A stretch of DNA of 53,359 nt from positions 1 through 53,359 of the forward strand of contig NZ_PVWJ01000018.1 in NCBI RefSeq assembly GCF_003003775.1, in the 5' to 3' direction. Below are positions 1 through 53,359 of the stretch, piece after piece; positions within the stretch are counted from its first letter, which is position 1, and every line of letters starts with the position of its first letter. The notes under the pieces were generated by a model. It saw only the letters and a program-made list of their open reading frames with translations, was not told the DNA's origin and did not search any database. Both the position numbers and the translations under genes were made by a program. This DNA comes from Merismopedia glauca CCAP 1448/3. Its GTDB lineage: Bacteria > Cyanobacteriota > Cyanobacteriia > Cyanobacteriales > CCAP-1448.

Positions 1-356
1 CTGTTATTGATGATAGTGCTGTAGACAGACATTTACTAGTTTCATTGTTAGAAGAAATGAACTATGAAGTAGATGTATTTGAAAACTCCTTGGGGGCGAT
101 CGATAAAATGGCCCAGAAGCAATACGCTGCTGTATTTCTCGATATTGTGATGCCAGACCAGGATGGTTATAAGTTTTTGCGAGCTATCCGTTCCCACCCA
201 GCCCTCACCCAGCAGCACGTCATTTTCTGTTCTAGTAAGAAAACCCCACTGGAAGTGAAATATGGCATTGAAAAAGCTGGAGCCAATGACTACATTACCA
301 AGCCAGTTAACCGAGAGCTAGTGATGGGTGCATTAGATAAGGTACTTAGCTCATGA
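1..356 (+). CDS. CheY-like single-domain response regulator (PilH/PixH type), 5' end outside window
   Basis: Single receiver domain, about 118 residues visible. The open frame runs in from the left edge (phase starts at base 3) and begins with VIDDS, so the acidic Asp pair is present and only a few N-terminal residues are missing. The phosphoacceptor Asp lies in FLDIVMPD, the conserved Ser in FCSSKK and the conserved Lys in YITKPV. No output domain follows, so it should act by protein-protein interaction, like the PilH/PixH regulators of type IV pilus chemosensory systems. Its stop overlaps the next start as ATGA (353-356), which indicates translational coupling to the CheW-like gene. An internal ATG at 45 would remove the acidic pocket and is not the real start. 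The family is certain. The PixH/PilH role is inferred from gene order. Confidence 0.9.
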   Translation, partial: VIDDSAVDRHLLVSLLEEMNYEVDVFENSLGAIDKMAQKQYAAVFLDIVMPDQDGYKFLRAIRSHPALTQQHVIFCSSKKTPLEVKYGIEKAGANDYITKPVNRELVMGALDKVLSS

Positions 357-793
357 GTAACTCTATCACTGTCGATCGCCGTTTTATTCTGACCCAAGTC
401 GATCGCGTTACACTCGTCTTTCCTGCCCATTTAGTCGCCGAAACCCTATTAGTAGAACGGACACGAGTTCTCAATCTACCTTTTTACGATAGTGCGATCG
501 CAGGCTGTTTTCATGCAGGTGGAAAAATAGTTCCCTTGGTTTCACCTGCTCAATTCCTTGGCGTACAGACAAATTTAATGCGTGAATTTCTGACCGTTGT
601 TTGCTTAGGAGAATCTGCCGAACACTTAGCTGGAGTAGGCGTACTCGTCGATCGATTGTTGGGAAGTCGAATGGGGGAAAAGTTGTTCTCTATGGCTGAT
701 AGCGATCGACCGACCCAAGAGCAATTGTTTGAACCGAAGCTTTTCCCTAAAGAGCTATTCCAACCCCAGCGCCTGCATGGACTTGCTGCTTGA
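353..793 (+). CDS. CheW-like adaptor protein (PilI/PixI type)
   Basis: A 146-residue CheW-family protein with no catalytic residues. It shows the alternating beta pattern of the fold, with VTLVFPAHLVAETLLV near residues 20-35, a central CFHAGGKIVPLVSPAQFLG segment and a VGVLVDRLLG strand at about 95-104. CheW proteins bridge MCP signalling tips and the CheA kinase at the inner membrane. The start overlaps the stop of the upstream response regulator by 4 nt, and the two downstream MCPs and hybrid CheA complete the array. It resembles the pixI/pilI gene that sits between pixH/pilH and pixJ/pilJ in characterised cyanobacterial loci. The following 229 bp hold no gene, only a small palindromic repeat at 961-977 and the ribosome-binding site of the next gene. 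Confidence 0.88.
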   Translation: MSNSITVDRRFILTQVDRVTLVFPAHLVAETLLVERTRVLNLPFYDSAIAGCFHAGGKIVPLVSPAQFLGVQTNLMREFLTVVCLGESAEHLAGVGVLVDRLLGSRMGEKLFSMADSDRPTQEQLFEPKLFPKELFQPQRLHGLAA

Positions 794-960
794 AACTTTG
801 ACACTCCAATAATCGGATGTCCAATTTTCACACAGATAGGTCTATCAAATCTGGCATGGAGCCACTTATCCCTCTTTTGTGACTTTAGACGACAAACAAA
901 AACAGTACGAGCGGCTTTGGCAGACAAATTGCGCTTTCGCCTGCTCCTAGTTCTGTGCGG

Positions 961-977
961 ACGTAGCACTGCTACGT
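961..977. repeat. Dispersed palindromic repeat, copy 1 (core ACGTAGCA-N-TGCTACGT)
   Basis: Perfect 8-bp arms separated by one base, in the spacer between the CheW-like and the first MCP gene. The same core recurs at 17587-17613 and 39539-39567 with longer arms. It is a dispersed palindrome, possibly forming a hairpin in the intergenic mRNA. Confidence 0.75.
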
Positions 978-1022
978 GTACGTTAAGTTGAACCCTCCTC
1001 AAACCAAACTTCTGGAGCATTT

Positions 1023-3362
1023 ATGACTGCTATTCAACCAACAAATTCTGACAATTCACAGGTTAGTGAGGCTAGACGATTCCTAAAGCCATTGAAGCGA
1101 AAATTATGGCTTAATTCGATTGGATCTCGTTTATTCCTCTCCATTATGACAGGGGCTGTAGTTGGACTGGGTATTACAGCCACCCTATTTTATCAAACCC
1201 TTGAGCAACGTTCCACCTCTGAAATTCGCGGTATTTTGAATAACCAGGTGGGTAATATTGAAACAAAACTAGGTGAGACTAGATATTTTATCAAGGGTAT
1301 GGCGAGTACCATTGAATTTGCCCGAAATCAGCAGGGTATCCAGTCAAAAGAAGCCTATAAACAACTGGTTTTAAACTCCTTCTTGAAGCGCCCTCCCCTA
1401 GCAATGGCAACTTACTTCCTCCAAACCTCTAGGGGTGTGGTGTCTGATACTGAGTGGTTTGGGCCTTACTACTATGTCGATCAAAAAGCATCAGGTCAAG
1501 TCGGGAAAAAATTACCTGCTCCCAATAGCAATGTTATTTATTCAGAGCTATTTGCAGACGATAATTATCCAACTAGGGATTACTACAAAATTGAACTAGC
1601 CGCTCCAGAAGAAAACTTTTATATAGAACCCTTGGATTGGTATGGCATTACCATGACATCCTCTATGACCAAAGTGCGCGATCGCCAAAATAAGGTCATT
1701 GGCTTAGCTGGAGTTGATATTAGTATCAACCAGATTAGTCAAGGCATTCAGAGTTCGGTGCTTGATAATGCAGGTTATTTCACCCTATTGAGCGCGCAAG
1801 GTAAGTTGCTATCTTATCCTCCAGATCCCAAGAAGGCAAAGGGAATTGAGAGCTATGAAACTATTCCTGCACTCAAGCAAAACTGGAATCAACTGGCAGG
1901 GCAAAAGTCTGGATTGATTCGCGAGGGTGGAAATTACTGGTTTTATCAACGGGTTCCCAGTAATAATTGGTTAATGGTTGCTGTTGTGCCAGAATCTGTA
2001 GTTAAAGCACCTATTTTACGGATTACGTTATTGGGGACACTAGTGGCAGCAGCTATTTTGGCTGGCATTGTGGCTTTATTTGTGCAACGTTTGAATCGCG
2101 GCTTGAAACCGATTCTAGATGAATGTAATAAGTTGGCAGCAGCAGATGCTTCGACTCAGGAGTTACTGAATAATCAAGATGAAGTAGGTCAGTTATCTAC
2201 ATCATTTTTTAATCTATTGAATCAAGTTAAACAAAATGAAGACACTCTTCGTCAAGAATCAGCGATGCGTTTAGCGCTTGAGGAAGAGCAACGACGGGCG
2301 ACAGAGACGGAAAGTGTAATTCTTCAGAATGATATTGAAAAACTCCTCAACGTTGTCAGCGCCGTAGAAGAAGGAAACCTGACTATTCAGGCTCCCGTGA
2401 GCGATCGCTTGACTGGATTAATCTCTGATACCCTAAATCGGCTGATTGAAGAACTGGCTGCGGTGATGGCTCAGGTGTCCAGCGCGGCTCAAAATGTATC
2501 TAATAATAGCCAGCGTTTACAAGGTATTGCTGGAACAGTAGCCCAAAACGCCAACCAACAGGCTGATTCTGTCTCTGAAGCTCTCAGTCTTTCTAGTCAG
2601 GTGGAGAAATCTGCTCAAGCAACAGTTGAGGAGCTACAACACTCTAATGAAATCCTGCTGTCGTTGATTCAGAAGGTAAAAGAAGGTCAGAAAGCTATTA
2701 ATAGCTTGACTCAAGGCACTACTGTGCTTCAGCAAGGAACAGATCAAATTATTCAGCAAATGAAAACTATGGGCGAATTTGTGGGTCTAGCAGAACAGTT
2801 GGTACAAGATCAAAACCACATTGCCACCCAAACTCAAATTCTAGCTTTGAACGCATCTTTAGTAGCCGCCCGTTCGGCTGAACAAAAAGATCCGCGTAAA
2901 TTTGCGGCGGCTGCTCAAGAATTTGAAGCTATCGCCGATCAAGTCAGTCAGTTAGCACAACAAACAAACGAGGGTTTAGCCAGTTTAGAACAACGTACCG
3001 CTCAAATTCAGAAAGTTATTGCTAGCGTTGACACTGAGGTACAAGGCTTAGGAAGTCTGGTTACTGGCTTCACTCAGGGTGTAGAACAATCGAATTTAGC
3101 CTTTAATAGCGTGCAAGCTGTCACAACCACTATTGTGGAAACCAGCGACCAAGTTGCTCAATCTAGCCAAGAAATTATTCAGCGTGCCCAATCTACGGCA
3201 TCTGCGGTGAAAGCGATCGTGGACTTGGCACAGAAAACGGCTGACTTAACCCTAGATGCTCGTCAGCAATCTGAATCTATGGGGCAGTTATCAGCCCAAT
3301 TACTACAACGGATCGAGTTTTTCCAATTACCTGCTATGGCACTTCAACCGACAGAAAAATAA
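1023..3362 (+). CDS. Methyl-accepting chemotaxis protein, PilJ/PixJ-like, first of a tandem pair
   Basis: A 779-residue inner-membrane chemoreceptor. TM1 is at about 37-57, followed by a periplasmic region of about 270 residues whose WFGPYYYVDQ, FYIEPLDWYG and VIGLAGVDISI patterns fit a double Cache sensor. TM2 is at about 333-354, then a HAMP region, a coiled coil, a second HAMP-like segment near 436-480 (DRLTGLISDTLNRLIEEL), and a helical signalling hairpin. The tip (about 596-650) reads ILALNASLVAARS, a diverged form of the LLALNAAIEAARAGE consensus. No GAF domain is present, so this is not a bilin-binding phototaxis receptor like PixJ1. A GGAG ribosome-binding site at 1014-1017 supports the start. 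It should signal through the neighbouring CheW-like protein to the hybrid CheA. The ligand is unknown. Confidence 0.9.
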   Translation: MTAIQPTNSDNSQVSEARRFLKPLKRKLWLNSIGSRLFLSIMTGAVVGLGITATLFYQTLEQRSTSEIRGILNNQVGNIETKLGETRYFIKGMASTIEFARNQQGIQSKEAYKQLVLNSFLKRPPLAMATYFLQTSRGVVSDTEWFGPYYYVDQKASGQVGKKLPAPNSNVIYSELFADDNYPTRDYYKIELAAPEENFYIEPLDWYGITMTSSMTKVRDRQNKVIGLAGVDISINQISQGIQSSVLDNAGYFTLLSAQGKLLSYPPDPKKAKGIESYETIPALKQNWNQLAGQKSGLIREGGNYWFYQRVPSNNWLMVAVVPESVVKAPILRITLLGTLVAAAILAGIVALFVQRLNRGLKPILDECNKLAAADASTQELLNNQDEVGQLSTSFFNLLNQVKQNEDTLRQESAMRLALEEEQRRATETESVILQNDIEKLLNVVSAVEEGNLTIQAPVSDRLTGLISDTLNRLIEELAAVMAQVSSAAQNVSNNSQRLQGIAGTVAQNANQQADSVSEALSLSSQVEKSAQATVEELQHSNEILLSLIQKVKEGQKAINSLTQGTTVLQQGTDQIIQQMKTMGEFVGLAEQLVQDQNHIATQTQILALNASLVAARSAEQKDPRKFAAAAQEFEAIADQVSQLAQQTNEGLASLEQRTAQIQKVIASVDTEVQGLGSLVTGFTQGVEQSNLAFNSVQAVTTTIVETSDQVAQSSQEIIQRAQSTASAVKAIVDLAQKTADLTLDARQQSESMGQLSAQLLQRIEFFQLPAMALQPTEK

Positions 3363-3451
3363 CCTGATAGGGGAGAGGTTCTGCCACAGCACTACTGCCT
3401 TCTTTCGTAAGCTATTTTATCTGAGTTAAAAATTTTTATTTTGGAGTAAAT

Positions 3452-5866
3452 ATGACTAAATTACCAATAGAGTCCCTAAAAAAACCGGAATTAGCTAAGC
3501 TAAAACCTTTCGGACTAAAATCCATTGGTTCGCGCCTATTTTTAGCTGTACTAGGAGGTGCCATGCTGGGCTTGGGCACTGTGGGCTATTTTTCGTACCA
3601 ATCCTCAGAAAAGCAAGACGAAATTGTCATCGCTGGTAATTTAGAGAAAGCTGTCAAAGACCTAGATGCTCAACTTCAAACTGGTCAATCTTTCCTCAAC
3701 AGTATGGCATCATCCATTATTTTTCTATCTACAAACAAGAATCTACCACCGAACGATTACAAGCGCTTTCTGATTTCTCAGATGCCTGCTCGTCCCTCTT
3801 TGGTGACTGGATTTGGGGTGATGCAAACTCCTAAAGGTCTAGTACAAGAACGACAGTGGTTTTCTCCCTATATTTTTGAATATACAGGCGATGCGATCGC
3901 ACACGTCAAGAATGGGAAAGCAGAAAGATTAACTAAGCCGTACGAGCAATTTGCCTACGGTGATTTGCTAGTAATAGATGAATACTTTAAACAAGATTAC
4001 TATAAAGACACCGTTAAAGAGACAACTCCTGTCTGGACTGAACCCTACATTACTTCAGATGCATTCCTACTGACGACCTACGGTGGAGCGATTAAAGATA
4101 GTCAAGGGAAAGTAATTGGTGCTTTTAACGGAGATGTCAGCCTTAAAGATTTAGTATCTGCCCTCAACGGCAAGTCTGTTTTGCGTCAAACGGGTTACTT
4201 TGCCTTATTAAGCAGTCAGGGAAATGTCTTAGCTTATCCCTCTCAAGGTGAAAAAGTAGAGCTTCTAAGTAGCGCTGAGAAGAATCCAAAATTAAAGGCT
4301 ATTTGGACTCAGATTCAGAAAAATAGCTCCAAGCAGCCCACTGGAATTATTAAATTAGATAATTCTTCTGAGTATTGGGCTTACCAACGGGTTCCTAGTT
4401 CTAACTGGGTGCTACTGGCAGCAGTGCCTTACTCAACTGTAACCAACATTGCCCTCCAAAACACTCTAACTGGGATTGCAGTAGTGGCTATGATCCTAGC
4501 AGTGGTTGTCTTTGTCTTTGGCCGATATCTAAACCGCCGTCTCCGCCCAATTTTGGATGAATGTAATTCAATTGCGGGAGCAGATGACTTAATGTTGGCA
4601 AAACTGAAGCAGCAGGATGAGGTTGGTCAAGTATCTGTTGCCTTCTTTAACTTGATCGACCAGTTAGGTGAAAAAGAACGACAAATTCGGGAAGAAACGG
4701 CTCGCGCAGTTCAGCAGCAAGCAGAACTAACCTTAGCGGCTCAGCAACAAGAGGAAAGTGAAGCACTCCAGCAGGATGTTGAGAAACTGTTGGAAGTTGT
4801 TAGTGCGGTAGAAAACGGAGATCTAACTATCCAAGCTCCAGTGAGCGATCGCGTGACTGGATTGGTATCCGATACCTTCAACCGTCTAATTGAAGAATTG
4901 AACCGAGTCATGTCAACCGTTTCTACCACGGCTCAGCAAGTGACAGGTAGCGCCACCGATCTAGAGCAGTTGGCAATGCAGTCCTCCCACCAAGCCAAGC
5001 AACAAACCCAGGCGGTCGATCGAATTAAAGTCTTGGTACAAGATGTGACTGAACTTACCCAGGATAATACCGCACAAACAAGTGAGGCTGATGCTGCCGT
5101 GCAACAAGCTCAAAACGCCGTGAACCTGGGACAACAGCAGATGAATCTTCTTAATGAAGAAATCGAGTCTCTTCAAGGTGGAACCACCCAAATTACACGG
5201 CGGGTGCAGACTCTGACAGAATTCGTGCAGTTAGCAGTGCAGTTTGTGAAGGCTCAGAAACGCACGGCATCTATGACTCGCGTTTTGGCACTTAATGCTT
5301 CTCTACTCTCGTCTAGGGCTATGGAGCAGCAAGATCCCGAACAATTTGCCAGCATTGCCCGCGAGTTTGAAACCATTACATCTCAGGTTAACGATCTGGC
5401 TAACCAAACCAACCAAGACTTAGTTATCCTCCAGCAACGAACCGATCAGATCCAGGCAGTTGTATCTGGTTTGTCAGAAGACGTAAGAGAAATTAACCAG
5501 GTGGTGCAGGTTTTTACCGCAGGTGTGGACGAATCTAACCAAGTATTTGAAAACATCCAGTCAGTCACCAGCCGAGTCGTGCAAGTGGGACAGCGCGTAG
5601 CTGAATCTAGTTTCGTGATCGCCCAAGTATCTCAAACTACACTGACTTCTGTCCAGGATATTGCGGCTTTAGCAATGGCAACAGAGCAGCGTGCCGATAT
5701 TACCCGCGAGCAATCTAGTGCAATGGGACAAATTTCCCGTGAGTTGTTAGAGATCATGAGCTTCTTCAAAATATCTGCTGAAGAGATGCAAGTAAGTCAA
5801 AGCTCGTTCGATCGACCAGATCGTGTCAACAATCTAATCGAGCCGACTCTTTCACGAATCGGTTGA
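3452..5866 (+). CDS. Methyl-accepting chemotaxis protein, PilJ/PixJ-like, second of a tandem pair
   Basis: An 804-residue paralogue of the preceding receptor with the same architecture: TM1 at about 28-50 (SIGSRLFLAVLGGAMLGLG, very like the first copy), a Cache-type periplasmic region, TM2 at about 337-358, a HAMP, a second HAMP-like segment (DRVTGLVSDTFNRLIEEL), and a signalling hairpin with tip VLALNASLLSSRA near 611-623. Cytoplasmic parts are much more alike than the periplasmic parts, as expected of a local duplication whose copies now sense different ligands. TTTTGGAGTAAAT immediately precedes the ATG. A short acidic and polar tail follows the hairpin. No GAF or other photosensor domain is present. 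The spacer to the upstream gene is 89 bp, so co-transcription is likely. Confidence 0.9.
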   Translation: MTKLPIESLKKPELAKLKPFGLKSIGSRLFLAVLGGAMLGLGTVGYFSYQSSEKQDEIVIAGNLEKAVKDLDAQLQTGQSFLNSMASSIIFLSTNKNLPPNDYKRFLISQMPARPSLVTGFGVMQTPKGLVQERQWFSPYIFEYTGDAIAHVKNGKAERLTKPYEQFAYGDLLVIDEYFKQDYYKDTVKETTPVWTEPYITSDAFLLTTYGGAIKDSQGKVIGAFNGDVSLKDLVSALNGKSVLRQTGYFALLSSQGNVLAYPSQGEKVELLSSAEKNPKLKAIWTQIQKNSSKQPTGIIKLDNSSEYWAYQRVPSSNWVLLAAVPYSTVTNIALQNTLTGIAVVAMILAVVVFVFGRYLNRRLRPILDECNSIAGADDLMLAKLKQQDEVGQVSVAFFNLIDQLGEKERQIREETARAVQQQAELTLAAQQQEESEALQQDVEKLLEVVSAVENGDLTIQAPVSDRVTGLVSDTFNRLIEELNRVMSTVSTTAQQVTGSATDLEQLAMQSSHQAKQQTQAVDRIKVLVQDVTELTQDNTAQTSEADAAVQQAQNAVNLGQQQMNLLNEEIESLQGGTTQITRRVQTLTEFVQLAVQFVKAQKRTASMTRVLALNASLLSSRAMEQQDPEQFASIAREFETITSQVNDLANQTNQDLVILQQRTDQIQAVVSGLSEDVREINQVVQVFTAGVDESNQVFENIQSVTSRVVQVGQRVAESSFVIAQVSQTTLTSVQDIAALAMATEQRADITREQSSAMGQISRELLEIMSFFKISAEEMQVSQSSFDRPDRVNNLIEPTLSRIG

Positions 5867-6006
5867 TCGGAAAATTAACCCTTAATTTAATTTTTGTTGT
5901 CCCATGTCAGCAATTAGTAGTCTCAGCTTGCTAAATGTTGATATGGAGACGCAGAGACTTTTTATTATCACTAATTAAACAGATTTGACATAAGGTATCA
6001 AACACC

Positions 6007-8991
6007 ATGTCTGAACTAACAGACCGCTCTCTCAAACTCGAAGTAGAACTACAATTGCAGCAAGAATTGCGGGCAATGTTTGATGTTGATAGCCAACGCT
6101 ATCTGCTTTCTTACCTCCATCTAGTTGAACGCTTGAATTCCCAGTCGTGGACGGCGGATATGCAGGAGATGTATCGCGCAATTCACACTATTAAAGGTGG
6201 CTCTGTCACTGTAGGAGCAGAGGCTTGCCTGAAATTGGCAACGGTATTGGAAGATTTATTGTCAGATCTGCGCCATCTGAGTCCTGCTCCTCCTTTGGGT
6301 GATGGACGAGTGGCTGAGATGCTGCAAGAAGCTGGGGAGTTACTAGCTAGCAGCCTCCAGATAGAAGGAACTAAAGAATCTGCCATAGCCAGAGTTCAAC
6401 CTTCCGTAGAGCGAGTTCAAGCTCTGCACGAGCAGATTAAAGCGTCCTATTTATCTGATTGGAACGAACAGCGTTTCTTGCACCAGGAGTTTGCCGATCA
6501 AGGATTCGGTTTGGTGGTGCTGGATTTGGAAATGGCAGTCGATAAACTGGCTAGTCAGGGAACTGTCCCCCAGTCTGCGATTGACATCGCCACCCAAACC
6601 CTTGCTCAATTGAGCGAAATTGGTCAAGATTTAGAGTTTACCCCAGGTTGGAGCGAATTAATCGACTGTTGCCATGCACTCGTGGGCGAACCTTCCGTAG
6701 AGATGTGGCGATCGCAATGGTCTGGGTATTTAGCTGCCTTGCAAGAGTCTGCACGCCAGGGGGGTAAGGCGATCGCACCTACTTTTACAGCACCACTACC
6801 CACCAAAGATTGGTTTCCTGAATCAGATGCTTTCAATTTGGCAGAATTTCCGGTCATATATCCAGATTTAAGCGATATAAATTTTGATAGTCTGGCGATC
6901 GCTTCTTTTGAGCTAGATATTCCTGTCATAGACAACTGCCCTGAAACCGCAGAAATCGACCCGAATGACTGGTCTGCTTTAGAGGGTTTAGCCGATTTGT
7001 CCAATTTGGATGATTTCTCCGACGATAGCGAACTAATAGAAGATGACTATGCGGCTTTAGCTGAAAGCACTCAAGGTTGGCTAGGTCTGGTTTCCCCAGA
7101 TCCCCAGGCAGAAATTACCGTCGCCACCGTTCGCTCTAGCCGCGCTGATTTAGAGATAGGCGATCTTCAAATTCCCGTCCCCCTAGAACGCCTGGACAAA
7201 ACCGCTCAAACCCTGGTAGAAACCCTCCTCAGCGTCCGAGCCTCTCAAGGTGTTTATCAAAATCTGCAATCTCAACTAGCCCAACTTTTAGTCTTGGCTC
7301 AAGATAGCGCTCAGTACATTACAGAATTGCGAAAACTACAAGATAGTTACGCCCTCTTGGATGACTTAAAAACTGAGCGACACTCTACAGATAGCCCTAC
7401 TCTCGAACGCTATCGCCAAGGTTACAGTACCATTAACCGTTTACTGGAAACCAGTTTGCGTCTCTCAGAATTAGGGGCTGAAGCCAACAAATCTGCCCAA
7501 CAAACCTCAAACAACCTAAAAAACCTGGATCGTAACGTCCTCCGCCTCCGCCAAAACATCGAGCAAAGCCGTCTGGTTCCTTTTAAAAACTTGGCTTTTC
7601 GAGCCAAAGCAGTCCTCCGCGATTTAACCATCCGTGGCGGCAAACAAGCTCAGATAGTCATCGAAGGAGAACAAATTGAACTGGATGCAGCTACAGTTTC
7701 GCAGATAGAGCCAGCGATCTTACACCTGATTCGCAATGCTTACGATCACGGGCTGGAAAGTACCCCAGAGCGGATTTCTTCTGGTAAGTCGGAGTCAGGA
7801 ACCATTACCCTCTCTCTGAAACGGAGTGGCAGTCGCTATCTGTTGGAACTCAAAGACGATGGGCGTGGAATTGATGCCAATCGCATCCGTCAGTCTGCAA
7901 CAGCCAAAGGCTTGCCTTTGACCCAAACCGACACATATAACCAGCTTTTAGCCGTTATTTGCCAACCTGGCTTTAGTACCCAGGAGGTTGTCAGCGATAT
8001 TTCTGGTCGTGGTGTGGGTATGGATGTTGTGGCGAACCAAATTGAGGCTTTAGGTGGACGACTCCGCCTGGAAACCAAGGTTGGTCGTGGTACGACCTTC
8101 CAACTTCAGTTTCCCGTACCGCAACTGCTGGTATCCTGCGTGTTATTGCGGGTTGGCGATCGCCCCTTCGCGATTCCCGTCCAGGATATTGCCACTACCG
8201 CTATCTGGGATACTTTACCAACTACTTCTGTCGAAGATACCAACACAATCTACTCTTGGGAAGTCAAACAAGGTGAAATATCGGTGCCAGCATTATATTT
8301 GATGGACTACTGGCAGCCACAATCTTTGACACACAATATTCCTAGTACAGCGATCGCATTGCGGGTTTACTCTGTTGAACGAGAGCAAAGTCTCTGGATT
8401 GTGGTTGACGATCTGATAGAACAGACAGAACTTTTGCTCACGCCCTTACCTAACCCCCTAGAGGCTCCTGTAGGTGTTTTGGGAGTTAGCCTGCGTGCCG
8501 ATGGTAGCCTGATACCTGCTATAGATGCAGCTATGCTGGTCGAAATTATCTCGCAAACAACCCAACCTGCGATCGCTGACCCACTCTTAACTCTAAGTAC
8601 AGTTTCTTCTGAACCATTAAACTTACCCTACGCCACCCGCACGATTCTAGTCGTGGATGATGCGGCTTTGATGCGTCGGCGGATCGAGGCAAGTTTGACA
8701 GCCTATGGTTATTCTGTCGTCACCTGTGGCGATGGACTCGAAGCCTGGAACTGGCTCCAAAGCCACACAATTCCAGCTATGTTGATCACAGATGTTGAAA
8801 TGCCAAATATGGATGGCTTTACCCTGATTGACCGAGTGCGGCAGTCTGGTATTACTATGCCCATTATGGTAGTTTCGTCCCGTCTGGCAGAAGAGTGGAG
8901 CAAGGAAGCTCAGCGCTTGGGTGCTAACGATTATCTGACTAAAGGCTTTACCACTCAAGACTTGGTTAGTAAAGTGGAGGCTCTGTTATAG
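6007..8991 (+). CDS. Hybrid CheA-type histidine kinase with C-terminal receiver (PilL/PixL type)
   Basis: A 994-residue soluble chemosensory kinase. An N-terminal Hpt domain has phosphoacceptor His60 in AIHTIKGGS. An acidic, poorly conserved linker covers about 280-360, and a helical dimerisation region about 390-530. The ATPase domain shows an N box HLIRNAYDHGLE at 573-584, a G1 box DDGRGID near 617 and GRGVGMD near 666. A CheW-like domain (about 700-850) and a receiver from about 875 with phosphoacceptor Asp929 (LITDVEMP) complete it. It should autophosphorylate on His60 in response to the two MCPs and pass phosphate to the CheY-like protein and to its own receiver. The start is preceded by AAGG at usual spacing. 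Only one Hpt is present, whereas some PilL homologues carry several. No cheR or cheB is visible here. Confidence 0.93.
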   Translation: MSELTDRSLKLEVELQLQQELRAMFDVDSQRYLLSYLHLVERLNSQSWTADMQEMYRAIHTIKGGSVTVGAEACLKLATVLEDLLSDLRHLSPAPPLGDGRVAEMLQEAGELLASSLQIEGTKESAIARVQPSVERVQALHEQIKASYLSDWNEQRFLHQEFADQGFGLVVLDLEMAVDKLASQGTVPQSAIDIATQTLAQLSEIGQDLEFTPGWSELIDCCHALVGEPSVEMWRSQWSGYLAALQESARQGGKAIAPTFTAPLPTKDWFPESDAFNLAEFPVIYPDLSDINFDSLAIASFELDIPVIDNCPETAEIDPNDWSALEGLADLSNLDDFSDDSELIEDDYAALAESTQGWLGLVSPDPQAEITVATVRSSRADLEIGDLQIPVPLERLDKTAQTLVETLLSVRASQGVYQNLQSQLAQLLVLAQDSAQYITELRKLQDSYALLDDLKTERHSTDSPTLERYRQGYSTINRLLETSLRLSELGAEANKSAQQTSNNLKNLDRNVLRLRQNIEQSRLVPFKNLAFRAKAVLRDLTIRGGKQAQIVIEGEQIELDAATVSQIEPAILHLIRNAYDHGLESTPERISSGKSESGTITLSLKRSGSRYLLELKDDGRGIDANRIRQSATAKGLPLTQTDTYNQLLAVICQPGFSTQEVVSDISGRGVGMDVVANQIEALGGRLRLETKVGRGTTFQLQFPVPQLLVSCVLLRVGDRPFAIPVQDIATTAIWDTLPTTSVEDTNTIYSWEVKQGEISVPALYLMDYWQPQSLTHNIPSTAIALRVYSVEREQSLWIVVDDLIEQTELLLTPLPNPLEAPVGVLGVSLRADGSLIPAIDAAMLVEIISQTTQPAIADPLLTLSTVSSEPLNLPYATRTILVVDDAALMRRRIEASLTAYGYSVVTCGDGLEAWNWLQSHTIPAMLITDVEMPNMDGFTLIDRVRQSGITMPIMVVSSRLAEEWSKEAQRLGANDYLTKGFTTQDLVSKVEALL

Positions 8992-8998
8992 GGGATTT

Positions 8999-9022
8999 GG
9001 GACTGGGGACTGGGGATTGGGA
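8999..9022. repeat. Short heptad tandem repeat (GGGACTG type)
   Basis: About three 7-base units, two GGGACTG and one GGGATTG, just after the hybrid CheA stop. This is the kind of short tandemly repeated heptad (STRR) common in cyanobacterial intergenic DNA. The 180-bp gap holds no other recognisable feature apart from the second array at its far end. Confidence 0.65.
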
Positions 9023-9152
9023 AGAGGGGGTCGTTTATTTCCTTTACCCTTTAGTCATTTCAGCAATTCTCCTGGTCCCAATTCTTCGTAGATTGTAAAA
9101 AACCTACCCTTGTGAGTGTCCCCCTTGTCCCCTGAAACCCGAAATCTGAAAA

Positions 9153-9190
9153 ACTCCCTACTCCCTACTCCCTACTCCCTACTCCCTACT
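9153..9190. repeat. Heptad tandem repeat (ACTCCCT x5) entering the 3' end of a gene
   Basis: Five perfect copies of ACTCCCT followed by ACT. Read on the minus strand the array encodes the last residues VGSRE and the TAG stop of the GGDEF-EAL gene ending at 9172, so the repeat replaces the native end of that gene. Confidence 0.9.
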
Positions 9191-11319
9191 TTAGAACCCT
9201 TCAACATCAAAACCTTAGTCGCCTCTTCTGAGGGTAAAGGGCGGCTGAAATAGTAACCTTGCATATAATAGCAGCCAAGAGTTTCCAAGAGATTTTTGAG
9301 TTCGACAGTTTCAACCCCTTCAGCGATAACTCGTATATTCAATCCACGTCCTAACGCCAAAAGTGCCTCGACAATTGCGACATCCTGATGATTGGTAAGG
9401 AGATCGCGGACGAAAGATTGGTCTATTTTTAAGCTATGGAAAGGAAACTGTTTTAGATAGCTCAAAGAAGAGTATCCCGTCCCAAAATCATCCAAAGCTA
9501 TGCTAATACCCATGCTCTGTAAGTCCGTTAAGATAGACCGAGTTGAATCGACATCTTGTAGCGTCGCTGATTCAGTGATTTCTAGTTCCAAGTAATGAGG
9601 TTCTAGTCCGATCTCGGTTAAAGTGTGTTTGATGGTTTGCAGGAGTTGACGATGCTTAAGCTGTCGTGGGGAAAGATTAACAGCTATAGTCATGGGTGGC
9701 ATCCCCATTACTTGCCATGCTTTGGCTTGAGTACAAGCAGTTTGTAGCACCCATTTCCCTATCTGAATAATCAAGCCATTTTGTTCTGCTAAAGGAATGA
9801 AGACTTCTGGAGAGATAAATCCTAACTGGGGATGTTGCCAGCGTACTAGGGCTTCCATGTGGGTAATTTCACCCGTGGTACTATCCAATTGAGGTTGGTA
9901 ATAAACTAAAAGTTCTCTCCGTTCTAGGGCTTGGTACAAACTGTTTTCTAAGGCTAACCTTTGAGTGGATTGGGAGTTCAACGCTTGTGCATAATGTTGG
10001 TAGTCATTGCGTCCTAGTTCCTTAGCCTGGTATAAAGCCGTATCTGCATTCTTGAGTAAGGTATCAGCATCAGATCCGTCTTCGGGATAGATACTGATGC
10101 CAATGCTGCTACTAATACGGATTTGATGTTCTTCTAGTTCAAAACTGGGGTGTAATGCCTCCAGAATTCGTTGGGCGATCGCCGTAGCATCCTCGCGACT
10201 GTGTATATGCGGCAATGCCATTGTAAATTCATCACCACCCCAGCGAGCAATCATATCCTCAGAACGGCAACATTGATTCAGGCGATCTACCACTTGCTGT
10301 AACAAGCGATCGCCCAGAACGTGACCTAGAGTATCATTCACTACCTTAAAATGATCTAAATCGATAAACAGAACTCCCAAAGGCTCCTGTCTCTGGTGTG
10401 CATAAGCCAGAAGTTGAGACAAACGCTCATTAAACTGCTTGCGATTGGGTAATCCAGTTAGACAGTCATGGTGAGCTTGATAATGAATGATTTCCTCGGT
10501 TTGCCGACGTTCTGTAATATCTTGAAAACTCCAAACCCGTCCGACATTCTGCGATCCGAGACATTGGATTTGGGAATAACATTCGATAATTTTACCGTTT
10601 TTGAGGGTTAATATATCGTAGCTCTCTAGGCTGCATGGCTGCTCCCATTCTCTAATTTTGTGATTGAAGGGATCTGAATCTGGGAGTTGCTGCTCAATGG
10701 CGGCTAAAACTTGGTTTTTATGACCATTCAGAGCCACCTCATCCATCATTCCCCAGATATCTAGCAATTTTTGATTGAAATGGGTAACGTTGCCCAGACT
10801 ATCTACTACTAGAATGCCATCAGCCGTAGATTCTAAAGTTGCCCGCAGCAGAGATAGAGACTTTTCTAGATCTTCATTAGCTTGGCGGAGTGCTTGACTT
10901 TGAGCCGTAAGCTGTTGTTCTTGGGCATAACGACGAAGTGCTTCCTTGACGGTCAAAATTAAATCGGTTTCATCCCAAGGTTTGGCAATATAACGGTATA
11001 AATTGCCTGAATTGACAGCTTTGGCGACATCATCAACGTTGATTTGACCCGTCAACATAATAGTTAGGGTGTGCGGGTATTGGGCATGAATTTGGGTGAG
11101 TAATTCATTCCCTGACATTTCTGGCATTCCTTGATCTGAGATAATCAAGGGAATTTCAATTCCCTCTGAGACTAGCTCAGAAAAAATCTCTAAAGCGGCT
11201 GAGGGACTCGTTACTAGCTCAATATCATACTCTTCACTCAAGCTGCGGCTGAGTTGCTCCCCCAAACTGTTGAGGATCAGCAGATCGTCATCTACACACA
11301 CAATCGCAGGCTTCAGCAT
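9172..11319 (-). CDS. Response regulator with PAS, GGDEF and EAL domains (c-di-GMP turnover)
   Basis: A 715-residue four-domain protein. The receiver spans about 1-125 (acidic residues in CVDDDL, phosphoacceptor Asp62 in ISDQGMP, conserved KPW). A short coiled coil leads to a PAS domain at about 150-275 (ESTADGILVVDSLGNVTHFN), a GGDEF diguanylate cyclase domain with intact GGDEF at 361-365, and an EAL phosphodiesterase domain with EAL at 489-491, NLSPRQL, DDFGTGYSSL and a late EGVET. Both catalytic signatures look intact, so it could make or break c-di-GMP; the direction cannot be read from sequence. It begins 3 nt after the stop of the single-domain regulator upstream and is the last gene of a kinase-regulator-regulator operon. 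Its final residues and stop are formed by a heptad repeat array. Confidence 0.94.
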   Translation of the reverse strand: MLKPAIVCVDDDLLILNSLGEQLSRSLSEEYDIELVTSPSAALEIFSELVSEGIEIPLIISDQGMPEMSGNELLTQIHAQYPHTLTIMLTGQINVDDVAKAVNSGNLYRYIAKPWDETDLILTVKEALRRYAQEQQLTAQSQALRQANEDLEKSLSLLRATLESTADGILVVDSLGNVTHFNQKLLDIWGMMDEVALNGHKNQVLAAIEQQLPDSDPFNHKIREWEQPCSLESYDILTLKNGKIIECYSQIQCLGSQNVGRVWSFQDITERRQTEEIIHYQAHHDCLTGLPNRKQFNERLSQLLAYAHQRQEPLGVLFIDLDHFKVVNDTLGHVLGDRLLQQVVDRLNQCCRSEDMIARWGGDEFTMALPHIHSREDATAIAQRILEALHPSFELEEHQIRISSSIGISIYPEDGSDADTLLKNADTALYQAKELGRNDYQHYAQALNSQSTQRLALENSLYQALERRELLVYYQPQLDSTTGEITHMEALVRWQHPQLGFISPEVFIPLAEQNGLIIQIGKWVLQTACTQAKAWQVMGMPPMTIAVNLSPRQLKHRQLLQTIKHTLTEIGLEPHYLELEITESATLQDVDSTRSILTDLQSMGISIALDDFGTGYSSLSYLKQFPFHSLKIDQSFVRDLLTNHQDVAIVEALLALGRGLNIRVIAEGVETVELKNLLETLGCYYMQGYYFSRPLPSEEATKVLMLKGSKVGSRE

Positions 11320-11322
11320 CTA

Positions 11323-11712
11323 TTACCTCAAAGCATCCATAATTATCTGGACTAACTCTTCTTCAGTCCAAGGTTTTCGCAGACAAGCGTAGAGATTTGC
11401 TTGTTTACGCACTCTATCGACTGCGGTTTCATCTGCTTGACCTGTTAACATGACCGTAATTGTTTCAGGATATTGTTGATGAACCGCAATCAAAAATTCA
11501 TCGCCCTTCACCCCCGGCATTAACCAATCGGAAACAATGATCAAAATTCTGATGCCGTGATCGTAGAGTTCTTCAATCACCTCCCAAGCTTCATTGACTC
11601 CCTCTGCTACTTCGTAAAGATAGCGATCGCCAAATCGGCGCTGTAGTTGCTCTTTCAGGCTTTCGAGGATCATTACCTCATCATCGACACAGAGAATGGC
11701 AGCATTTGACAT
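11323..11712 (-). CDS. Single-domain CheY-like response regulator
   Basis: A 129-residue receiver domain with acidic residues in LCVDDE, phosphoacceptor Asp62 (VSDWLMPG), TVMLTGQAD for the conserved Thr region and RKPWTEEEL carrying the Lys near the C-terminus. It closely resembles the receiver of the downstream GGDEF-EAL protein, including the ITVMLTGQ and KPW segments, which suggests duplication within the operon. It sits between the sensor kinase (3 nt upstream) and the c-di-GMP enzyme (3 nt downstream). A role as phosphate sink or as an intermediate between kinase and output regulator is plausible but inferred. No output domain is present. Confidence 0.9.
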   Translation of the reverse strand: MSNAAILCVDDEVMILESLKEQLQRRFGDRYLYEVAEGVNEAWEVIEELYDHGIRILIIVSDWLMPGVKGDEFLIAVHQQYPETITVMLTGQADETAVDRVRKQANLYACLRKPWTEEELVQIIMDALR

Positions 11713-11715
11713 AAT

Positions 11716-13446
11716 TTAGACTGATAAGGGTAAAGAACTGGAATGGGAAGGATCGAGGGGAAGCCGGACAGTAAAGGTTGTTTTTCCAGGCTGGCTGGTA
11801 ACCTCAATTTGCCCACCATGCTTTTCAATAATTGTCTGGCTAATGCTTAAACCCAGTCCGCTACCTTCTCCCGCAGGTTTAGTAGTAAAGAAAGGTTCAA
11901 AGATTTTCGGCTGTATTTCTGGGGAAATGCCACTACCAGAATCAGTAATCTGCACCACCACATTATTATTTTCTACGGCAGTGGCAACCTCAAGCTTCCC
12001 TTTGCCATCCATTGCCTGAATTGCATTATGAATGAGATTAGTCCACACTTGTACCAGTTCGTCACCGTAAACCCAGATTTCTGGTAAGGTCTGATATTGG
12101 CGCACCACTCCAATTCCGTGCTTCAGTTGGTTGTAATATAACTCTAGAACCGTCTCGATTCCTTCTGTAATTTGAACTAGCTGCTTCTCTCCGGTGCGAT
12201 CGAACCTAGCATAACTCTTTAAAGCAAATACAATTTTAGAAGCTCGTTCTACTGCCGTTTGGATGGTACGGTTGTTGCCCTGAAGACGACTCAGGTTGTA
12301 GATTAGCTGCAACATCCAAGACAAATCAGGAGCTTGTAAAAGGCTGACAAATGGCTCAAGGTTTTCGTAAATGCCGATATCTACCAAGCGATCGGCAAGT
12401 TGCCTCGGATTTTCTAATCCGTAAGCCTGTAATTGTTGGGTTAGCGTCCGCTTTAAGGGACGTTTTTCACTAGAGGAAATGATGGGTTTACTCTGGAGCG
12501 CCTGATTGAGTAAGTTAAAAAAGTCAACCTGCTGCTGTGAGGTAAGTTTTTGGGAGATATGCGGCAGATACTGTAAAGCTTCCTGCATGGCTTTAGTCAT
12601 ATTACCCGTAGAGGCTTGAATCGCCCCCAATGGAGTATTAATCTCATGGGCAATTCCAGCTACTAAATGTCCCAAAGCCGCCATTTTTTCTGACTGAACT
12701 AGTTCAGCTTGAGCCATTTGTAATTCTTTGAGGATATAGTAAAGTTCTTGATTGTTGGCATTTAGCTCCTGGGTGCGCTCTTCAACTCTGATTTCTAACA
12801 ATTCCCGTTCTTGTTTTAGGGCTGCTTCACTTTCTTGCAGGATTTTTTGTTCTGTCAGTGCGATTTCCGCCAATTGGTTAACTTGCTCAATTTTTTGGAC
12901 AATCAAGCCAATCATGATGGCAGCGATTATGAGCGATAATATCGTTCCCAAATCGGCTTGCTGGCTGGTTTGCTCGGCGATAGATTCTGCCAATGGCTCA
13001 TAGCTGTCTAAGAGTTCCTCTATGCGATCGTATGCAGGATCTACCTTTTCTTCGTCGAAAGCCAGTGCTTCATCGATTTTTCCCTGTTTTAGCAAGATAA
13101 ATTCTTGAGCGATCGCATCAACATATTCTTGATTAGCCTCCCGTATCTCCTGGCGAAGAGGGCGATCGGAAATTGTGGCAGGCAATTGTGCCACTATTGT
13201 ATTCATCTGATTTCTGGTTGTCTCGAATTTTTCCTCTAATTTAGGGTCTACTTTGCGAGCCGCAATTGCCCTCCACTCATAACCATCTACGTAATGAATT
13301 AGAAGGTCTAAATCTATAATTTGCGACCTAGTTTGCAATGCTTGCTTTGCCCAATGACGTAGTAGAACGATAGATAAAATCGCACTCAAAGCTACTGAAA
13401 AAGTTACTCCTAGAACCAGCCATTTGGGAAAGCGTTTACTTTTCAT
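11716..13446 (-). CDS. Membrane sensor histidine kinase with an extended DHp region
   Basis: A 576-residue sensor kinase. TM1 is at about 9-29, a helical periplasmic region of about 140 residues (four-helix-bundle style) follows, TM2 is at about 167-184, then a coiled coil to about 250. The phosphoacceptor His267 lies in GIAHEINTPLG. The expected second DHp helix (AVERASKIVFALKSYARF) appears only about 130 residues later, so some 100 residues are inserted in or beside the DHp domain. The ATPase domain has NLIHNAIQAM, DSGSGI, EPFFTTKP and GSGLGLS. It is the first gene of a three-gene operon whose next genes start 3 nt apart. The likely partners are the single-domain regulator and the REC-PAS-GGDEF-EAL protein. 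The signal sensed is unknown. Confidence 0.92.
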   Translation of the reverse strand: MKSKRFPKWLVLGVTFSVALSAILSIVLLRHWAKQALQTRSQIIDLDLLIHYVDGYEWRAIAARKVDPKLEEKFETTRNQMNTIVAQLPATISDRPLRQEIREANQEYVDAIAQEFILLKQGKIDEALAFDEEKVDPAYDRIEELLDSYEPLAESIAEQTSQQADLGTILSLIIAAIMIGLIVQKIEQVNQLAEIALTEQKILQESEAALKQERELLEIRVEERTQELNANNQELYYILKELQMAQAELVQSEKMAALGHLVAGIAHEINTPLGAIQASTGNMTKAMQEALQYLPHISQKLTSQQQVDFFNLLNQALQSKPIISSSEKRPLKRTLTQQLQAYGLENPRQLADRLVDIGIYENLEPFVSLLQAPDLSWMLQLIYNLSRLQGNNRTIQTAVERASKIVFALKSYARFDRTGEKQLVQITEGIETVLELYYNQLKHGIGVVRQYQTLPEIWVYGDELVQVWTNLIHNAIQAMDGKGKLEVATAVENNNVVVQITDSGSGISPEIQPKIFEPFFTTKPAGEGSGLGLSISQTIIEKHGGQIEVTSQPGKTTFTVRLPLDPSHSSSLPLSV

Positions 13447-13598
13447 ACAGACAGCAATCTGTTTTCCAGAAAATTTAGGTGTTGTACAGGATATGCACTA
13501 CTTCGATCAGAGTACCCACTTTCCTGAGTTAAAGCACATTGCCCATGCAATTTGGCAATATAGTCCCTGTATTTCGGATTTATTTAACCTTTTAGACA

Positions 13599-13629
13599 GG
13601 AAGAAGAAAGAAGGAAGAAGGAAGAAGGG
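13599..13629. repeat. Heptad tandem repeat (GGAAGAA type) in a 280-bp intergenic region
   Basis: Purine-rich, slightly degenerate units of GGAAGAA between the start of the sensor kinase gene and the end of the ABC permease gene. The same unit forms a longer array at 48437-48486. The rest of 13447-13726 shows no gene, RNA or clear terminator. Confidence 0.7.
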
Positions 13630-13726
13630 ATCGATTTCTCAAATACTTTTGCAAGAGATCTAATCAACCATCAACTAAATTAATTTGGCACAGGTACTTA
13701 TGGGTTGAGTTTTTTAGGGATTTGGG

Positions 13727-14974
13727 CTAATTTATTTGGTCGGAATTCTGGAGTTTTAACTTCTTTAACGGGTTTTTGCGAGAACGGGTCGTATTTTCCA
13801 CCTGTAAACTTCTGGGATCTAAAGCATCTCGTAAGCCGTCGCCCAGTAAATTGAAAGCTAAAACTGTCAGAACAATTAAGATAGCTGGGGGCCAAATTAA
13901 CCAAGGTTGCAGGAGCAAAATAGAGGCATTACTGGCAGAAGAGAGCATATTTCCCCAAGAGGCATCTGGTTGCTGAATTCCCAAACCAATCAGGCTTAAA
14001 ACCGATTCAGCTTCAATATATCCAGGAATGGCTAGGGTTGCAGACACGATCGCATAGGTAGCGGTTTGAGGCAAGACGTGACGTACTATTGTGTAAAGTC
14101 TAGGGGCACCCATAGCCTTAGCAGCTTGGATGAATTCTTGTTCTTTGATGGATAATACTTGCCCTCTGATAACTCTAGCTAAACCTGCCCAACCCACAAA
14201 AGAAGTAATTAGAATAATCAGCGCAAATCTGGCACTATTAGATAATCCTTGCACAACCAACAGATAACCAGACAAAGCTACGAGTAAGTAAATCTTGGGG
14301 ATACTCATTAATACTTCTACCAAGCGCATGATTAGCGCATCTACCCAACCGCCAAAATAGCCAGAAATACCGCCAACTAGCATCCCAATGGGGAAAGAAA
14401 TAGCAATTCCAATTAAACCTATACTGAGACTAATCCGGCTCCCGTGCAACAGGCGACTAAAATTATCTCTAGCTTGTTCATCAGTCCCCAGCAAATTAAT
14501 TCGGTTCTGTTCTGTCACACCAAATAAGTGTAAATTGCTGGGTATTCCAGGAAAAATAGAGATATCTTTCCATTTTAGTTCGGTGGTAGTTTTAGTCTGA
14601 TTGGTTTTCTCGTCTCGCTGAGTGTTTTTTTTCCAACTGGGGTAGGGGAGGCGAAATTGCAGGAAGTTGTAGCGTTCCCCTTGAACAAACCAATTTATTT
14701 TTAAAGGGCGATCGCGATCGACAATTAATATACGTTCCCCAGTAGCAATATCTGTCTTACCTTGTTGGGTAGGATAGATATAAGGGCCAAATTCTCCTTG
14801 TCGATTAAACCAAACAATCTCGCTTGGGGGTAGCAAAGAGCCATCTATCTGAGAAGTATTTGGGTGATAAGGGGCGACAAAATCAGCAGCGATCGCTAGC
14901 ATATAAAAACAGATCAGCAATATTGCCCCAAACGTTGCTAATTTGTTCTGTATCAGTTTTTGCCACCAATTCAT
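13727..14974 (-). CDS. ABC transporter permease, OppC/DppC/YejE family
   Basis: A 415-residue inner-membrane permease of peptide/nickel-type importers. TM1 is at about 11-32, then an extra hydrophilic stretch of roughly 100 residues with aromatic and charged residues (about 45-150), then the LLGTDEQARDNFSRLLHGSR entry typical of OppC proteins. The membrane domain contains the EAA loop EFIQAAKAMGAPRLY at about 277-291, which docks the ATPase. The family usually has about 300 residues, so the periplasmic insertion makes this long; YejE-type proteins carry a similar insertion. The tail after GDGLRDALDPR is basic. No ATPase, binding protein or second permease is adjacent, so it must assemble with subunits encoded elsewhere, as is common in cyanobacteria. 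The substrate is unknown. Confidence 0.9.
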   Translation of the reverse strand: MNWWQKLIQNKLATFGAILLICFYMLAIAADFVAPYHPNTSQIDGSLLPPSEIVWFNRQGEFGPYIYPTQQGKTDIATGERILIVDRDRPLKINWFVQGERYNFLQFRLPYPSWKKNTQRDEKTNQTKTTTELKWKDISIFPGIPSNLHLFGVTEQNRINLLGTDEQARDNFSRLLHGSRISLSIGLIGIAISFPIGMLVGGISGYFGGWVDALIMRLVEVLMSIPKIYLLVALSGYLLVVQGLSNSARFALIILITSFVGWAGLARVIRGQVLSIKEQEFIQAAKAMGAPRLYTIVRHVLPQTATYAIVSATLAIPGYIEAESVLSLIGLGIQQPDASWGNMLSSASNASILLLQPWLIWPPAILIVLTVLAFNLLGDGLRDALDPRSLQVENTTRSRKNPLKKLKLQNSDQIN

Positions 14975-15146
14975 CTGGCTAAATCTCCCAAATATGAACT
15001 CTAGAGCTACATGGCTGGTTTATCAGTCGAGAGGACTGCGATCGCCTCTACTACCACAACTCAGAACATGAGTATAGCTTGTAGTTGTTTTAACATCACT
15101 ATATGTTCTAACAATTAATTTGGGATGAAACACAGGGTTAAATCGA

Positions 15147-15677
15147 ATGCAGTATGCTATGCATTTTCAGTTAGATAGATTTCAACCTGGCGATATGGTG
15201 ACTGGAAAAATTATCGCGTTGGAAGACACTTGTGTCTTTGTTGACTTTGGTACAGATCGATCTATTCGCATTCCACTGTCAGAGCTATCCATGAACGAAA
15301 TTCAAAATCCAGAAGATGCTTTAACATTAAATGAAGTTCGAGAGTTTCTAGTTGTAGGAAACTACGATGGTAAGCGCGATATTTTTTTCTCTCATTGTTC
15401 CCCTAAAACACTCCAAGGAAGCGATCGCTTATACGAGAGAGCATACGAGTTGGCTTCTTTTCAATGCGGTCATTTCATAAGTAAAGAAAACTTCATTTTA
15501 CACACTAAAATTATTGGTGTTGGAGCAGGTGGAGTATCGGCAAGACTGCAATGGTTTGCGTCTTCTCAAGAGCATCCTCCAACAATATCTTTTTCAATTC
15601 GTCAACTAGAGATAAAAAAGGCATGGGAGCGATTGCGACAATTACAAGCTCACGATGTCATAAGTAGGTCGGCATGA
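15147..15677 (+). CDS. S1-domain protein, 5' half of an interrupted ribosomal protein S1-like gene
   Basis: 176 residues. An S1/OB-fold domain (FQPGDMVTGKIIALED, VFVDFGTDRSIRIPLSELS) is followed by a segment ending IRQLEIKKAWERLRQLQ, which parallels the IRRIEYMRAWERVRQLQ junction after the first S1 repeat of cyanobacterial ribosomal protein S1. It stops at TGA 15675-15677. The frame beyond that stop stays open, without another stop, into the next S1-like segment, which continues the same protein family alignment. The two halves together therefore look like one S1 paralogue broken by a single in-frame stop next to a heptad repeat. The sequence is clearly more diverged than a housekeeping S1. 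Whether this half is translated alone is unknown. Confidence 0.75.
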   Translation: MQYAMHFQLDRFQPGDMVTGKIIALEDTCVFVDFGTDRSIRIPLSELSMNEIQNPEDALTLNEVREFLVVGNYDGKRDIFFSHCSPKTLQGSDRLYERAYELASFQCGHFISKENFILHTKIIGVGAGGVSARLQWFASSQEHPPTISFSIRQLEIKKAWERLRQLQAHDVISRSA

Positions 15678-15695
15678 ATATTTATCGTTGAGACA

Positions 15696-15733
15696 AGGCA
15701 GAAGGCAGAGGGCAGGAGGCAGGAGGGAAGAGA
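15696..15733. repeat. Heptad repeat (AGGCAGA/AGGCAGG) inside the S1-like gene
   Basis: Five slightly degenerate 7-base units on the plus strand, 19 bp after the in-frame TGA. The array and its flanks (about 115 bp, roughly 15676-15791) have no counterpart in S1 proteins and lie exactly between the parts matching successive S1 repeats, so they look like an insertion. Confidence 0.75.
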
Positions 15734-15776
15734 ATTTGAGCATAGTTTACTTTTTGTTACATACCTTGATTTATTT

Positions 15777-16211
15777 GTGCTGTTCTACTTAGTATATGCA
15801 ACTGTCCTCAAGAAAAACAGTAGAAATGGAATAGTGAAAATTGAAGGCTTGCTTGGCTCTATTCATACTTACGTTGCTAAGCACATGGAGGATTTGGTAG
15901 AGGGAGAAAAACTACTACTCAAAATTATGGAAGTAAAAGAAGAGTATAATCGTCTAGTGCTAATCCATCACTCTGTTTGGCTCAGAATTAGCCAGTTGCA
16001 GATTGGACAGATTGTTAGTGGGACGATACAATGTGCTAAAGATTATGGCAGTTTTGTTGATATTGGAGATTTTAAAGCCTTCCTGCCTACTTCATGTGTT
16101 AACAATCCAAGCAACATCTTTAAAGTTGGTGATTCTATAGAAGCGGCGATCACTAAACTAGACATAGAAACAGGTAGAGTTGTGCTAAAGGGGTTTGAAA
16201 ACTTGGCATGA
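15777..16211 (+). CDS. S1-domain protein, 3' half of an interrupted ribosomal protein S1-like gene
   Basis: 144 residues from a GTG start. The first residues (about 1-9) are inserted sequence; then VYATVLKKNSRNGIVKIEGL parallels VFATNRGGALVRIEGLRGF of cyanobacterial S1. LLKIMEVKEEYNRLVLIHH matches the end of the second repeat, and IGQIVSGTIQCAKDYGSFVDIG starts the third S1 domain. It is in the same frame as the upstream half, separated by one TGA and about 33 sense codons. Independent translation from GTG 15777 has no convincing ribosome-binding site. It may be a decaying paralogue, a split gene whose halves still bind RNA, or one protein made by stop readthrough. The 164 bp between its stop and the tRNA gene hold nothing else I recognise. 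Confidence 0.72.
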   Translation: MLFYLVYATVLKKNSRNGIVKIEGLLGSIHTYVAKHMEDLVEGEKLLLKIMEVKEEYNRLVLIHHSVWLRISQLQIGQIVSGTIQCAKDYGSFVDIGDFKAFLPTSCVNNPSNIFKVGDSIEAAITKLDIETGRVVLKGFENLA

Positions 16212-16375
16212 CTTTTCTGTGCTGTCCTACTTGACTTAACCTATCGTTAGCTTGTTTAATTAACTCAGGGATATAGTACCGATTGTCATTAGGCAACTTC
16301 TCTGAGATATCATTGGTTTATTGCTTGCTTTGTGTTTAATTAGATGGCATTAACAGGCATGAGAAAGAATATCGC

Positions 16376-16447
16376 GCGGGTGTAGTTCAGTGGTAGAACG
16401 TCACCTTCCCAAGGTGAATGTCGTGGGTTCGAGTCCCATCTCCCGCT
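16376..16447 (+). tRNA. tRNA-Gly (anticodon CCC)
   Basis: A 72-nt cloverleaf. The acceptor stem starts GCGGG and ends CCCGC plus discriminator T, with one T-T mismatch at the sixth pair. The D arm contains AGTTCAGTGGTAGAAC. The anticodon stem TCACC/GGTGA closes loop TTCCCAA, giving anticodon CCC, which reads GGG. The T arm has GTGGG-TTCGAGT-CCCAT. CCA is not encoded. The next gene, recF, starts only 13 nt downstream on the same strand. Confidence 0.95.
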
Positions 16448-16460
16448 TTTTCCCTTATTT

Positions 16461-17573
16461 ATGTACCTCAAAGCTCTATATCTCAAACAATTTCGGAACT
16501 ATCAAGAGCAAAAAGTCGAATTTTCTGCACCAAAAACCATTTTGGTAGGAAATAACGCTCAAGGAAAATCGAACTTATTAGAGGCAGTAGAGTTATTATC
16601 TACCTTAAAGAGTCATCGAGCCACGCGCGATCGCGATCTGATTAGTGAAGGAACCTCTGTTAGTCAAATTAATGCCACCATCGAACGGGCTTATGGCAGT
16701 GTAGATTTAAGCTTGCGGTTGCATTATCCTGGTAGAAGGACTGTTACAGTCAACCAGGAAACTTTAAAACGGCAAATAGACTTTTTAGGTTTAGTTAACG
16801 CCGTTCAATTCTCTAGCTTGGATTTAGAACTAGTACGAGGTGCGCCAGAAAGAAGACGGGCTTGGATTGATAGCTTATTAGTGCAAATTGAGCCAATTTA
16901 CGCCCATATCTTGCAGCAATACCAGATTGTTTTGCGCCAACGCAATGCCCTCCTCAAAAACCTGAAATCTGGGCAAACTCAACTAGATCCGGCTCAATTA
17001 GCTTTATGGGATGCTCAACTAGCGACTACAGGTTCTCGCGTGATTCGTCGGCGCGATCGCATTTTAAAACGACTTGCCCCCATTGCTCAAACATGGCATT
17101 CTAGCATCGCTGGGAATAGCGAACAATTAACCATTCGATACGCCCCCAATATTATCGCCGAAGCCGAACCACCCGAAAAAGTCCAACAGGCTTTCTTAGA
17201 CAAAATTCAACAACGACGAGTTGCCGAACAGGTACATGGCACTACTTTAGTTGGCCCTCACCGAGATGAGATCGAGTTTACCATTAACCAAACCCCAGCC
17301 AGGACTTATGGATCTCAAGGACAGCAGAGAACCTTGGTTTTATCCTTAAAGTTAGCCGAACTCAAACTCATTGAAGACGTAGTAGGAGAACCACCCTTAC
17401 TACTATTAGATGACGTTTTGGCGGAATTGGATTTATTGCGTCAAAATCAACTGATAGAAACGATTCAAGATCATTTTCAAACCTTAATTACTACGACTCA
17501 TTTGGGTGCTTTTGATGCTCAATGGTTAACTTCCTCGCAAATTTTGACAGTGGAAGGGGGAAAAATTGTCTAG
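16461..17573 (+). CDS. recF: DNA replication and repair protein RecF
   Basis: 370 residues, the usual RecF length. It is an SMC-like ABC ATPase that loads RecA at single-strand gaps with RecO and RecR. Walker A is GNNAQGKS at 30-37, after the family-typical LKQFRNYQ. The ABC signature region YGSQGQQRT is near 283-291, and Walker B with the D-loop, LLLLDDVLAELD, near 313-325. The start lies 13 nt after the 3' end of tRNA-Gly with no purine-rich ribosome-binding site between (TTTCCCTTATTT precedes ATG). Translation therefore probably depends on a transcript processed at the tRNA 3' end or on SD-independent initiation. It converges with the exbD-like gene across a palindromic repeat. No dnaA or dnaN neighbour is present, as is usual in cyanobacteria. 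Confidence 0.97.
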   Translation: MYLKALYLKQFRNYQEQKVEFSAPKTILVGNNAQGKSNLLEAVELLSTLKSHRATRDRDLISEGTSVSQINATIERAYGSVDLSLRLHYPGRRTVTVNQETLKRQIDFLGLVNAVQFSSLDLELVRGAPERRRAWIDSLLVQIEPIYAHILQQYQIVLRQRNALLKNLKSGQTQLDPAQLALWDAQLATTGSRVIRRRDRILKRLAPIAQTWHSSIAGNSEQLTIRYAPNIIAEAEPPEKVQQAFLDKIQQRRVAEQVHGTTLVGPHRDEIEFTINQTPARTYGSQGQQRTLVLSLKLAELKLIEDVVGEPPLLLLDDVLAELDLLRQNQLIETIQDHFQTLITTTHLGAFDAQWLTSSQILTVEGGKIV

Positions 17574-17586
17574 CAGGAGTCATTGG

Positions 17587-17613
17587 TAAAGACGTAGCAG
17601 TGCTACGTCTTTA
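17587..17613. repeat. Dispersed palindromic repeat, copy 2 (13-bp perfect arms)
   Basis: TAAAGACGTAGCA, one spacer base, then its exact reverse complement. It lies in the 56-bp gap between the convergent recF and exbD-like genes. It could act as a bidirectional hairpin, but no U-tract follows on either strand, so I do not call it a terminator. It shares its core with 961-977 and 39539-39567. Confidence 0.85.
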
Positions 17614-17629
17614 CAGGATTCCAATACCA

Positions 17630-18082
17630 TCAAGGGGAAGTGGGGAGAGTTCCTAAAGCGACGCGATCGCCCATTACTAGACGTAATAAATCTAAAGTTT
17701 GTAAAACATCGTTGTAATTAGCCGTTTTGGGTGCATAAAGTACGGCTTGTTGACTGGGGGATTGATTAAGATAGTTTCTCAGCTTTTGCTGAAATATTTG
17801 TTGTGATTTATTAGAAGATGTTAGTTCGATCAGCGAACCGAAGAATTTACCATCGACATATACTTGACGATCCTTATCCAAACTCACTACTAGCCTTTGA
17901 GTAATCTGGGATACTCCAGTTTTAACTTGAGGAATATTGGCTTTAGCTACAGTTACTGCTTGATAGCGAGTTACTTGCAAGGCTGCCAGCAAGAAAAATA
18001 TCAAAAGACAAAACATTATGTCCACAAAAGGGATAATTTCGACTCTTGGAGCCTCTTTTTCACTGTCCAAATAAATCTTCAT
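17630..18082 (-). CDS. exbD: ExbD/TolR-family biopolymer transport protein
   Basis: 150 residues. A short cytoplasmic N-terminus is followed by one membrane helix at about 17-38 containing the conserved proton-channel aspartate (Asp21 in PFVDIMF), then a periplasmic domain of about 110 residues (LVVSLDKDRQVYVDG). With ExbB it forms a proton-driven motor, classically powering TonB-dependent outer-membrane transport. Its start lies inside the end of the exbB-like gene, with a 23-nt overlap (18060-18082), so translational coupling is likely. No tonB or receptor gene is adjacent; the partner is presumably encoded elsewhere. ExbD and TolR cannot be separated by sequence alone, but the absence of a tol cluster favours ExbD. 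Confidence 0.9.
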   Translation of the reverse strand: MKIYLDSEKEAPRVEIIPFVDIMFCLLIFFLLAALQVTRYQAVTVAKANIPQVKTGVSQITQRLVVSLDKDRQVYVDGKFFGSLIELTSSNKSQQIFQQKLRNYLNQSPSQQAVLYAPKTANYNDVLQTLDLLRLVMGDRVALGTLPTSP

Positions 18083-18818
18083 AAGTTAGGGGTGGCTGAG
18101 AAATAGGAGGGGGAAGTGGTGCTGCTACTGGAGGTGAGTCAGAAACAGGATCGCTAATATCATCTTCTGCTGGAGTTGAAGTCGTAATTTGCGACCAATA
18201 TTGTCTGTAGAGTAACTCTAACTCATTACCAGCCCTGCGAAAAATTTGAGCCTGTTTGAAGACTAAAGCTTGGAATAAACGGTAAAAAGCCAAGCTAGTA
18301 ATAGCTATAGCTAACCCTGTGGCTGTAGAAATCAAGGATTCGCTGATTCCTAAAGTTAATCCAGCCGTAGAAGCCTTACCTATTTCTCCCAATTTAATCC
18401 CACTAAGCGATCGCATCAACCCCAACACTGTACCCAACAAACCCAACAACGGTGCTAAAGCGATCGCAGCTTCCAAAACTTTATCTCCCCGCCGCATCCT
18501 CGTCAATTCTTCCTCCGCCGCCACCTCTAAAGCTAAGCAGAACACCTCTGGTTCCAGTTGTGGGTAGCGGAGAGGTGCGTGCAAAAACCTGCCTACAGGC
18601 TGTTTTCTGCCATCTAGAGACAACTGTGCGGCTAACTCCCAATTAAATCTAGATGCCGATTGCAGCACCCGTTTGACAGTTTCCTGTTTGTGAGAGAGGA
18701 TACTAAACCAAAACCAGAGGCGATCGCAAATCACTCCTGTGGCTAACAGTGACAAACCAAACAAGGGCCACATTGTCACTCCACCTCGTTCAAATAGTTC
18801 CGTCACTGTCACAGCCAA
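18060..18818 (-). CDS. exbB: ExbB/TolQ/MotA-family proton channel protein
   Basis: 252 residues with three membrane helices at about 16-38, 118-140 and 161-183. ALAPLLGLLGTVLGLMRSL and ESLISTATGLAIAI are the characteristic TolQ/ExbB/MotA segments, including the Thr and Gly residues lining the pore. The large cytoplasmic loop between helices 1 and 2 is typical. A Pro-rich C-terminal tail (PPVAAPLPPPISQPPL) follows the last helix region and is encoded where the gene runs into exbD. It should form a pentameric stator around ExbD dimers and use the proton gradient for energy transduction. It is transcribed divergently from the DUF1232 gene, with a 188-bp shared upstream region. Confidence 0.92.
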   Translation of the reverse strand: MAVTVTELFERGGVTMWPLFGLSLLATGVICDRLWFWFSILSHKQETVKRVLQSASRFNWELAAQLSLDGRKQPVGRFLHAPLRYPQLEPEVFCLALEVAAEEELTRMRRGDKVLEAAIALAPLLGLLGTVLGLMRSLSGIKLGEIGKASTAGLTLGISESLISTATGLAIAITSLAFYRLFQALVFKQAQIFRRAGNELELLYRQYWSQITTSTPAEDDISDPVSDSPPVAAPLPPPISQPPLTYEDLFGQ

Positions 18819-18902
18819 GTTCCTCCTTTATCACCCGATCTCTATCATCTCAAAGGTGCGATCGAGTCAATCCCATTCAAATCTTGAATTAAACCTTTTT
18901 AT

Positions 18903-18931
18903 TTGACCATAGTTGTGGCTAACTGTACTAA
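18903..18931 (+). promoter_or_regulatory. Possible sigma-70 type promoter upstream of the DUF1232 gene
   Basis: TTGACC (five of six to the -35 consensus) lies 17 bp before TACTAA, a weak -10 element, about 75 bp ahead of the ATG at 19007. The -10 match is poor, so this is a candidate only. Confidence 0.25.
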
Positions 18932-19006
18932 TATTTACTGGGTTTCCACACCTGCACAAAAATTAGATCTCTGCGATTATTAAAGATAACAAGAGGATAC
19001 AGCCAT

Positions 19007-19324
19007 ATGAAATTTCCCATCGAAGGTCTTTACAACTGGTATCGCAGCACAATTCGCAATCCCAAGTATCGCTGGTGGTTAATTATCGGTTCTTTAGTTT
19101 ATCTTTTTAGTCCCCTAGATATTTCTCCTGATTTCTTGCCGATTATCGGCTGGATTGACGATGGAGTGATTCTAACTCTTTTAGTCACAGAAATTTCTCA
19201 ACTACTTGGGGAACGTCTCAAATCTGCTGATAAAAACTCGGCTGATTCCCCATTTAATAATACAACTACTGCGACAGCGACTACTTCCGAACCAGTTGAT
19301 GTTAAGGCTGTAACTGTTGATTAG
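19007..19324 (+). CDS. DUF1232 (YkvA-like) small membrane protein
   Basis: 105 residues. The conserved DUF1232 core YLFSPLDISPDFLPIIGWID lies at about 32-51, inside a hydrophobic hairpin (roughly 24-65). The C-terminal 30 residues are Thr/Ala-rich and probably disordered. Such proteins are widespread in bacteria and their function is unknown. AAGAGGATA upstream of the ATG gives a ribosome-binding site. A rho-independent terminator lies 28 bp after the stop, so this is a single-gene transcript. Identification of the family is firm. No function is assigned. Confidence 0.88.
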   Translation: MKFPIEGLYNWYRSTIRNPKYRWWLIIGSLVYLFSPLDISPDFLPIIGWIDDGVILTLLVTEISQLLGERLKSADKNSADSPFNNTTTATATTSEPVDVKAVTVD

Positions 19325-19351
19325 TAATGCAAAAATTTAACTTGAAAACAG

Positions 19352-19386
19352 CCCTGCTAGCTATGTACTAGTAGGGTTTTTATTAT
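19352..19386 (+). terminator. Rho-independent terminator of the DUF1232 gene
   Basis: CCCTGCTAG, a 7-base loop, then CTAGTAGGG (nine pairs with one G-T wobble), followed directly by TTTTTATTAT. It is placed 28 bp after the stop codon. Confidence 0.88.
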
Positions 19387-19478
19387 ATAGCAGTCGAAGC
19401 CAAGGTTAGGACATAATTGAAGGCTGAAACCATTGATAAAGATGGCATTTTACTTCTGACTTCTGACTTCTGCTATAG
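19383..19478 (-). mobile_element. MITE-like repeat family A, copy 1 (inverted orientation)
   Basis: It begins TTATATAGCAG and ends TGCTATAG (imperfect terminal inverted repeats), contains AAGGTTAGGACA and GAAACCATTGA blocks and tandem ACTTCTG heptads. It is the reverse complement of elements at 39521-39660 and 45198-45305. No coding capacity, so it would need a transposase in trans. Confidence 0.75.
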
Positions 19479-19500
19479 TAGTTATTCCGATCTCAACTAG

Positions 19501-19623
19501 TAATACTAAATCCGGTTTTAAAATACCCTTTATTTTTAGTCCGCGCAGGCGGACTTTGATTGTGTAGCTGCGGTTTCAAGCGCCAGCGTCAAAAATGGGT
19601 TATCTATGCGGATTTGGTATAAA
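19501..19623. mobile_element. MITE-like repeat with inverted TAATACTAAATCCG / GCGGATTTGGTAT ends
   Basis: About 123 bp. The left end TAATACTAAATCCGG and right end GCGGATTTGGTATAAATT are imperfect inverted repeats. The interior holds a strong hairpin, AGTCCGC-GCAG-GCGGACT, at about 19538-19555. Together with family A copy 1 and the terminator it accounts for nearly all of the 349-bp gap 19325-19673. No ORF. Confidence 0.7.
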
Positions 19624-19673
19624 TTAAATGTAAAGGCAGCTTAATTTTCTGTAATTAAGTAGTAATAATCGGT

Positions 19674-20978
19674 TTATTCTGCCTGATTTCTCATAGATAA
19701 TCTAGTTGTTTTTCTACTATCTAAATGGTAAATTTCTGTGTGACGACCCTTAATTTTTAAATTAACCGAGCGAGAACCAAGACTAACTTTAATAGTTTTT
19801 TCTTCTGCTTCATTTTGCCAAGGATAAATTGCCATAACTATCCATTCCTTATTACTAACTTTCAGTTTTCTGACTAAGGGTTGCTTGGTTCTCCATAAAA
19901 CATAAGCTGGTTGATCTATCACTAATTTAGCTCTAGAGATTTTGCTAGATAGCTGAGCAACTCGACTCAGACTATTCATAAAAGTTGGTAGAGAATGGTA
20001 ATATTGACCTTTAGTTTTAGGTTCCCATCCCCAAAGTACAAATCCTTTACCTCCTGTGAAAAAAGGTAGTACTGCTGATGCTTCTACTAAGTATGGATTT
20101 AGTTCTTTCCCAGCTACTTTTCTATCTCCACCGTTATGATATCTCAGCCAAATAAAAGGATAGACAGGTTTATTACCAAAACGGCGGGAACGTAAATAAT
20201 TTTCTTCTACATTAGCCGCCATGTAATAAATTGAATCTGGCTTATCATAAAACACATAGATACTAGGCAAATAGAAATCTACATAGTCGTCTAGATATTT
20301 CCAAAAATCCAGATCTGCCTGCTTAGTCTTGGGAATATCTGAGATTGAACTTCTCAAAAAAACATGATAATCTCGGCTGAAAACTTGTACCCCGTAAAGA
20401 CCAATTTTTTGGTCTGAATTATTGTCTTTTGCCCATTTTAAAGGTAGAGAAAACCAAGTAGCCCATTCTTTGAAATACGCATTTTTGAAATCTTCAATAT
20501 TGTCTGTTCCAGAAGCTTGACGTATTTCTCTATTATTCCAAGCTTTGTTTATATCTGTGTTAAATACAAACTCAATATCTTGATATAAGTAGTCTGAGTT
20601 CTTAAGTGTGGATAAGTTACGTTTAATAACTTCTTCAAAGAATGAAGGTTTTTCCCAGGGATTAAGCTTATTTTGTTGAAGGTATCGGTTAATATTGTTT
20701 TTCTGACGATTGGCTGGATCTGCATAAGGATTTAAACCATCTAACTGAGTGAATCCATGTTTAATAGATTCTTCAAGGTTATACTTACTATCTCTACCAG
20801 CTACACCCCAAAAAACTTTGAGATCCCCATCCATTTTGATAGATTGAATTTCACTCCAATCAGGTGGTGGTTCTGATTTAGCGGGTAGTTGCTCGGAGCA
20901 ACTTAAATTACTCGCCAAGCATAAACTAGTTAACCAAAAAAATAGTTGACTGATTCCATTTGAAGTAGACATAATCAA
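19674..20978 (-). CDS. Secreted protein resembling GH56 hyaluronidase-type glycosidases; function unproven
   Basis: 434 residues with an N-terminal hydrophobic signal segment (about 8-27) and a Cys at 27. The lipobox would be NLSC, which is not canonical, so lipidation is uncertain. The order of motifs resembles a TIM-barrel glycosidase of the hyaluronidase (GH56) type: a D-x-E pair in YQDIEFVF (Asp134, Glu136), KIGLYGVQVF, FYLPSIYVFY, KPVYPFIWLRYH and GKGFVLWGWEP, corresponding in order to the DxE catalytic pair, WGFY, LYPSIYL, PVYxYxR and GVVxWG patterns of that family. This is pattern recognition, not an alignment. It lies at the downstream end of the polysaccharide cluster, suiting a role in trimming or releasing the polymer. 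It starts 36 bp after the methyltransferase upstream. Confidence 0.6.
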   Translation of the reverse strand: MIMSTSNGISQLFFWLTSLCLASNLSCSEQLPAKSEPPPDWSEIQSIKMDGDLKVFWGVAGRDSKYNLEESIKHGFTQLDGLNPYADPANRQKNNINRYLQQNKLNPWEKPSFFEEVIKRNLSTLKNSDYLYQDIEFVFNTDINKAWNNREIRQASGTDNIEDFKNAYFKEWATWFSLPLKWAKDNNSDQKIGLYGVQVFSRDYHVFLRSSISDIPKTKQADLDFWKYLDDYVDFYLPSIYVFYDKPDSIYYMAANVEENYLRSRRFGNKPVYPFIWLRYHNGGDRKVAGKELNPYLVEASAVLPFFTGGKGFVLWGWEPKTKGQYYHSLPTFMNSLSRVAQLSSKISRAKLVIDQPAYVLWRTKQPLVRKLKVSNKEWIVMAIYPWQNEAEEKTIKVSLGSRSVNLKIKGRHTEIYHLDSRKTTRLSMRNQAE

Positions 20979-21014
20979 AGTTCTTATGTATCTATCTTTT
21001 AGAAAGTTGTACGT

Positions 21015-21791
21015 TCAAGTTTTAATAAAGTGAATTATTGGATCTCTGTGAACTGTGCCAACATCTGCCTCAACTATTTCATAACCTATATTTTGCAGCA
21101 TCGAACACGTCTTATCCAATCCAGCGTCATACCATCTACCTGGATTAGGAATATCGTTATTATCTGGCTCGATCGCTTTTGGTTTTTGATGTAATTCTAG
21201 CCAGCGTAATAGTTTCCTGATATAACCATAACGCTCGGCAACTGGCAAGTGTCTCCAAATACTAAGATTGTTAGCATTGGCGATCGCTTGATTATATTTT
21301 TGATAATCTGCAATCATCCAGAAACAATTACTACCTTTTTTGAGTTTAGGAAAAATATTGGCAGCATATTCACTAATCCCTTGAAATGAGACGTGACATA
21401 GACAACCAAAAGAGAACATATAATTAAAGTAGTCATTTGGTAGCATACTACAAGTAAAATCTGTCACCTGAAAATATTTGACATTTTGAGGATAGTCAAG
21501 ATATTCAAAAAACTGGTTATGTTCCGCAGATAAAGCATCTAGTCCCCACACTTCTTTAGCTGGTAATAATGCTTTAGTCCAAGCTCCCCTCCCAGGTCCA
21601 ATCTCCACAGCAATAGTTTCTGAATTTACATAAGGCTTAATACATTTGAGATATGTAGCGTGGAGGACGCTCATATAATTTAGCTGTCCATAAGAAGAGG
21701 AAGCTAGTGGTTGCAGTGGATCGCCTTCGTAATAGCCATTATTCCAGAGATTTTGAAACGAATTTAGCTCAGTTGATAGTTTAGAATTCAT
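21015..21791 (-). CDS. Class I SAM-dependent methyltransferase
   Basis: 258 residues with a Rossmann-fold SAM site. Motif I is AVEIGPGRGAW at about 61-71, and the acidic ribose-binding residue is in VWGLDAL. The FSFGCLCHVSFQGIS segment replaces the usual post-II motif. The C-terminal part (HLPVAERYGYIRKLLRWLE) is probably the acceptor-binding region. No recognisable substrate motif. It sits between a glycosyltransferase and the secreted hydrolase-like gene, so O-methylation of a sugar in the exported polysaccharide is the most likely role (inference from context). The start ATG at 21791 gives full-length motif I and a natural helical N-terminus. Confidence 0.82.
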   Translation of the reverse strand: MNSKLSTELNSFQNLWNNGYYEGDPLQPLASSSYGQLNYMSVLHATYLKCIKPYVNSETIAVEIGPGRGAWTKALLPAKEVWGLDALSAEHNQFFEYLDYPQNVKYFQVTDFTCSMLPNDYFNYMFSFGCLCHVSFQGISEYAANIFPKLKKGSNCFWMIADYQKYNQAIANANNLSIWRHLPVAERYGYIRKLLRWLELHQKPKAIEPDNNDIPNPGRWYDAGLDKTCSMLQNIGYEIVEADVGTVHRDPIIHFIKT

Positions 21792-21891
21792 GGATATTCT
21801 TTAATGAAAGGGATTGATTATTTGAACTTGGCATAGCCAATCCCAGCATAGGATTTGGCTGGCTCAAAATATAATCGTGCTAGGGAAATTT

Positions 21892-23076
21892 TCATGATTC
21901 AAGTGTGGGAATTGGCTGTTGCTGGATAATGGCATCGTATACTTGAATCATCTTAATCGCACTTTGTTCCCACGTATACTTTCCTAAAACTAGTTGGCGG
22001 GCGCGATCGCCCATCGCTTTGGCTTCTAGAGGATGACTCAAGCACTCAATTAAAGCGTTAGCAATTGCCTCAGCCTCAATATTAACTATATATGCCGCTC
22101 TAGCCCTTTCAGCTTCAGGAAAATTACAGCCTGTAGTGATGACACACGGTAGCCCCGATGCCATACCTTCTAGCACAGACATACTGAATCCTTCAGAGTA
22201 AGAAGGTGCAACGTAAATACTAGCCGCAGCTAATGCTGCTAGTTTCAATGCTCCTCCAAGCATCCCAGTGAAAGTTACAGCATCTAGGCATCCAACTTCA
22301 GTAAAGTAGTTTTGCACAGTTGGTAAAAAGCCAATACTATCTGGTCCTGCTATAACTAAATGAGTGTTAGGAAATTGTTGGTGTACTGTAGCAAAAGCAG
22401 GAGCAAGTAAATCCAGTCCCTTTTTGGGATCGATACGACCCAGAAATAAAATCAAAGATTTATTTCTTGTCTGAGGAAATTCTTGATAAAAGATGTCTGG
22501 ATCTGGCAATTTTTCAAACTCTTGGCAATGAATGCCATTAGGAATAATGACTGGGTGACTCAAACCCATAAGCTTAACATTATTTGCTTCAGAACTAGCT
22601 AGTAGATGAATAGCTGTAGCTTGCTTTAGAGACGGTTTTTCTAATAAATTGAAGTATAGTTGTTTCTTCCATCGCTTGTAAGACAAAGCCCAAGGTTCTA
22701 GCATTCCATGAGGAGTCACAACATAGGGAATTTGGAATATTTGGCATACCCAATAGGTTAATAAAACTACCGGTGAAAACAACGTATTTATATGAATTAA
22801 ATCGTAGTTTTTAATGTTTTTAAATAGCCATTTTATGAGGTAAAAACTAATAATGAAATCGTATTTGTGCCAACAAGGAAAATATTGAACTTTATAACTA
22901 TCTTCCTTAATCCATGTACGCAAAGGTAGATTCAATTTTAGAAACCCGTTAGCATCAGTTGTGATAATATCTATTTCGGCTCGGAGATTACTCATCGATT
23001 GGGTTAATTCTTTGACTACTTTAGATGTTCCACCATACACTGAACTAATGTAAGGTATAACCATTAGAATTTTCAT
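21892..23076 (-). CDS. Glycosyltransferase family 4 (GT-B fold)
   Basis: 394 residues. The N-terminal domain starts MKILMVIPYISSVYGGTSKV, with the glycine-rich acceptor loop. The C-terminal domain has LFLGRIDPKKGLDLLAPAF at about 216-234 and the EX7E motif EGFSMSVLEGMASGLP. It is a retaining GT4 enzyme, cytoplasmic or membrane-associated, that adds a sugar to a lipid-linked oligosaccharide. Donor and acceptor are unknown. Its ATG starts 87 bp after the methyltransferase upstream, within the same-direction polysaccharide gene run. The family call is firm. Confidence 0.92.
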   Translation of the reverse strand: MKILMVIPYISSVYGGTSKVVKELTQSMSNLRAEIDIITTDANGFLKLNLPLRTWIKEDSYKVQYFPCWHKYDFIISFYLIKWLFKNIKNYDLIHINTLFSPVVLLTYWVCQIFQIPYVVTPHGMLEPWALSYKRWKKQLYFNLLEKPSLKQATAIHLLASSEANNVKLMGLSHPVIIPNGIHCQEFEKLPDPDIFYQEFPQTRNKSLILFLGRIDPKKGLDLLAPAFATVHQQFPNTHLVIAGPDSIGFLPTVQNYFTEVGCLDAVTFTGMLGGALKLAALAAASIYVAPSYSEGFSMSVLEGMASGLPCVITTGCNFPEAERARAAYIVNIEAEAIANALIECLSHPLEAKAMGDRARQLVLGKYTWEQSAIKMIQVYDAIIQQQPIPTLES

Positions 23077-23163
23077 GTTTAGCTACTTTGATGGGAGTAT
23101 TTTTTTCGATCGCCACTTTACTCGTGGATCTTTATTTTTGATGACAAATCCCTTTCTACTCTT

Positions 23164-23862
23164 TTACTTAGCTAGTACTAACAGCGAGTATCCTCCCATT
23201 AATCTTACTGCCAAATCGGGATTGATCCTATACAGAATATTTCGGGGAAATTTAGCAATACGTGTTTTGAGCGAGCTAATATTTAATTCAGTAGAACCTG
23301 CTGTATAAAAGTAGTCAATAATTTCATATCCAGCATCTTTCAAAGTAGCTAATGCTGTTTCTTTAGTAAAATAGTGAAGATGTCCAACTTGTTCTCGCGC
23401 GCGCAAAATCGGGGTGCTTCTTAATACCGAAGACACTGAAATATCTAAGGGAATATGAAAAATGTGATAATCTGTTTTTGGTTTTATTTGCTGTAAAAAG
23501 CCTAAGTAATCTTGAATATGTTCAAATACATCAATACACAAAATTAAATCAAATATTTTACCTTCTTCCTGAATTATATTTGCCAGTTTAAATTTTAATC
23601 TATCTTGAGTTTTCTGCTGGCATAATTGAAAAGCTTGCGGCGATATTTCGTAGCCAGTGAATGTCACATCTTTTGGCATTTCCGCATACAATTGCTTGAG
23701 AATTTCACCTCCTCCACATCCGACTTCAGCAACTGTTTGAGGTTGAAGATGGTTTTTTTCGATTATTTTGAGTATTTGTTGAGCTTTCCAAGATGAATCC
23801 TCCATATGCCATGTGGGATTTTTGGCGATATATTCACCTGTGGTATAAATTTCTGATGCCAT
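23164..23862 (-). CDS. Class I SAM-dependent methyltransferase
   Basis: 232 residues. SAM motif I is VAEVGCGGGEIL at about 44-55, the acidic residue follows in FTGYEIS, motif II is DLILCIDVFEHI, and a post-motif strand is YHIFHIPLD. The YYDxxEH-type pattern resembles methyltransferases found in O-antigen and nodulation-factor-like clusters. The C-terminal region has a conserved GHLHYFTKETALATLKDAGY motif shared with the 25780-26487 protein (GHLHYFTFSSLSKLYRKY), so the two are probably related enzymes. Methylation of a sugar or lipid-linked intermediate is inferred from the neighbouring glycosyltransferases. Confidence 0.86.
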   Translation of the reverse strand: MASEIYTTGEYIAKNPTWHMEDSSWKAQQILKIIEKNHLQPQTVAEVGCGGGEILKQLYAEMPKDVTFTGYEISPQAFQLCQQKTQDRLKFKLANIIQEEGKIFDLILCIDVFEHIQDYLGFLQQIKPKTDYHIFHIPLDISVSSVLRSTPILRAREQVGHLHYFTKETALATLKDAGYEIIDYFYTAGSTELNISSLKTRIAKFPRNILYRINPDLAVRLMGGYSLLVLAK

Positions 23863-23901
23863 AATTAGCTTCTCGTTAGATCGAATAAACTTGCTTAACC
23901 G

Positions 23902-25020
23902 CTAGGAATGAGCGATCGCATAATTAACTGCTTGCATTAAGTTTTGAGCAAAGTAGTCTGGTGAGAATTTTTGAATATGTTCTAAAGCAGCTTCACCCAT
24001 TTGCTTTAAATTAACTTCTTCTGAACTAATCTTGAGCATTAGGTTAGTTATTTCTGAGGAATTATCAGGATCGAAGCCAAAGCCATTAACACCTTCAATC
24101 ACCAAATCTTCAAAACATCCACAGCGATTAGAAACCAGTGCTGGTAAGCCAGCCGCCATCGCTTCATTTACTACTAGCCCCCACTGCTCCTGAATACTAG
24201 CATGGACGAAGCAACTAGCATGAGCCAAATAGGGTAGTAATTCATTTTGCTGGAGAAATCCTGGTAAATGCACATAATCTTGGAGATTGAGGGCGATAAT
24301 CTGCTGTTCGATTGGCGATCGCAATTCACCATCTCCACAAAGTACTAAATCCCAAGCGCGATCGCCTGCTATTTGACGATAAGCTGCATATGAAGTTACT
24401 AGTCGAAGCAGATTTTTTTTGGGAACAAACCGATTAATCGTCAAAAAATAAGGGTTTTTGTAAGGCTGAGGCAAAAATTTAAGTTGCTCAGCACCAAAAT
24501 TCTCATTCCCAACTACGTTATAGCCAGTAAATACACTTTTGGGATTCATTCCCAATTTTACTAGATAGCGTTTTTGAGGTTTACCTCCTACTAATGCGGC
24601 TTTGTATAGCTTGAGTATCCCACCCTTAATCGTTTCACTCAACCAAAAACGACGTGCATCATCTTCCTTAGTTGCAGAGAGAAGCACAGCAGGTTTTTGA
24701 TGCCATAGACTCCACAGCATAGCTGAAAACATAGCTGGTTCGGCATAGCCACAAAGGATAATTAATTCAGGTTCAATTTGGTCTAGTGTCTGAGTAATAC
24801 TTTGAAATAAGCTTGGTATCGACTGATGTTCGAGAGGTTGCTCCGATAGAATAATTCTTTGGTAAGGTGGTATAAAGTCAGGATGTTTCCAAGGATAAGT
24901 AGCTGAAGTTTGTCCTAGCTCTACCAGAAAAAGAGATATATCGGGAAACTTAGCTGCGAAAGCGGCATACCGCGCTACAACGTATGGTCCAGATACAGGT
25001 GTCAATGCAGCAATTTTCAT
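23902..25020 (-). CDS. Glycosyltransferase family 4 (GT-B fold)
   Basis: About 372 residues from the chosen ATG (25020), where the protein begins MKIAALTPVSGPYVVARY, the expected first strand of a GT-B enzyme. A frame extension to ATG 25062 adds 14 residues that overlap the upstream gene and lack a family counterpart. The C-terminal domain carries FLTINRFVPKKNLLRLV and LVLCGDGELR, and EX7E in EQWGLVVNEAMAAGLP. The FEDLVIEGVNGFGFDP segment resembles the donor-sugar loop. It follows a methyltransferase by 10 bp and precedes another by 39 bp, so glycosylation and methylation appear encoded in alternating pairs. The sugar specificity cannot be read. Confidence 0.9.
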   Translation of the reverse strand: MKIAALTPVSGPYVVARYAAFAAKFPDISLFLVELGQTSATYPWKHPDFIPPYQRIILSEQPLEHQSIPSLFQSITQTLDQIEPELIILCGYAEPAMFSAMLWSLWHQKPAVLLSATKEDDARRFWLSETIKGGILKLYKAALVGGKPQKRYLVKLGMNPKSVFTGYNVVGNENFGAEQLKFLPQPYKNPYFLTINRFVPKKNLLRLVTSYAAYRQIAGDRAWDLVLCGDGELRSPIEQQIIALNLQDYVHLPGFLQQNELLPYLAHASCFVHASIQEQWGLVVNEAMAAGLPALVSNRCGCFEDLVIEGVNGFGFDPDNSSEITNLMLKISSEEVNLKQMGEAALEHIQKFSPDYFAQNLMQAVNYAIAHS

Positions 25021-25030
25021 TGAAGTCAGG

Positions 25031-25690
25031 TTAGATGGATATTGGCGAACATATAACTCCAATCCCCTCAGCTAGTTGAGGATAATAGCGCAAAAAGACA
25101 TTAGTTACTAATGCCAAAGCAGTTGTACCACCATTGACAAAACCAAAGCAACTATCTACAGAGAAACCATGCCTTGCTAGTAGAGCTTTGAGGGTATGAG
25201 GTGAATGATGTAAGGTATGGTCTCCATGAATCAATTCGTGCTGAGCTAACGCTCTGACAAATCCTTTGAAAGAGTAAGCATTAGGTACAGTAATAATTAA
25301 CTGAGTAGTAGGTTTAGCGATCGCACTCAGGCAATCAAGCGCTTTTCCAGGATTGCTTAAATGTTCTAGTATTTCTCCAGCAATAATCAAATCAAACTCT
25401 TCTTGAGGATAATCATCGTAATTTTCGACATTGCCATATTTGATATTACTAATATCATAAGTTTCCTTTAACCAGTTAATCATTTCTAAATTGATATCCA
25501 TACCGACAACTTCTTGACAAATATCCATCAATATAGAGTGTAAGAATATTCCAGATTCAATCACATCTTTGGTTCCTGGTGCAGCCGTAGCCCCCAAGTG
25601 GAGAACTTTTTTACCTTGACACAACTCGCAGAGATAATCATACCGATTATATAATTTCATTCCCCTGAGAGAATTTTGCACCATAACCAT
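25031..25690 (-). CDS. SAM-dependent methyltransferase (class I, diverged motif I)
   Basis: About 219 residues from ATG 25690. The frame could also start at GTG 25723 or ATG 25696. GAGAGG lies 8 bp before the chosen ATG. Motif I is VLHLGATAAPGTK, which keeps the first Gly but has ATAAP in place of the usual GxG, so SAM binding may differ. Motif II is LIIAGEILEHLSNPGKAL and the following strand LIITVPNAYSF. The C-terminal half, LHHSPHTLKALLARHGFSV, matches the substrate-cap region of ubiE/NodS-like methyltransferases. It sits between another methyltransferase gene and a GT4 gene. Activity on a sugar is inferred from context. Confidence 0.82.
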   Translation of the reverse strand: MVMVQNSLRGMKLYNRYDYLCELCQGKKVLHLGATAAPGTKDVIESGIFLHSILMDICQEVVGMDINLEMINWLKETYDISNIKYGNVENYDDYPQEEFDLIIAGEILEHLSNPGKALDCLSAIAKPTTQLIITVPNAYSFKGFVRALAQHELIHGDHTLHHSPHTLKALLARHGFSVDSCFGFVNGGTTALALVTNVFLRYYPQLAEGIGVICSPISI

Positions 25691-25779
25691 TTTCATATCC
25701 TCTCTAAAAGCCAAATCGTCCACCCCAAAATTCCTATTTGATAGAGTAATTCAGATCTAAATAAATCTCTCTTCTCTAC

Positions 25780-26487
25780 TTAATTTTTGATGCCACTTAT
25801 ACCTACAGCACCAGAAAGTAGTGGTGGATAAAGGTTATGAAAACGTCCTAAGTTCCCAAATCCTAAATACTCAACTGGTTCAATGTTGTACTTGCGGTAT
25901 AATTTAGATAAAGATGAAAACGTAAAATAGTGTAAATGTCCTCCATCAAAAAGTTCACCTGGTCTAACACTTAGTCCTTCATCTTTGCCAGCAGTAGACG
26001 GAAAGCGACCAGTAAGTAGAGTTAATCGACGACGACACTCAGCAATGTTAGGCGTGCAGGTAACAAACCGCCCTCCTTGAGCTAATAATCTCTTGATTTC
26101 AGTCATCGCTGACCATAAATCTACGACATGTTCGATGACATCAGCCCATAAAATAACATCAAAAAAGCCATCGGGAAAATCTAAACCTTCTTCAATATTA
26201 CCAACTAAAATGTGTAGGTTTAATCCGCAGGTATCAGCCGCTTTTTGTAGTTTATCAGCACGGGTAGATGAGATTTCAATTCCGTAAATTTCTTCAAAGC
26301 GATCGCGCAAATTATACAAGACGTTTCCACCACCACATCCAATTTCTAAAACTCGGTGTCCTGAACTTGCTAACTTAACTAAAGCCTCATTTCTGTGACG
26401 CGGAAATCTGGTAGGCATTTCTGCAAAACATATTTTCTCTTCTGCATATAAGCGATCGTAACTTTTGACTAAAATATCTTTGCTCAT
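25780..26487 (-). CDS. Class I SAM-dependent methyltransferase
   Basis: 235 residues. Motif I is RVLEIGCGGGNVLYNL at about 45-60, and the acidic residue lies in YGIEISS. Motif II is VILWADVIEHVVDL and the post-motif strand RFVTCTPNIA. Residues 150-200 hold a variable loop, and GHLHYFTFSSLSKLYRKYN near the end is shared with the 23164-23862 protein. The gene starts 12 bp after the O-antigen ligase-like gene, so it is surely in the same transcript. Function on the polysaccharide or its lipid-linked precursor is inferred. Confidence 0.88.
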   Translation of the reverse strand: MSKDILVKSYDRLYAEEKICFAEMPTRFPRHRNEALVKLASSGHRVLEIGCGGGNVLYNLRDRFEEIYGIEISSTRADKLQKAADTCGLNLHILVGNIEEGLDFPDGFFDVILWADVIEHVVDLWSAMTEIKRLLAQGGRFVTCTPNIAECRRRLTLLTGRFPSTAGKDEGLSVRPGELFDGGHLHYFTFSSLSKLYRKYNIEPVEYLGFGNLGRFHNLYPPLLSGAVGISGIKN

Positions 26488-26499
26488 TTGCCTTATTAG

Positions 26500-27813
26500 T
26501 TAATCTATTTGAACTCTACTAGTTTTCCTAAATCTAAATGAGTTAATTTTACTCATAACTGAGTAAATAATAACAATCCGTAACCAAAAATAAAAATCAT
26601 ATGGCTGCCCATGTAAAACTAAAGTAGGAGAAGAAAAAATATATAGATAAATACATATACTTTTAATTGGATCGACTGGCTGGAAATAAGTCAAATTTGC
26701 AATACAAGCCACAGGAATTATTAAAGCTACAGCTAGAAATAATAATCCACCCAATAGACCACCATCATAAAAGGCTTGAGCTAATGGACAATCCACCCAC
26801 AAACTTTTATACCCATGTCCTAAATTATCAAAATTGGAGATAGCATATGTTAGTAAAGCGCGTCTTTTACCTGCCGAAAGTTCGGTTCCAGTACCTTCTG
26901 CATAGGTTTGATAACCTTTTTGCAAGTAAGTCCAAAAACGCTCTTGATAAGTATTAAATGTCTTGGCAACTGGAGATAAAGTCAGTAATAAATTTTCCCA
27001 GTATAAGATGGCAAATATGAGAATTACTGCCCATATAATCAACTTTAATTCTGTACTAGAGAACCACGATTTTTTAGGTTTTATTTTTAAGTGAATTGGA
27101 GGAAGTTTTTCTGGGGCAAAATAGTAAATACGGTTGAACAAAGCAAACAATAAACATAAACTTAATCCAATGAGTGTAGAACGACTGACCGCTAAGATCA
27201 CAACTGCTGTACCCAGCATAATGGCAGCATAAGCATAATTTCGCAGCAGACTGCTCAAAGATTTTGATAAATGATTTAGGGTTGCAATTCCTGAAATTAA
27301 AGCAGTTCCGCCCATATAAGCGATTTGACCTGGGGAATTGGTGGCTGCGGCAGTTAGGCGCTGACCAGAAAGTCCAATTCCGCTTTTCAAGGCATATAAC
27401 AAAACTACTAAACAACCTGTCGCTGAAATCACGAAACAAGCTTGAGGTAAAAATTTTAGTCGTTCGTATGGAACTGTATTAAAAGCGATTAAAAATGCGA
27501 TTAAAAATAAGATATATACACCTCCCAAATCATCAGGGATATTTGCCAAAAAAGAAGCAACTAAAGCAGGTATTAAAAATAGCAGTGGAACTAATTGCCA
27601 AAAGGATTGAGTTAAAGGCGGAAAAATCACTTCTAAAGTGCATTTCCAGAGTTTGGGAGGATAGACTATCAAACATAATCCCAAAATCATCGCTACAATT
27701 GAGTAAATTTGAGAATTTGGTGCATTTACTAGGGCACGAAGTATCCAAACAATTGGTAATCCGGCAAATATTAGAGCGACTCCATAACTATGTCTTTGGA
27801 TTGACCAGTTCAT
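26500..27813 (-). CDS. O-antigen ligase/polymerase-like membrane protein (Wzy/WaaL superfamily)
   Basis: 437 residues, highly hydrophobic, with about ten to twelve membrane helices and a larger hydrophilic loop around 290-360. That loop has PVAKTFNTYQERFWTYLQKG and ends with HGYKSLWVDCPLAQAFYDGG. ILAVSRSTLIGLSLCLLFAL fits the Wzy_C core pattern of ligases and polymerases, where an Arg in a helix and a periplasmic loop act on undecaprenyl-linked chains. It would polymerise or transfer repeat units at the periplasmic face after a flippase. Both flippases of this cluster lie upstream on the same strand. Polymerase and ligase cannot be told apart from sequence. Confidence 0.82.
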   Translation of the reverse strand: MNWSIQRHSYGVALIFAGLPIVWILRALVNAPNSQIYSIVAMILGLCLIVYPPKLWKCTLEVIFPPLTQSFWQLVPLLFLIPALVASFLANIPDDLGGVYILFLIAFLIAFNTVPYERLKFLPQACFVISATGCLVVLLYALKSGIGLSGQRLTAAATNSPGQIAYMGGTALISGIATLNHLSKSLSSLLRNYAYAAIMLGTAVVILAVSRSTLIGLSLCLLFALFNRIYYFAPEKLPPIHLKIKPKKSWFSSTELKLIIWAVILIFAILYWENLLLTLSPVAKTFNTYQERFWTYLQKGYQTYAEGTGTELSAGKRRALLTYAISNFDNLGHGYKSLWVDCPLAQAFYDGGLLGGLLFLAVALIIPVACIANLTYFQPVDPIKSICIYLYIFSSPTLVLHGQPYDFYFWLRIVIIYSVMSKINSFRFRKTSRVQID

Positions 27814-27859
27814 AAGCTATTCAAATCCATTGGTACTAAGAATTAGTGTATTTACTCGA

Positions 27860-29107
27860 TTAACAAAGATTGCTAATTAAAGTCCCAACAAACTGCTTCC
27901 ACGAATGTTGCTGAGCAAAACTTTCCATTTGGGAAATATCACAAACCTTTTTGTAATTACCATCGAGCAATTTGGTGATTTCTTTTGCTAGTGCGTGAGG
28001 TGAGGTCGAATCGACAGTTATACCTAGTTTATTGTTAAGTACTAGCTGACCCATCAGACCATAATTTGAAGATAATACTGGTTTTTGGGCTGCGGCGGCA
28101 AGTAGTAATATACCGCTCATCCCTATATGACGCTGATAGGGTGCGAGGACAGCATCTGCCATTTGAAAATATATATGAACTTCCTCATCAGGAATAAAGC
28201 GATCGCAAACAACAATCTGTATAGGCGAAGACTCAGACACTTCTTTGAGTAGCATCTCTATCATTAATTTTTCTGAGGCAGGTATTGAGCCAGCAAGTAA
28301 TAAGCATATTCGCTCACAGATATCAATTGATAACAACTTAACTGCCTCTATTAACTGATAAATTCCTTTACGCCTTCCCAAACGCCCAAAGAATAATAAT
28401 ACTTCCCTTTGACTATCAATTTTTAATCTCATCTTCAGATCTTTTATTTGAAATTGATTCACGTCATGTATTTCCACGGGATCTGGTAAATATATAATTT
28501 TTGTTTGATGAGTTAGTTTATTTATTTCTGGGATAGCAAATGGATCGAGACAAAATAAAATTTTTAACTGTGGATTTTGCATTGCAAAATATAACAAAGT
28601 TTTTTTCTGCCATTGTTTAATCTGCTCTTGAGCAGAGGGCGTATACTTATTAAAATCTTTATAATGTAATGTAGGTCTAAAATATATCCCAGAAAATGGA
28701 CAAGGAAATTTTGCCCTTAGAGCCATAGGTAACTGTAGAGAATCTAAGTACATAAACAAGCAATGCTGCACTTCTAATTTTTGAGCATATTTTCCCGATA
28801 AAGACCATTCTTTAAAAACACGGGAAATACTATGATTATAAGAGATTATTGCCGAATATTCTGCTTCAGTTATAGCTAAAAATTCAACGTTTTTTTGATG
28901 ATGATTACTGACTAGTTTGACAATATCAGAGTGTTCTTCTAAAAATTTAGGCGAAACAACAATATCTAATTTGCCTACGAACTCTTGGTCAAAGCAGTAT
29001 CTAATTATATACTGAATGTAACTTAAATGATGACCTCCTGTAGCTAAATCAAAGAGCATAATATGCTGTTTGTTGCTAGATTTGTTGACTTTTAAAGATT
29101 CCAACAT
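27860..29107 (-). CDS. Glycosyltransferase-like protein (GT-B), degenerate EX7E
   Basis: 415 residues. The start of the GT-B fold is HIMLFDLATGGHHLSYIQY, and the C-terminal domain has VLLFFGRLGRRKGIYQLIEA and IYLPDPVEI. The usual EX7E motif is replaced by RHIGMSGILLLAAAAQKP, so neither Glu is in place, although the surrounding helix and SSNYGLMGQLV are kept. This may mean an inactive, accessory or altered transferase. The 126-bp AT-rich gap upstream (29108-29233) shows no further feature. It sits between the ligase-like gene and the sulfotransferase. Annotation as a glycosyltransferase-fold protein is safe, catalytic activity is not. Confidence 0.75.
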   Translation of the reverse strand: MLESLKVNKSSNKQHIMLFDLATGGHHLSYIQYIIRYCFDQEFVGKLDIVVSPKFLEEHSDIVKLVSNHHQKNVEFLAITEAEYSAIISYNHSISRVFKEWSLSGKYAQKLEVQHCLFMYLDSLQLPMALRAKFPCPFSGIYFRPTLHYKDFNKYTPSAQEQIKQWQKKTLLYFAMQNPQLKILFCLDPFAIPEINKLTHQTKIIYLPDPVEIHDVNQFQIKDLKMRLKIDSQREVLLFFGRLGRRKGIYQLIEAVKLLSIDICERICLLLAGSIPASEKLMIEMLLKEVSESSPIQIVVCDRFIPDEEVHIYFQMADAVLAPYQRHIGMSGILLLAAAAQKPVLSSNYGLMGQLVLNNKLGITVDSTSPHALAKEITKLLDGNYKKVCDISQMESFAQQHSWKQFVGTLISNLC

Positions 29108-29233
29108 TAATATTTACAAAAAAAATTACTTTAAATATTTAAATCATATTAGAAGATTTTTTGCCTGAAAAATTTCCCAACAATTAGATCTATTTCACAG
29201 CTAGAAAAATCTAATTAAATGATTAGATAATAA

Positions 29234-30052
29234 TTACCATTCATACCCAGTAGCATATCCCAATTCTATGAGAACCTTACCTGCCGTTTCTTTAAAAGCT
29301 TGCTTGTGTTCTTCTGAGAAATGATTTACCCAATCACCTATTTTACCTTTACGAAAAGTTCTGGCTTTAGTGAAGAAAGCTTTCTGAGCTATTTCAGGAA
29401 CTTGCGAAGGGGGTAAATCAATACCTAAATGATTTATGATGTTACTCACAGCTTGAATTTGCTGATCTTCACTACCCTCTCCGGCAGTACCAATTAGATC
29501 CTCGAAGCGAATTGTCAAGCAGTTAGGATCGTTTAACCACGGTACAAAAGCTATAGCGTGTTCTGCGATAGATCCCGATCTGATACCATCTGCAATCAAG
29601 TTTCCATCTACTCCTACAATAGAAGCCATAAGCCTTTCAGAATCAGATGGCAAAGATCTAAAGTAGGTAGATAATCGGTGCCTTCTATTTTTGAAGATGT
29701 AGTAAGCATTAGAAACTGCAATGTCTCTCAAATCACGAATAATAAACAGGGTACGAATATCCCTGTCTTGGCAAATGGTCGTTAGTTCTTGACTCCAATA
29801 AAGATGTGCAGATAAATATTGTCCTCGGCGAATATTTATGATTTTTTGCTCTACTCTCCAAGTATTATGATCGACATGGTATGCCCAACGAGATATCAAT
29901 TGAGGTAATAAAGAGAGAACTCTTGTTAGTAAATGAGTTCCTGATTTGGGCATACTATTAGCTAAAACTTTTGGACCCGAGAAAGAGGTGCTAAATTCGT
30001 TTAATGTGACAGGAAAAAGCAGTTCTGGGATGTAACTTTTAATTTTCAGCAT
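29234..30052 (-). CDS. Sulfotransferase (PAPS-dependent)
   Basis: 272 residues. The 5'-phosphosulfate-binding loop is MPKSGTHLLTR at about 34-44, the catalytic-type position follows in HVDHNTW, and the 3'-phosphate-binding motif is FIIRDLRDIAVSNAY at about 103-117. FRKGKIGDWVNHF near the C-terminus matches the conserved RKGxxGxW signature of sulfotransferases. It transfers a sulfate group from PAPS to a hydroxyl, most likely on a sugar of the polymer built by the neighbouring genes. Sulfated exopolysaccharides are known in cyanobacteria. No PAPS synthesis genes lie in the window. Confidence 0.9.
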   Translation of the reverse strand: MLKIKSYIPELLFPVTLNEFSTSFSGPKVLANSMPKSGTHLLTRVLSLLPQLISRWAYHVDHNTWRVEQKIINIRRGQYLSAHLYWSQELTTICQDRDIRTLFIIRDLRDIAVSNAYYIFKNRRHRLSTYFRSLPSDSERLMASIVGVDGNLIADGIRSGSIAEHAIAFVPWLNDPNCLTIRFEDLIGTAGEGSEDQQIQAVSNIINHLGIDLPPSQVPEIAQKAFFTKARTFRKGKIGDWVNHFSEEHKQAFKETAGKVLIELGYATGYEW

Positions 30053-30097
30053 TGTTTGTTGGTGTTAAGATTATATCTGATTCTAAAGGTATTAACA

Positions 30098-31225
30098 TTA
30101 CCGATTAGTACTGAGAAAATTAAAAATATGTAGATAGGCGTGCGAGGTTTTATCTATTGAGTAATCTTTTAAGTTTCTTTCCCATAGCTTGCCTGGGTTT
30201 TGGTTTGCAGCGTTTGAAATTTCTTCAGAAAATAGCTTTATATTATCAGGTTGGATCAGGGTAACACCTGGGAAATATCGACCATGTTGAAAAGCGGCAA
30301 TATCAGAAGCAATAATAGTAATACCGCTTGCTAGAGCTTCTAAGAAAGCAACACTATGTGCTTCTCGTTTTGATGGCATTAAGTACACGTCTGCTCCAGC
30401 TAGTAATTCAGGTACATTTGTACAAGCACCCAAAAATACGATCGCCTCTTCTAATCCAGAATCAGCTACCTTTTTTTTTAAATTTTGATAGTACTGACTA
30501 TCTTCTACTAAACCTACTAGAAATAGTTTTGCTGATAATAAATAGCTACATTCTCGAAATGCAGAAATGAAAGCTGATACTGAAAGATGCTGCTGTTTTG
30601 TAGATCCAAATCTGCCTATTTGTAAAAAAACTTTTTCTCCATTTTTTACCCGAAATATAGTTTCTCTTACCTCATTTCTAACTGAATTAAGATAACTGAA
30701 ACGCTTCAGATTAATTCCATTAGGTATAACTTCAATTTTAGTGCGATCGCCAATCCTTTTTTGATAGTTATGTTTTGCAGTTTCAGTCAGGGCTATTAAA
30801 TAACTAGGTGGAGGAATGACCCACTTTTCTAGCGATCGCCAGTATTTTGAGGCATAATCATCTTGTGAAGCATTGTGGAGAACTGTAACTGTAGGAATAT
30901 CTTTTCGACCAATTAATTTAAGTACCAAGCGCACATAAGCACTAGGTATAACTGAATGGGCGATCGCAACATCGGGATTTAATTTCTTCAGTTCTCTCCC
31001 TAAAAAAGCCAATCTACTTAACTTTCCCAACATCATTTTAGGAAAAATGAATAAAGCACCTGCATCTTGTAGTTGCTCAATTTCATTAGCAAATGAAGTC
31101 TCTGGAGGTTGAATAGAAATTATAGCAACCTGATTACCCATAGAAATATGACTCAAAGTCAAATCGCGGACTAATATTTCAGCACCAGATAGTCTAGGGA
31201 TATAAATTACATGGCATATTCTCAT
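30098..31225 (-). CDS. Glycosyltransferase family 4 (GT-B fold)
   Basis: About 375 residues from ATG 31225 (MRICHVIYIPRLSGAEILVR). An in-frame ATG at 31240 overlaps the upstream gene by 11 nt and adds five residues. The C-terminal domain shows FLQIGRFGSTKQQHLSVSAF and AIVFLGACTNVPELLAGADV, with EX7E in EAHSVAFLEALASGIT. ATPIGLINPNGINL-like NGINLKRFS marks the hinge. It lies between a methyltransferase and the sulfotransferase, inside the polysaccharide run. Sugar specificity is unknown. The family assignment is firm. Confidence 0.9.
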   Translation of the reverse strand: MRICHVIYIPRLSGAEILVRDLTLSHISMGNQVAIISIQPPETSFANEIEQLQDAGALFIFPKMMLGKLSRLAFLGRELKKLNPDVAIAHSVIPSAYVRLVLKLIGRKDIPTVTVLHNASQDDYASKYWRSLEKWVIPPPSYLIALTETAKHNYQKRIGDRTKIEVIPNGINLKRFSYLNSVRNEVRETIFRVKNGEKVFLQIGRFGSTKQQHLSVSAFISAFRECSYLLSAKLFLVGLVEDSQYYQNLKKKVADSGLEEAIVFLGACTNVPELLAGADVYLMPSKREAHSVAFLEALASGITIIASDIAAFQHGRYFPGVTLIQPDNIKLFSEEISNAANQNPGKLWERNLKDYSIDKTSHAYLHIFNFLSTNR

Positions 31226-31229
31226 AATA

Positions 31230-32114
31230 TTACTCGTCATTATTAAAATTCATAATAATGCCAATTTGATGTACTTTAAGACCTAGCCAACCATTTAATT
31301 TAACCCTGACTTTATGATGATTACTTAAGTTATACATTTGACTTATTTCAGTCCAAATTTCCACAAAAGACTTTTCCATTTCACCACCCAAATCATCCCA
31401 AAATATCACAAACTCGTCTCGATCTAGTAAGTCATATTTTTTGATCATTTCCCATTCATATAATAGGGCTTTTGGACAATGGAGGGCATCAGAAAATATA
31501 ATATTGAACTTTTTCCCTGATAAACATTTCCAAGAATTTTCATCAAACACATCGCCGCTAATATAGGTTACTAAATTATTATTTTTCGGATCGTGATACT
31601 TAGTTAGTGACGAATCTTCCTTTTTATCAGAATCACTGATTGTTAACCATGTAATTCGATCTTTAAAAACTAAAAAATTCTCTAGAACAGGGTTAATTTT
31701 TTCAATATCAAACCCAGTAATATAACTATCTTTCCAAAAATTAATTACTTGCAGAAAGTTTTTGCCTGCGGAAACTCCTATCTCTAAATATTCTATTTTT
31801 TTATTGAGTCGACTACTCAAATACAAAATAGCATCTGAGTAAGTCATCTCTTGTCCAATATCATGATCGATAAGATGCTTTACATATTCAGGTATTCCAT
31901 ATTTAAATATAGATTCTTGATATACAGTATTATCCATCCATTTATCGACTAGATTCAAAGTATCTCTGTTATACTTAATTATTGGTTCAACTTGTTTTCT
32001 AGGAAATAATTTTCTTACCTTTGGCAAATCTCGCATCAAGCGAATTTGATTAGCCAGTCTCCCAGAAAACATTTTAATTTTTGTTATCATTTGACCTGAT
32101 AGAAGATAAACCAT
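31230..32114 (-). CDS. Class I SAM-dependent methyltransferase-like protein
   Basis: 294 residues. After an N-terminal basic region the SAM site is IEYLEIGVSAGKNFLQ at about 107-122, and the acidic residue is in ITGFDIEK. VTYISGDVFDENSW and FNIIFSDALHCPKALLYEW follow as motifs II and III. FVIFWDDLGGEMEK is reminiscent of acidic metal-binding residues of TylF-like O-methyltransferases. The frame starts at ATG 32114, with an alternative ATG at 32090. It overlaps the longer possible start of the next GT4 gene. Methylation of a sugar is inferred from the cluster. The family is likely but more diverged than its neighbours. Confidence 0.75.
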   Translation of the reverse strand: MVYLLSGQMITKIKMFSGRLANQIRLMRDLPKVRKLFPRKQVEPIIKYNRDTLNLVDKWMDNTVYQESIFKYGIPEYVKHLIDHDIGQEMTYSDAILYLSSRLNKKIEYLEIGVSAGKNFLQVINFWKDSYITGFDIEKINPVLENFLVFKDRITWLTISDSDKKEDSSLTKYHDPKNNNLVTYISGDVFDENSWKCLSGKKFNIIFSDALHCPKALLYEWEMIKKYDLLDRDEFVIFWDDLGGEMEKSFVEIWTEISQMYNLSNHHKVRVKLNGWLGLKVHQIGIIMNFNNDE

Positions 32115-32149
32115 CGAAAATTTAAACCGAATTCTGGTTGACTAAAGCG

Positions 32150-32917
32150 TCAACGAACTAATTTAACTAATACTGTATCTGCTGACGTAATTCCATTTAA
32201 CTTAGGTCTAAATAACTGACGAGCTAGTAGGATTATGAATAAAGGAAACTTAGCCATTAATACTGGTATTAATCTTGATTTAATAACCGATTTATTTCTC
32301 CCAAAATTGATCAGCCTAAAAGTATTTGTCGTGCGTTGTAAAGTAGATCTTGTAGATGGCATAAAATACTCAATTTTACACTTTAATTGCCAAGCTAGTT
32401 CATTATATGCCTTTTGATTCCAGCGAGTCATATGGTGGGGTGGATGATTCATGATATCAAACCATCCTTGCTCAAATGACATAGGAGAATAAGGAGTGCT
32501 AATTAAAAGACTACCTGTAGGCTTGAGAAGAAAAAGCATAGACTCAACAAAGTTTTTAGGATCGCTTATATGCTCTAAACAATGAAAAGATACTACATAA
32601 TCAAACTTCAATTCCGAAAATTTCTTGGTAAATGAATCTATGGTTTCACAGTAAACTTCAAATCCTTTTTCTTGGCATTGGGTAACAGATTCTGGAGTAG
32701 TATCAATCCCAACTATGCGAACATTTTGAATATTTTGGACAAGACTAATAAAATTTCCTCCACCACAACCTATTTCTAAAATGGAAACAGGGTTTAATTT
32801 TGCCTGTTTATTGATTTCTTCAATAACTGCAAACCATTCCCATCTAGATATAGGATAGTAACCTACTCTAGTCGTCACCCATTGATAAAATGGTTGAGTA
32901 CCAGGTTCTAGTGGCAC
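32150..32917 (-). CDS. SAM-dependent methyltransferase, catalytic part of a frameshifted gene
   Basis: 255 residues from an internal GTG at 32917. Motif I is SILEIGCGGGNFISLVQ, motif II is YVVSFHCLEHISDPKNF and the next strand LLISTPYSP. The open frame starts mid-protein: reading further upstream in another frame gives a Cys-rich N-terminus (see 33007-33102) as in methyltransferases that begin with a two-CxxC zinc ribbon. Adding one A in the 11-A run at 33024-33034 joins both into one protein, and RCKNCSLEY, the second CxxC, directly precedes the GTG. The C-terminal hydrophobic tail (LIPVLMAKFPLFIILLAR) may associate with the membrane. The gene may be silenced, expressed by slippage, or intact if the base count is a sequencing error. 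Confidence 0.78.
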   Translation of the reverse strand: MPLEPGTQPFYQWVTTRVGYYPISRWEWFAVIEEINKQAKLNPVSILEIGCGGGNFISLVQNIQNVRIVGIDTTPESVTQCQEKGFEVYCETIDSFTKKFSELKFDYVVSFHCLEHISDPKNFVESMLFLLKPTGSLLISTPYSPMSFEQGWFDIMNHPPHHMTRWNQKAYNELAWQLKCKIEYFMPSTRSTLQRTTNTFRLINFGRNKSVIKSRLIPVLMAKFPLFIILLARQLFRPKLNGITSADTVLVKLVR

Positions 32918-33006
32918 AGCATACTCAAGAGAGCAATTCTTGCATCTTCCGATCTCATAGTCTACTATTTGAATCGATTCGGGAGGCTTTTCACCAAAAT
33001 ATTTCT

Positions 33007-33102
33007 CTAATTCTGTAACAATATTTTTTTTTTTAGAGAACGAATGTGGATGGCATCAGAATTACAGATCGGACATTTAGCCAATATTATTGATTGAGGC
33101 AT
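33007..33102 (-). pseudogene. N-terminal zinc-ribbon fragment of the frameshifted methyltransferase
   Basis: From ATG 33102 this frame encodes about 31 residues with the first CxxC (KCPICNSDAIHIRSLKK) and runs into the homopolymer, then stops at TAG 33007-33009. With one more A in the run the frame would continue through KKKNIVTELEKYFGEKPP and RCKNCSLEY into the downstream methyltransferase. The 222 bp between neighbouring genes are otherwise unexplained, which supports the reading. Confidence 0.78.
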
Positions 33103-33139
33103 TGTCAAAATTCCCTTTTATTTCTTCTACTGATTAACT

Positions 33140-33907
33140 TTAATTAAAGTTCAATCGCGCCTTAATTTTACGTGATACTTTTTTGAGATCGAAAACCAGT
33201 TTAACCATAAATGGTTGAATGCCTAAAGGTATAAATTTCGTCCCAAAATCTATTTCTATCCACTTGTCTAAAAACATATTATCTTGATTTTCTAACTCAT
33301 CTGAAGGCAATTCCAGTAGTTGCACATAATCATTCCTGACAAACATCATATTGGCAGTAAAGCACACCAAAGAATATCCTTTGCTTTGACCAAGTTTAAG
33401 GGTAGATGTCCAACTTGATGAACTCATCTTATGATTATGAATATGCTCAATCCCAGGAGGTATATGACCATTAATTTCAATTAGTACGACTTTAGGATTA
33501 TAGTTTTTCAAGCTGTTCCAAATCTGCCAATCGTAAGAATCAATATCGATGCTTAACAGATCGAAATCTACAGGAGTTGGAGTTTTTGCAAGTAACAGAT
33601 CGAGACTGCGATCGCCCTCGATTTCCACATAAGCCTCTATGGGGATAATTTGCCCTGGATATTCCTCAGCCGTTAACATTAAATCTTGAACTCTGGCTTT
33701 ATCACCTTCAATTTCAACTCCCTTCCAACCAGATGAAAGTAGAGAAAAGGTATTGCTTAAATGCTTCCCATCCCAAGCACCGAACTCAACAAACCAACCG
33801 TGAGAAATGTTTAATCTCCTAAAAATTTCCCGTAAAACTCCATCTTCACCTGTTTGACTGGTGACATTATGACGATAGTTGAGTAAGGTAAAATTCTGTT
33901 TTGACAT
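33140..33907 (-). CDS. FkbM-like methyltransferase-fold protein
   Basis: About 255 residues from ATG 33907 (MSKQNFTLLNYRHN). The open frame could extend to ATG 33928 or to a TTG at 33982 that overlaps the upstream flippase stop. The core has SQTGEDGVLREIF, then WFVEFGAWDGKHLSNT, the SAM-binding start of FkbM-type enzymes, followed by FDLLSIDIDSYDWQIWNSL and VVLIEINGHIPP. The variable C-terminal half (NMMFVRNDYVQLLELP) is not matched to a substrate. FkbM-family members methylate sugar or polyketide hydroxyls; a sugar acceptor is most likely here. It lies between the flippase and the frameshifted methyltransferase. Confidence 0.8.
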   Translation of the reverse strand: MSKQNFTLLNYRHNVTSQTGEDGVLREIFRRLNISHGWFVEFGAWDGKHLSNTFSLLSSGWKGVEIEGDKARVQDLMLTAEEYPGQIIPIEAYVEIEGDRSLDLLLAKTPTPVDFDLLSIDIDSYDWQIWNSLKNYNPKVVLIEINGHIPPGIEHIHNHKMSSSSWTSTLKLGQSKGYSLVCFTANMMFVRNDYVQLLELPSDELENQDNMFLDKWIEIDFGTKFIPLGIQPFMVKLVFDLKKVSRKIKARLNFN

Positions 33908-33978
33908 ATTTGGGGGATTCAAGATCATTGAAATTTTGGAAAACCTACTAAAACAGCCGTATGTTATTTTACCTACTA

Positions 33979-35400
33979 TCAAGTTATTTTTAAAGTTTTA
34001 GTAGCTAACTTTGCGGCTGGAATCAGATAAAAAATACTATAGCCAAAAACTGTAGCCCAAATCACACCTGCTGCTTGCCATTGATGTACTAAAACAATTT
34101 TCATCAATAATGAGGCTATAGATGCGGCACTTATAAAAATCACTTGCTTGCTAATTAGAGAACCACTATTGAATAAGGTAGACATGGTGCCTATATAACC
34201 CAACAGAATCAACCAAAACGTAAATCCTATTAAGACAAGTGTAGATGGAACTAAGTTAGGCCCAGCCCAAATAGTGATAATTTTATTGGCAAATATAAAT
34301 AGTATCAAAGCCGTAATAATACCAATACTTGAACTTATAATTAAAGAACGATTTAGAGTTTTCCGCGCCCAATTGTAGTCAGCACGAGCTATGGCTTCAG
34401 CAAAAGCTGGCCATAGAGGAGTGATGAAAAACTGGGAAACAAAGGCTGTGGAAAACAGTTTTTGAGTCACAGCGTAACTAGCTACCGCCGAGGCTCCCAA
34501 AGCTTGCGAAATTATTAAATTATCACTAGCAGTACCCACTACTGTCAGGATTTGGAGAATGAAAAACCACGTACCTGTACCGAGTATTTTTCTACTCGCC
34601 AACCAGTTAAAGTATTTCCATTGAGGAAATAACCATTTGCGGGAAGAACCAAACAAAACAATCCAGTTAATCAGCATTCCCAAAACCGGACCACCTGAAA
34701 TTGCTAGTACTAGCCACGGCAATCCTACCTTAAAATAAACGCCTAGCAACAAACCAGCTAGCCCCATCAACCCACCAACGATCGCCCATAATTGATTTTT
34801 ATAACCTTCTTGATAACCCATCTGCACGCGCTGGGCAATTCCTAGGGGTATATTCACGGCAAAACTAGCAATCAAAACTGCCATAGTTGGTCCTGACTCT
34901 CGAACTGCTAAGTCAGATCTCACATTAAACACTCGCTCCCAAGGAATTAGAGGATATATGCTCGCAAAAACTACCAAAATGAGCATGGCGATCGCCAGTA
35001 GAATAAAGAAAGCACTCGATACATATACCCGTGCTGAGTGGCGATCGTCTTTCCCATCAGCTTCAGCAATAGCATTTAGTAGCCCACTACCCATACCCAA
35101 ATCAGCAAACGATAACAGAGCGATCGCTGAGCTAATAGTCATCCACAACCCATATCTTTCTGTCCCCAAATAATTCACAGTTAAAGGCACTGAAATTAAA
35201 TTGGTTAATATGCTCACCCCTTTACTAGCTACTGAAGCTGCGGTAGTTGCAAACACACGTCGATAGCGTTCTTTGGAACGACCATCTTCGGTCGTTTTAT
35301 CGAAAGATGATAAATGTACCAACGACGTGATTTTTTCCCATCTCCGTTGAATATTTAGACTACGAAAAGCTCGCATATACTTCAGCAATCTCTCTAGCAC
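33979..35400 (-). CDS. Polysaccharide flippase (Wzx-like, MATE/MOP superfamily)
   Basis: 473 residues with about twelve membrane helices after a basic N-terminus of some 50 residues. VFATTAASVASKGVSILTNL opens helix 1, and the early YLGTERYGLWMTISSAIALL and SFADLGMGSGLLNAIAEA follow the Wzx/RfbX pattern. It should flip lipid-linked repeat units across the inner membrane. A second flippase of the same superfamily (38062-39408) lies upstream in the same run, so the cluster may export two different units or one gene may be redundant. It starts 46 bp after the TylF-like gene on the same strand. Confidence 0.9.
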   Translation of the reverse strand: MLERLLKYMRAFRSLNIQRRWEKITSLVHLSSFDKTTEDGRSKERYRRVFATTAASVASKGVSILTNLISVPLTVNYLGTERYGLWMTISSAIALLSFADLGMGSGLLNAIAEADGKDDRHSARVYVSSAFFILLAIAMLILVVFASIYPLIPWERVFNVRSDLAVRESGPTMAVLIASFAVNIPLGIAQRVQMGYQEGYKNQLWAIVGGLMGLAGLLLGVYFKVGLPWLVLAISGGPVLGMLINWIVLFGSSRKWLFPQWKYFNWLASRKILGTGTWFFILQILTVVGTASDNLIISQALGASAVASYAVTQKLFSTAFVSQFFITPLWPAFAEAIARADYNWARKTLNRSLIISSSIGIITALILFIFANKIITIWAGPNLVPSTLVLIGFTFWLILLGYIGTMSTLFNSGSLISKQVIFISAASIASLLMKIVLVHQWQAAGVIWATVFGYSIFYLIPAAKLATKTLKIT

Positions 35401-35446
35401 AAACTTGGACTTAAAAAATGATGGGAAAACTAATCTGATAAATTAC

Positions 35447-36214
35447 TTATATTTTCACCCCTATTCTTCCGGTATAATCAATGCGATTTAAGAGAATTTT
35501 CAAATTATTTTGCTGAATATACTCATCTGTAGCTTGCTTTGCTCCTTGCCAATGCCCGTAATCATCAATAATAAGTACTCCACCTGGAACCAGACAGGGA
35601 AACAAATGAATTAGTTCATGCCGTGTTGATTCATACCAATCTGTATCCAGTCTTAACAAAGAAATCTGCGCGGGAGCAAATTCTGGCAAAGTATCTTCTA
35701 CTTTACCCTTAACAAAGTGAATCTTGTCTTTGTCATAACCTGTACTATATACAGCTTCTTTAACTTCTTCGACAGAAGAGTAAAGCCATTTTTGGTTACT
35801 ACTTTCTATCCCTTTAAACAGATCTAAAGCTTCTTTGCCTAAAAAAGATACATCCCGTGCATCGGGTTCTGTCATTCCTTCAAACGTATCAAATAAATAA
35901 ATATTTCTACTAGTATCTTTTAAAGAAAGCAGAGTTAGCATTGCTGCCATCATGCTTCCACCTTTCCAGACACCACACTCAACAATATCACCTGGAATTT
36001 GATTAGCAACAATATATTTAACCGAATTACAAACAGCATGAATTCTTTCTGGGGATGTATGGGTAAATGGCTTTACCCTAGAGATAATCTCAATATCATC
36101 TCGCTCGAAACCATCACTAATTAGAGATGCAGTACTGGTGTCGTGGTACTTAACTACATCAAATCCAAACTTGTGAATAGTTTTTTTAGCTAACTTAACT
36201 AAGCTTTTATTCAT
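35447..36214 (-). CDS. TylF/MycF-family macrocin-type O-methyltransferase
   Basis: 255 residues. The characteristic GDIVECGVWKGGSMMAAML opens the SAM site at about 75-93. IYLFDTFEGMTEPDA is the second conserved TylF motif, ISLLRLDTDWYESTRHEL has the D-x-D metal site, and GGVLIIDDYGHWQGA the second metal-binding Asp pair. Family members are Mg-dependent O-methyltransferases acting on deoxysugars such as macrocin. Its presence in a polysaccharide cluster points to O-methylated deoxysugars in the polymer. The ATG at 36214 follows a 93-bp gap after the FkbM gene. One of the most recognisable methyltransferases here. Confidence 0.93.
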   Translation of the reverse strand: MNKSLVKLAKKTIHKFGFDVVKYHDTSTASLISDGFERDDIEIISRVKPFTHTSPERIHAVCNSVKYIVANQIPGDIVECGVWKGGSMMAAMLTLLSLKDTSRNIYLFDTFEGMTEPDARDVSFLGKEALDLFKGIESSNQKWLYSSVEEVKEAVYSTGYDKDKIHFVKGKVEDTLPEFAPAQISLLRLDTDWYESTRHELIHLFPCLVPGGVLIIDDYGHWQGAKQATDEYIQQNNLKILLNRIDYTGRIGVKI

Positions 36215-36307
36215 GAAAAAAACCTCAAAATATTTGTTGGAAATGCTATGACTTAGACTGAATTTTAGCAGTTATAAGATTAGCTTAATGGCAGAGATTG
36301 GATTTAT

Positions 36308-37057
36308 TTAGCCATTATTAGCAAAAATACCATCTACTTGTAATTGAATCCCAGATTGACCTAAGATAGGGCTTGAAACCCCGATCAGGGTAAAATTTAT
36401 GTTTTTCATCAACTGATATATATCATCAAACAAAGGACTACCCTCGTACAAAGGCTGTAAGCTCATTTCTAAAACACAATATTGACTTTGGCAAATTGTC
36501 TTTTTACCACCACTAATTACTTTTTCCTCATATCCTTGAACATCAATTTTGATAATATCCGGTTTCATTAATCCCTGCTCCCGAACATAATCATCTAGAG
36601 CAGCGACTGGAACACTTATTTGCTTTTGAATTGCAGTTTCTGGAAATTGATCTGTATGTAATTTAGCCATAGGTAATAGGGAACTACTATCACTGCTCCC
36701 ACTAATATACATGGATGATTCCCCCGCTCTATCTCCTAAAGCTAAGTTATGACAATTAACTTTAGGATATTTTTGCATATTAGTCACCAATTGTTGATAT
36801 ACATCAGGAATTGGCTCAAATGAATAGATCAGTTTCACATTAGGCAATTTTGCTAAACAACTAGATACGATTCCTCTAGCAGCACCAATATCATAAACTA
36901 CTAGAGATTCTCCCTTTAGTATCGACTGGAGTTTTAGGTAGAATTCTCTTTCTCTAGCATCCAAAGGATAATCTGTTATTACCCCAGTTTGGGTAACTTG
37001 ATAATAAGAATAAGCTTTAGTATATTGTTGGTGAAACCAAGATCCTAATTTTTTCAT
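36308..37057 (-). CDS. FkbM-family methyltransferase
   Basis: 249 residues. LVVYDIGAARGIVSSCLA is the SAM-binding motif at about 53-70. The acidic residue in YSFEPIPDVYQQL and the DIIKIDVQGYEEKVISGG segment are diagnostic of the FkbM family. SSLLPMAKLH is the conserved stretch before it. FkbM proteins are O-methyltransferases found often in exopolysaccharide and O-antigen loci. It lies 45 bp after the next FkbM gene on the same strand, so the two are probably co-expressed, and resembles it in core motifs while their N-terminal parts differ. Confidence 0.92.
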   Translation of the reverse strand: MKKLGSWFHQQYTKAYSYYQVTQTGVITDYPLDAREREFYLKLQSILKGESLVVYDIGAARGIVSSCLAKLPNVKLIYSFEPIPDVYQQLVTNMQKYPKVNCHNLALGDRAGESSMYISGSSDSSSLLPMAKLHTDQFPETAIQKQISVPVAALDDYVREQGLMKPDIIKIDVQGYEEKVISGGKKTICQSQYCVLEMSLQPLYEGSPLFDDIYQLMKNINFTLIGVSSPILGQSGIQLQVDGIFANNG

Positions 37058-37102
37058 TACCTAGTTTTGAATTAGTTAGCTATGAATCTACTTAAACATT
37101 AT

Positions 37103-38065
37103 CTATAAGTGGTTAGGTAAAGCTACCCAATCCCAAGAAACAAATACTTCGCTGCTACCAAGATTGCAAGTTTTACCTTCTTTGGTTACTCCATATATAG
37201 AATAGCCATATTCTTCCAATATTTGGGTGGTTTTAGGAGTGGAAGACCATCCTGGGACAGCTTCGACGACTATATTTGGTTTATACTGTTTAATAATATT
37301 GGCTGCACCTTTAAGTGCTAACGGTTCGCCACCTTGAATATCCATTTTGATTAAATTGACGTGAGATAGCTGGTTGTGCCATGTATCTAGTGTGGTTACA
37401 TCAACTTCTTGAGTGGGAATTTTACCATTATCTATATATTCTTCACTACCTTCAATTAAAAAGTTACCACTGTTATCATTACTAGATAGAAATTGTTGTT
37501 TACCAATTGTATCTGCTACAGCTTGGTTGTGAAGAATCGCATAATCTTCTAAACCATTTTCTCGAACATTATGTGATAGTAGAGCAAAGTTTTGAGGATC
37601 TGGTTCAAAGCAATGAATAGTTCCTTTCCATCCCCGTTTTTTTAATTCATAGGCAACTATCAAAGTATAAATTCCATGATGAGCGCCGACATCTAACATG
37701 ACAAAATCTGGACAAATTTGGCTGACAACATATTGAACTAAATGGAACTCTATTTCCCCAACATAATAGGCTTGGGTTGACATTAAGCTGCCGAAAGAAC
37801 GGAATTTAATTTGCTCGTGGTAAACTAGAAAATCGTCAGGATGTTCGACAACAAATAAAGAATGAATTCGATTCAGAAAAAAAGGTTTCCAATATAACTG
37901 ATTGTCATGTCTGAGCCAAGGAGATTGGTGATAGTACCAGCGTAGTGGTTCTCGGAGATGTTGAGTAATCGGTAATAAAGGATATCCCGCTTTAGTGTAG
38001 GTATTAGTAATAGTTTGATCGATGTTTTTCAGGATTTTCCTGATTTGTTTAGGTATAAAATTCAT
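37103..38065 (-). CDS. FkbM-family methyltransferase, long form
   Basis: 320 residues, about 70 more than the neighbouring FkbM protein because of an N-terminal extension of roughly 110 residues (PLRWYYHQSPWLRHDNQLYW). The SAM motif is FVMLDVGAHHGIYTLIV at about 120-136. IHCFEPDPQNFALLSHNV, the FLSSNDNSGN stretch and VNLIKMDIQGGEPLALKG complete the FkbM signature. Its start codon overlaps the stop of the upstream flippase by 4 nt (38062-38065), so translation is probably coupled. Substrate unknown; a sugar in the same polymer is likely. Confidence 0.92.
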   Translation of the reverse strand: MNFIPKQIRKILKNIDQTITNTYTKAGYPLLPITQHLREPLRWYYHQSPWLRHDNQLYWKPFFLNRIHSLFVVEHPDDFLVYHEQIKFRSFGSLMSTQAYYVGEIEFHLVQYVVSQICPDFVMLDVGAHHGIYTLIVAYELKKRGWKGTIHCFEPDPQNFALLSHNVRENGLEDYAILHNQAVADTIGKQQFLSSNDNSGNFLIEGSEEYIDNGKIPTQEVDVTTLDTWHNQLSHVNLIKMDIQGGEPLALKGAANIIKQYKPNIVVEAVPGWSSTPKTTQILEEYGYSIYGVTKEGKTCNLGSSEVFVSWDWVALPNHL

Positions 38066-39408
38066 TTGAGGGGAAATAAATTAGTTTTTTGCAATAAAGA
38101 TTGGGAAAATAACCATATTTCTTGTGGATGTAGCCAACCAATCCATTTTTGAGGAGAAATATGCAGCCGATTCATAGCTATAGCCATACAGCTTAAAGTA
38201 CCGATGTATCCTATATTTCCCAATCCGGCTCCAGCAATTCCCCAAAGTTTGGCTCCTATGATGATTAGTAAGAGGGAAAAAATGCCACTCATGGTGACAA
38301 TTATCATGGAAATATTAGCTGCTCCTAAGCCTAAAAGGATATAGTAACCTACTGCATTTAAAGAATATAGTGCATAGGCGATCGCCGCCAGTTGCAAGGC
38401 TAATTGATATTGTGAATTATATTGACCAAAAAGGATAAATATTAACCAAGGTGATAAGAGTAATACAAATGCTCCCAAACCTATTCCTAGTATGAAATTT
38501 GCTTGAGTGGCTTGTTTAATTTGGTATTCTAGCCGATCGCGGCTACCTTGGAGCAACTCACCGAGTCTGGGTAGTAAAGGTTGAATCGCAATAGACGAAA
38601 ACACATTGATTTGAGTCGTTACAGTGGTAATCGCTCCATAAGCACCCAATAACTCAGTTCCCAGGATAGAACCGACTATTAGGCGATCGCCTTGCTGAAA
38701 TAAGGCACTTCCCAATGATGTAACCCAAGTAGCCGAACTGTAGCGCCATATTTCCCATCCTTTACCCCCATTCCAAGTAAATTTTGGTTGGTAAGGTACT
38801 AATAAATGAAACCCAACCCAACCATGTAAAAATAACATAACTAGAGCGGTAGTTGCCTGCCACTGCATCAAAGCAACAATTTTACCGCCTCCAGAGGCGA
38901 TCGCCACCATGCCGATGGTACTGGCTACTATTTGCAGTGTATTGAGAACATTTAACCAATCATATCTTTTATGAGCTTGTTCCACCCCAACCATCACTTG
39001 CTGCCACAATTTTGCCCAAATGAATAAAGCACCCCATTTTAGGGTTATAGCCGCACTGAGTCGTTGATTTACCTCCAAATTGGGAAATGAATCCAAAATT
39101 TGACCGCTATTTGCCCATAAGATTAATCCTGCCAAACTAGCTAAAACCAACATTCCTGTGATGGTAATAGTCAAAACTTGCGAAATACCTTGACGGTTAT
39201 CCGTAGCAATTTCTTGAGATAAAAAGACTGTAGTAGAAACTGAAAGCCCGCCTTCAGCCAATGCTACTATACCGAGAACTGTAGAAACTAGGGTCCATAA
39301 TCCATATTCTCGAACTCCAATTAAACGAATTAACAGGGGAACGGTGAGAAAGGTAAACCCAGTCCTCAAGATCAAACCCAACAGATTATAGAGACTATTT
39401 TTGAGCAT
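38062..39408 (-). CDS. Polysaccharide flippase (Wzx-like, MATE/MOP superfamily), first gene of the minus-strand run
   Basis: 448 residues with about twelve to fourteen membrane helices. MLKNSLYNLLGLILRTGFTF begins helix 1 and LIGVREYGLWTLVSTVLGIV follows the Wzx pattern, as does ALAEGGLSVSTTVFL. It should flip undecaprenyl-linked units for polymerisation. It is the first gene of the long minus-strand cluster, facing away from the Wza-like gene across 330 bp. It differs clearly from the second flippase at 33979-35400. Start ATG 39408. Wzx assignment is by fold pattern and context. Confidence 0.9.
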   Translation of the reverse strand: MLKNSLYNLLGLILRTGFTFLTVPLLIRLIGVREYGLWTLVSTVLGIVALAEGGLSVSTTVFLSQEIATDNRQGISQVLTITITGMLVLASLAGLILWANSGQILDSFPNLEVNQRLSAAITLKWGALFIWAKLWQQVMVGVEQAHKRYDWLNVLNTLQIVASTIGMVAIASGGGKIVALMQWQATTALVMLFLHGWVGFHLLVPYQPKFTWNGGKGWEIWRYSSATWVTSLGSALFQQGDRLIVGSILGTELLGAYGAITTVTTQINVFSSIAIQPLLPRLGELLQGSRDRLEYQIKQATQANFILGIGLGAFVLLLSPWLIFILFGQYNSQYQLALQLAAIAYALYSLNAVGYYILLGLGAANISMIIVTMSGIFSLLLIIIGAKLWGIAGAGLGNIGYIGTLSCMAIAMNRLHISPQKWIGWLHPQEIWLFSQSLLQKTNLFPLK

Positions 39409-39520
39409 TAATTACTGAGGCAATTAGGATTCATCTGGTAGTCAAATTCTAAAATACAAACAAATATACGATTCAGGCATCCTCAGAATAACTGAATTTG
39501 GCAAAATCTCCAGGAAATAG

Positions 39521-39660
39521 ATATAGCAAAAGTCAGTCGTAGAGACGTAGCAGTGCTACGTCTGTACAGAAGTCAGAAGTCAGAAGTTAAAACCAGTTGC
39601 TTCAATGGTTCCAGTCTTCTACAGTGTCCTAACCGCCGGGAACAATTCTGAACGCTATAA
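39521..39660 (+). mobile_element. MITE-like repeat family A, copy 2, with a nested palindrome
   Basis: It starts ATATAGCAAAAGTCAG, carries AGAAGTC heptads, AAAACCAGTTGC and GTGTCCTAACC blocks nearly identical to copy 3 (45198-45305), and ends near GCTATAA. A 34-bp stretch at about 39537-39570 is extra relative to copy 3 and contains the palindromic repeat. It fills much of the 330-bp divergent region 39409-39738. Besides it I see no confident promoter for the downstream gene. Confidence 0.8.
39539..39567. repeat. Dispersed palindromic repeat, copy 3, nested in a MITE-like element
   Basis: GTAGAGACGTAGCA and TGCTACGTCTGTAC arms (one mismatch in 14) around a single base. The same core occurs at 961-977 and 17587-17613. 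The position inside a family A element shows that the palindrome itself was inserted. Confidence 0.85.
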
Positions 39661-39738
39661 AATCTAGGAATACAGACTCCTTTGACTAAATGATGTTAAT
39701 GTTAATTGGAGCAAAAATGTCTCCAGACTTGAAGAGTG

Positions 39739-42564
39739 ATGAGAGTGAACGGTGTTATGAAAGCTTCCAGTTTTCCCAATTATTTGACTCGACCACTTGT
39801 TGGTTTAGTAGTGGTATCTTTAACAGCAACGGCTCTACCTGCCCCAATTGTGGCTCAGCAGCCACCTCAAATCATTGCTCAAGCTGGAGAAAGTGCATAC
39901 ACTTTAGGACCTGGCGATCGCATCCGCATTGATGTCTTTAACGTGCCTGAATATAGTGGCGAATATCAGGTTTTGGTCGATGGAAGCATTAATTTACCCA
40001 TTGTCGGCTCAGTCAATGTCCAAGGCTTAACCCTACAAGGAGGTGCTAATGCCATCTCCAGCCGCTACGCTCGCTACTTAAGACGACCCATCGTCACCAT
40101 GAGCCTCATTGCTCCCCGTCCCCTCAAAATCGGGGTGACAGGAGAAGTGAATCGACCTGGAGTCTATAATCTAGCACTTAATGGTGGCACTCAATTCCCT
40201 ACAGTCAGTCAAGCCTTACAACTAGCCGGAGGCGTGACTCAATCTGGTAATATTAGCCGGATTGTCGTGCGCCGCGCCGGAGGAAGAAACGTTACCGTCA
40301 ATCTCGCCCAAGTCGTCCAGGGTGGCAATATTTTCCGCGATATTGGGCTAAGGGACGGAGATACTATCTTTGTCCCCACCGCAGCTTATAACACCAACAC
40401 AGTTCGTCAGACTGCGGCTTCTTCCGTAGGAACTCAAGCCAATAGCGCCCAAATAGCCGTAATTGGGGAAGTATCTCGCCCTGGGACATATACCGTCAGA
40501 GGAGATGCGATCGGTGCTTTTACCCCCTACAGTCCGCCCAAATTAACCAGAGCCATTCAGACAGCAGGCGGATTAACCCCTTCGGCTGGTATCAGTCAAA
40601 TTCAAATCCGTCGCCCCACGAAAAATGGCAGAATTCAATCTATTCGAGTCAACCTCCTGCCATTATTACAACGAGGTGACTATTCTCAAGATATTTTTAT
40701 TGAAGATGGAGATACCATCTTCATCCCAGTCCAAAAGCCCCTCAGTGTCAGTCAAAGTAACCTAATTGCAGCTTCCAGCCTAGCCACCCAAACCACAGGA
40801 CCTATCAATATTGTCTTTGTGGGAGAAGTATCTCGTCCTGGAACTTACCCAGTCAGAGGGGAAACCGCAGGTCCTAATGGCACTATTGCTCCTCCTACAT
40901 TGACTCAAGCCATTAAAGTGGCTGGTGGTTTAACCCCTTCAGCTAGCATCAGTGGAATTAGAATTCAGCGTACTAACAAAAACGGTTCCACCCAAGCGAT
41001 CGCCGTTAATTTAAACCGTTTATTGCGTAATGCTGACTTTTCTCAAGATTTATTGCTTCAAGAAGGGGATAAAGTTTTCATCCCCACCCGAGGGAGTCTC
41101 AATTCTGAAGAAACCAACCTAATTGCTAGCTCTACTTTAGCTCCTCAAACCACAGGACCGATTAATATAGCCTTAGTAGGAGAAGTATCCCGCCCTGGAA
41201 CTTACCCAGTTAGAGGAGAAACCGCAGGACCAAATGGAACTATTGCTCCTCCCACCATTAGTCAGGCAATCAAAATTGCTGGTGGTTTGACTCCTTCGGC
41301 TAATATTCGGGAAATTAGCATCCAACGCAATACTAGAAGTGGTAAACAAACCTTCAATGCTAACCTACTGCAACTGTTGCAAAACGGTGATTTTAATCAA
41401 GACTTAATTTTGCAAGAAGGAGACAGGGTTTTTATTCCTACTCGTCCTGTCTTGAATGCAGAAGATGCCAATCTAATCGCAGTTTCTACCCTAGCTACTC
41501 AAACTACAGGACCAATCAATGTCGTAGTTGTAGGAGAAGTATCTCGTCCTGGAACTTACCCAGTTAAAGGAGAAACCGCAGGTCCAAATGGTACTATTGC
41601 TCCACCTACCCTGACTCAAGCCATTAAAGCTTCTGGTGGTTTTACCCCTTCAGCTAATATCCGTCAGGTGCAAGTAGAACGCAATACCAGAAGTGGGAAA
41701 CAGTTACTGGCCGTTAACTTACAACAACTATTGCAAAGCGGTGACTTTACTCAAGATCTAGTTTTACAAGAAGGAGATAAAGTCCTAATTCCTACCCGCA
41801 CTGTAGTCGATGTGGCAGATAGTAACTTAATTTCGGCTTCGACTTTAGCAACTCAAAGTACAGGACCGATTAATGTTGTCATCGTGGGTGAAGTCAACCG
41901 TCCAGGGACATTTCCGGTTAAAGGAGAAGCCGCAGGACCCAACGGAACCTTAACCCCACCTACAGTCACTCAAGCCATCCAAGTGGCTGGAGGGATTAAA
42001 CCCACTGCTGATATTCGTCAAGTTCAAGTCAAAAGATCTACTAGAGATGGTTCGACTCAAGTTCTGGATGTGAATTTATGGCAATTGTTACAAGCAGGTG
42101 ATTCGACTCAAGACATTTTGCTACAAGATGGAGATACGATTTCGATTCCTACTGCTCCCAATCTAGATCCGACAGAAGTAGCCATTCTCAGTAATGCTAG
42201 CTTTTCTCCTACCAGTATTAGAGTTAATGTAGTTGGAGAGGTAGAAAGGGCTGGTACGGTGGAAGTTCCCCCCAATACAACTTTGAATCAGGCAATATTA
42301 ACGGCTGGAGGATTTAATCGTCGCGCTCGAAAACGGACTGTCGAGTTAGTCAGGCTTAATCCTAATGGAACCGTAACTAAGCGCAATGTAGAGGTAGATT
42401 TTGCTAAGGGGATTAGTGAAGAAAATAATCCTACCCTACGCAATAATGATGTGATTGTGGTGGGTCGTTCTTCCATTGCCCAAATTGGAGATGCTGTCGG
42501 CACTGTGTTACAACCTATAGGTAGCTTTTTCTCCCTATTCAATTTCTTCAGGATCTTCAATTAA
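39739..42564 (+). CDS. Wza-like polysaccharide export protein with seven SLBB-type repeats
   Basis: About 941 residues. A signal peptide is followed by a likely cleavage region at ALPAPIVAQQ (roughly residues 34-41), then the Poly_export domain (YTLGPGDRIRIDVF, VDGSINLPIVG) and seven SLBB-type units each opening with a GEVxRPGT motif, the last as GEVERAGT. Units 3-6 recur every 118-119 residues with nearly identical ETAGPNGTIAPP stretches. Wza of E. coli has 379 residues and two SLBB domains, so this is greatly extended. It should form the outer-membrane or periplasmic export channel with the downstream Wzc-like protein. A GTG at 39736 and an ATG at 39757 are alternative starts; the ATG at 39739 follows GAAGAG. 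The C-terminus ends in a hydrophobic, Phe-rich stretch. Confidence 0.93.
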   Translation: MRVNGVMKASSFPNYLTRPLVGLVVVSLTATALPAPIVAQQPPQIIAQAGESAYTLGPGDRIRIDVFNVPEYSGEYQVLVDGSINLPIVGSVNVQGLTLQGGANAISSRYARYLRRPIVTMSLIAPRPLKIGVTGEVNRPGVYNLALNGGTQFPTVSQALQLAGGVTQSGNISRIVVRRAGGRNVTVNLAQVVQGGNIFRDIGLRDGDTIFVPTAAYNTNTVRQTAASSVGTQANSAQIAVIGEVSRPGTYTVRGDAIGAFTPYSPPKLTRAIQTAGGLTPSAGISQIQIRRPTKNGRIQSIRVNLLPLLQRGDYSQDIFIEDGDTIFIPVQKPLSVSQSNLIAASSLATQTTGPINIVFVGEVSRPGTYPVRGETAGPNGTIAPPTLTQAIKVAGGLTPSASISGIRIQRTNKNGSTQAIAVNLNRLLRNADFSQDLLLQEGDKVFIPTRGSLNSEETNLIASSTLAPQTTGPINIALVGEVSRPGTYPVRGETAGPNGTIAPPTISQAIKIAGGLTPSANIREISIQRNTRSGKQTFNANLLQLLQNGDFNQDLILQEGDRVFIPTRPVLNAEDANLIAVSTLATQTTGPINVVVVGEVSRPGTYPVKGETAGPNGTIAPPTLTQAIKASGGFTPSANIRQVQVERNTRSGKQLLAVNLQQLLQSGDFTQDLVLQEGDKVLIPTRTVVDVADSNLISASTLATQSTGPINVVIVGEVNRPGTFPVKGEAAGPNGTLTPPTVTQAIQVAGGIKPTADIRQVQVKRSTRDGSTQVLDVNLWQLLQAGDSTQDILLQDGDTISIPTAPNLDPTEVAILSNASFSPTSIRVNVVGEVERAGTVEVPPNTTLNQAILTAGGFNRRARKRTVELVRLNPNGTVTKRNVEVDFAKGISEENNPTLRNNDVIVVGRSSIAQIGDAVGTVLQPIGSFFSLFNFFRIFN

Positions 42565-42721
42565 CGAGCTATGCTCAATTTGTTTAAATGGGGAAATTAT
42601 GATAGTAATGTATAATTTTGTTCTTAATTGCATCCATTAGCACTAACAACAAAATTTTGCTAATTGAAAACCAGAGAGAACCATTGATTGGTGAAACTCA
42701 TTAACCGAAATATAAATGTTT

Positions 42722-42729
42722 AGGGGAGA
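42722..42729 (+). promoter_or_regulatory. Strong Shine-Dalgarno site of the Wzc-like gene
   Basis: AGGGGAGA lies 2-3 bp before the ATG at 42732, counted from the A of the trailing GAC. It is purine-rich and close to the start, deciding the first ATG. Confidence 0.7.
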
Positions 42730-42731
42730 CT

Positions 42732-45104
42732 ATGGAACCGACGCCAGCCCATCAACAGGGAGCGCAGAACGGTAACGGAAAAGTACCGCCAACGTTACCC
42801 ATAGCCTATCAACCGCAAATCCCAGAATCTAACCAAGATGGCGATGATTGGGATTTGCAGCTATTGTTGCAAATGTTACAAAGACGGGGCTGGGTTATTG
42901 GGGCGATCGCCCTGTCGGTAGTCCTAGCTATTACTCTGTATACCCTAAAACAAGTCAAGATCTATCAAGGTGAATTCCAACTTCTAGTTGAACCAATCAA
43001 TAAAGATCAAGATAAACTCTCTCAACTAACAGAAACGTTGGGAGAGATCAACACCAATAAATCTGGGTTAGACTATGACACTCAAATTGAAGTGTTGAGC
43101 AGCGAGAAAATATTACTCCCCATTATCTCCAAAATAAATAGCAGTTGTGGTGCCAGTTTGCAGTATGACTCATTGGTAGAAACCCTGAAAATTACCCGCA
43201 AAGAAGAAACCAAAATTCTGCTGACAAGCTACCAAGATCCAAATCCTCAAACAATTGACTGCGTACTCAAGGAACTGTCTCAAGGATACATTAGCTATTC
43301 CCAACAAGAACGCCAAAGCACTATATTTCAGGGCGTTAAATTTGTCGAAGAGCAACTACCAGAAATTAGAGGTAGAGTAGACAAACTTCAAGCTCAATTA
43401 CAAGCTTTCCGCCAACGGTATAATATTCTAGATCCGCAAATTCAAGCTGAGCAGTTAGCCAATCGCCTAACAGTTATTGAAGGTCAAAGGGTCGAAAGCT
43501 TGGTCAGACTCAACGAAATTCGCTCTTTGTACAGTACCTTACAGGCACAACTAGGAGTATCACCAGATAAAGCGATCGCTTTTTCAGCCTTAAGTGAATC
43601 TCCTCGTTACCAAAAGCTCCTAGATCAACTTCAAGATGTAGAAGCTCAGATAGCTTCTGAATTAGCCAGATTTAACGAAAATAGCCCAACAGTTCAAGCA
43701 TTGAGAGACAAACAACGGAATTTACTCCCACTATTGCGGCAAGAAGCCACTAGAGTCTTGGGGAAAAATTCCTCACCACCTACCACCACCGCCGCTAAAG
43801 GTAATTCTACTTCCCCAAGTGCTATTCGCTCTAATCTCAGCCAACAATTAGTTGAGAGTGCTAATCAAATTAAAGTTCTAGAAGTCAGAGTAGCGGGAAT
43901 TAACCAAGCCCAAGTAGCTTTACAACGGCAAATTCAGCAAATGCCCTTGATTGCTCGTCAATATACCGATCTACAACGAGAATTAACCGTAGCCACCGAA
44001 AGTTTAAATCGGTTTTTGGGGGTCAAAGAAAACTTACAAATTGAAGCGGCTCAAAAAGAGTTACCTTGGCAGTTATTAGCTGCACCAATCGTCTTCAATA
44101 AACCAGTATCTCCTAATATACCTCGAAATATAGTGTTAGGAGTTATAGCGGGCTTATTATTAGGCATGGGAGTAGCATTAACCCTAGAAAGGTTAGATAA
44201 TGTCTTTCACTCTCTAGATGAACTCAAAGATCGTACTAGACTACCTTTATTGGGGACGATTCCTTACGATAAAGATTTAGCCAAAGGGGATTTAGATGGA
44301 GAACCTGGCGGTTGGCTGTCGCAAACCCTTAGAGACTCTACTCAAGATACCAAAAAACGCTCTCATCGTTATCACGCTTCTCCTTTTTTAGAGTCTTTCC
44401 GCTCTCTACAAACTAATATTAGCTTTCTAGGCTCTGATAATCCGGTTAACTCAGTTGTTATCAGTTCTGCTACACCAGGCGATGGAAAATCTACTGTTAG
44501 CTGCAATTTAGCTCAAGCGGCGGCGGCGATGGGACAGCGAGTCCTATTGGTAGATGCAGATATGCGCCGTCCTAGAGTACATGAGGTTTTAGGACTAGAA
44601 AATCAAACTGGACTGAGTAATTTATTAGCTACAGACATTTATTCTAAGCAAGCAATGCAGGTATTGCCGGGATGGGATAATTTACACGTTATTACGGCTG
44701 GAGATCCCCTACCACCAGATCCGACTAGGTTATTAGGATCTCACAAAATGCATCAACTGATGCAAGAATTAGAGTCAGAATTTGACTTAGTTATCTATGA
44801 TACTCCTCCAGTATTAGGATTAGCTGATGGTAGGTTGTTAGTACCCCACACGGCTGGATTGATTTTGGTTGTCAAATTGGGTAAGACAGATAGAAGTGCT
44901 GTTAAAGAAACCTTGGATTTGATGAGGTTATCTTCAGCTAATGTATTGGGAGTAGTGGCTAATGGTACTAGGGGTAAAGCTAATAGTGCTTACTACTATG
45001 ATAAGTACTACACTAAGCCAGAAAAAGATACTCAAATTGAACAGGCTAAACAGCTATTACAGAAGAGTTTGAAAAAGGATGATAGCTCTGAAAAGGAAGA
45101 TTAA
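42732..45104 (+). CDS. Wzc-like polysaccharide co-polymerase with tyrosine kinase domain (BY-kinase)
   Basis: 790 residues. The N-terminal cytoplasmic segment is Pro-rich, TM1 is at about 56-73, the Wzz-type periplasmic region carries long coiled coils, and TM2 is at about 466-486. The cytoplasmic bacterial tyrosine kinase domain has Walker A TPGDGKST with the P-loop Lys at 586, Walker A' VLLVDADMRRP and Walker B LVIYDTPPVLGLAD. The C-terminal Tyr-rich cluster SAYYYDKYYTK is the usual autophosphorylation site. It controls chain length and pairs with the upstream Wza-like protein for export; phosphorylation of the tail switches assembly state. The gap between the two genes is 167 bp with no other feature. 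A fused kinase is the proteobacterial arrangement, and is also seen in cyanobacteria. Confidence 0.95.
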   Translation: MEPTPAHQQGAQNGNGKVPPTLPIAYQPQIPESNQDGDDWDLQLLLQMLQRRGWVIGAIALSVVLAITLYTLKQVKIYQGEFQLLVEPINKDQDKLSQLTETLGEINTNKSGLDYDTQIEVLSSEKILLPIISKINSSCGASLQYDSLVETLKITRKEETKILLTSYQDPNPQTIDCVLKELSQGYISYSQQERQSTIFQGVKFVEEQLPEIRGRVDKLQAQLQAFRQRYNILDPQIQAEQLANRLTVIEGQRVESLVRLNEIRSLYSTLQAQLGVSPDKAIAFSALSESPRYQKLLDQLQDVEAQIASELARFNENSPTVQALRDKQRNLLPLLRQEATRVLGKNSSPPTTTAAKGNSTSPSAIRSNLSQQLVESANQIKVLEVRVAGINQAQVALQRQIQQMPLIARQYTDLQRELTVATESLNRFLGVKENLQIEAAQKELPWQLLAAPIVFNKPVSPNIPRNIVLGVIAGLLLGMGVALTLERLDNVFHSLDELKDRTRLPLLGTIPYDKDLAKGDLDGEPGGWLSQTLRDSTQDTKKRSHRYHASPFLESFRSLQTNISFLGSDNPVNSVVISSATPGDGKSTVSCNLAQAAAAMGQRVLLVDADMRRPRVHEVLGLENQTGLSNLLATDIYSKQAMQVLPGWDNLHVITAGDPLPPDPTRLLGSHKMHQLMQELESEFDLVIYDTPPVLGLADGRLLVPHTAGLILVVKLGKTDRSAVKETLDLMRLSSANVLGVVANGTRGKANSAYYYDKYYTKPEKDTQIEQAKQLLQKSLKKDDSSEKED

Positions 45105-45197
45105 TACTTTTGCTGCTTTTCATCAGAAACGATCAAAAACCTTCAATGCGAGATTGTTGGGATATATCTGTGGAAGAAACTTTTTTGTGGCTGACAG

Positions 45198-45305
45198 ATA
45201 TAGCAAAAGTCAGAAGTCAGAAGTCAGAAGTCAGAAGTTAAAACCAGTTGCTTCAATGGTTCCAGTCTTCTAGAGTGTCCTAACCTTGATGCGTACTGCT
45301 ATATA
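45198..45305 (+). mobile_element. MITE-like repeat family A, copy 3
   Basis: It begins ATATAGCAAAAGTC, has four tandem AGAAGTC heptads, shares about 53 bp with copy 2 with one mismatch (AAAACCAGTTGC to CCTAACC) and ends TACTGCTATATA, an imperfect inverted repeat of the start. No coding capacity. The rest of 45105-45336 shows no supported gene. Confidence 0.82.
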
Positions 45306-45336
45306 ATTTTGTTAAAGCTTGGTTTTGGTTAAAGAG

Positions 45337-45984
45337 ATGGTTGCATCAATATCCCTAAACCGTATAGAAATCCCTGCTGGGCAGAGAATCTACCTGCACG
45401 ACATTGATTGGCAGGAATTAGAGCAAATTTTACTCGAACTGGGAGACAAAAGGGCTACCCGCATCGCCTACTTTGACGGAGAATTAGAGATTCGGATGCC
45501 ATTGCCAGAACACGAGCGCGCCAAAGTGCTAATCAGCTACTTGTTAGTAGTGCTTCTTGAAGAATTAGATTTACCTTGGGAGTCACTGGGTTCTTCTACC
45601 TTCAAGAAAGAGAGTATGAAAGCAGGAATTGAGCCTGATGATTGTTTTTACCTCAAAAACTGTAGAGCCATGATTCGCAAGAAACGTTTAGATCTGACTA
45701 TAGATCCGCCACCCGATCTAGCAATAGAAGTCGATCTAACATCTCCCACCCAAATCAGTGCTTATGAAGCATTAGGTGTACCCGAAATTTGGCGGTATAA
45801 GAACGGTAAATTAGTAATTTTCATCCTGGCAGATGGGCATTATATTGAGGTTTCCATAAGTCCAACCTTTCCAACTCTACCAGTTAGAGAAGGAATTTCA
45901 CGTTTGCTAGAGCGCAGTACTGAGATGTTGATGAGTGAAGCGATAAAAGTATTCCGTCAAGAAGTTCGACAATGGCTTAAATAA
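45337..45984 (+). CDS. Uma2 family protein (DUF820, PD-(D/E)XK nuclease fold)
   Basis: About 215 residues from ATG 45337 (a TTG at 45319 extends the frame by six residues). YFDGELEIRMPLPEHERAK contains the conserved E-x-R/M-P pattern, ESMKAGIEPDDCFYLKNC the catalytic-type Glu-Pro-Asp, and DLAIEVDLTSPT the D/E-x-D core of the PD-(D/E)XK fold (IEVD). GVPEIWRYKNGKLVI is a further family hallmark. Uma2 genes are numerous in cyanobacteria, often beside mobile elements, and their role is unclear. It sits directly after a MITE-like repeat and between the Wzc-like and GT4 genes, so its link to polysaccharide export is doubtful. Confidence 0.9.
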   Translation: MVASISLNRIEIPAGQRIYLHDIDWQELEQILLELGDKRATRIAYFDGELEIRMPLPEHERAKVLISYLLVVLLEELDLPWESLGSSTFKKESMKAGIEPDDCFYLKNCRAMIRKKRLDLTIDPPPDLAIEVDLTSPTQISAYEALGVPEIWRYKNGKLVIFILADGHYIEVSISPTFPTLPVREGISRLLERSTEMLMSEAIKVFRQEVRQWLK

Positions 45985-46100
45985 GCTGGCAAGAGCATTT
46001 AATACCAATTATATAAATCCATACTACAGATCGTGGGGTAGGCTTCTAGGTAAGCCCTTGAGCTTAATTTATGGAGAAATCTATTAATTAAATCGACGTT

Positions 46101-47264
46101 ATGCTGCGTTTATTGCTATTGACAGAACGATTTCCGCCAGATATTGGGGGAGTAGCCACTAGTGCTGGGAGGATTACTCAAGTTTTGACTCAACTGGGGG
46201 TAGAAGTTGATGTTGTGACTTGGAGTCGATACCTGCAACCTGGAGAGGTATCAGCAACAGAAATTCCTCAAGTCTATCGGGTGGGATTGTACCGTCATTG
46301 GGATATGACGATGCCTAGTACGCTCAATTTTTTAGACTGGTTGCATCAATCCCGAAGATATGATGCTATCTGGGGACATTATCTGTTTCCTAGCGGTTTT
46401 TTAGCTACTTGGTTCGGTAAGTTACAGGGGATACCTAGTATAGTCAGCGCTCGTGGTAATGATGTTGATAAGGAAATGTTTCCCCCTGGGGATTTTGCTA
46501 GACTCAAGTGGACTTTAGAAACGGCTGATGTAGTGACGGCTGTAAGTCGGGATATTGCGAGGAAGATTGAGTTACTAAGCGGTAGGGATGATGTGGCAGT
46601 TATTTATAATGCCGTTAATCCAGAGGTTTTTACACCTCTAGAGTCAATAGATGAAGCTAGAATTAGAGATCGCAAAACTAATCTAGGAATTCAACCTGAT
46701 GAGGTAGTATTGGGTTTTGCTGGAGAGTTACGGGAGAAAAAAGGGCAACAGTTCCTCTTACAAGCTTTAACCAAAGTCAGGGAAAAACGTTCTGCTTGTT
46801 TATTAATTATTGGGGAAGTAAGAGCATCTCAAGAAGCACTATTACAATCTTATACGGCTCAAAACCCAGATTATGCTATCAGGGTGATTATTACTGGTCA
46901 TTTACCCGATCCTGAAGCTGTGGCGCAACATTTACAGCTTTGTGATGTCTATTTACAACCATCTTTGTGGGAAGGTTTACCCAATGCATTATTAGAAGCA
47001 ATGGCGTGTGGTTGTGGGTGCATTGCTAGCGATGCGGGAGGAATTCCAGAGATTATTACTCATGGTAAAGATGGGTTTATCCTCTCTCGTTCTCATTTAC
47101 ATCGTTTGGGAGAGGCGGTTTTGGAGTATTTGGATTTACCTGAAGAAACCAAGCAGGAAATCACAAAAGCAGCACGCGATCGCATTTATACCACGTTTTC
47201 CCCCACTCAAGAGAAATCCTATCTAGAAGCTGTCCTCAATCGCCTCATACCGAGTTCCTCATAA
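46101..47264 (+). CDS. Glycosyltransferase family 4 (GT-B fold)
   Basis: 387 residues, beginning MLRLLLLTERFPPDIGGVAT with the acceptor loop. The mid-domain VSARGNDVDKEMFPP and IYNAVNPEVFTP hinge precede LGFAGELREKKGQQFLLQAL and the EX7E motif EGLPNALLEAMACGCG. The C-terminal 15 residues overlap the end of the next gene on the opposite strand. ATG 46101 is preceded by a 116-bp region containing no other gene, with one AATACCAATT motif also seen at 51035. Sugar specificity is unknown. Belongs to the plus-strand part of the polysaccharide region. Confidence 0.93.
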   Translation: MLRLLLLTERFPPDIGGVATSAGRITQVLTQLGVEVDVVTWSRYLQPGEVSATEIPQVYRVGLYRHWDMTMPSTLNFLDWLHQSRRYDAIWGHYLFPSGFLATWFGKLQGIPSIVSARGNDVDKEMFPPGDFARLKWTLETADVVTAVSRDIARKIELLSGRDDVAVIYNAVNPEVFTPLESIDEARIRDRKTNLGIQPDEVVLGFAGELREKKGQQFLLQALTKVREKRSACLLIIGEVRASQEALLQSYTAQNPDYAIRVIITGHLPDPEAVAQHLQLCDVYLQPSLWEGLPNALLEAMACGCGCIASDAGGIPEIITHGKDGFILSRSHLHRLGEAVLEYLDLPEETKQEITKAARDRIYTTFSPTQEKSYLEAVLNRLIPSSS

Positions 47265-48436
47265 GCACCAATCAAAGCCTCTCCAGCGCGCTCCCAGGTG
47301 TAATGTAGCTCGATTTGTGATCGCGATGCTAGAGCCAAGTCTATTCCTAATTCTGGATTTGCGGCTAGGTGTAAAACTGCGTCTTTAATGCTTTTCGCGG
47401 AACCTGGTTTGACGAGTAAAAAGTGTTTTCCGTTGATTCCTAGTTCCCTAACTACTGGTAAATCGCTGCTAATTACTGGCGTACCTGCTGCCATTGATTC
47501 TAATACTTTGAGGGGACAACATCCTTGAACTAAATTGCGATCGTTTGGGGTTAATGGTGCGATCGCTGCATCGGCTTGGTGGATATAATTAACTAGTTCT
47601 AATTGGGGTAAAGGGGGAATTAAATTCAAGCGTTCTGCTACTCCCAATTTACTGGCGAGTTGTACTATTCTAGGGAAAGAGCGATCGCTTCCCGCAGCAC
47701 CAATTATTGTCAGTTTAGCTGGTAGATCCCGACAGACTAATTCTAAAGCTTCGATGGCTAAGTTCACACCTTGCCATGAGGACAAAGTGCCAAAGTACAA
47801 TAACTGAAAATCTCGATCTTGGGAAATATAAGTTTTGAGAAATGGATTGCTAAACTTAAATATATCGAGATCTACACCGTTAGGAATAACTTTGATTTTA
47901 CTAGCGATCGCTCCACGATTTTGTAAGTATTCTGCGGTAACTTGACTGGGGGTGACGATCAGATCCGCAGCTTCTAGACAAATCTGTTCTTGACTAGTAA
48001 GTTTATGTAAAAGTTCTCGATCTTCAGCAACTTTAGGATAGCGATATTTTAGTTCAATAGAAGGCAATCCATTCACTTCAAATACTAATTTTTCACAGAT
48101 TTTTTGTTTATTCAATGCTAGAGGTAGACCTTCATAAATAGAACGAAAATGAATTACTTGAAAATTACGTTGCTGATACCAACTATGTAGCAAGCGACGA
48201 AAGTGTAAAACTCTCTCAATCAAATTTTCTCCCTGATTTGGTAACGTAGTTTGTACAATTCTAGGAGTAATTTCTAGATCTGATATTAGTTCGGGATCGG
48301 GAGATAGAGTGACTAAATTAATTTCGCCAAAAGCTGCGGCTAAGTATTCACTAAAAGCCATAATATGAATAGCTGCCCCTTTAGGTGCGGGAACTACATC
48401 AAAAGAAATATAAGCTACTGGCGATCGCATTATCAT
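47219..48436 (-). CDS. Glycosyltransferase family 4-like protein (GT-B fold)
   Basis: 405 residues. The start is MIMRSPVAYISFDVVPAPKG, with a second in-frame ATG at 48430. FEVNGLPSIELKYRYP and VIPNGVDLDIF are GT4 hinge and acceptor patterns. LLYFGTLSSWQGVNLAIEAL and GCCPLKVLESMAAGTP follow; the first Glu of EX7E is replaced, as in many PLKLLE-type GT4 enzymes. The last 46 bp overlap the end of the plus-strand GT4 gene (47219-47264). A heptad repeat (48437-48486) abuts the start codon, so the mRNA leader is CT-rich and has no Shine-Dalgarno sequence. Confidence 0.9.
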   Translation of the reverse strand: MIMRSPVAYISFDVVPAPKGAAIHIMAFSEYLAAAFGEINLVTLSPDPELISDLEITPRIVQTTLPNQGENLIERVLHFRRLLHSWYQQRNFQVIHFRSIYEGLPLALNKQKICEKLVFEVNGLPSIELKYRYPKVAEDRELLHKLTSQEQICLEAADLIVTPSQVTAEYLQNRGAIASKIKVIPNGVDLDIFKFSNPFLKTYISQDRDFQLLYFGTLSSWQGVNLAIEALELVCRDLPAKLTIIGAAGSDRSFPRIVQLASKLGVAERLNLIPPLPQLELVNYIHQADAAIAPLTPNDRNLVQGCCPLKVLESMAAGTPVISSDLPVVRELGINGKHFLLVKPGSAKSIKDAVLHLAANPELGIDLALASRSQIELHYTWERAGEALIGAYEELGMRRLRTASR

Positions 48437-48486
48437 AAGGAAGAAGGAAGAGGGAAGAAGGAAGAAGGAAGAAGGAAGAAGAAAGG
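48437..48486. repeat. Heptad tandem repeat (GGAAGAA, about seven units) abutting a start codon
   Basis: A purine-rich array on the plus strand, read as a pyrimidine-rich leader in the minus-strand glycosyltransferase mRNA. It begins at the base next to the ATG (48434-48436 on the minus strand). The same unit occurs at 13599-13629. Confidence 0.88.
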
Positions 48487-48515
48487 AAACCCAACCCCCG
48501 ATCGTTCAATATTTT

Positions 48516-48625
48516 CTATATAGTAGTTCTCAATTGAGTGAGGTACAAATTAGTTGTTTAAAACTCTTGTGGGGTGGGCATCTTGCCCGCCCATGAGTAC
48601 TTGATCGACAGGAGAACCGCTATAG
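48516..48625. mobile_element. MITE-like repeat with CTATATAGTAGTTCTC / GAGAACCGCTATAG ends
   Basis: About 110 bp with imperfect terminal inverted repeats and an internal hairpin GGGTGGGCA-TCT-TGCCCGCCC at about 48576-48596. No ORF. It resembles small non-autonomous elements widespread in cyanobacterial genomes. With the heptad array it explains most of the 289-bp gap 48437-48725. Confidence 0.75.
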
Positions 48626-48725
48626 TTTAACTTTTTGTTAAAAAATCTGATTTATGATTTTTTGCGTGTTATACAAGCGAACAGATAAAATAATAACAGT
48701 AATCAGCATTTAGTCGATCCTAGTT

Positions 48726-49616
48726 ATGACTATCAATTTAGATTTGTTTCGCCAGCACTTAATTTATGAAACTAACACTTCTGCGGAAATGATTTGTCAA
48801 GATATAAAGGAAATTGCTAACTTAGATCGAGAGTCTGAACTACAAAAGCAAAAGTATAATCGCTATGCTAAGTATTTTGGTATAGCAATTGGAGTCTGTT
48901 TTCTATTATTTTTAGTTTCAGGAATTTTTGACTTTATACCTTTGGCTGGTATATTTATGATTGCAGGTTTCATAAGTATAATTGGGTTAATTTGGGCGCT
49001 AATTCAAGCATCCAAACATGGAAAATTCGATTTAGCCAATTATCGCCATCAAGTTGCATCTGAAATCGTCAAGATGGTATCTAGAGATATGCCACTAGAT
49101 GCAACTATTTCAGTCCGTTTAGTTTTAAGTCTTCCCACCCAGAAGAACAAATTAGTCGAAACAATTCCTCATCCTTACCAATCTGGATTTAAAATCGATA
49201 CTTTCCAAGATGAGTGGTTGAAAATTAGAGGAACCTTTACAGATAATACAGATTTTTATTTGACTGCTACTGAAACTAGTCAAACCAAATATGGATGGAA
49301 AAGATCTCGTAGCGGTAAATCTAAATATAAATCTAAAACTAAGTCTAAGGGAACAGATCTAGATTTAACTATGCATTATCCCGTCAAAAAATATGGTGCG
49401 ATTCAAGCATTACGAGGAGATGTTGTTAATGCCTTTAAGTTGCCGGAAAAAGTAGTCTTGAAAAAACTTAAGCAAGGTGAGAAAAACCTCAATGCGATCG
49501 CTCATATCCCTAGCGAGATTGCTAACGATAAGTTCTCGATCTACCAAGCAGTAACTATGATGTTTCTTAGTACCTATCAAGTTCTAAATCTGGCGAAAGT
49601 TTTGTCCAAGAAATAA
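48726..49616 (+). CDS. Membrane protein of unknown function, first gene of a three-gene module
   Basis: 296 residues. An N-terminal polar segment of about 50 residues is followed by two closely spaced membrane helices at about 53-70 and 77-95 (YFGIAIGVCFLLFLVSGIF, IFMIAGFISIIGLIWALIQ). A soluble C-terminal domain of about 190 residues follows, with a very basic Lys/Ser/Thr-rich loop (KRSRSGKSKYKSKTKSKG). ISVRLVLSLPTQKNKLVE and YQAVTMMFLSTYQVL are conserved-looking but unassigned. I do not recognise the family. It is followed after 30 bp by a lipoprotein and then an FHA protein, all plus strand, so they probably work together at the envelope. Confidence 0.75.
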   Translation: MTINLDLFRQHLIYETNTSAEMICQDIKEIANLDRESELQKQKYNRYAKYFGIAIGVCFLLFLVSGIFDFIPLAGIFMIAGFISIIGLIWALIQASKHGKFDLANYRHQVASEIVKMVSRDMPLDATISVRLVLSLPTQKNKLVETIPHPYQSGFKIDTFQDEWLKIRGTFTDNTDFYLTATETSQTKYGWKRSRSGKSKYKSKTKSKGTDLDLTMHYPVKKYGAIQALRGDVVNAFKLPEKVVLKKLKQGEKNLNAIAHIPSEIANDKFSIYQAVTMMFLSTYQVLNLAKVLSKK

Positions 49617-49646
49617 GCTTAAATTGAATTACTTTCTCAAAAACAT

Positions 49647-50336
49647 ATGATGAATCAAAGAATTTTCAAATTAGTAGTTCTTCAGATTGTAATTATATCC
49701 AGTATCTATTTAACAGCCTGTCAGAAAAATGTTTCCACTCAGCCGACAACAACAGTTAACCCTAATGCATCGCCAGTTAGTGAGACAAACGAGTTACCCC
49801 CAGTAGTTGAAAACCAATCCCAAATTAAGTTTAAACAAGAAAATGGGAGTGAAAAATTTAGCCTCAAACTCAAAGATGATGGTGCTAAATTAGTTGGAGA
49901 TAAAGAACGAGAGATTGCTAGATTTAAAGTAGATAACGGCAAAGTTAAAATTAAGAACTCCGCCGAAAAAACATTAGGATATATAGTAACTGAAAGTGGA
50001 TACTGGAAAGTAGAAAATCCCGAACAAACTCAAGAATTATATATCCTGAGACGACAAAATGATGGAGACTATAAATTAGAAAGTGGAGACAATCGAGAAG
50101 TTTACCGGATTAAAAAACGCGACTATGGATTTGAAATAGAATCACCTGACAAAAAATCTCTGTATAAAATCAAACTGAAAGAAGGCAAAACGACATTACA
50201 AGATGGATCTGGAAAAACAGTTTTTTCGACTAAATCACAAATGATACCGATCGCGATCGCTTGTTTTGGATTTGACGTTCTTTCCCTAGAACAACAAGCT
50301 GGATTGGCTTATGCTATCAATGCTTCTGGAGGTTGA
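49647..50336 (+). CDS. Lipoprotein with internal beta-type repeats, unknown function
   Basis: 229 residues. A basic start and hydrophobic helix end in the lipobox LTAC (Cys at about 25), so it is a lipoprotein, then a Pro/Thr-rich linker. Residues about 60-190 hold repeating units of 20-odd residues (FSLKLKDDGAKLVGDKE, KVDNGKVKIKNSAEK, YKLESGDNREVYRIKKR, YKIKLKEGKTTLQDGSG), suggesting a repetitive beta sheet or solenoid. The C-terminus is hydrophobic (IPIAIACFGFDVLSL). It begins 30 bp after the membrane protein gene and ends 6 bp before the FHA gene. ATG 49647, with a second ATG codon immediately after. No family is recognised. Confidence 0.75.
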   Translation: MMNQRIFKLVVLQIVIISSIYLTACQKNVSTQPTTTVNPNASPVSETNELPPVVENQSQIKFKQENGSEKFSLKLKDDGAKLVGDKEREIARFKVDNGKVKIKNSAEKTLGYIVTESGYWKVENPEQTQELYILRRQNDGDYKLESGDNREVYRIKKRDYGFEIESPDKKSLYKIKLKEGKTTLQDGSGKTVFSTKSQMIPIAIACFGFDVLSLEQQAGLAYAINASGG

Positions 50337-50342
50337 AAAGTC

Positions 50343-50996
50343 ATGCAAATTCAACTAGTTTGGACAGATATAACCACAGGAAAACAATTTAATCCCACTC
50401 TTGAAACCCCCATTACTTTGGGAAAAAACTTTCAAGGAATGCCAGCAGAAATGTCTGGAAAACGAGTGTCGAGAATCGTGTTATCAGATCCAACTGTAGC
50501 TGGTTATCATGCTTTAATTGATGAATCTCAAGGAGAGTTACTAGTTATCAATCAAAACCCTAATGCTACTACTTTAATCAATGGAGTATCATTACCAAGT
50601 AGTACCATTGTTGATGGCGATCGCCTACAAATTGGAGCGTTTGAAATCCAGGTTTTTCTAACAGCAACCGCACCCCAAAATTCAGGCAATACAACGCAAT
50701 GGAAATGCGATCGCAACTTGGGTTTTCTCATCCCCAAACCCTGCGGACGTACCGATCCTACTGGTTGCCCTCACTGTCATGGTAACCCAAACCAACCAGA
50801 TGTCTACTACGAGCGATCTTACTATCCAGACTACGGCAACTACAATCGCGGTTATTGGGGACACAATTACTACAGTCAACGGGATTATTATAGTTACAAT
50901 TCCAATACTGGTAATGTAGACTTTACCGAAGCTGATGCTAACTCAGTGGCAATGGAAAACGATACCGATTATGAGTTAGATATGGGAGCAAGTTGA
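50343..50996 (+). CDS. FHA-domain protein with Cys-rich centre and Tyr-rich tail
   Basis: 217 residues. An FHA domain spans about 1-105: TLGKNFQG as start strand, RIVLSDPTVAGYHALI, TLINGVSLPSST and VDGDRLQIGAFEIQVF. The usual phosphothreonine-contact Ser in the VSxxH motif is Ala (VAGYHA), so peptide binding may be altered. Residues about 120-150 have four Cys and nearby His (CDRNLGFLIPKPC, TGCPHCHG), compatible with zinc. The tail contains at least ten Tyr (YYPDYGNYNRGYW, YYSYNS). No transmembrane helix. It starts 6 bp after the lipoprotein gene, so co-translation is likely. A role in phosphorylation-dependent envelope signalling is inferred only. Confidence 0.8.
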   Translation: MQIQLVWTDITTGKQFNPTLETPITLGKNFQGMPAEMSGKRVSRIVLSDPTVAGYHALIDESQGELLVINQNPNATTLINGVSLPSSTIVDGDRLQIGAFEIQVFLTATAPQNSGNTTQWKCDRNLGFLIPKPCGRTDPTGCPHCHGNPNQPDVYYERSYYPDYGNYNRGYWGHNYYSQRDYYSYNSNTGNVDFTEADANSVAMENDTDYELDMGAS

Positions 50997-51066
50997 AGAA
51001 ATTGGAAAAATAGAGAAGGCGATCGCACTGTAATACCAATTTAACTGAGAAATGCGACAATTCTGG

Positions 51067-51094
51067 GTAGGGGCGCAACGCGTTGCGCCCCTAC
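51067..51094. repeat. Perfect 28-nt palindrome with a partial second copy
   Basis: GTAGGGGCGCAACG followed directly by its reverse complement, no spacer. A degenerate left half (GGGTAGAGGCGCAATCC) follows at 51105-51121. The 151-bp gap 50997-51147 contains this repeat and an AATACCAATT motif at about 51035, otherwise nothing I recognise. Confidence 0.85.
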
Positions 51095-51147
51095 TATAAA
51101 TTTTGGGTAGAGGCGCAATCCTATCCCTCAAAAGCCATCGCGAAGCT

Positions 51148-53359
51148 TCAATCTGAAAGTATGGCGGCTTTCAATTCCTCAATGGTTGCGCCGAAGAGGG
51201 AAGCAACGGCTGCCAAAATGCTCTCATCTTGCGTCTGCTGATAGAAACGAGCCAGGTTTCGCAAAGAAATTCCCAATCCCTGTTCGTCGTTAAATTCTGC
51301 GGTTATTTGGAGATCTTGCAGGTAATTTGCTTTAGCTGCTTCAAGTTCTCCCATTTCTTCTGCTAATCTACCGAGTTGAAAGTACGTGCTAGCTTGAGAG
51401 AAGCGATCGCCAAAGTCGATAAAAATTTGCAAAGCTTGCTGGTAGTAGTCATTTGCTTGCTCAAACTGGCGCAATTCTTGGGCTACAGAGCCTAATTGGT
51501 GGTAGGTAGTAGCAATTGCTAATTGCCTTTCCCGATCGGGTAGAGATTGTAACTTTTCGAGTGATTCTAGCAATTGCAAATAAGTCGATCTAGCTGATGA
51601 GTAGTCTTGCGTTTTGAGGTAACAGTTACCTAATTTGAGGTAAACTTCTGCAATCTCAAATGCAATGTCAGCCGTAATCGATTCGGATGAATAATTTTCT
51701 ACCCTTTCGCTCACAAATTTAGACAGTTCCAACCGATCTTGTATATTGGTGGTTAGATTGAGATAAACATCTAAACACTGATAAATCCCAATACTCTCTT
51801 GTTTCTCCAAGCAAATATTCAAAGCATTGTAGAGATTCTCATACTCCCAGTTGCAGAAAATAATACCTGTTTGTCGCTCTTGGGCTTCCTTCGAGTTCAT
51901 CAATTGCTGGTAAGACTCAGCCAACTCTCGATAGTAGTTTTTAAACCCCTCCCATAGCGCCTCGCGAGTCCCTGCATCAAGTCCATTTAACTTAGTCTTC
52001 AAAAAATAAGGAAACACGGGCTGAATCGTCAGCAATTGCGGATTATCTGCATCCATTGGCGAGAGCAAACCCCAAGCAATGGCTTCTGCAATTGCTGCAT
52101 CCAACTGCTCGAAGGGATACCCTTGAAATGGTTCTAACTGCTGCAACTGTTCTGCATAACTGGGCAAAAGTGGACGAAACAGAAACCCGCTAAAAGGAGC
52201 CAAACACACCAACAGCTTTTGCGCCTCTGGCGACAAATTGCTATGGGAATACTCCACGCACTTCAAAATACTTGCCGTCTTCTCCTGACTTCCCGAATCC
52301 ACATTCAGATCCGCCGCATCTAACCCCGCCAAAATCTCCGCCGCACTCTGCCGTCGCAAGTTCCCCAACACCACCTGCATCGCTAAAGGATACCCCGCCA
52401 AGAGCTTCATCAGCTTTTTAAAGTCCTCACTCTGCCGAATCCGCTCAATTTTACGCGGCTCCTGCACCTGCCGCTCCAAAATCTGCTCTGCTAGGGTTGC
52501 CCGCGCCTCTTCATCCAACCCCCGCAACTCGTACACTGCCCCATTCAGCACTCGATCCAGCCAAGTTTCCCGACTCCGAGAACCCAACACCACCTTAGTT
52601 TTGCACTCTACCAACCGCCCCAAAAAGTCCCGCAACTTCTCTTGTTCCTCTGGGTTCAGGGTATGCTGAATCGCCAACTGTTGTCCGGTTACCGACTCCA
52701 AATTATCTAGCATTAAGCCGTAATTTTCCGAATTCAGCGTCGCTACGAGCTTGGATACCCGCACTTTCAAATCCATCGCCTGAAACTGCGCCACCTCATA
52801 CTTACCATACACTCGCTGCCCAATGGCAAATACAATCTGCTCTAGAGTGTATGCCTTCTCGTCATAGCCAAAATAAAACACCTCCTTCACAAACTGCGTC
52901 TTTTGCCACCATTCCCGCAAATAATTCAGCAGCGTGGTTTTGCCCGTACCACCCATCCCCTGCACTAACAAAATATTGCGCCGCAACAAAGCCCGCTCGA
53001 TCTTCAAAATCTCTAAATCTCGCCCTACAAACCCATAAATTGGCGTTTCAAACCGATAATAATCCGCCTGCTCCTGCCAATAAGCTTCTTCTGCTTCCGG
53101 CGTAAAAAGGCGCAACCTAAAATCTACTGGTTCCCGCCGATACACCACTGGCAACAGCCAATCTTCTAACCGAATTTTCTGGTTAAAATACGCCTTGCGT
53201 TCTTGGCGATTATATAATTCCTTCCGTCCCAGCCGCATCGCCTCATCCAAGGATTTCTGGGCAAACAACTGCTGATACAGCGTCGTCATCAAAATCTCAG
53301 CCGCCGACACCGTAATGCTATAACTCATCGCCAGCACCGCTTGCATCCCCGCCCCCATC
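51148..53359 (-). CDS. CHAT-STAND ATPase-TPR protein, N-terminus outside window
   Basis: At least 736 residues visible; the frame is open to the right edge. It begins within a CHAT (caspase-like) domain end (AVLAMSYSITVSAAEILMTT, LEDWLLPVVYRR). A linker leads to FVGRDLEI and Walker A VQGMGGTGKTTLL at about 132-144, the Walker B-like LMLDNLE, sensor-like VVLGSRSRE and GYPLAMQVVLGNLR (the GLPLA-type motif of NB-ARC/NACHT STAND ATPases). A winged-helix-like region follows, then several TPR units near the C-terminus (YLKLGNCYLKTQDYSSARST, YHQLGSVAQELRQFEQANDY). CHAT proteases with TPR or STAND sensors occur in bacterial signalling and anti-phage defence, but the catalytic His/Cys lie outside the window. 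ATG 53358 is an internal Met, not the start. Confidence 0.88.
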   Translation of the reverse strand, partial: MGAGMQAVLAMSYSITVSAAEILMTTLYQQLFAQKSLDEAMRLGRKELYNRQERKAYFNQKIRLEDWLLPVVYRREPVDFRLRLFTPEAEEAYWQEQADYYRFETPIYGFVGRDLEILKIERALLRRNILLVQGMGGTGKTTLLNYLREWWQKTQFVKEVFYFGYDEKAYTLEQIVFAIGQRVYGKYEVAQFQAMDLKVRVSKLVATLNSENYGLMLDNLESVTGQQLAIQHTLNPEEQEKLRDFLGRLVECKTKVVLGSRSRETWLDRVLNGAVYELRGLDEEARATLAEQILERQVQEPRKIERIRQSEDFKKLMKLLAGYPLAMQVVLGNLRRQSAAEILAGLDAADLNVDSGSQEKTASILKCVEYSHSNLSPEAQKLLVCLAPFSGFLFRPLLPSYAEQLQQLEPFQGYPFEQLDAAIAEAIAWGLLSPMDADNPQLLTIQPVFPYFLKTKLNGLDAGTREALWEGFKNYYRELAESYQQLMNSKEAQERQTGIIFCNWEYENLYNALNICLEKQESIGIYQCLDVYLNLTTNIQDRLELSKFVSERVENYSSESITADIAFEIAEVYLKLGNCYLKTQDYSSARSTYLQLLESLEKLQSLPDRERQLAIATTYHQLGSVAQELRQFEQANDYYQQALQIFIDFGDRFSQASTYFQLGRLAEEMGELEAAKANYLQDLQITAEFNDEQGLGISLRNLARFYQQTQDESILAAVASLFGATIEELKAAILSD

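Follow-up and report, generated by a model that had tools for sequence, protein, structure and literature searches.

In bacteria, DNA and RNA polymerases slip on runs of A, and a gene whose frame is broken at such a run can be rescued by the slippage; passages of Baranov 2005 (PMC1088944) name these genes "pseudo pseudogenes". Tracts of 11 A are described, in passages of the same paper and of PMC5574713 and PMC5009743, as hot spots of both replication slippage and transcriptional slippage. An example is visC of Blochmannia, where a single indel falls in an 11-A tract (in an excerpt of PMC3017870). In two endosymbionts the corrected transcripts amount to 12-50%, according to a section of the Atkins 2016 review (PMC5009743).

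A gene with this kind of lesion is found in Merismopedia glauca CCAP 1448/3. It lies in a stretch of 53,359 nucleotides, called the window here. The features are as follows.

33007..33102, minus strand: upstream frame, the N-terminal half with CPIC; 31 codons and TAG
33024..33034, minus strand: 11-A tract (on the coding strand), site of the one-base frame change, with A_AAA_AAA in phase
32150..33034, minus strand: downstream frame, with the remainder of the ribbon (CKNC) and a class I SAM methyltransferase domain (Methyltransf_23)
32915..32917, minus strand: GTG, first common start codon of the downstream frame, unused as a start in relatives
33140..33982, minus strand (same strand): preceding gene of a polysaccharide-type cluster, without a Pfam match
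31230..32114, minus strand (same strand): following gene, without a Pfam match

One ancestral gene in two frames

On the minus strand, the ATG at 33102-33100 is followed further on by TCTCT, the 11 A (33034-33024), and TATTG. The frame of this ATG translates as MPQSIILAKCPICNSDAIHIRSLKKKILLQN and reaches its stop codon at 33009-33007, just beyond the run. The methyltransferase frame, whose stop ends at 32150, is open back across the run and reads KKKNIVTELEKYF...CKNCSLEYA. This open frame has 301 codons and is one base out of register with the ATG frame, so that reading both frames bears out the offset reported in the first-pass annotation. The methyltransferase domain is well supported, PF13489 matching with 71.2 bits where the cut-off is 27, and no second lesion was found in its frame.

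The surrounding genes look like an exopolysaccharide cluster. They include glycosyltransferases, a sulfotransferase, and TylF- and FkbM-type methyltransferases, as named by Pfam, with other roles assigned by eye. The part with the glycosyltransferases and methyltransferases (window 28001-34000) has a GC content of 0.33-0.35, compared with 0.43-0.48 at 1-10000. A scan for promoters and terminators gave chance levels.

Relatives of the gene are few. Scanning 84,980 species genomes gave 45 pattern-matching stretches and two relatives, both from Nostoc (L038, L039). With the single protein as query, four of 388 genomes of the order matched at 1e-40, namely the genome itself, G373, G135 (50%) and G289 (30%); with the alignment as query, the genome itself was the sole match at 1e-50 among 388 of the class. 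Since G373 and L047 are the same 113,027-base contig as L038, they were counted once; the 30%-identical L050 was left out. This leaves three distinct relatives that were read, the two from Nostoc at about 60% identity and the third at 50%.

All three read as a single open frame that begins with an ATG before CPxC, passes through CxNC and continues to the end of the protein. At the site of the tract they have CTAAAAATAATATT, CTCAAAAAAATATT, or no run, and hence no long A run, compared with 11 A in the window. The two halves of the gene in the window align gap-free at the run only when the frame is moved by one base. Against the two Nostoc copies, the changes are biased to third positions alike in the ribbon, the linker and the body, with amino acid identities of 10-11/14, 27/36 and 30/40, respectively. 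Up to the break at least, all three parts therefore evolved as coding sequence. Taken together, the single frame of the relatives, the gap-free join and the shared bias indicate that the ancestor was one gene and that the GTG start arose through the break.

Judged by these comparisons, the two pieces are halves of one ancestral gene. The proposal that a zinc-ribbon-like N-terminus and the methyltransferase form one protein, which a single base in the A run divides, thus holds. Orthologues starting at the GTG had been named as what would count against it; the relatives instead start at the ATG upstream of CPxC. GTG 32917 was rejected as the true start for this reason, and because the 36 codons that precede it are conserved like the body. 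The frame break itself is, against the three distinct relatives read, private to the genome of M. glauca CCAP 1448/3.

Homopolymer runs in the genome

One account of the private break is a sequencing or assembly error, in which the cell's own tract keeps the frame and the gene is normal. This option had been raised by the first-pass annotation. It agrees with the otherwise undamaged frame, and passages of Antonov 2013 (PMC3711429) lead one to expect that homology-supported frameshift singletons are mostly sequencing errors. The tract is also one of the two longest A runs in a draft of 254 contigs. On both strands of the 5,204,926-base genome, A runs of length 8 number 254, those of length 9 number 30, those of length 10 three and those of length 11 two. 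With a single other A11 in 5.2 Mb, the tract is exceptional for the genome. That other run (C45:33737-33747) crosses no open frame of at least 80 codons. When all 35 runs of at least 9 were read in context, two were seen to cross a broken gene: the methyltransferase A11 and a run between reverse transcriptase and Cas1 (RT|Cas1).

As a check on general homopolymer miscalling, runs of at least 7 crossed by open reading frames of at least 600 nt were examined in 1.57 Mb of the 5.2 Mb, together with 12 loci of runs of at least 9. Each run was counted once per strand, and runs classed as "other" (unbroken and outside a 600-nt frame) were kept out of the total. The crossings found intact number 248 (A 135, T 90, G 13, C 10); a 10-A run in an open reading frame (L040) and several 9-A runs are intact. 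Only two broken candidates were found at runs of at least 7, CHAT|NACHT at an A8 and RT|Cas1 at an A9, both with the same offset as the methyltransferase. The methyltransferase break itself goes unflagged, since the rule requires 300 nt of upstream frame.

Because both of these breaks recur in other species, both are real and neither is an assembly error. Their recurrence and the 248 intact crossings argue against a generally poor assembly, and unexplained breaks are absent at the other runs of at least 7 in the tested stretches. General homopolymer miscalling was thus rejected for the stretches examined. The check speaks for runs of 7-9, whereas the methyltransferase tract is the only A11 lying in a gene, and frameshift singletons are usually errors. 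An error confined to this tract is a lesser possibility, with a weight that is far from negligible.

Six further candidates at runs of 6 (five A6 and one C6) were assessed by eye. Four of them (L086, L094, L098, L153) were rejected as broken genes, being neighbouring genes by eye. At L091:16065-16070, a transposase-like gene appears split at a C6 run. At L143:15566-16353, close to an A6 run, a kinase-like N-terminus continues as an FGE-sulfatase-like frame (names by eye), which looks like a chimera or a decayed gene.

Recurrent junctions in two defence genes

The first recurrent junction lies at C73:10121-10129 (L079:1501-1509). Here an RT frame (PF00078) meets a Cas1 frame (PF01867) at an A9 run, with a one-base offset. 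At 1e-60, 86 of 388 genomes have a Cas1 relative, and 30 of the loci were examined, the genome's own included (the others are L102-L130). An A8-A10 run lies within the RT/Cas1 overlap at 19 of the 30 loci, or 18 of the 29 others. Of these 19, 18 have an offset of -1, and L106, with an A8, has +1. A further three loci are split and lack a run within the overlap (L104, L120, L121). At five loci RT and Cas1 share a single frame (L117, L118, L125, L126, L128), two more seem fused from the length of the frame alone (L129, L130), and L119 is cut. When 13 A9 junctions are set side by side, the run is constant and the flanks vary.

Split RT and Cas1 genes are attributed to "secondary fissions" in a passage of PMC5513706. 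Among the titles and abstracts found for RT-Cas1, or reverse transcriptase and Cas1, with frameshift or slippage, none treats the junction as recoding; the passages retrieved from PMC6753606 and PMC9048733 concern matters other than RT-Cas1 recoding. The recurrence of the run within the overlap suggests fusions made by slippage rather than gene fission. Orthologues that differ in the direction of the frameshift are given as a sign of transcriptional realignment in a passage of PMC3711429, and the single +1 locus, L106, may be such a sign here. In three of the five fused loci (L117, L118, L126), the stretch from the RT motif to Cas1 contains an A8-A9 run, at which slippage would give RT alone, by analogy with dnaX of Thermus. 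The recurrent RT|Cas1 site is more surprising than the methyltransferase break.

The second junction lies at C5:50680-50687 (minus strand; L099, L191), where CHAT and NACHT frames meet at an A8 run that holds A_AAA_AAG in phase, with an offset of -1. NACHT is a Pfam match and CHAT was named by eye from its motif. The CHAT pattern could be scored at five of 30 loci (L191-L220), the genome's own with A8 and four from other species with A9 (L192, L193, L207, L216), all of them -1 and all split; the other 25 are unscored because the pattern did not match. A literature search on frameshifting between CHAT and NACHT in cyanobacteria gave no paper.

As these two breaks in defence genes recur across species, the A-run breaks of this genome are not to be dismissed as errors. 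A wider view, offered tentatively and held to be less than probable, is that slippage at A8-A11 runs is an established form of decoding in these cyanobacteria, with RT-Cas1 and CHAT-NACHT fusions produced at kept sites and the A11 methyltransferase a recent recruit. If so, both fusions would be made alongside separate upstream products, and surface-sugar methylation would be held at a low, noisy level by tract length. The recurrent breaks also predict that cyanobacterial RT and Cas1 genes of the kind called split by fission in PMC5513706, as excerpted, are joined by slippage. Taken alone, the methyltransferase adds one to the genes that would be split or labelled dead in annotation, though it possibly works.

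The methyltransferase break and known systems

As sequence the finding is real, and it is ordinary in kind: a private one-base change of length in a long A tract of a single gene. The explanation preferred here, at roughly even chances, is a recent one-base slip in a hypermutable tract, which left the gene turned down yet leaky. In this model, the whole of 33102-32150 encodes a single methyltransferase of about 320 residues, whose N-terminus carries a metal-ribbon-like segment (CPxC/CxNC). Its A tract would be one base short, or two over, and we infer recent replication slippage as the cause. The majority of transcripts would give a 31-residue peptide. A minority would give the full enzyme, either through an A added by RNA polymerase or through a -1 slip of the ribosome on A_AAA_AAA. 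The enzyme would then probably methylate a sugar in the cell-surface polysaccharide that the surrounding genes produce.

Tracts of 11 A are expected to slip, from work on slippage. The gene is for this reason judged to be lowered rather than lost, and with a minority of products at full length it would be turned down rather than dead. The suggestion that the gene is expressed through slippage is plausible and in line with the other A-run sites of the genome, and the methyltransferase with its one-base change is probably leaky. The tract in phase contains A_AAA_AAA, a site for -1 ribosomal slippage. No stimulatory RNA structure beyond chance was found downstream of it (z 0.15), so a ribosomal frameshift with a stimulator was rejected, and the heptamer alone remains as a possible ribosomal site. 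A phase-specific Markov coding model showed no signal at the tract; this weak model called nearly everything "weak" and was not used.

Another model, also among the options of the first-pass annotation, is true phase variation, in which the length of the DNA tract toggles the methyltransferase on and off and so varies surface methylation. The 5'-proximal position of a long mononucleotide tract in a likely surface-polysaccharide gene would suit it, such tracts being a usual device according to a passage of PMC3711429. It is nevertheless unlikely: the relatives are without the tract, and the literature retrieved on homopolymeric-tract phase variation and cyanobacteria gave, in the parts available, no cyanobacterial case.

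The gene may also be a dead pseudogene at an early stage, having suffered a single indel and losing its N-terminal half unless recoded. The frame is free of a second lesion, however, and slippage is expected at an A11, an expectation that passages of PMC1088944 and PMC5009743 support, which makes this account improbable. Least probable of all, with only a slight chance, is a programmed recoding conserved for the methyltransferase. The recoding-like A-run sites in two other genes of the genome, common to other species, lend it some colour, but all three distinct relatives read in frame, with neither the slippery tract nor the offset conserved among these three orthologues, and no stimulator was found downstream.

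For the enzyme itself, the top Foldseek matches of a model of the Nostoc relative are the dTDP-sugar C-3'-methyltransferases TcaB9, KijD1 and MtmC, with probability 1.00, E-values of 1e-13 to 1e-11 and about 320-340 columns aligned. The matches have 12-15% identity, a TM-score of about 0.5 and an rmsd of about 12 Å, and the query model is a moderate one (mean pLDDT 67). In these three enzymes the N-terminal domain binds zinc. The Pfam domain of this N-terminal part, which we take to be Methyltransf_13, is absent from the Pfam matches of the full-length relative at E<=0.001. From these matches, the substrate is likely a nucleotide sugar or a glycan.

For the break, Thermus dnaX and the programmed transcriptional slippage of IS elements offer one comparison, since an A9-type tract stands at their frame change, as here. 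The methyltransferase tract is not conserved, whereas the RT|Cas1 site is a better likeness to these systems. The "pseudo pseudogenes" of Blochmannia and Buchnera resemble the present gene in having a single indel in at least 9 A, a frame that is otherwise intact, and orthologues in one frame. The homologues encoding the methyltransferase in one frame, and the single indel within an A/T run of at least 9, are also two of the features of slippage-rescued genes in Baranov 2005, the third being a corrected mRNA or protein. Those cases come from endosymbionts, while the present one comes from a free-standing 5.2-Mb cyanobacterial genome, and its rescue is a prediction. By analogy, the methyltransferase has its nearest precedent in these endosymbiont genes, which share the lesion, and it is best read as a "pseudo-pseudogene" of this known kind.

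Follow-up and report, generated by a model that had tools for sequence, protein, structure and literature searches.

The Merismopedia glauca CCAP 1448/3 gene at 39736..42564 (+) encodes a Wza-type outer-membrane polysaccharide export (OPX) protein, a relative of E. coli Wza, and carries seven SLBB units where Wza has two. It lies in a window of 53,359 nucleotides, the whole stretch of DNA that we analysed. The repeats show only moderate similarity to one another and are old. We think it likely (probability about 0.8) that the protein is the translocon of a Wzx/Wzy-dependent exopolysaccharide pathway, that its SLBB units are stacked as rings, and that the number of units evolves by block recombination.

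A Wza-type export protein with seven SLBB units

The gene, recognised from its open frame, Pfam profiles and anchor motifs, is an uninterrupted run of 942 codons. Candidate starts are GTG 39736 and ATG 39739. Alignment with the start in the sister genus favours a third, ATG 39757, as the probable conserved start. The protein runs from a signal region through a Poly_export domain and the SLBB units to a hydrophobic C-terminal tail. Its 942 residues include no cysteine, and the secretion signal region is thus also free of it. The Poly_export domain (PF02563; 39889..40107, +; residues 52-124) scores 77.6 bits against a cut-off of 28 (E 8e-22) and is the only match to this family in the whole genome, making this the sole OPX gene. 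A second genomic match to PF10531, on contig C50, looks like a NuoF/HoxF-type subunit and not an OPX protein. An Rfam scan of 39000-46000 gave no match.

All seven units lie on the forward strand. Units 1 (40114..40428) and 2 (40444..40785) were found by profile and are orthologous to the first and second units of the sister-genus protein (61% and 70% amino-acid identity, respectively); unit 1 is orthologous family-wide. Three internal units form a homogenised group: units 3 (40798..41142) and 5 (41509..41850), placed by profile and unit comparison, and unit 4 (41155..41493), identified from the predicted fold of that unit alone (pLDDT 91, pTM 0.82). Unit 6 (41863..42207) is of a penultimate type, orthologous across relatives as judged by profile, tree and sister-genus alignment. 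The short unit 7 (42208..42474), of the last type, has a profile match, a sister-genus orthologue and a fold match to GfcC/ComEA.

GEV anchors recur at residues 136, 244, 363, 482, 600, 718 and 834, spaced 108-119 residues apart. Our own SLBB profile finds seven units, and Pfam marks SLBB_2 in seven stretches and SLBB in eight. At the DNA level, TRF reports a period of 354 (3.5 copies, 71% matches) and a repeat finder spacings of 357/354/354. Seven units at such regular spacing are far beyond chance. The original observation of seven SLBB-type repeats, four of them recurring every 354-357 bp, is therefore borne out by profiles, period and fold, and two of the checks proposed with it, a profile count and structure prediction, support seven SLBB units, not just two or three. 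We take all seven to be true SLBB units on the combined evidence of unit folds, profiles and a repeated secondary-structure pattern; the fold support covers units 1, 4 and 7, the others resting on profiles and the secondary-structure pattern of the full-length model. Matches to PF08007 (JmjC_2), ThiS-like and TrkA_C families overlap SLBB segments and are taken to be spurious.

The family profile matches Wza (E 2e-27). The full-length model (mean pLDDT 74, pTM 0.43), which does not fix the stacking geometry, matches Wza and Myxococcus WzaB over Poly_export and the first SLBB (Z 12-15). For internal unit 4, the best structural match is the first SLBB of Wza (residues 169-275, Z 11-13, 30-33% identity), followed by GfcC and ComEA. 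E. coli Wza (PDB 2j58; Wza-Wzc complex 9r60-9r69, PMC12881504) likewise has Poly_export followed by SLBB and an adjacent Wzc-type co-polymerase. In Merismopedia the presumed partner, with a Wzz domain and a BY-kinase by Pfam, is a 790-residue protein encoded at 42732..45104 (+), and the OPX/co-polymerase gene pair is kept in most relatives examined. Three features of OPX family membership are thus present: Poly_export, at least one SLBB behind it and an adjacent co-polymerase. Unlike E. coli Wza, the Merismopedia protein has no lipoprotein cysteine. Cyanobacterial Wza/KpsD homologues described previously belong to the same gene family and have the same partner type, PCP-2a (PMC4594306); the main text of that paper is silent on SLBB domains. 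Among open-access papers we found neither a structure nor an assay of an OPX protein with many SLBB domains.

Glycosyltransferases and a flippase candidate lie close to the gene pair. The divergent neighbour at 38062..39408 (-) is a Wzx-type flippase candidate (Polysacc_synt, Pfam), and a group 1 glycosyltransferase at 46101..47264 (+) also stands beside the pair in the sister genus. On the reverse strand, 19674-38065 holds methyltransferases (at least two FkbM-type), glycosyltransferases, flippase candidates and, by eye, a sulfotransferase-like gene (29234-30052); this block is consistent with a polysaccharide modification locus. TRF also detected 7-bp tandem arrays at 9153-9190, 13598-13628, 45207-45238 and 48437-48485 (ACTCCCT, AGGAAGA, AAGTCAG and AAGGAAG), one of them directly after the co-polymerase gene. 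Heptamer repeats of this kind are familiar from cyanobacterial genomes. The Merismopedia genome (G000; contigs C74, C115 and C120) has four Wzz-type matches, three of them above the cut-off, against one OPX gene, which suggests that other co-polymerases may share the single exporter.

The tail (SIAQIGDAVGTVLQPIGSFFSLFNFFRIFN; 42475..42561, +) is conserved and hydrophobic and is a candidate outer-membrane segment; the full-length model predicts a helix at 913-925 with low confidence. A Pfam search for Wza_C (PF18412) at E up to 10 gave no match in 41 homologues, whereas the published class definition used HHpred. We also rejected an amphipathic C-terminal helix, the helical moment being no higher than that of shuffled sequences (median p 0.26). 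Since the tail has no Wza_C match and is not clearly amphipathic, crossing the outer membrane could need a separate barrel; no outer-membrane barrel family was found among the neighbouring genes scanned, which cover part of the locus. In the published scheme, Class 1 is Poly_export-SLBB(1-14)-Wza_C and Class 3 is Poly_export-SLBB(1-7), without Wza_C or GfcC and often with a separate outer-membrane barrel (PMC9603273). The Merismopedia architecture and SLBB number fall inside these ranges, and the protein combines the lack of Wza_C by Pfam with a conserved hydrophobic tail. A lipoprotein signal, common but not defining in Class 1 (about 78% of members), is absent from this cysteine-free protein.

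Age and probable homogenisation of the internal units

The repeats at about 40822, 41179, 41533 and 41887 had been described as nearly identical. They are not. Units 3-5 share 67-73% amino-acid and 71-74% nucleotide identity in pairwise comparison, and unit 6 (the copy at 41887) matches them at 52-61% and 61-63%, so that no pair exceeds 74% at the nucleotide level, in contradiction to the very high similarity that was claimed. The impression of near-identity arose because the cited repeats were those of the anchor block, the most conserved stretch of the unit (80-91% nucleotide identity). Identical stretches shared by two copies reach 32 nt at most. Silent divergence among units 3-5 is near saturation (dS about 0.8-1.5), and on this and the identities we reject recent duplication for this gene. 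The idea of a recent tandem expansion is therefore half right: the unit tree supports internal duplication, and the near-saturated silent sites and the seven units of the sister genus speak against recency.

Our within-family comparison is with one relative, from another genus (L005/L153). Its orthologue is a 943-aa frame with seven units, the same following genes and 70% identity. Units 1, 2, 6 and 7 are one-to-one orthologous between the two genera. Units 3-5 share a motif that reads GETAGPNGTIAPPT in Merismopedia and GESAGPNGTLSPPS in the sister genus. At codons for identical residues, third-position identity reaches 0.62 among units 3-5 inside each genus, compared with 0.47 at orthologous positions (bootstrap P <=0.0005), and one-to-one pairing of these units as orthologues is rejected in an AU test (p <=0.0064). 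The AU signal is confined to the first 36 codons (p <=0.0003); the rest of the unit is compatible with orthology. The simplest reading of these sequences is an older array in which each lineage has homogenised the conserved block of units 3-5 on its own. The pattern could instead have come from two expansions to seven units that happened independently.

Unit number across cyanobacteria

We surveyed the window-like subfamily in 73 genomes, one per species. Three or fewer units are present in 39, four in 14, five in 10, six in 8 and seven in 2, as counted with the SLBB profile over open frames, some of which are cut by contig ends; high counts are over-represented in the sample, many genomes having been chosen by their match to a seven-unit query. 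In the unit tree, first and penultimate units are orthologous across taxa, and internal units form some five or six lineage-specific groups. Outside this family the base number in the order is three units, the internal units having expanded separately in several lineages.

There is direct evidence that copy number changes by single whole units. One related genus has six units in three species and five in a fourth (three-contig assembly). The five-unit congener matches units 1, 2, 4, 5 and 6 of the six-unit species at 89-96%, and the loss is a clean in-frame gap of 115 residues with its junction inside the conserved block. Copy-number variation, originally raised as a possibility, is in this way confirmed between species of a related genus. 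Younger unit pairs occur in other relatives (92% nucleotide identity in L044, 94% in L049). In the latter (L049:3807-6879, assembly UBA11372), a run of unknown bases interrupts the SLBB array beside the 94%-identical pair, so short-read assemblies may miscount the units of young arrays.

Cyanobacteria have a second OPX subfamily (L116, L120, L130, L132), whose last unit is its own (VRILSYPGQ...). Its members carry two SLBB units in most families, three or four in others and five or six in family f9.

In several relatives, one to three SLH (S-layer homology) domains precede Poly_export. These SLH-OPX fusions occur in Oscillatoria princeps RMCB-10, Microcoleus vaginatus WJT46-NPBG5, their family, G009 and Scytolyngbya (L052:6825-9410, L048:4365-6938, L010:145-2793, L267-L271, L008:145-3114 and L102:6960-9287). 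SLH (PF00395) was detected in the five OPX relatives scanned at E 5e-9 to 7e-31, and in the others by motif. The architecture suggests that the fusion anchors the translocon to a wall-linked polymer, and it falls outside the three published OPX classes. We found no open-access paper on such a fusion; a class-wide search brought up mainly SLH proteins of the ordinary kind and left the spread of the fusions undefined.

Proposed mechanism and tube length

By analogy with the E. coli Wza-Wzc complex, the protein would oligomerise as a ring, and its Poly_export ring would dock onto the helical arms of the co-polymerase. In the E. coli complex, Wza accounts for 140 Å of 360 Å and the Wzc forearm contacts Wza D1 (cryo-EM, PMC12881504). 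The SLBB units would stack as successive rings to form a longer periplasmic tube, greatly lengthened by five rings more than Wza has, and the C-terminal tail may reach or cross the outer membrane. Internal units would recombine through their conserved first third (GEVxRPGTYxVxGE...PPT), a process in which whole units could be gained or lost in frame and the block homogenised. The first, second-to-last and last units would stay fixed, perhaps for specialised contacts.

Is the long stack an adaptation for spanning an unusually thick envelope or peptidoglycan in cyanobacteria, along the lines originally proposed? Counts of five to seven are concentrated in filamentous Oscillatoria-like genera (such as Laspinema, Argonema and Planktothricoides), both OPX subfamilies are expanded in families f9 and f20, and several relatives carry fused SLH domains, which suggest wall contact. 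Co-polymerase geometry also points this way. The notion that a long OPX protein is offset by a short co-polymerase failed, the TM1-TM2 spacing averaging 404 with three units and 403-424 with five to seven; over SLBB number the trend is weakly positive (rho 0.35, p 0.007, without phylogenetic correction). As the spacing does not shrink, a longer OPX protein should give a longer machine. However, genome G032 encodes OPX proteins with 6, 3 and 2 SLBB units within one envelope, and four other genomes have 6 and 2; in all, seven genomes contain OPX proteins at least three units apart. Across 50 genomes the unit counts of the two subfamilies show a weak correlation (rho 0.32, p 0.02), which at the level of 14 families is not significant (rho 0.35, p 0.22). 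A genome-wide covariation, which had looked strong in G009, G037 and G020, was rejected on this basis, with f32 the clear exception. Moreover, a tomogram survey found OPX length uncorrelated with periplasm thickness (PMC9603273). Mixed-length paralogues, weak covariation and the published survey thus leave envelope bridging unsupported as a rule, and we consider it unlikely, though it may play a part in particular lineages. Tube length seems to depend on lineage and pathway and not just on how thick the envelope is.

Such pathway- and lineage-specific counts would also suit extra SLBB units that serve, not as a ruler, but as a glycan-binding or sorting surface for exported polymer or peptidoglycan, and SLBB has been proposed as a binder of sugars or other soluble ligands (PMC1796856). 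Against this, the SLBB rings of Wza form the tube wall in an established structure (PMC12881504), and we regard a binding role as doubtful. A recent expansion with copy number varying among strains, in the manner of contingency repeats, seems very improbable to us. The in-frame 354-357 bp period, the one-unit loss in a related genus and the younger pairs of other relatives (up to 94%) are what such repeats would give; but the lineage of the window reaches at most 74% nucleotide identity, with dS at least 0.8 and 32 nt as its longest exact match, its sister genus has seven units too, and most families surveyed are constant or vary by one unit.

Our preferred reading remains block recombination in a stacked-ring translocon. 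A broader proposal, which we advance tentatively and at less than even odds, is that cyanobacterial OPX proteins are length-adjustable tubes: recombination at a fixed unit-start block would add or remove whole rings in frame, always between end rings that are conserved, and each lineage would tune ring number for each pathway, from two to seven, with SLH wall anchors in some cases. OPX proteins with 1-14 SLBB domains have already been described (PMC9603273), and a 2007 paper mentions 1-8 repeats (PMC1796856). What seems to be undescribed in the open-access papers searched is that unit number in cyanobacteria evolves internally, guided by a conserved block.

OPX proteins vary widely in SLBB number, and in the published comparison this variation showed no link to the width of the periplasm. 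A natural series of two to seven units is available in cyanobacteria, with mixed-length paralogues in one cell and one clean single-unit loss between congeners, and this makes the role of ring number directly testable. The Merismopedia species, with its one OPX gene, is the simple case.
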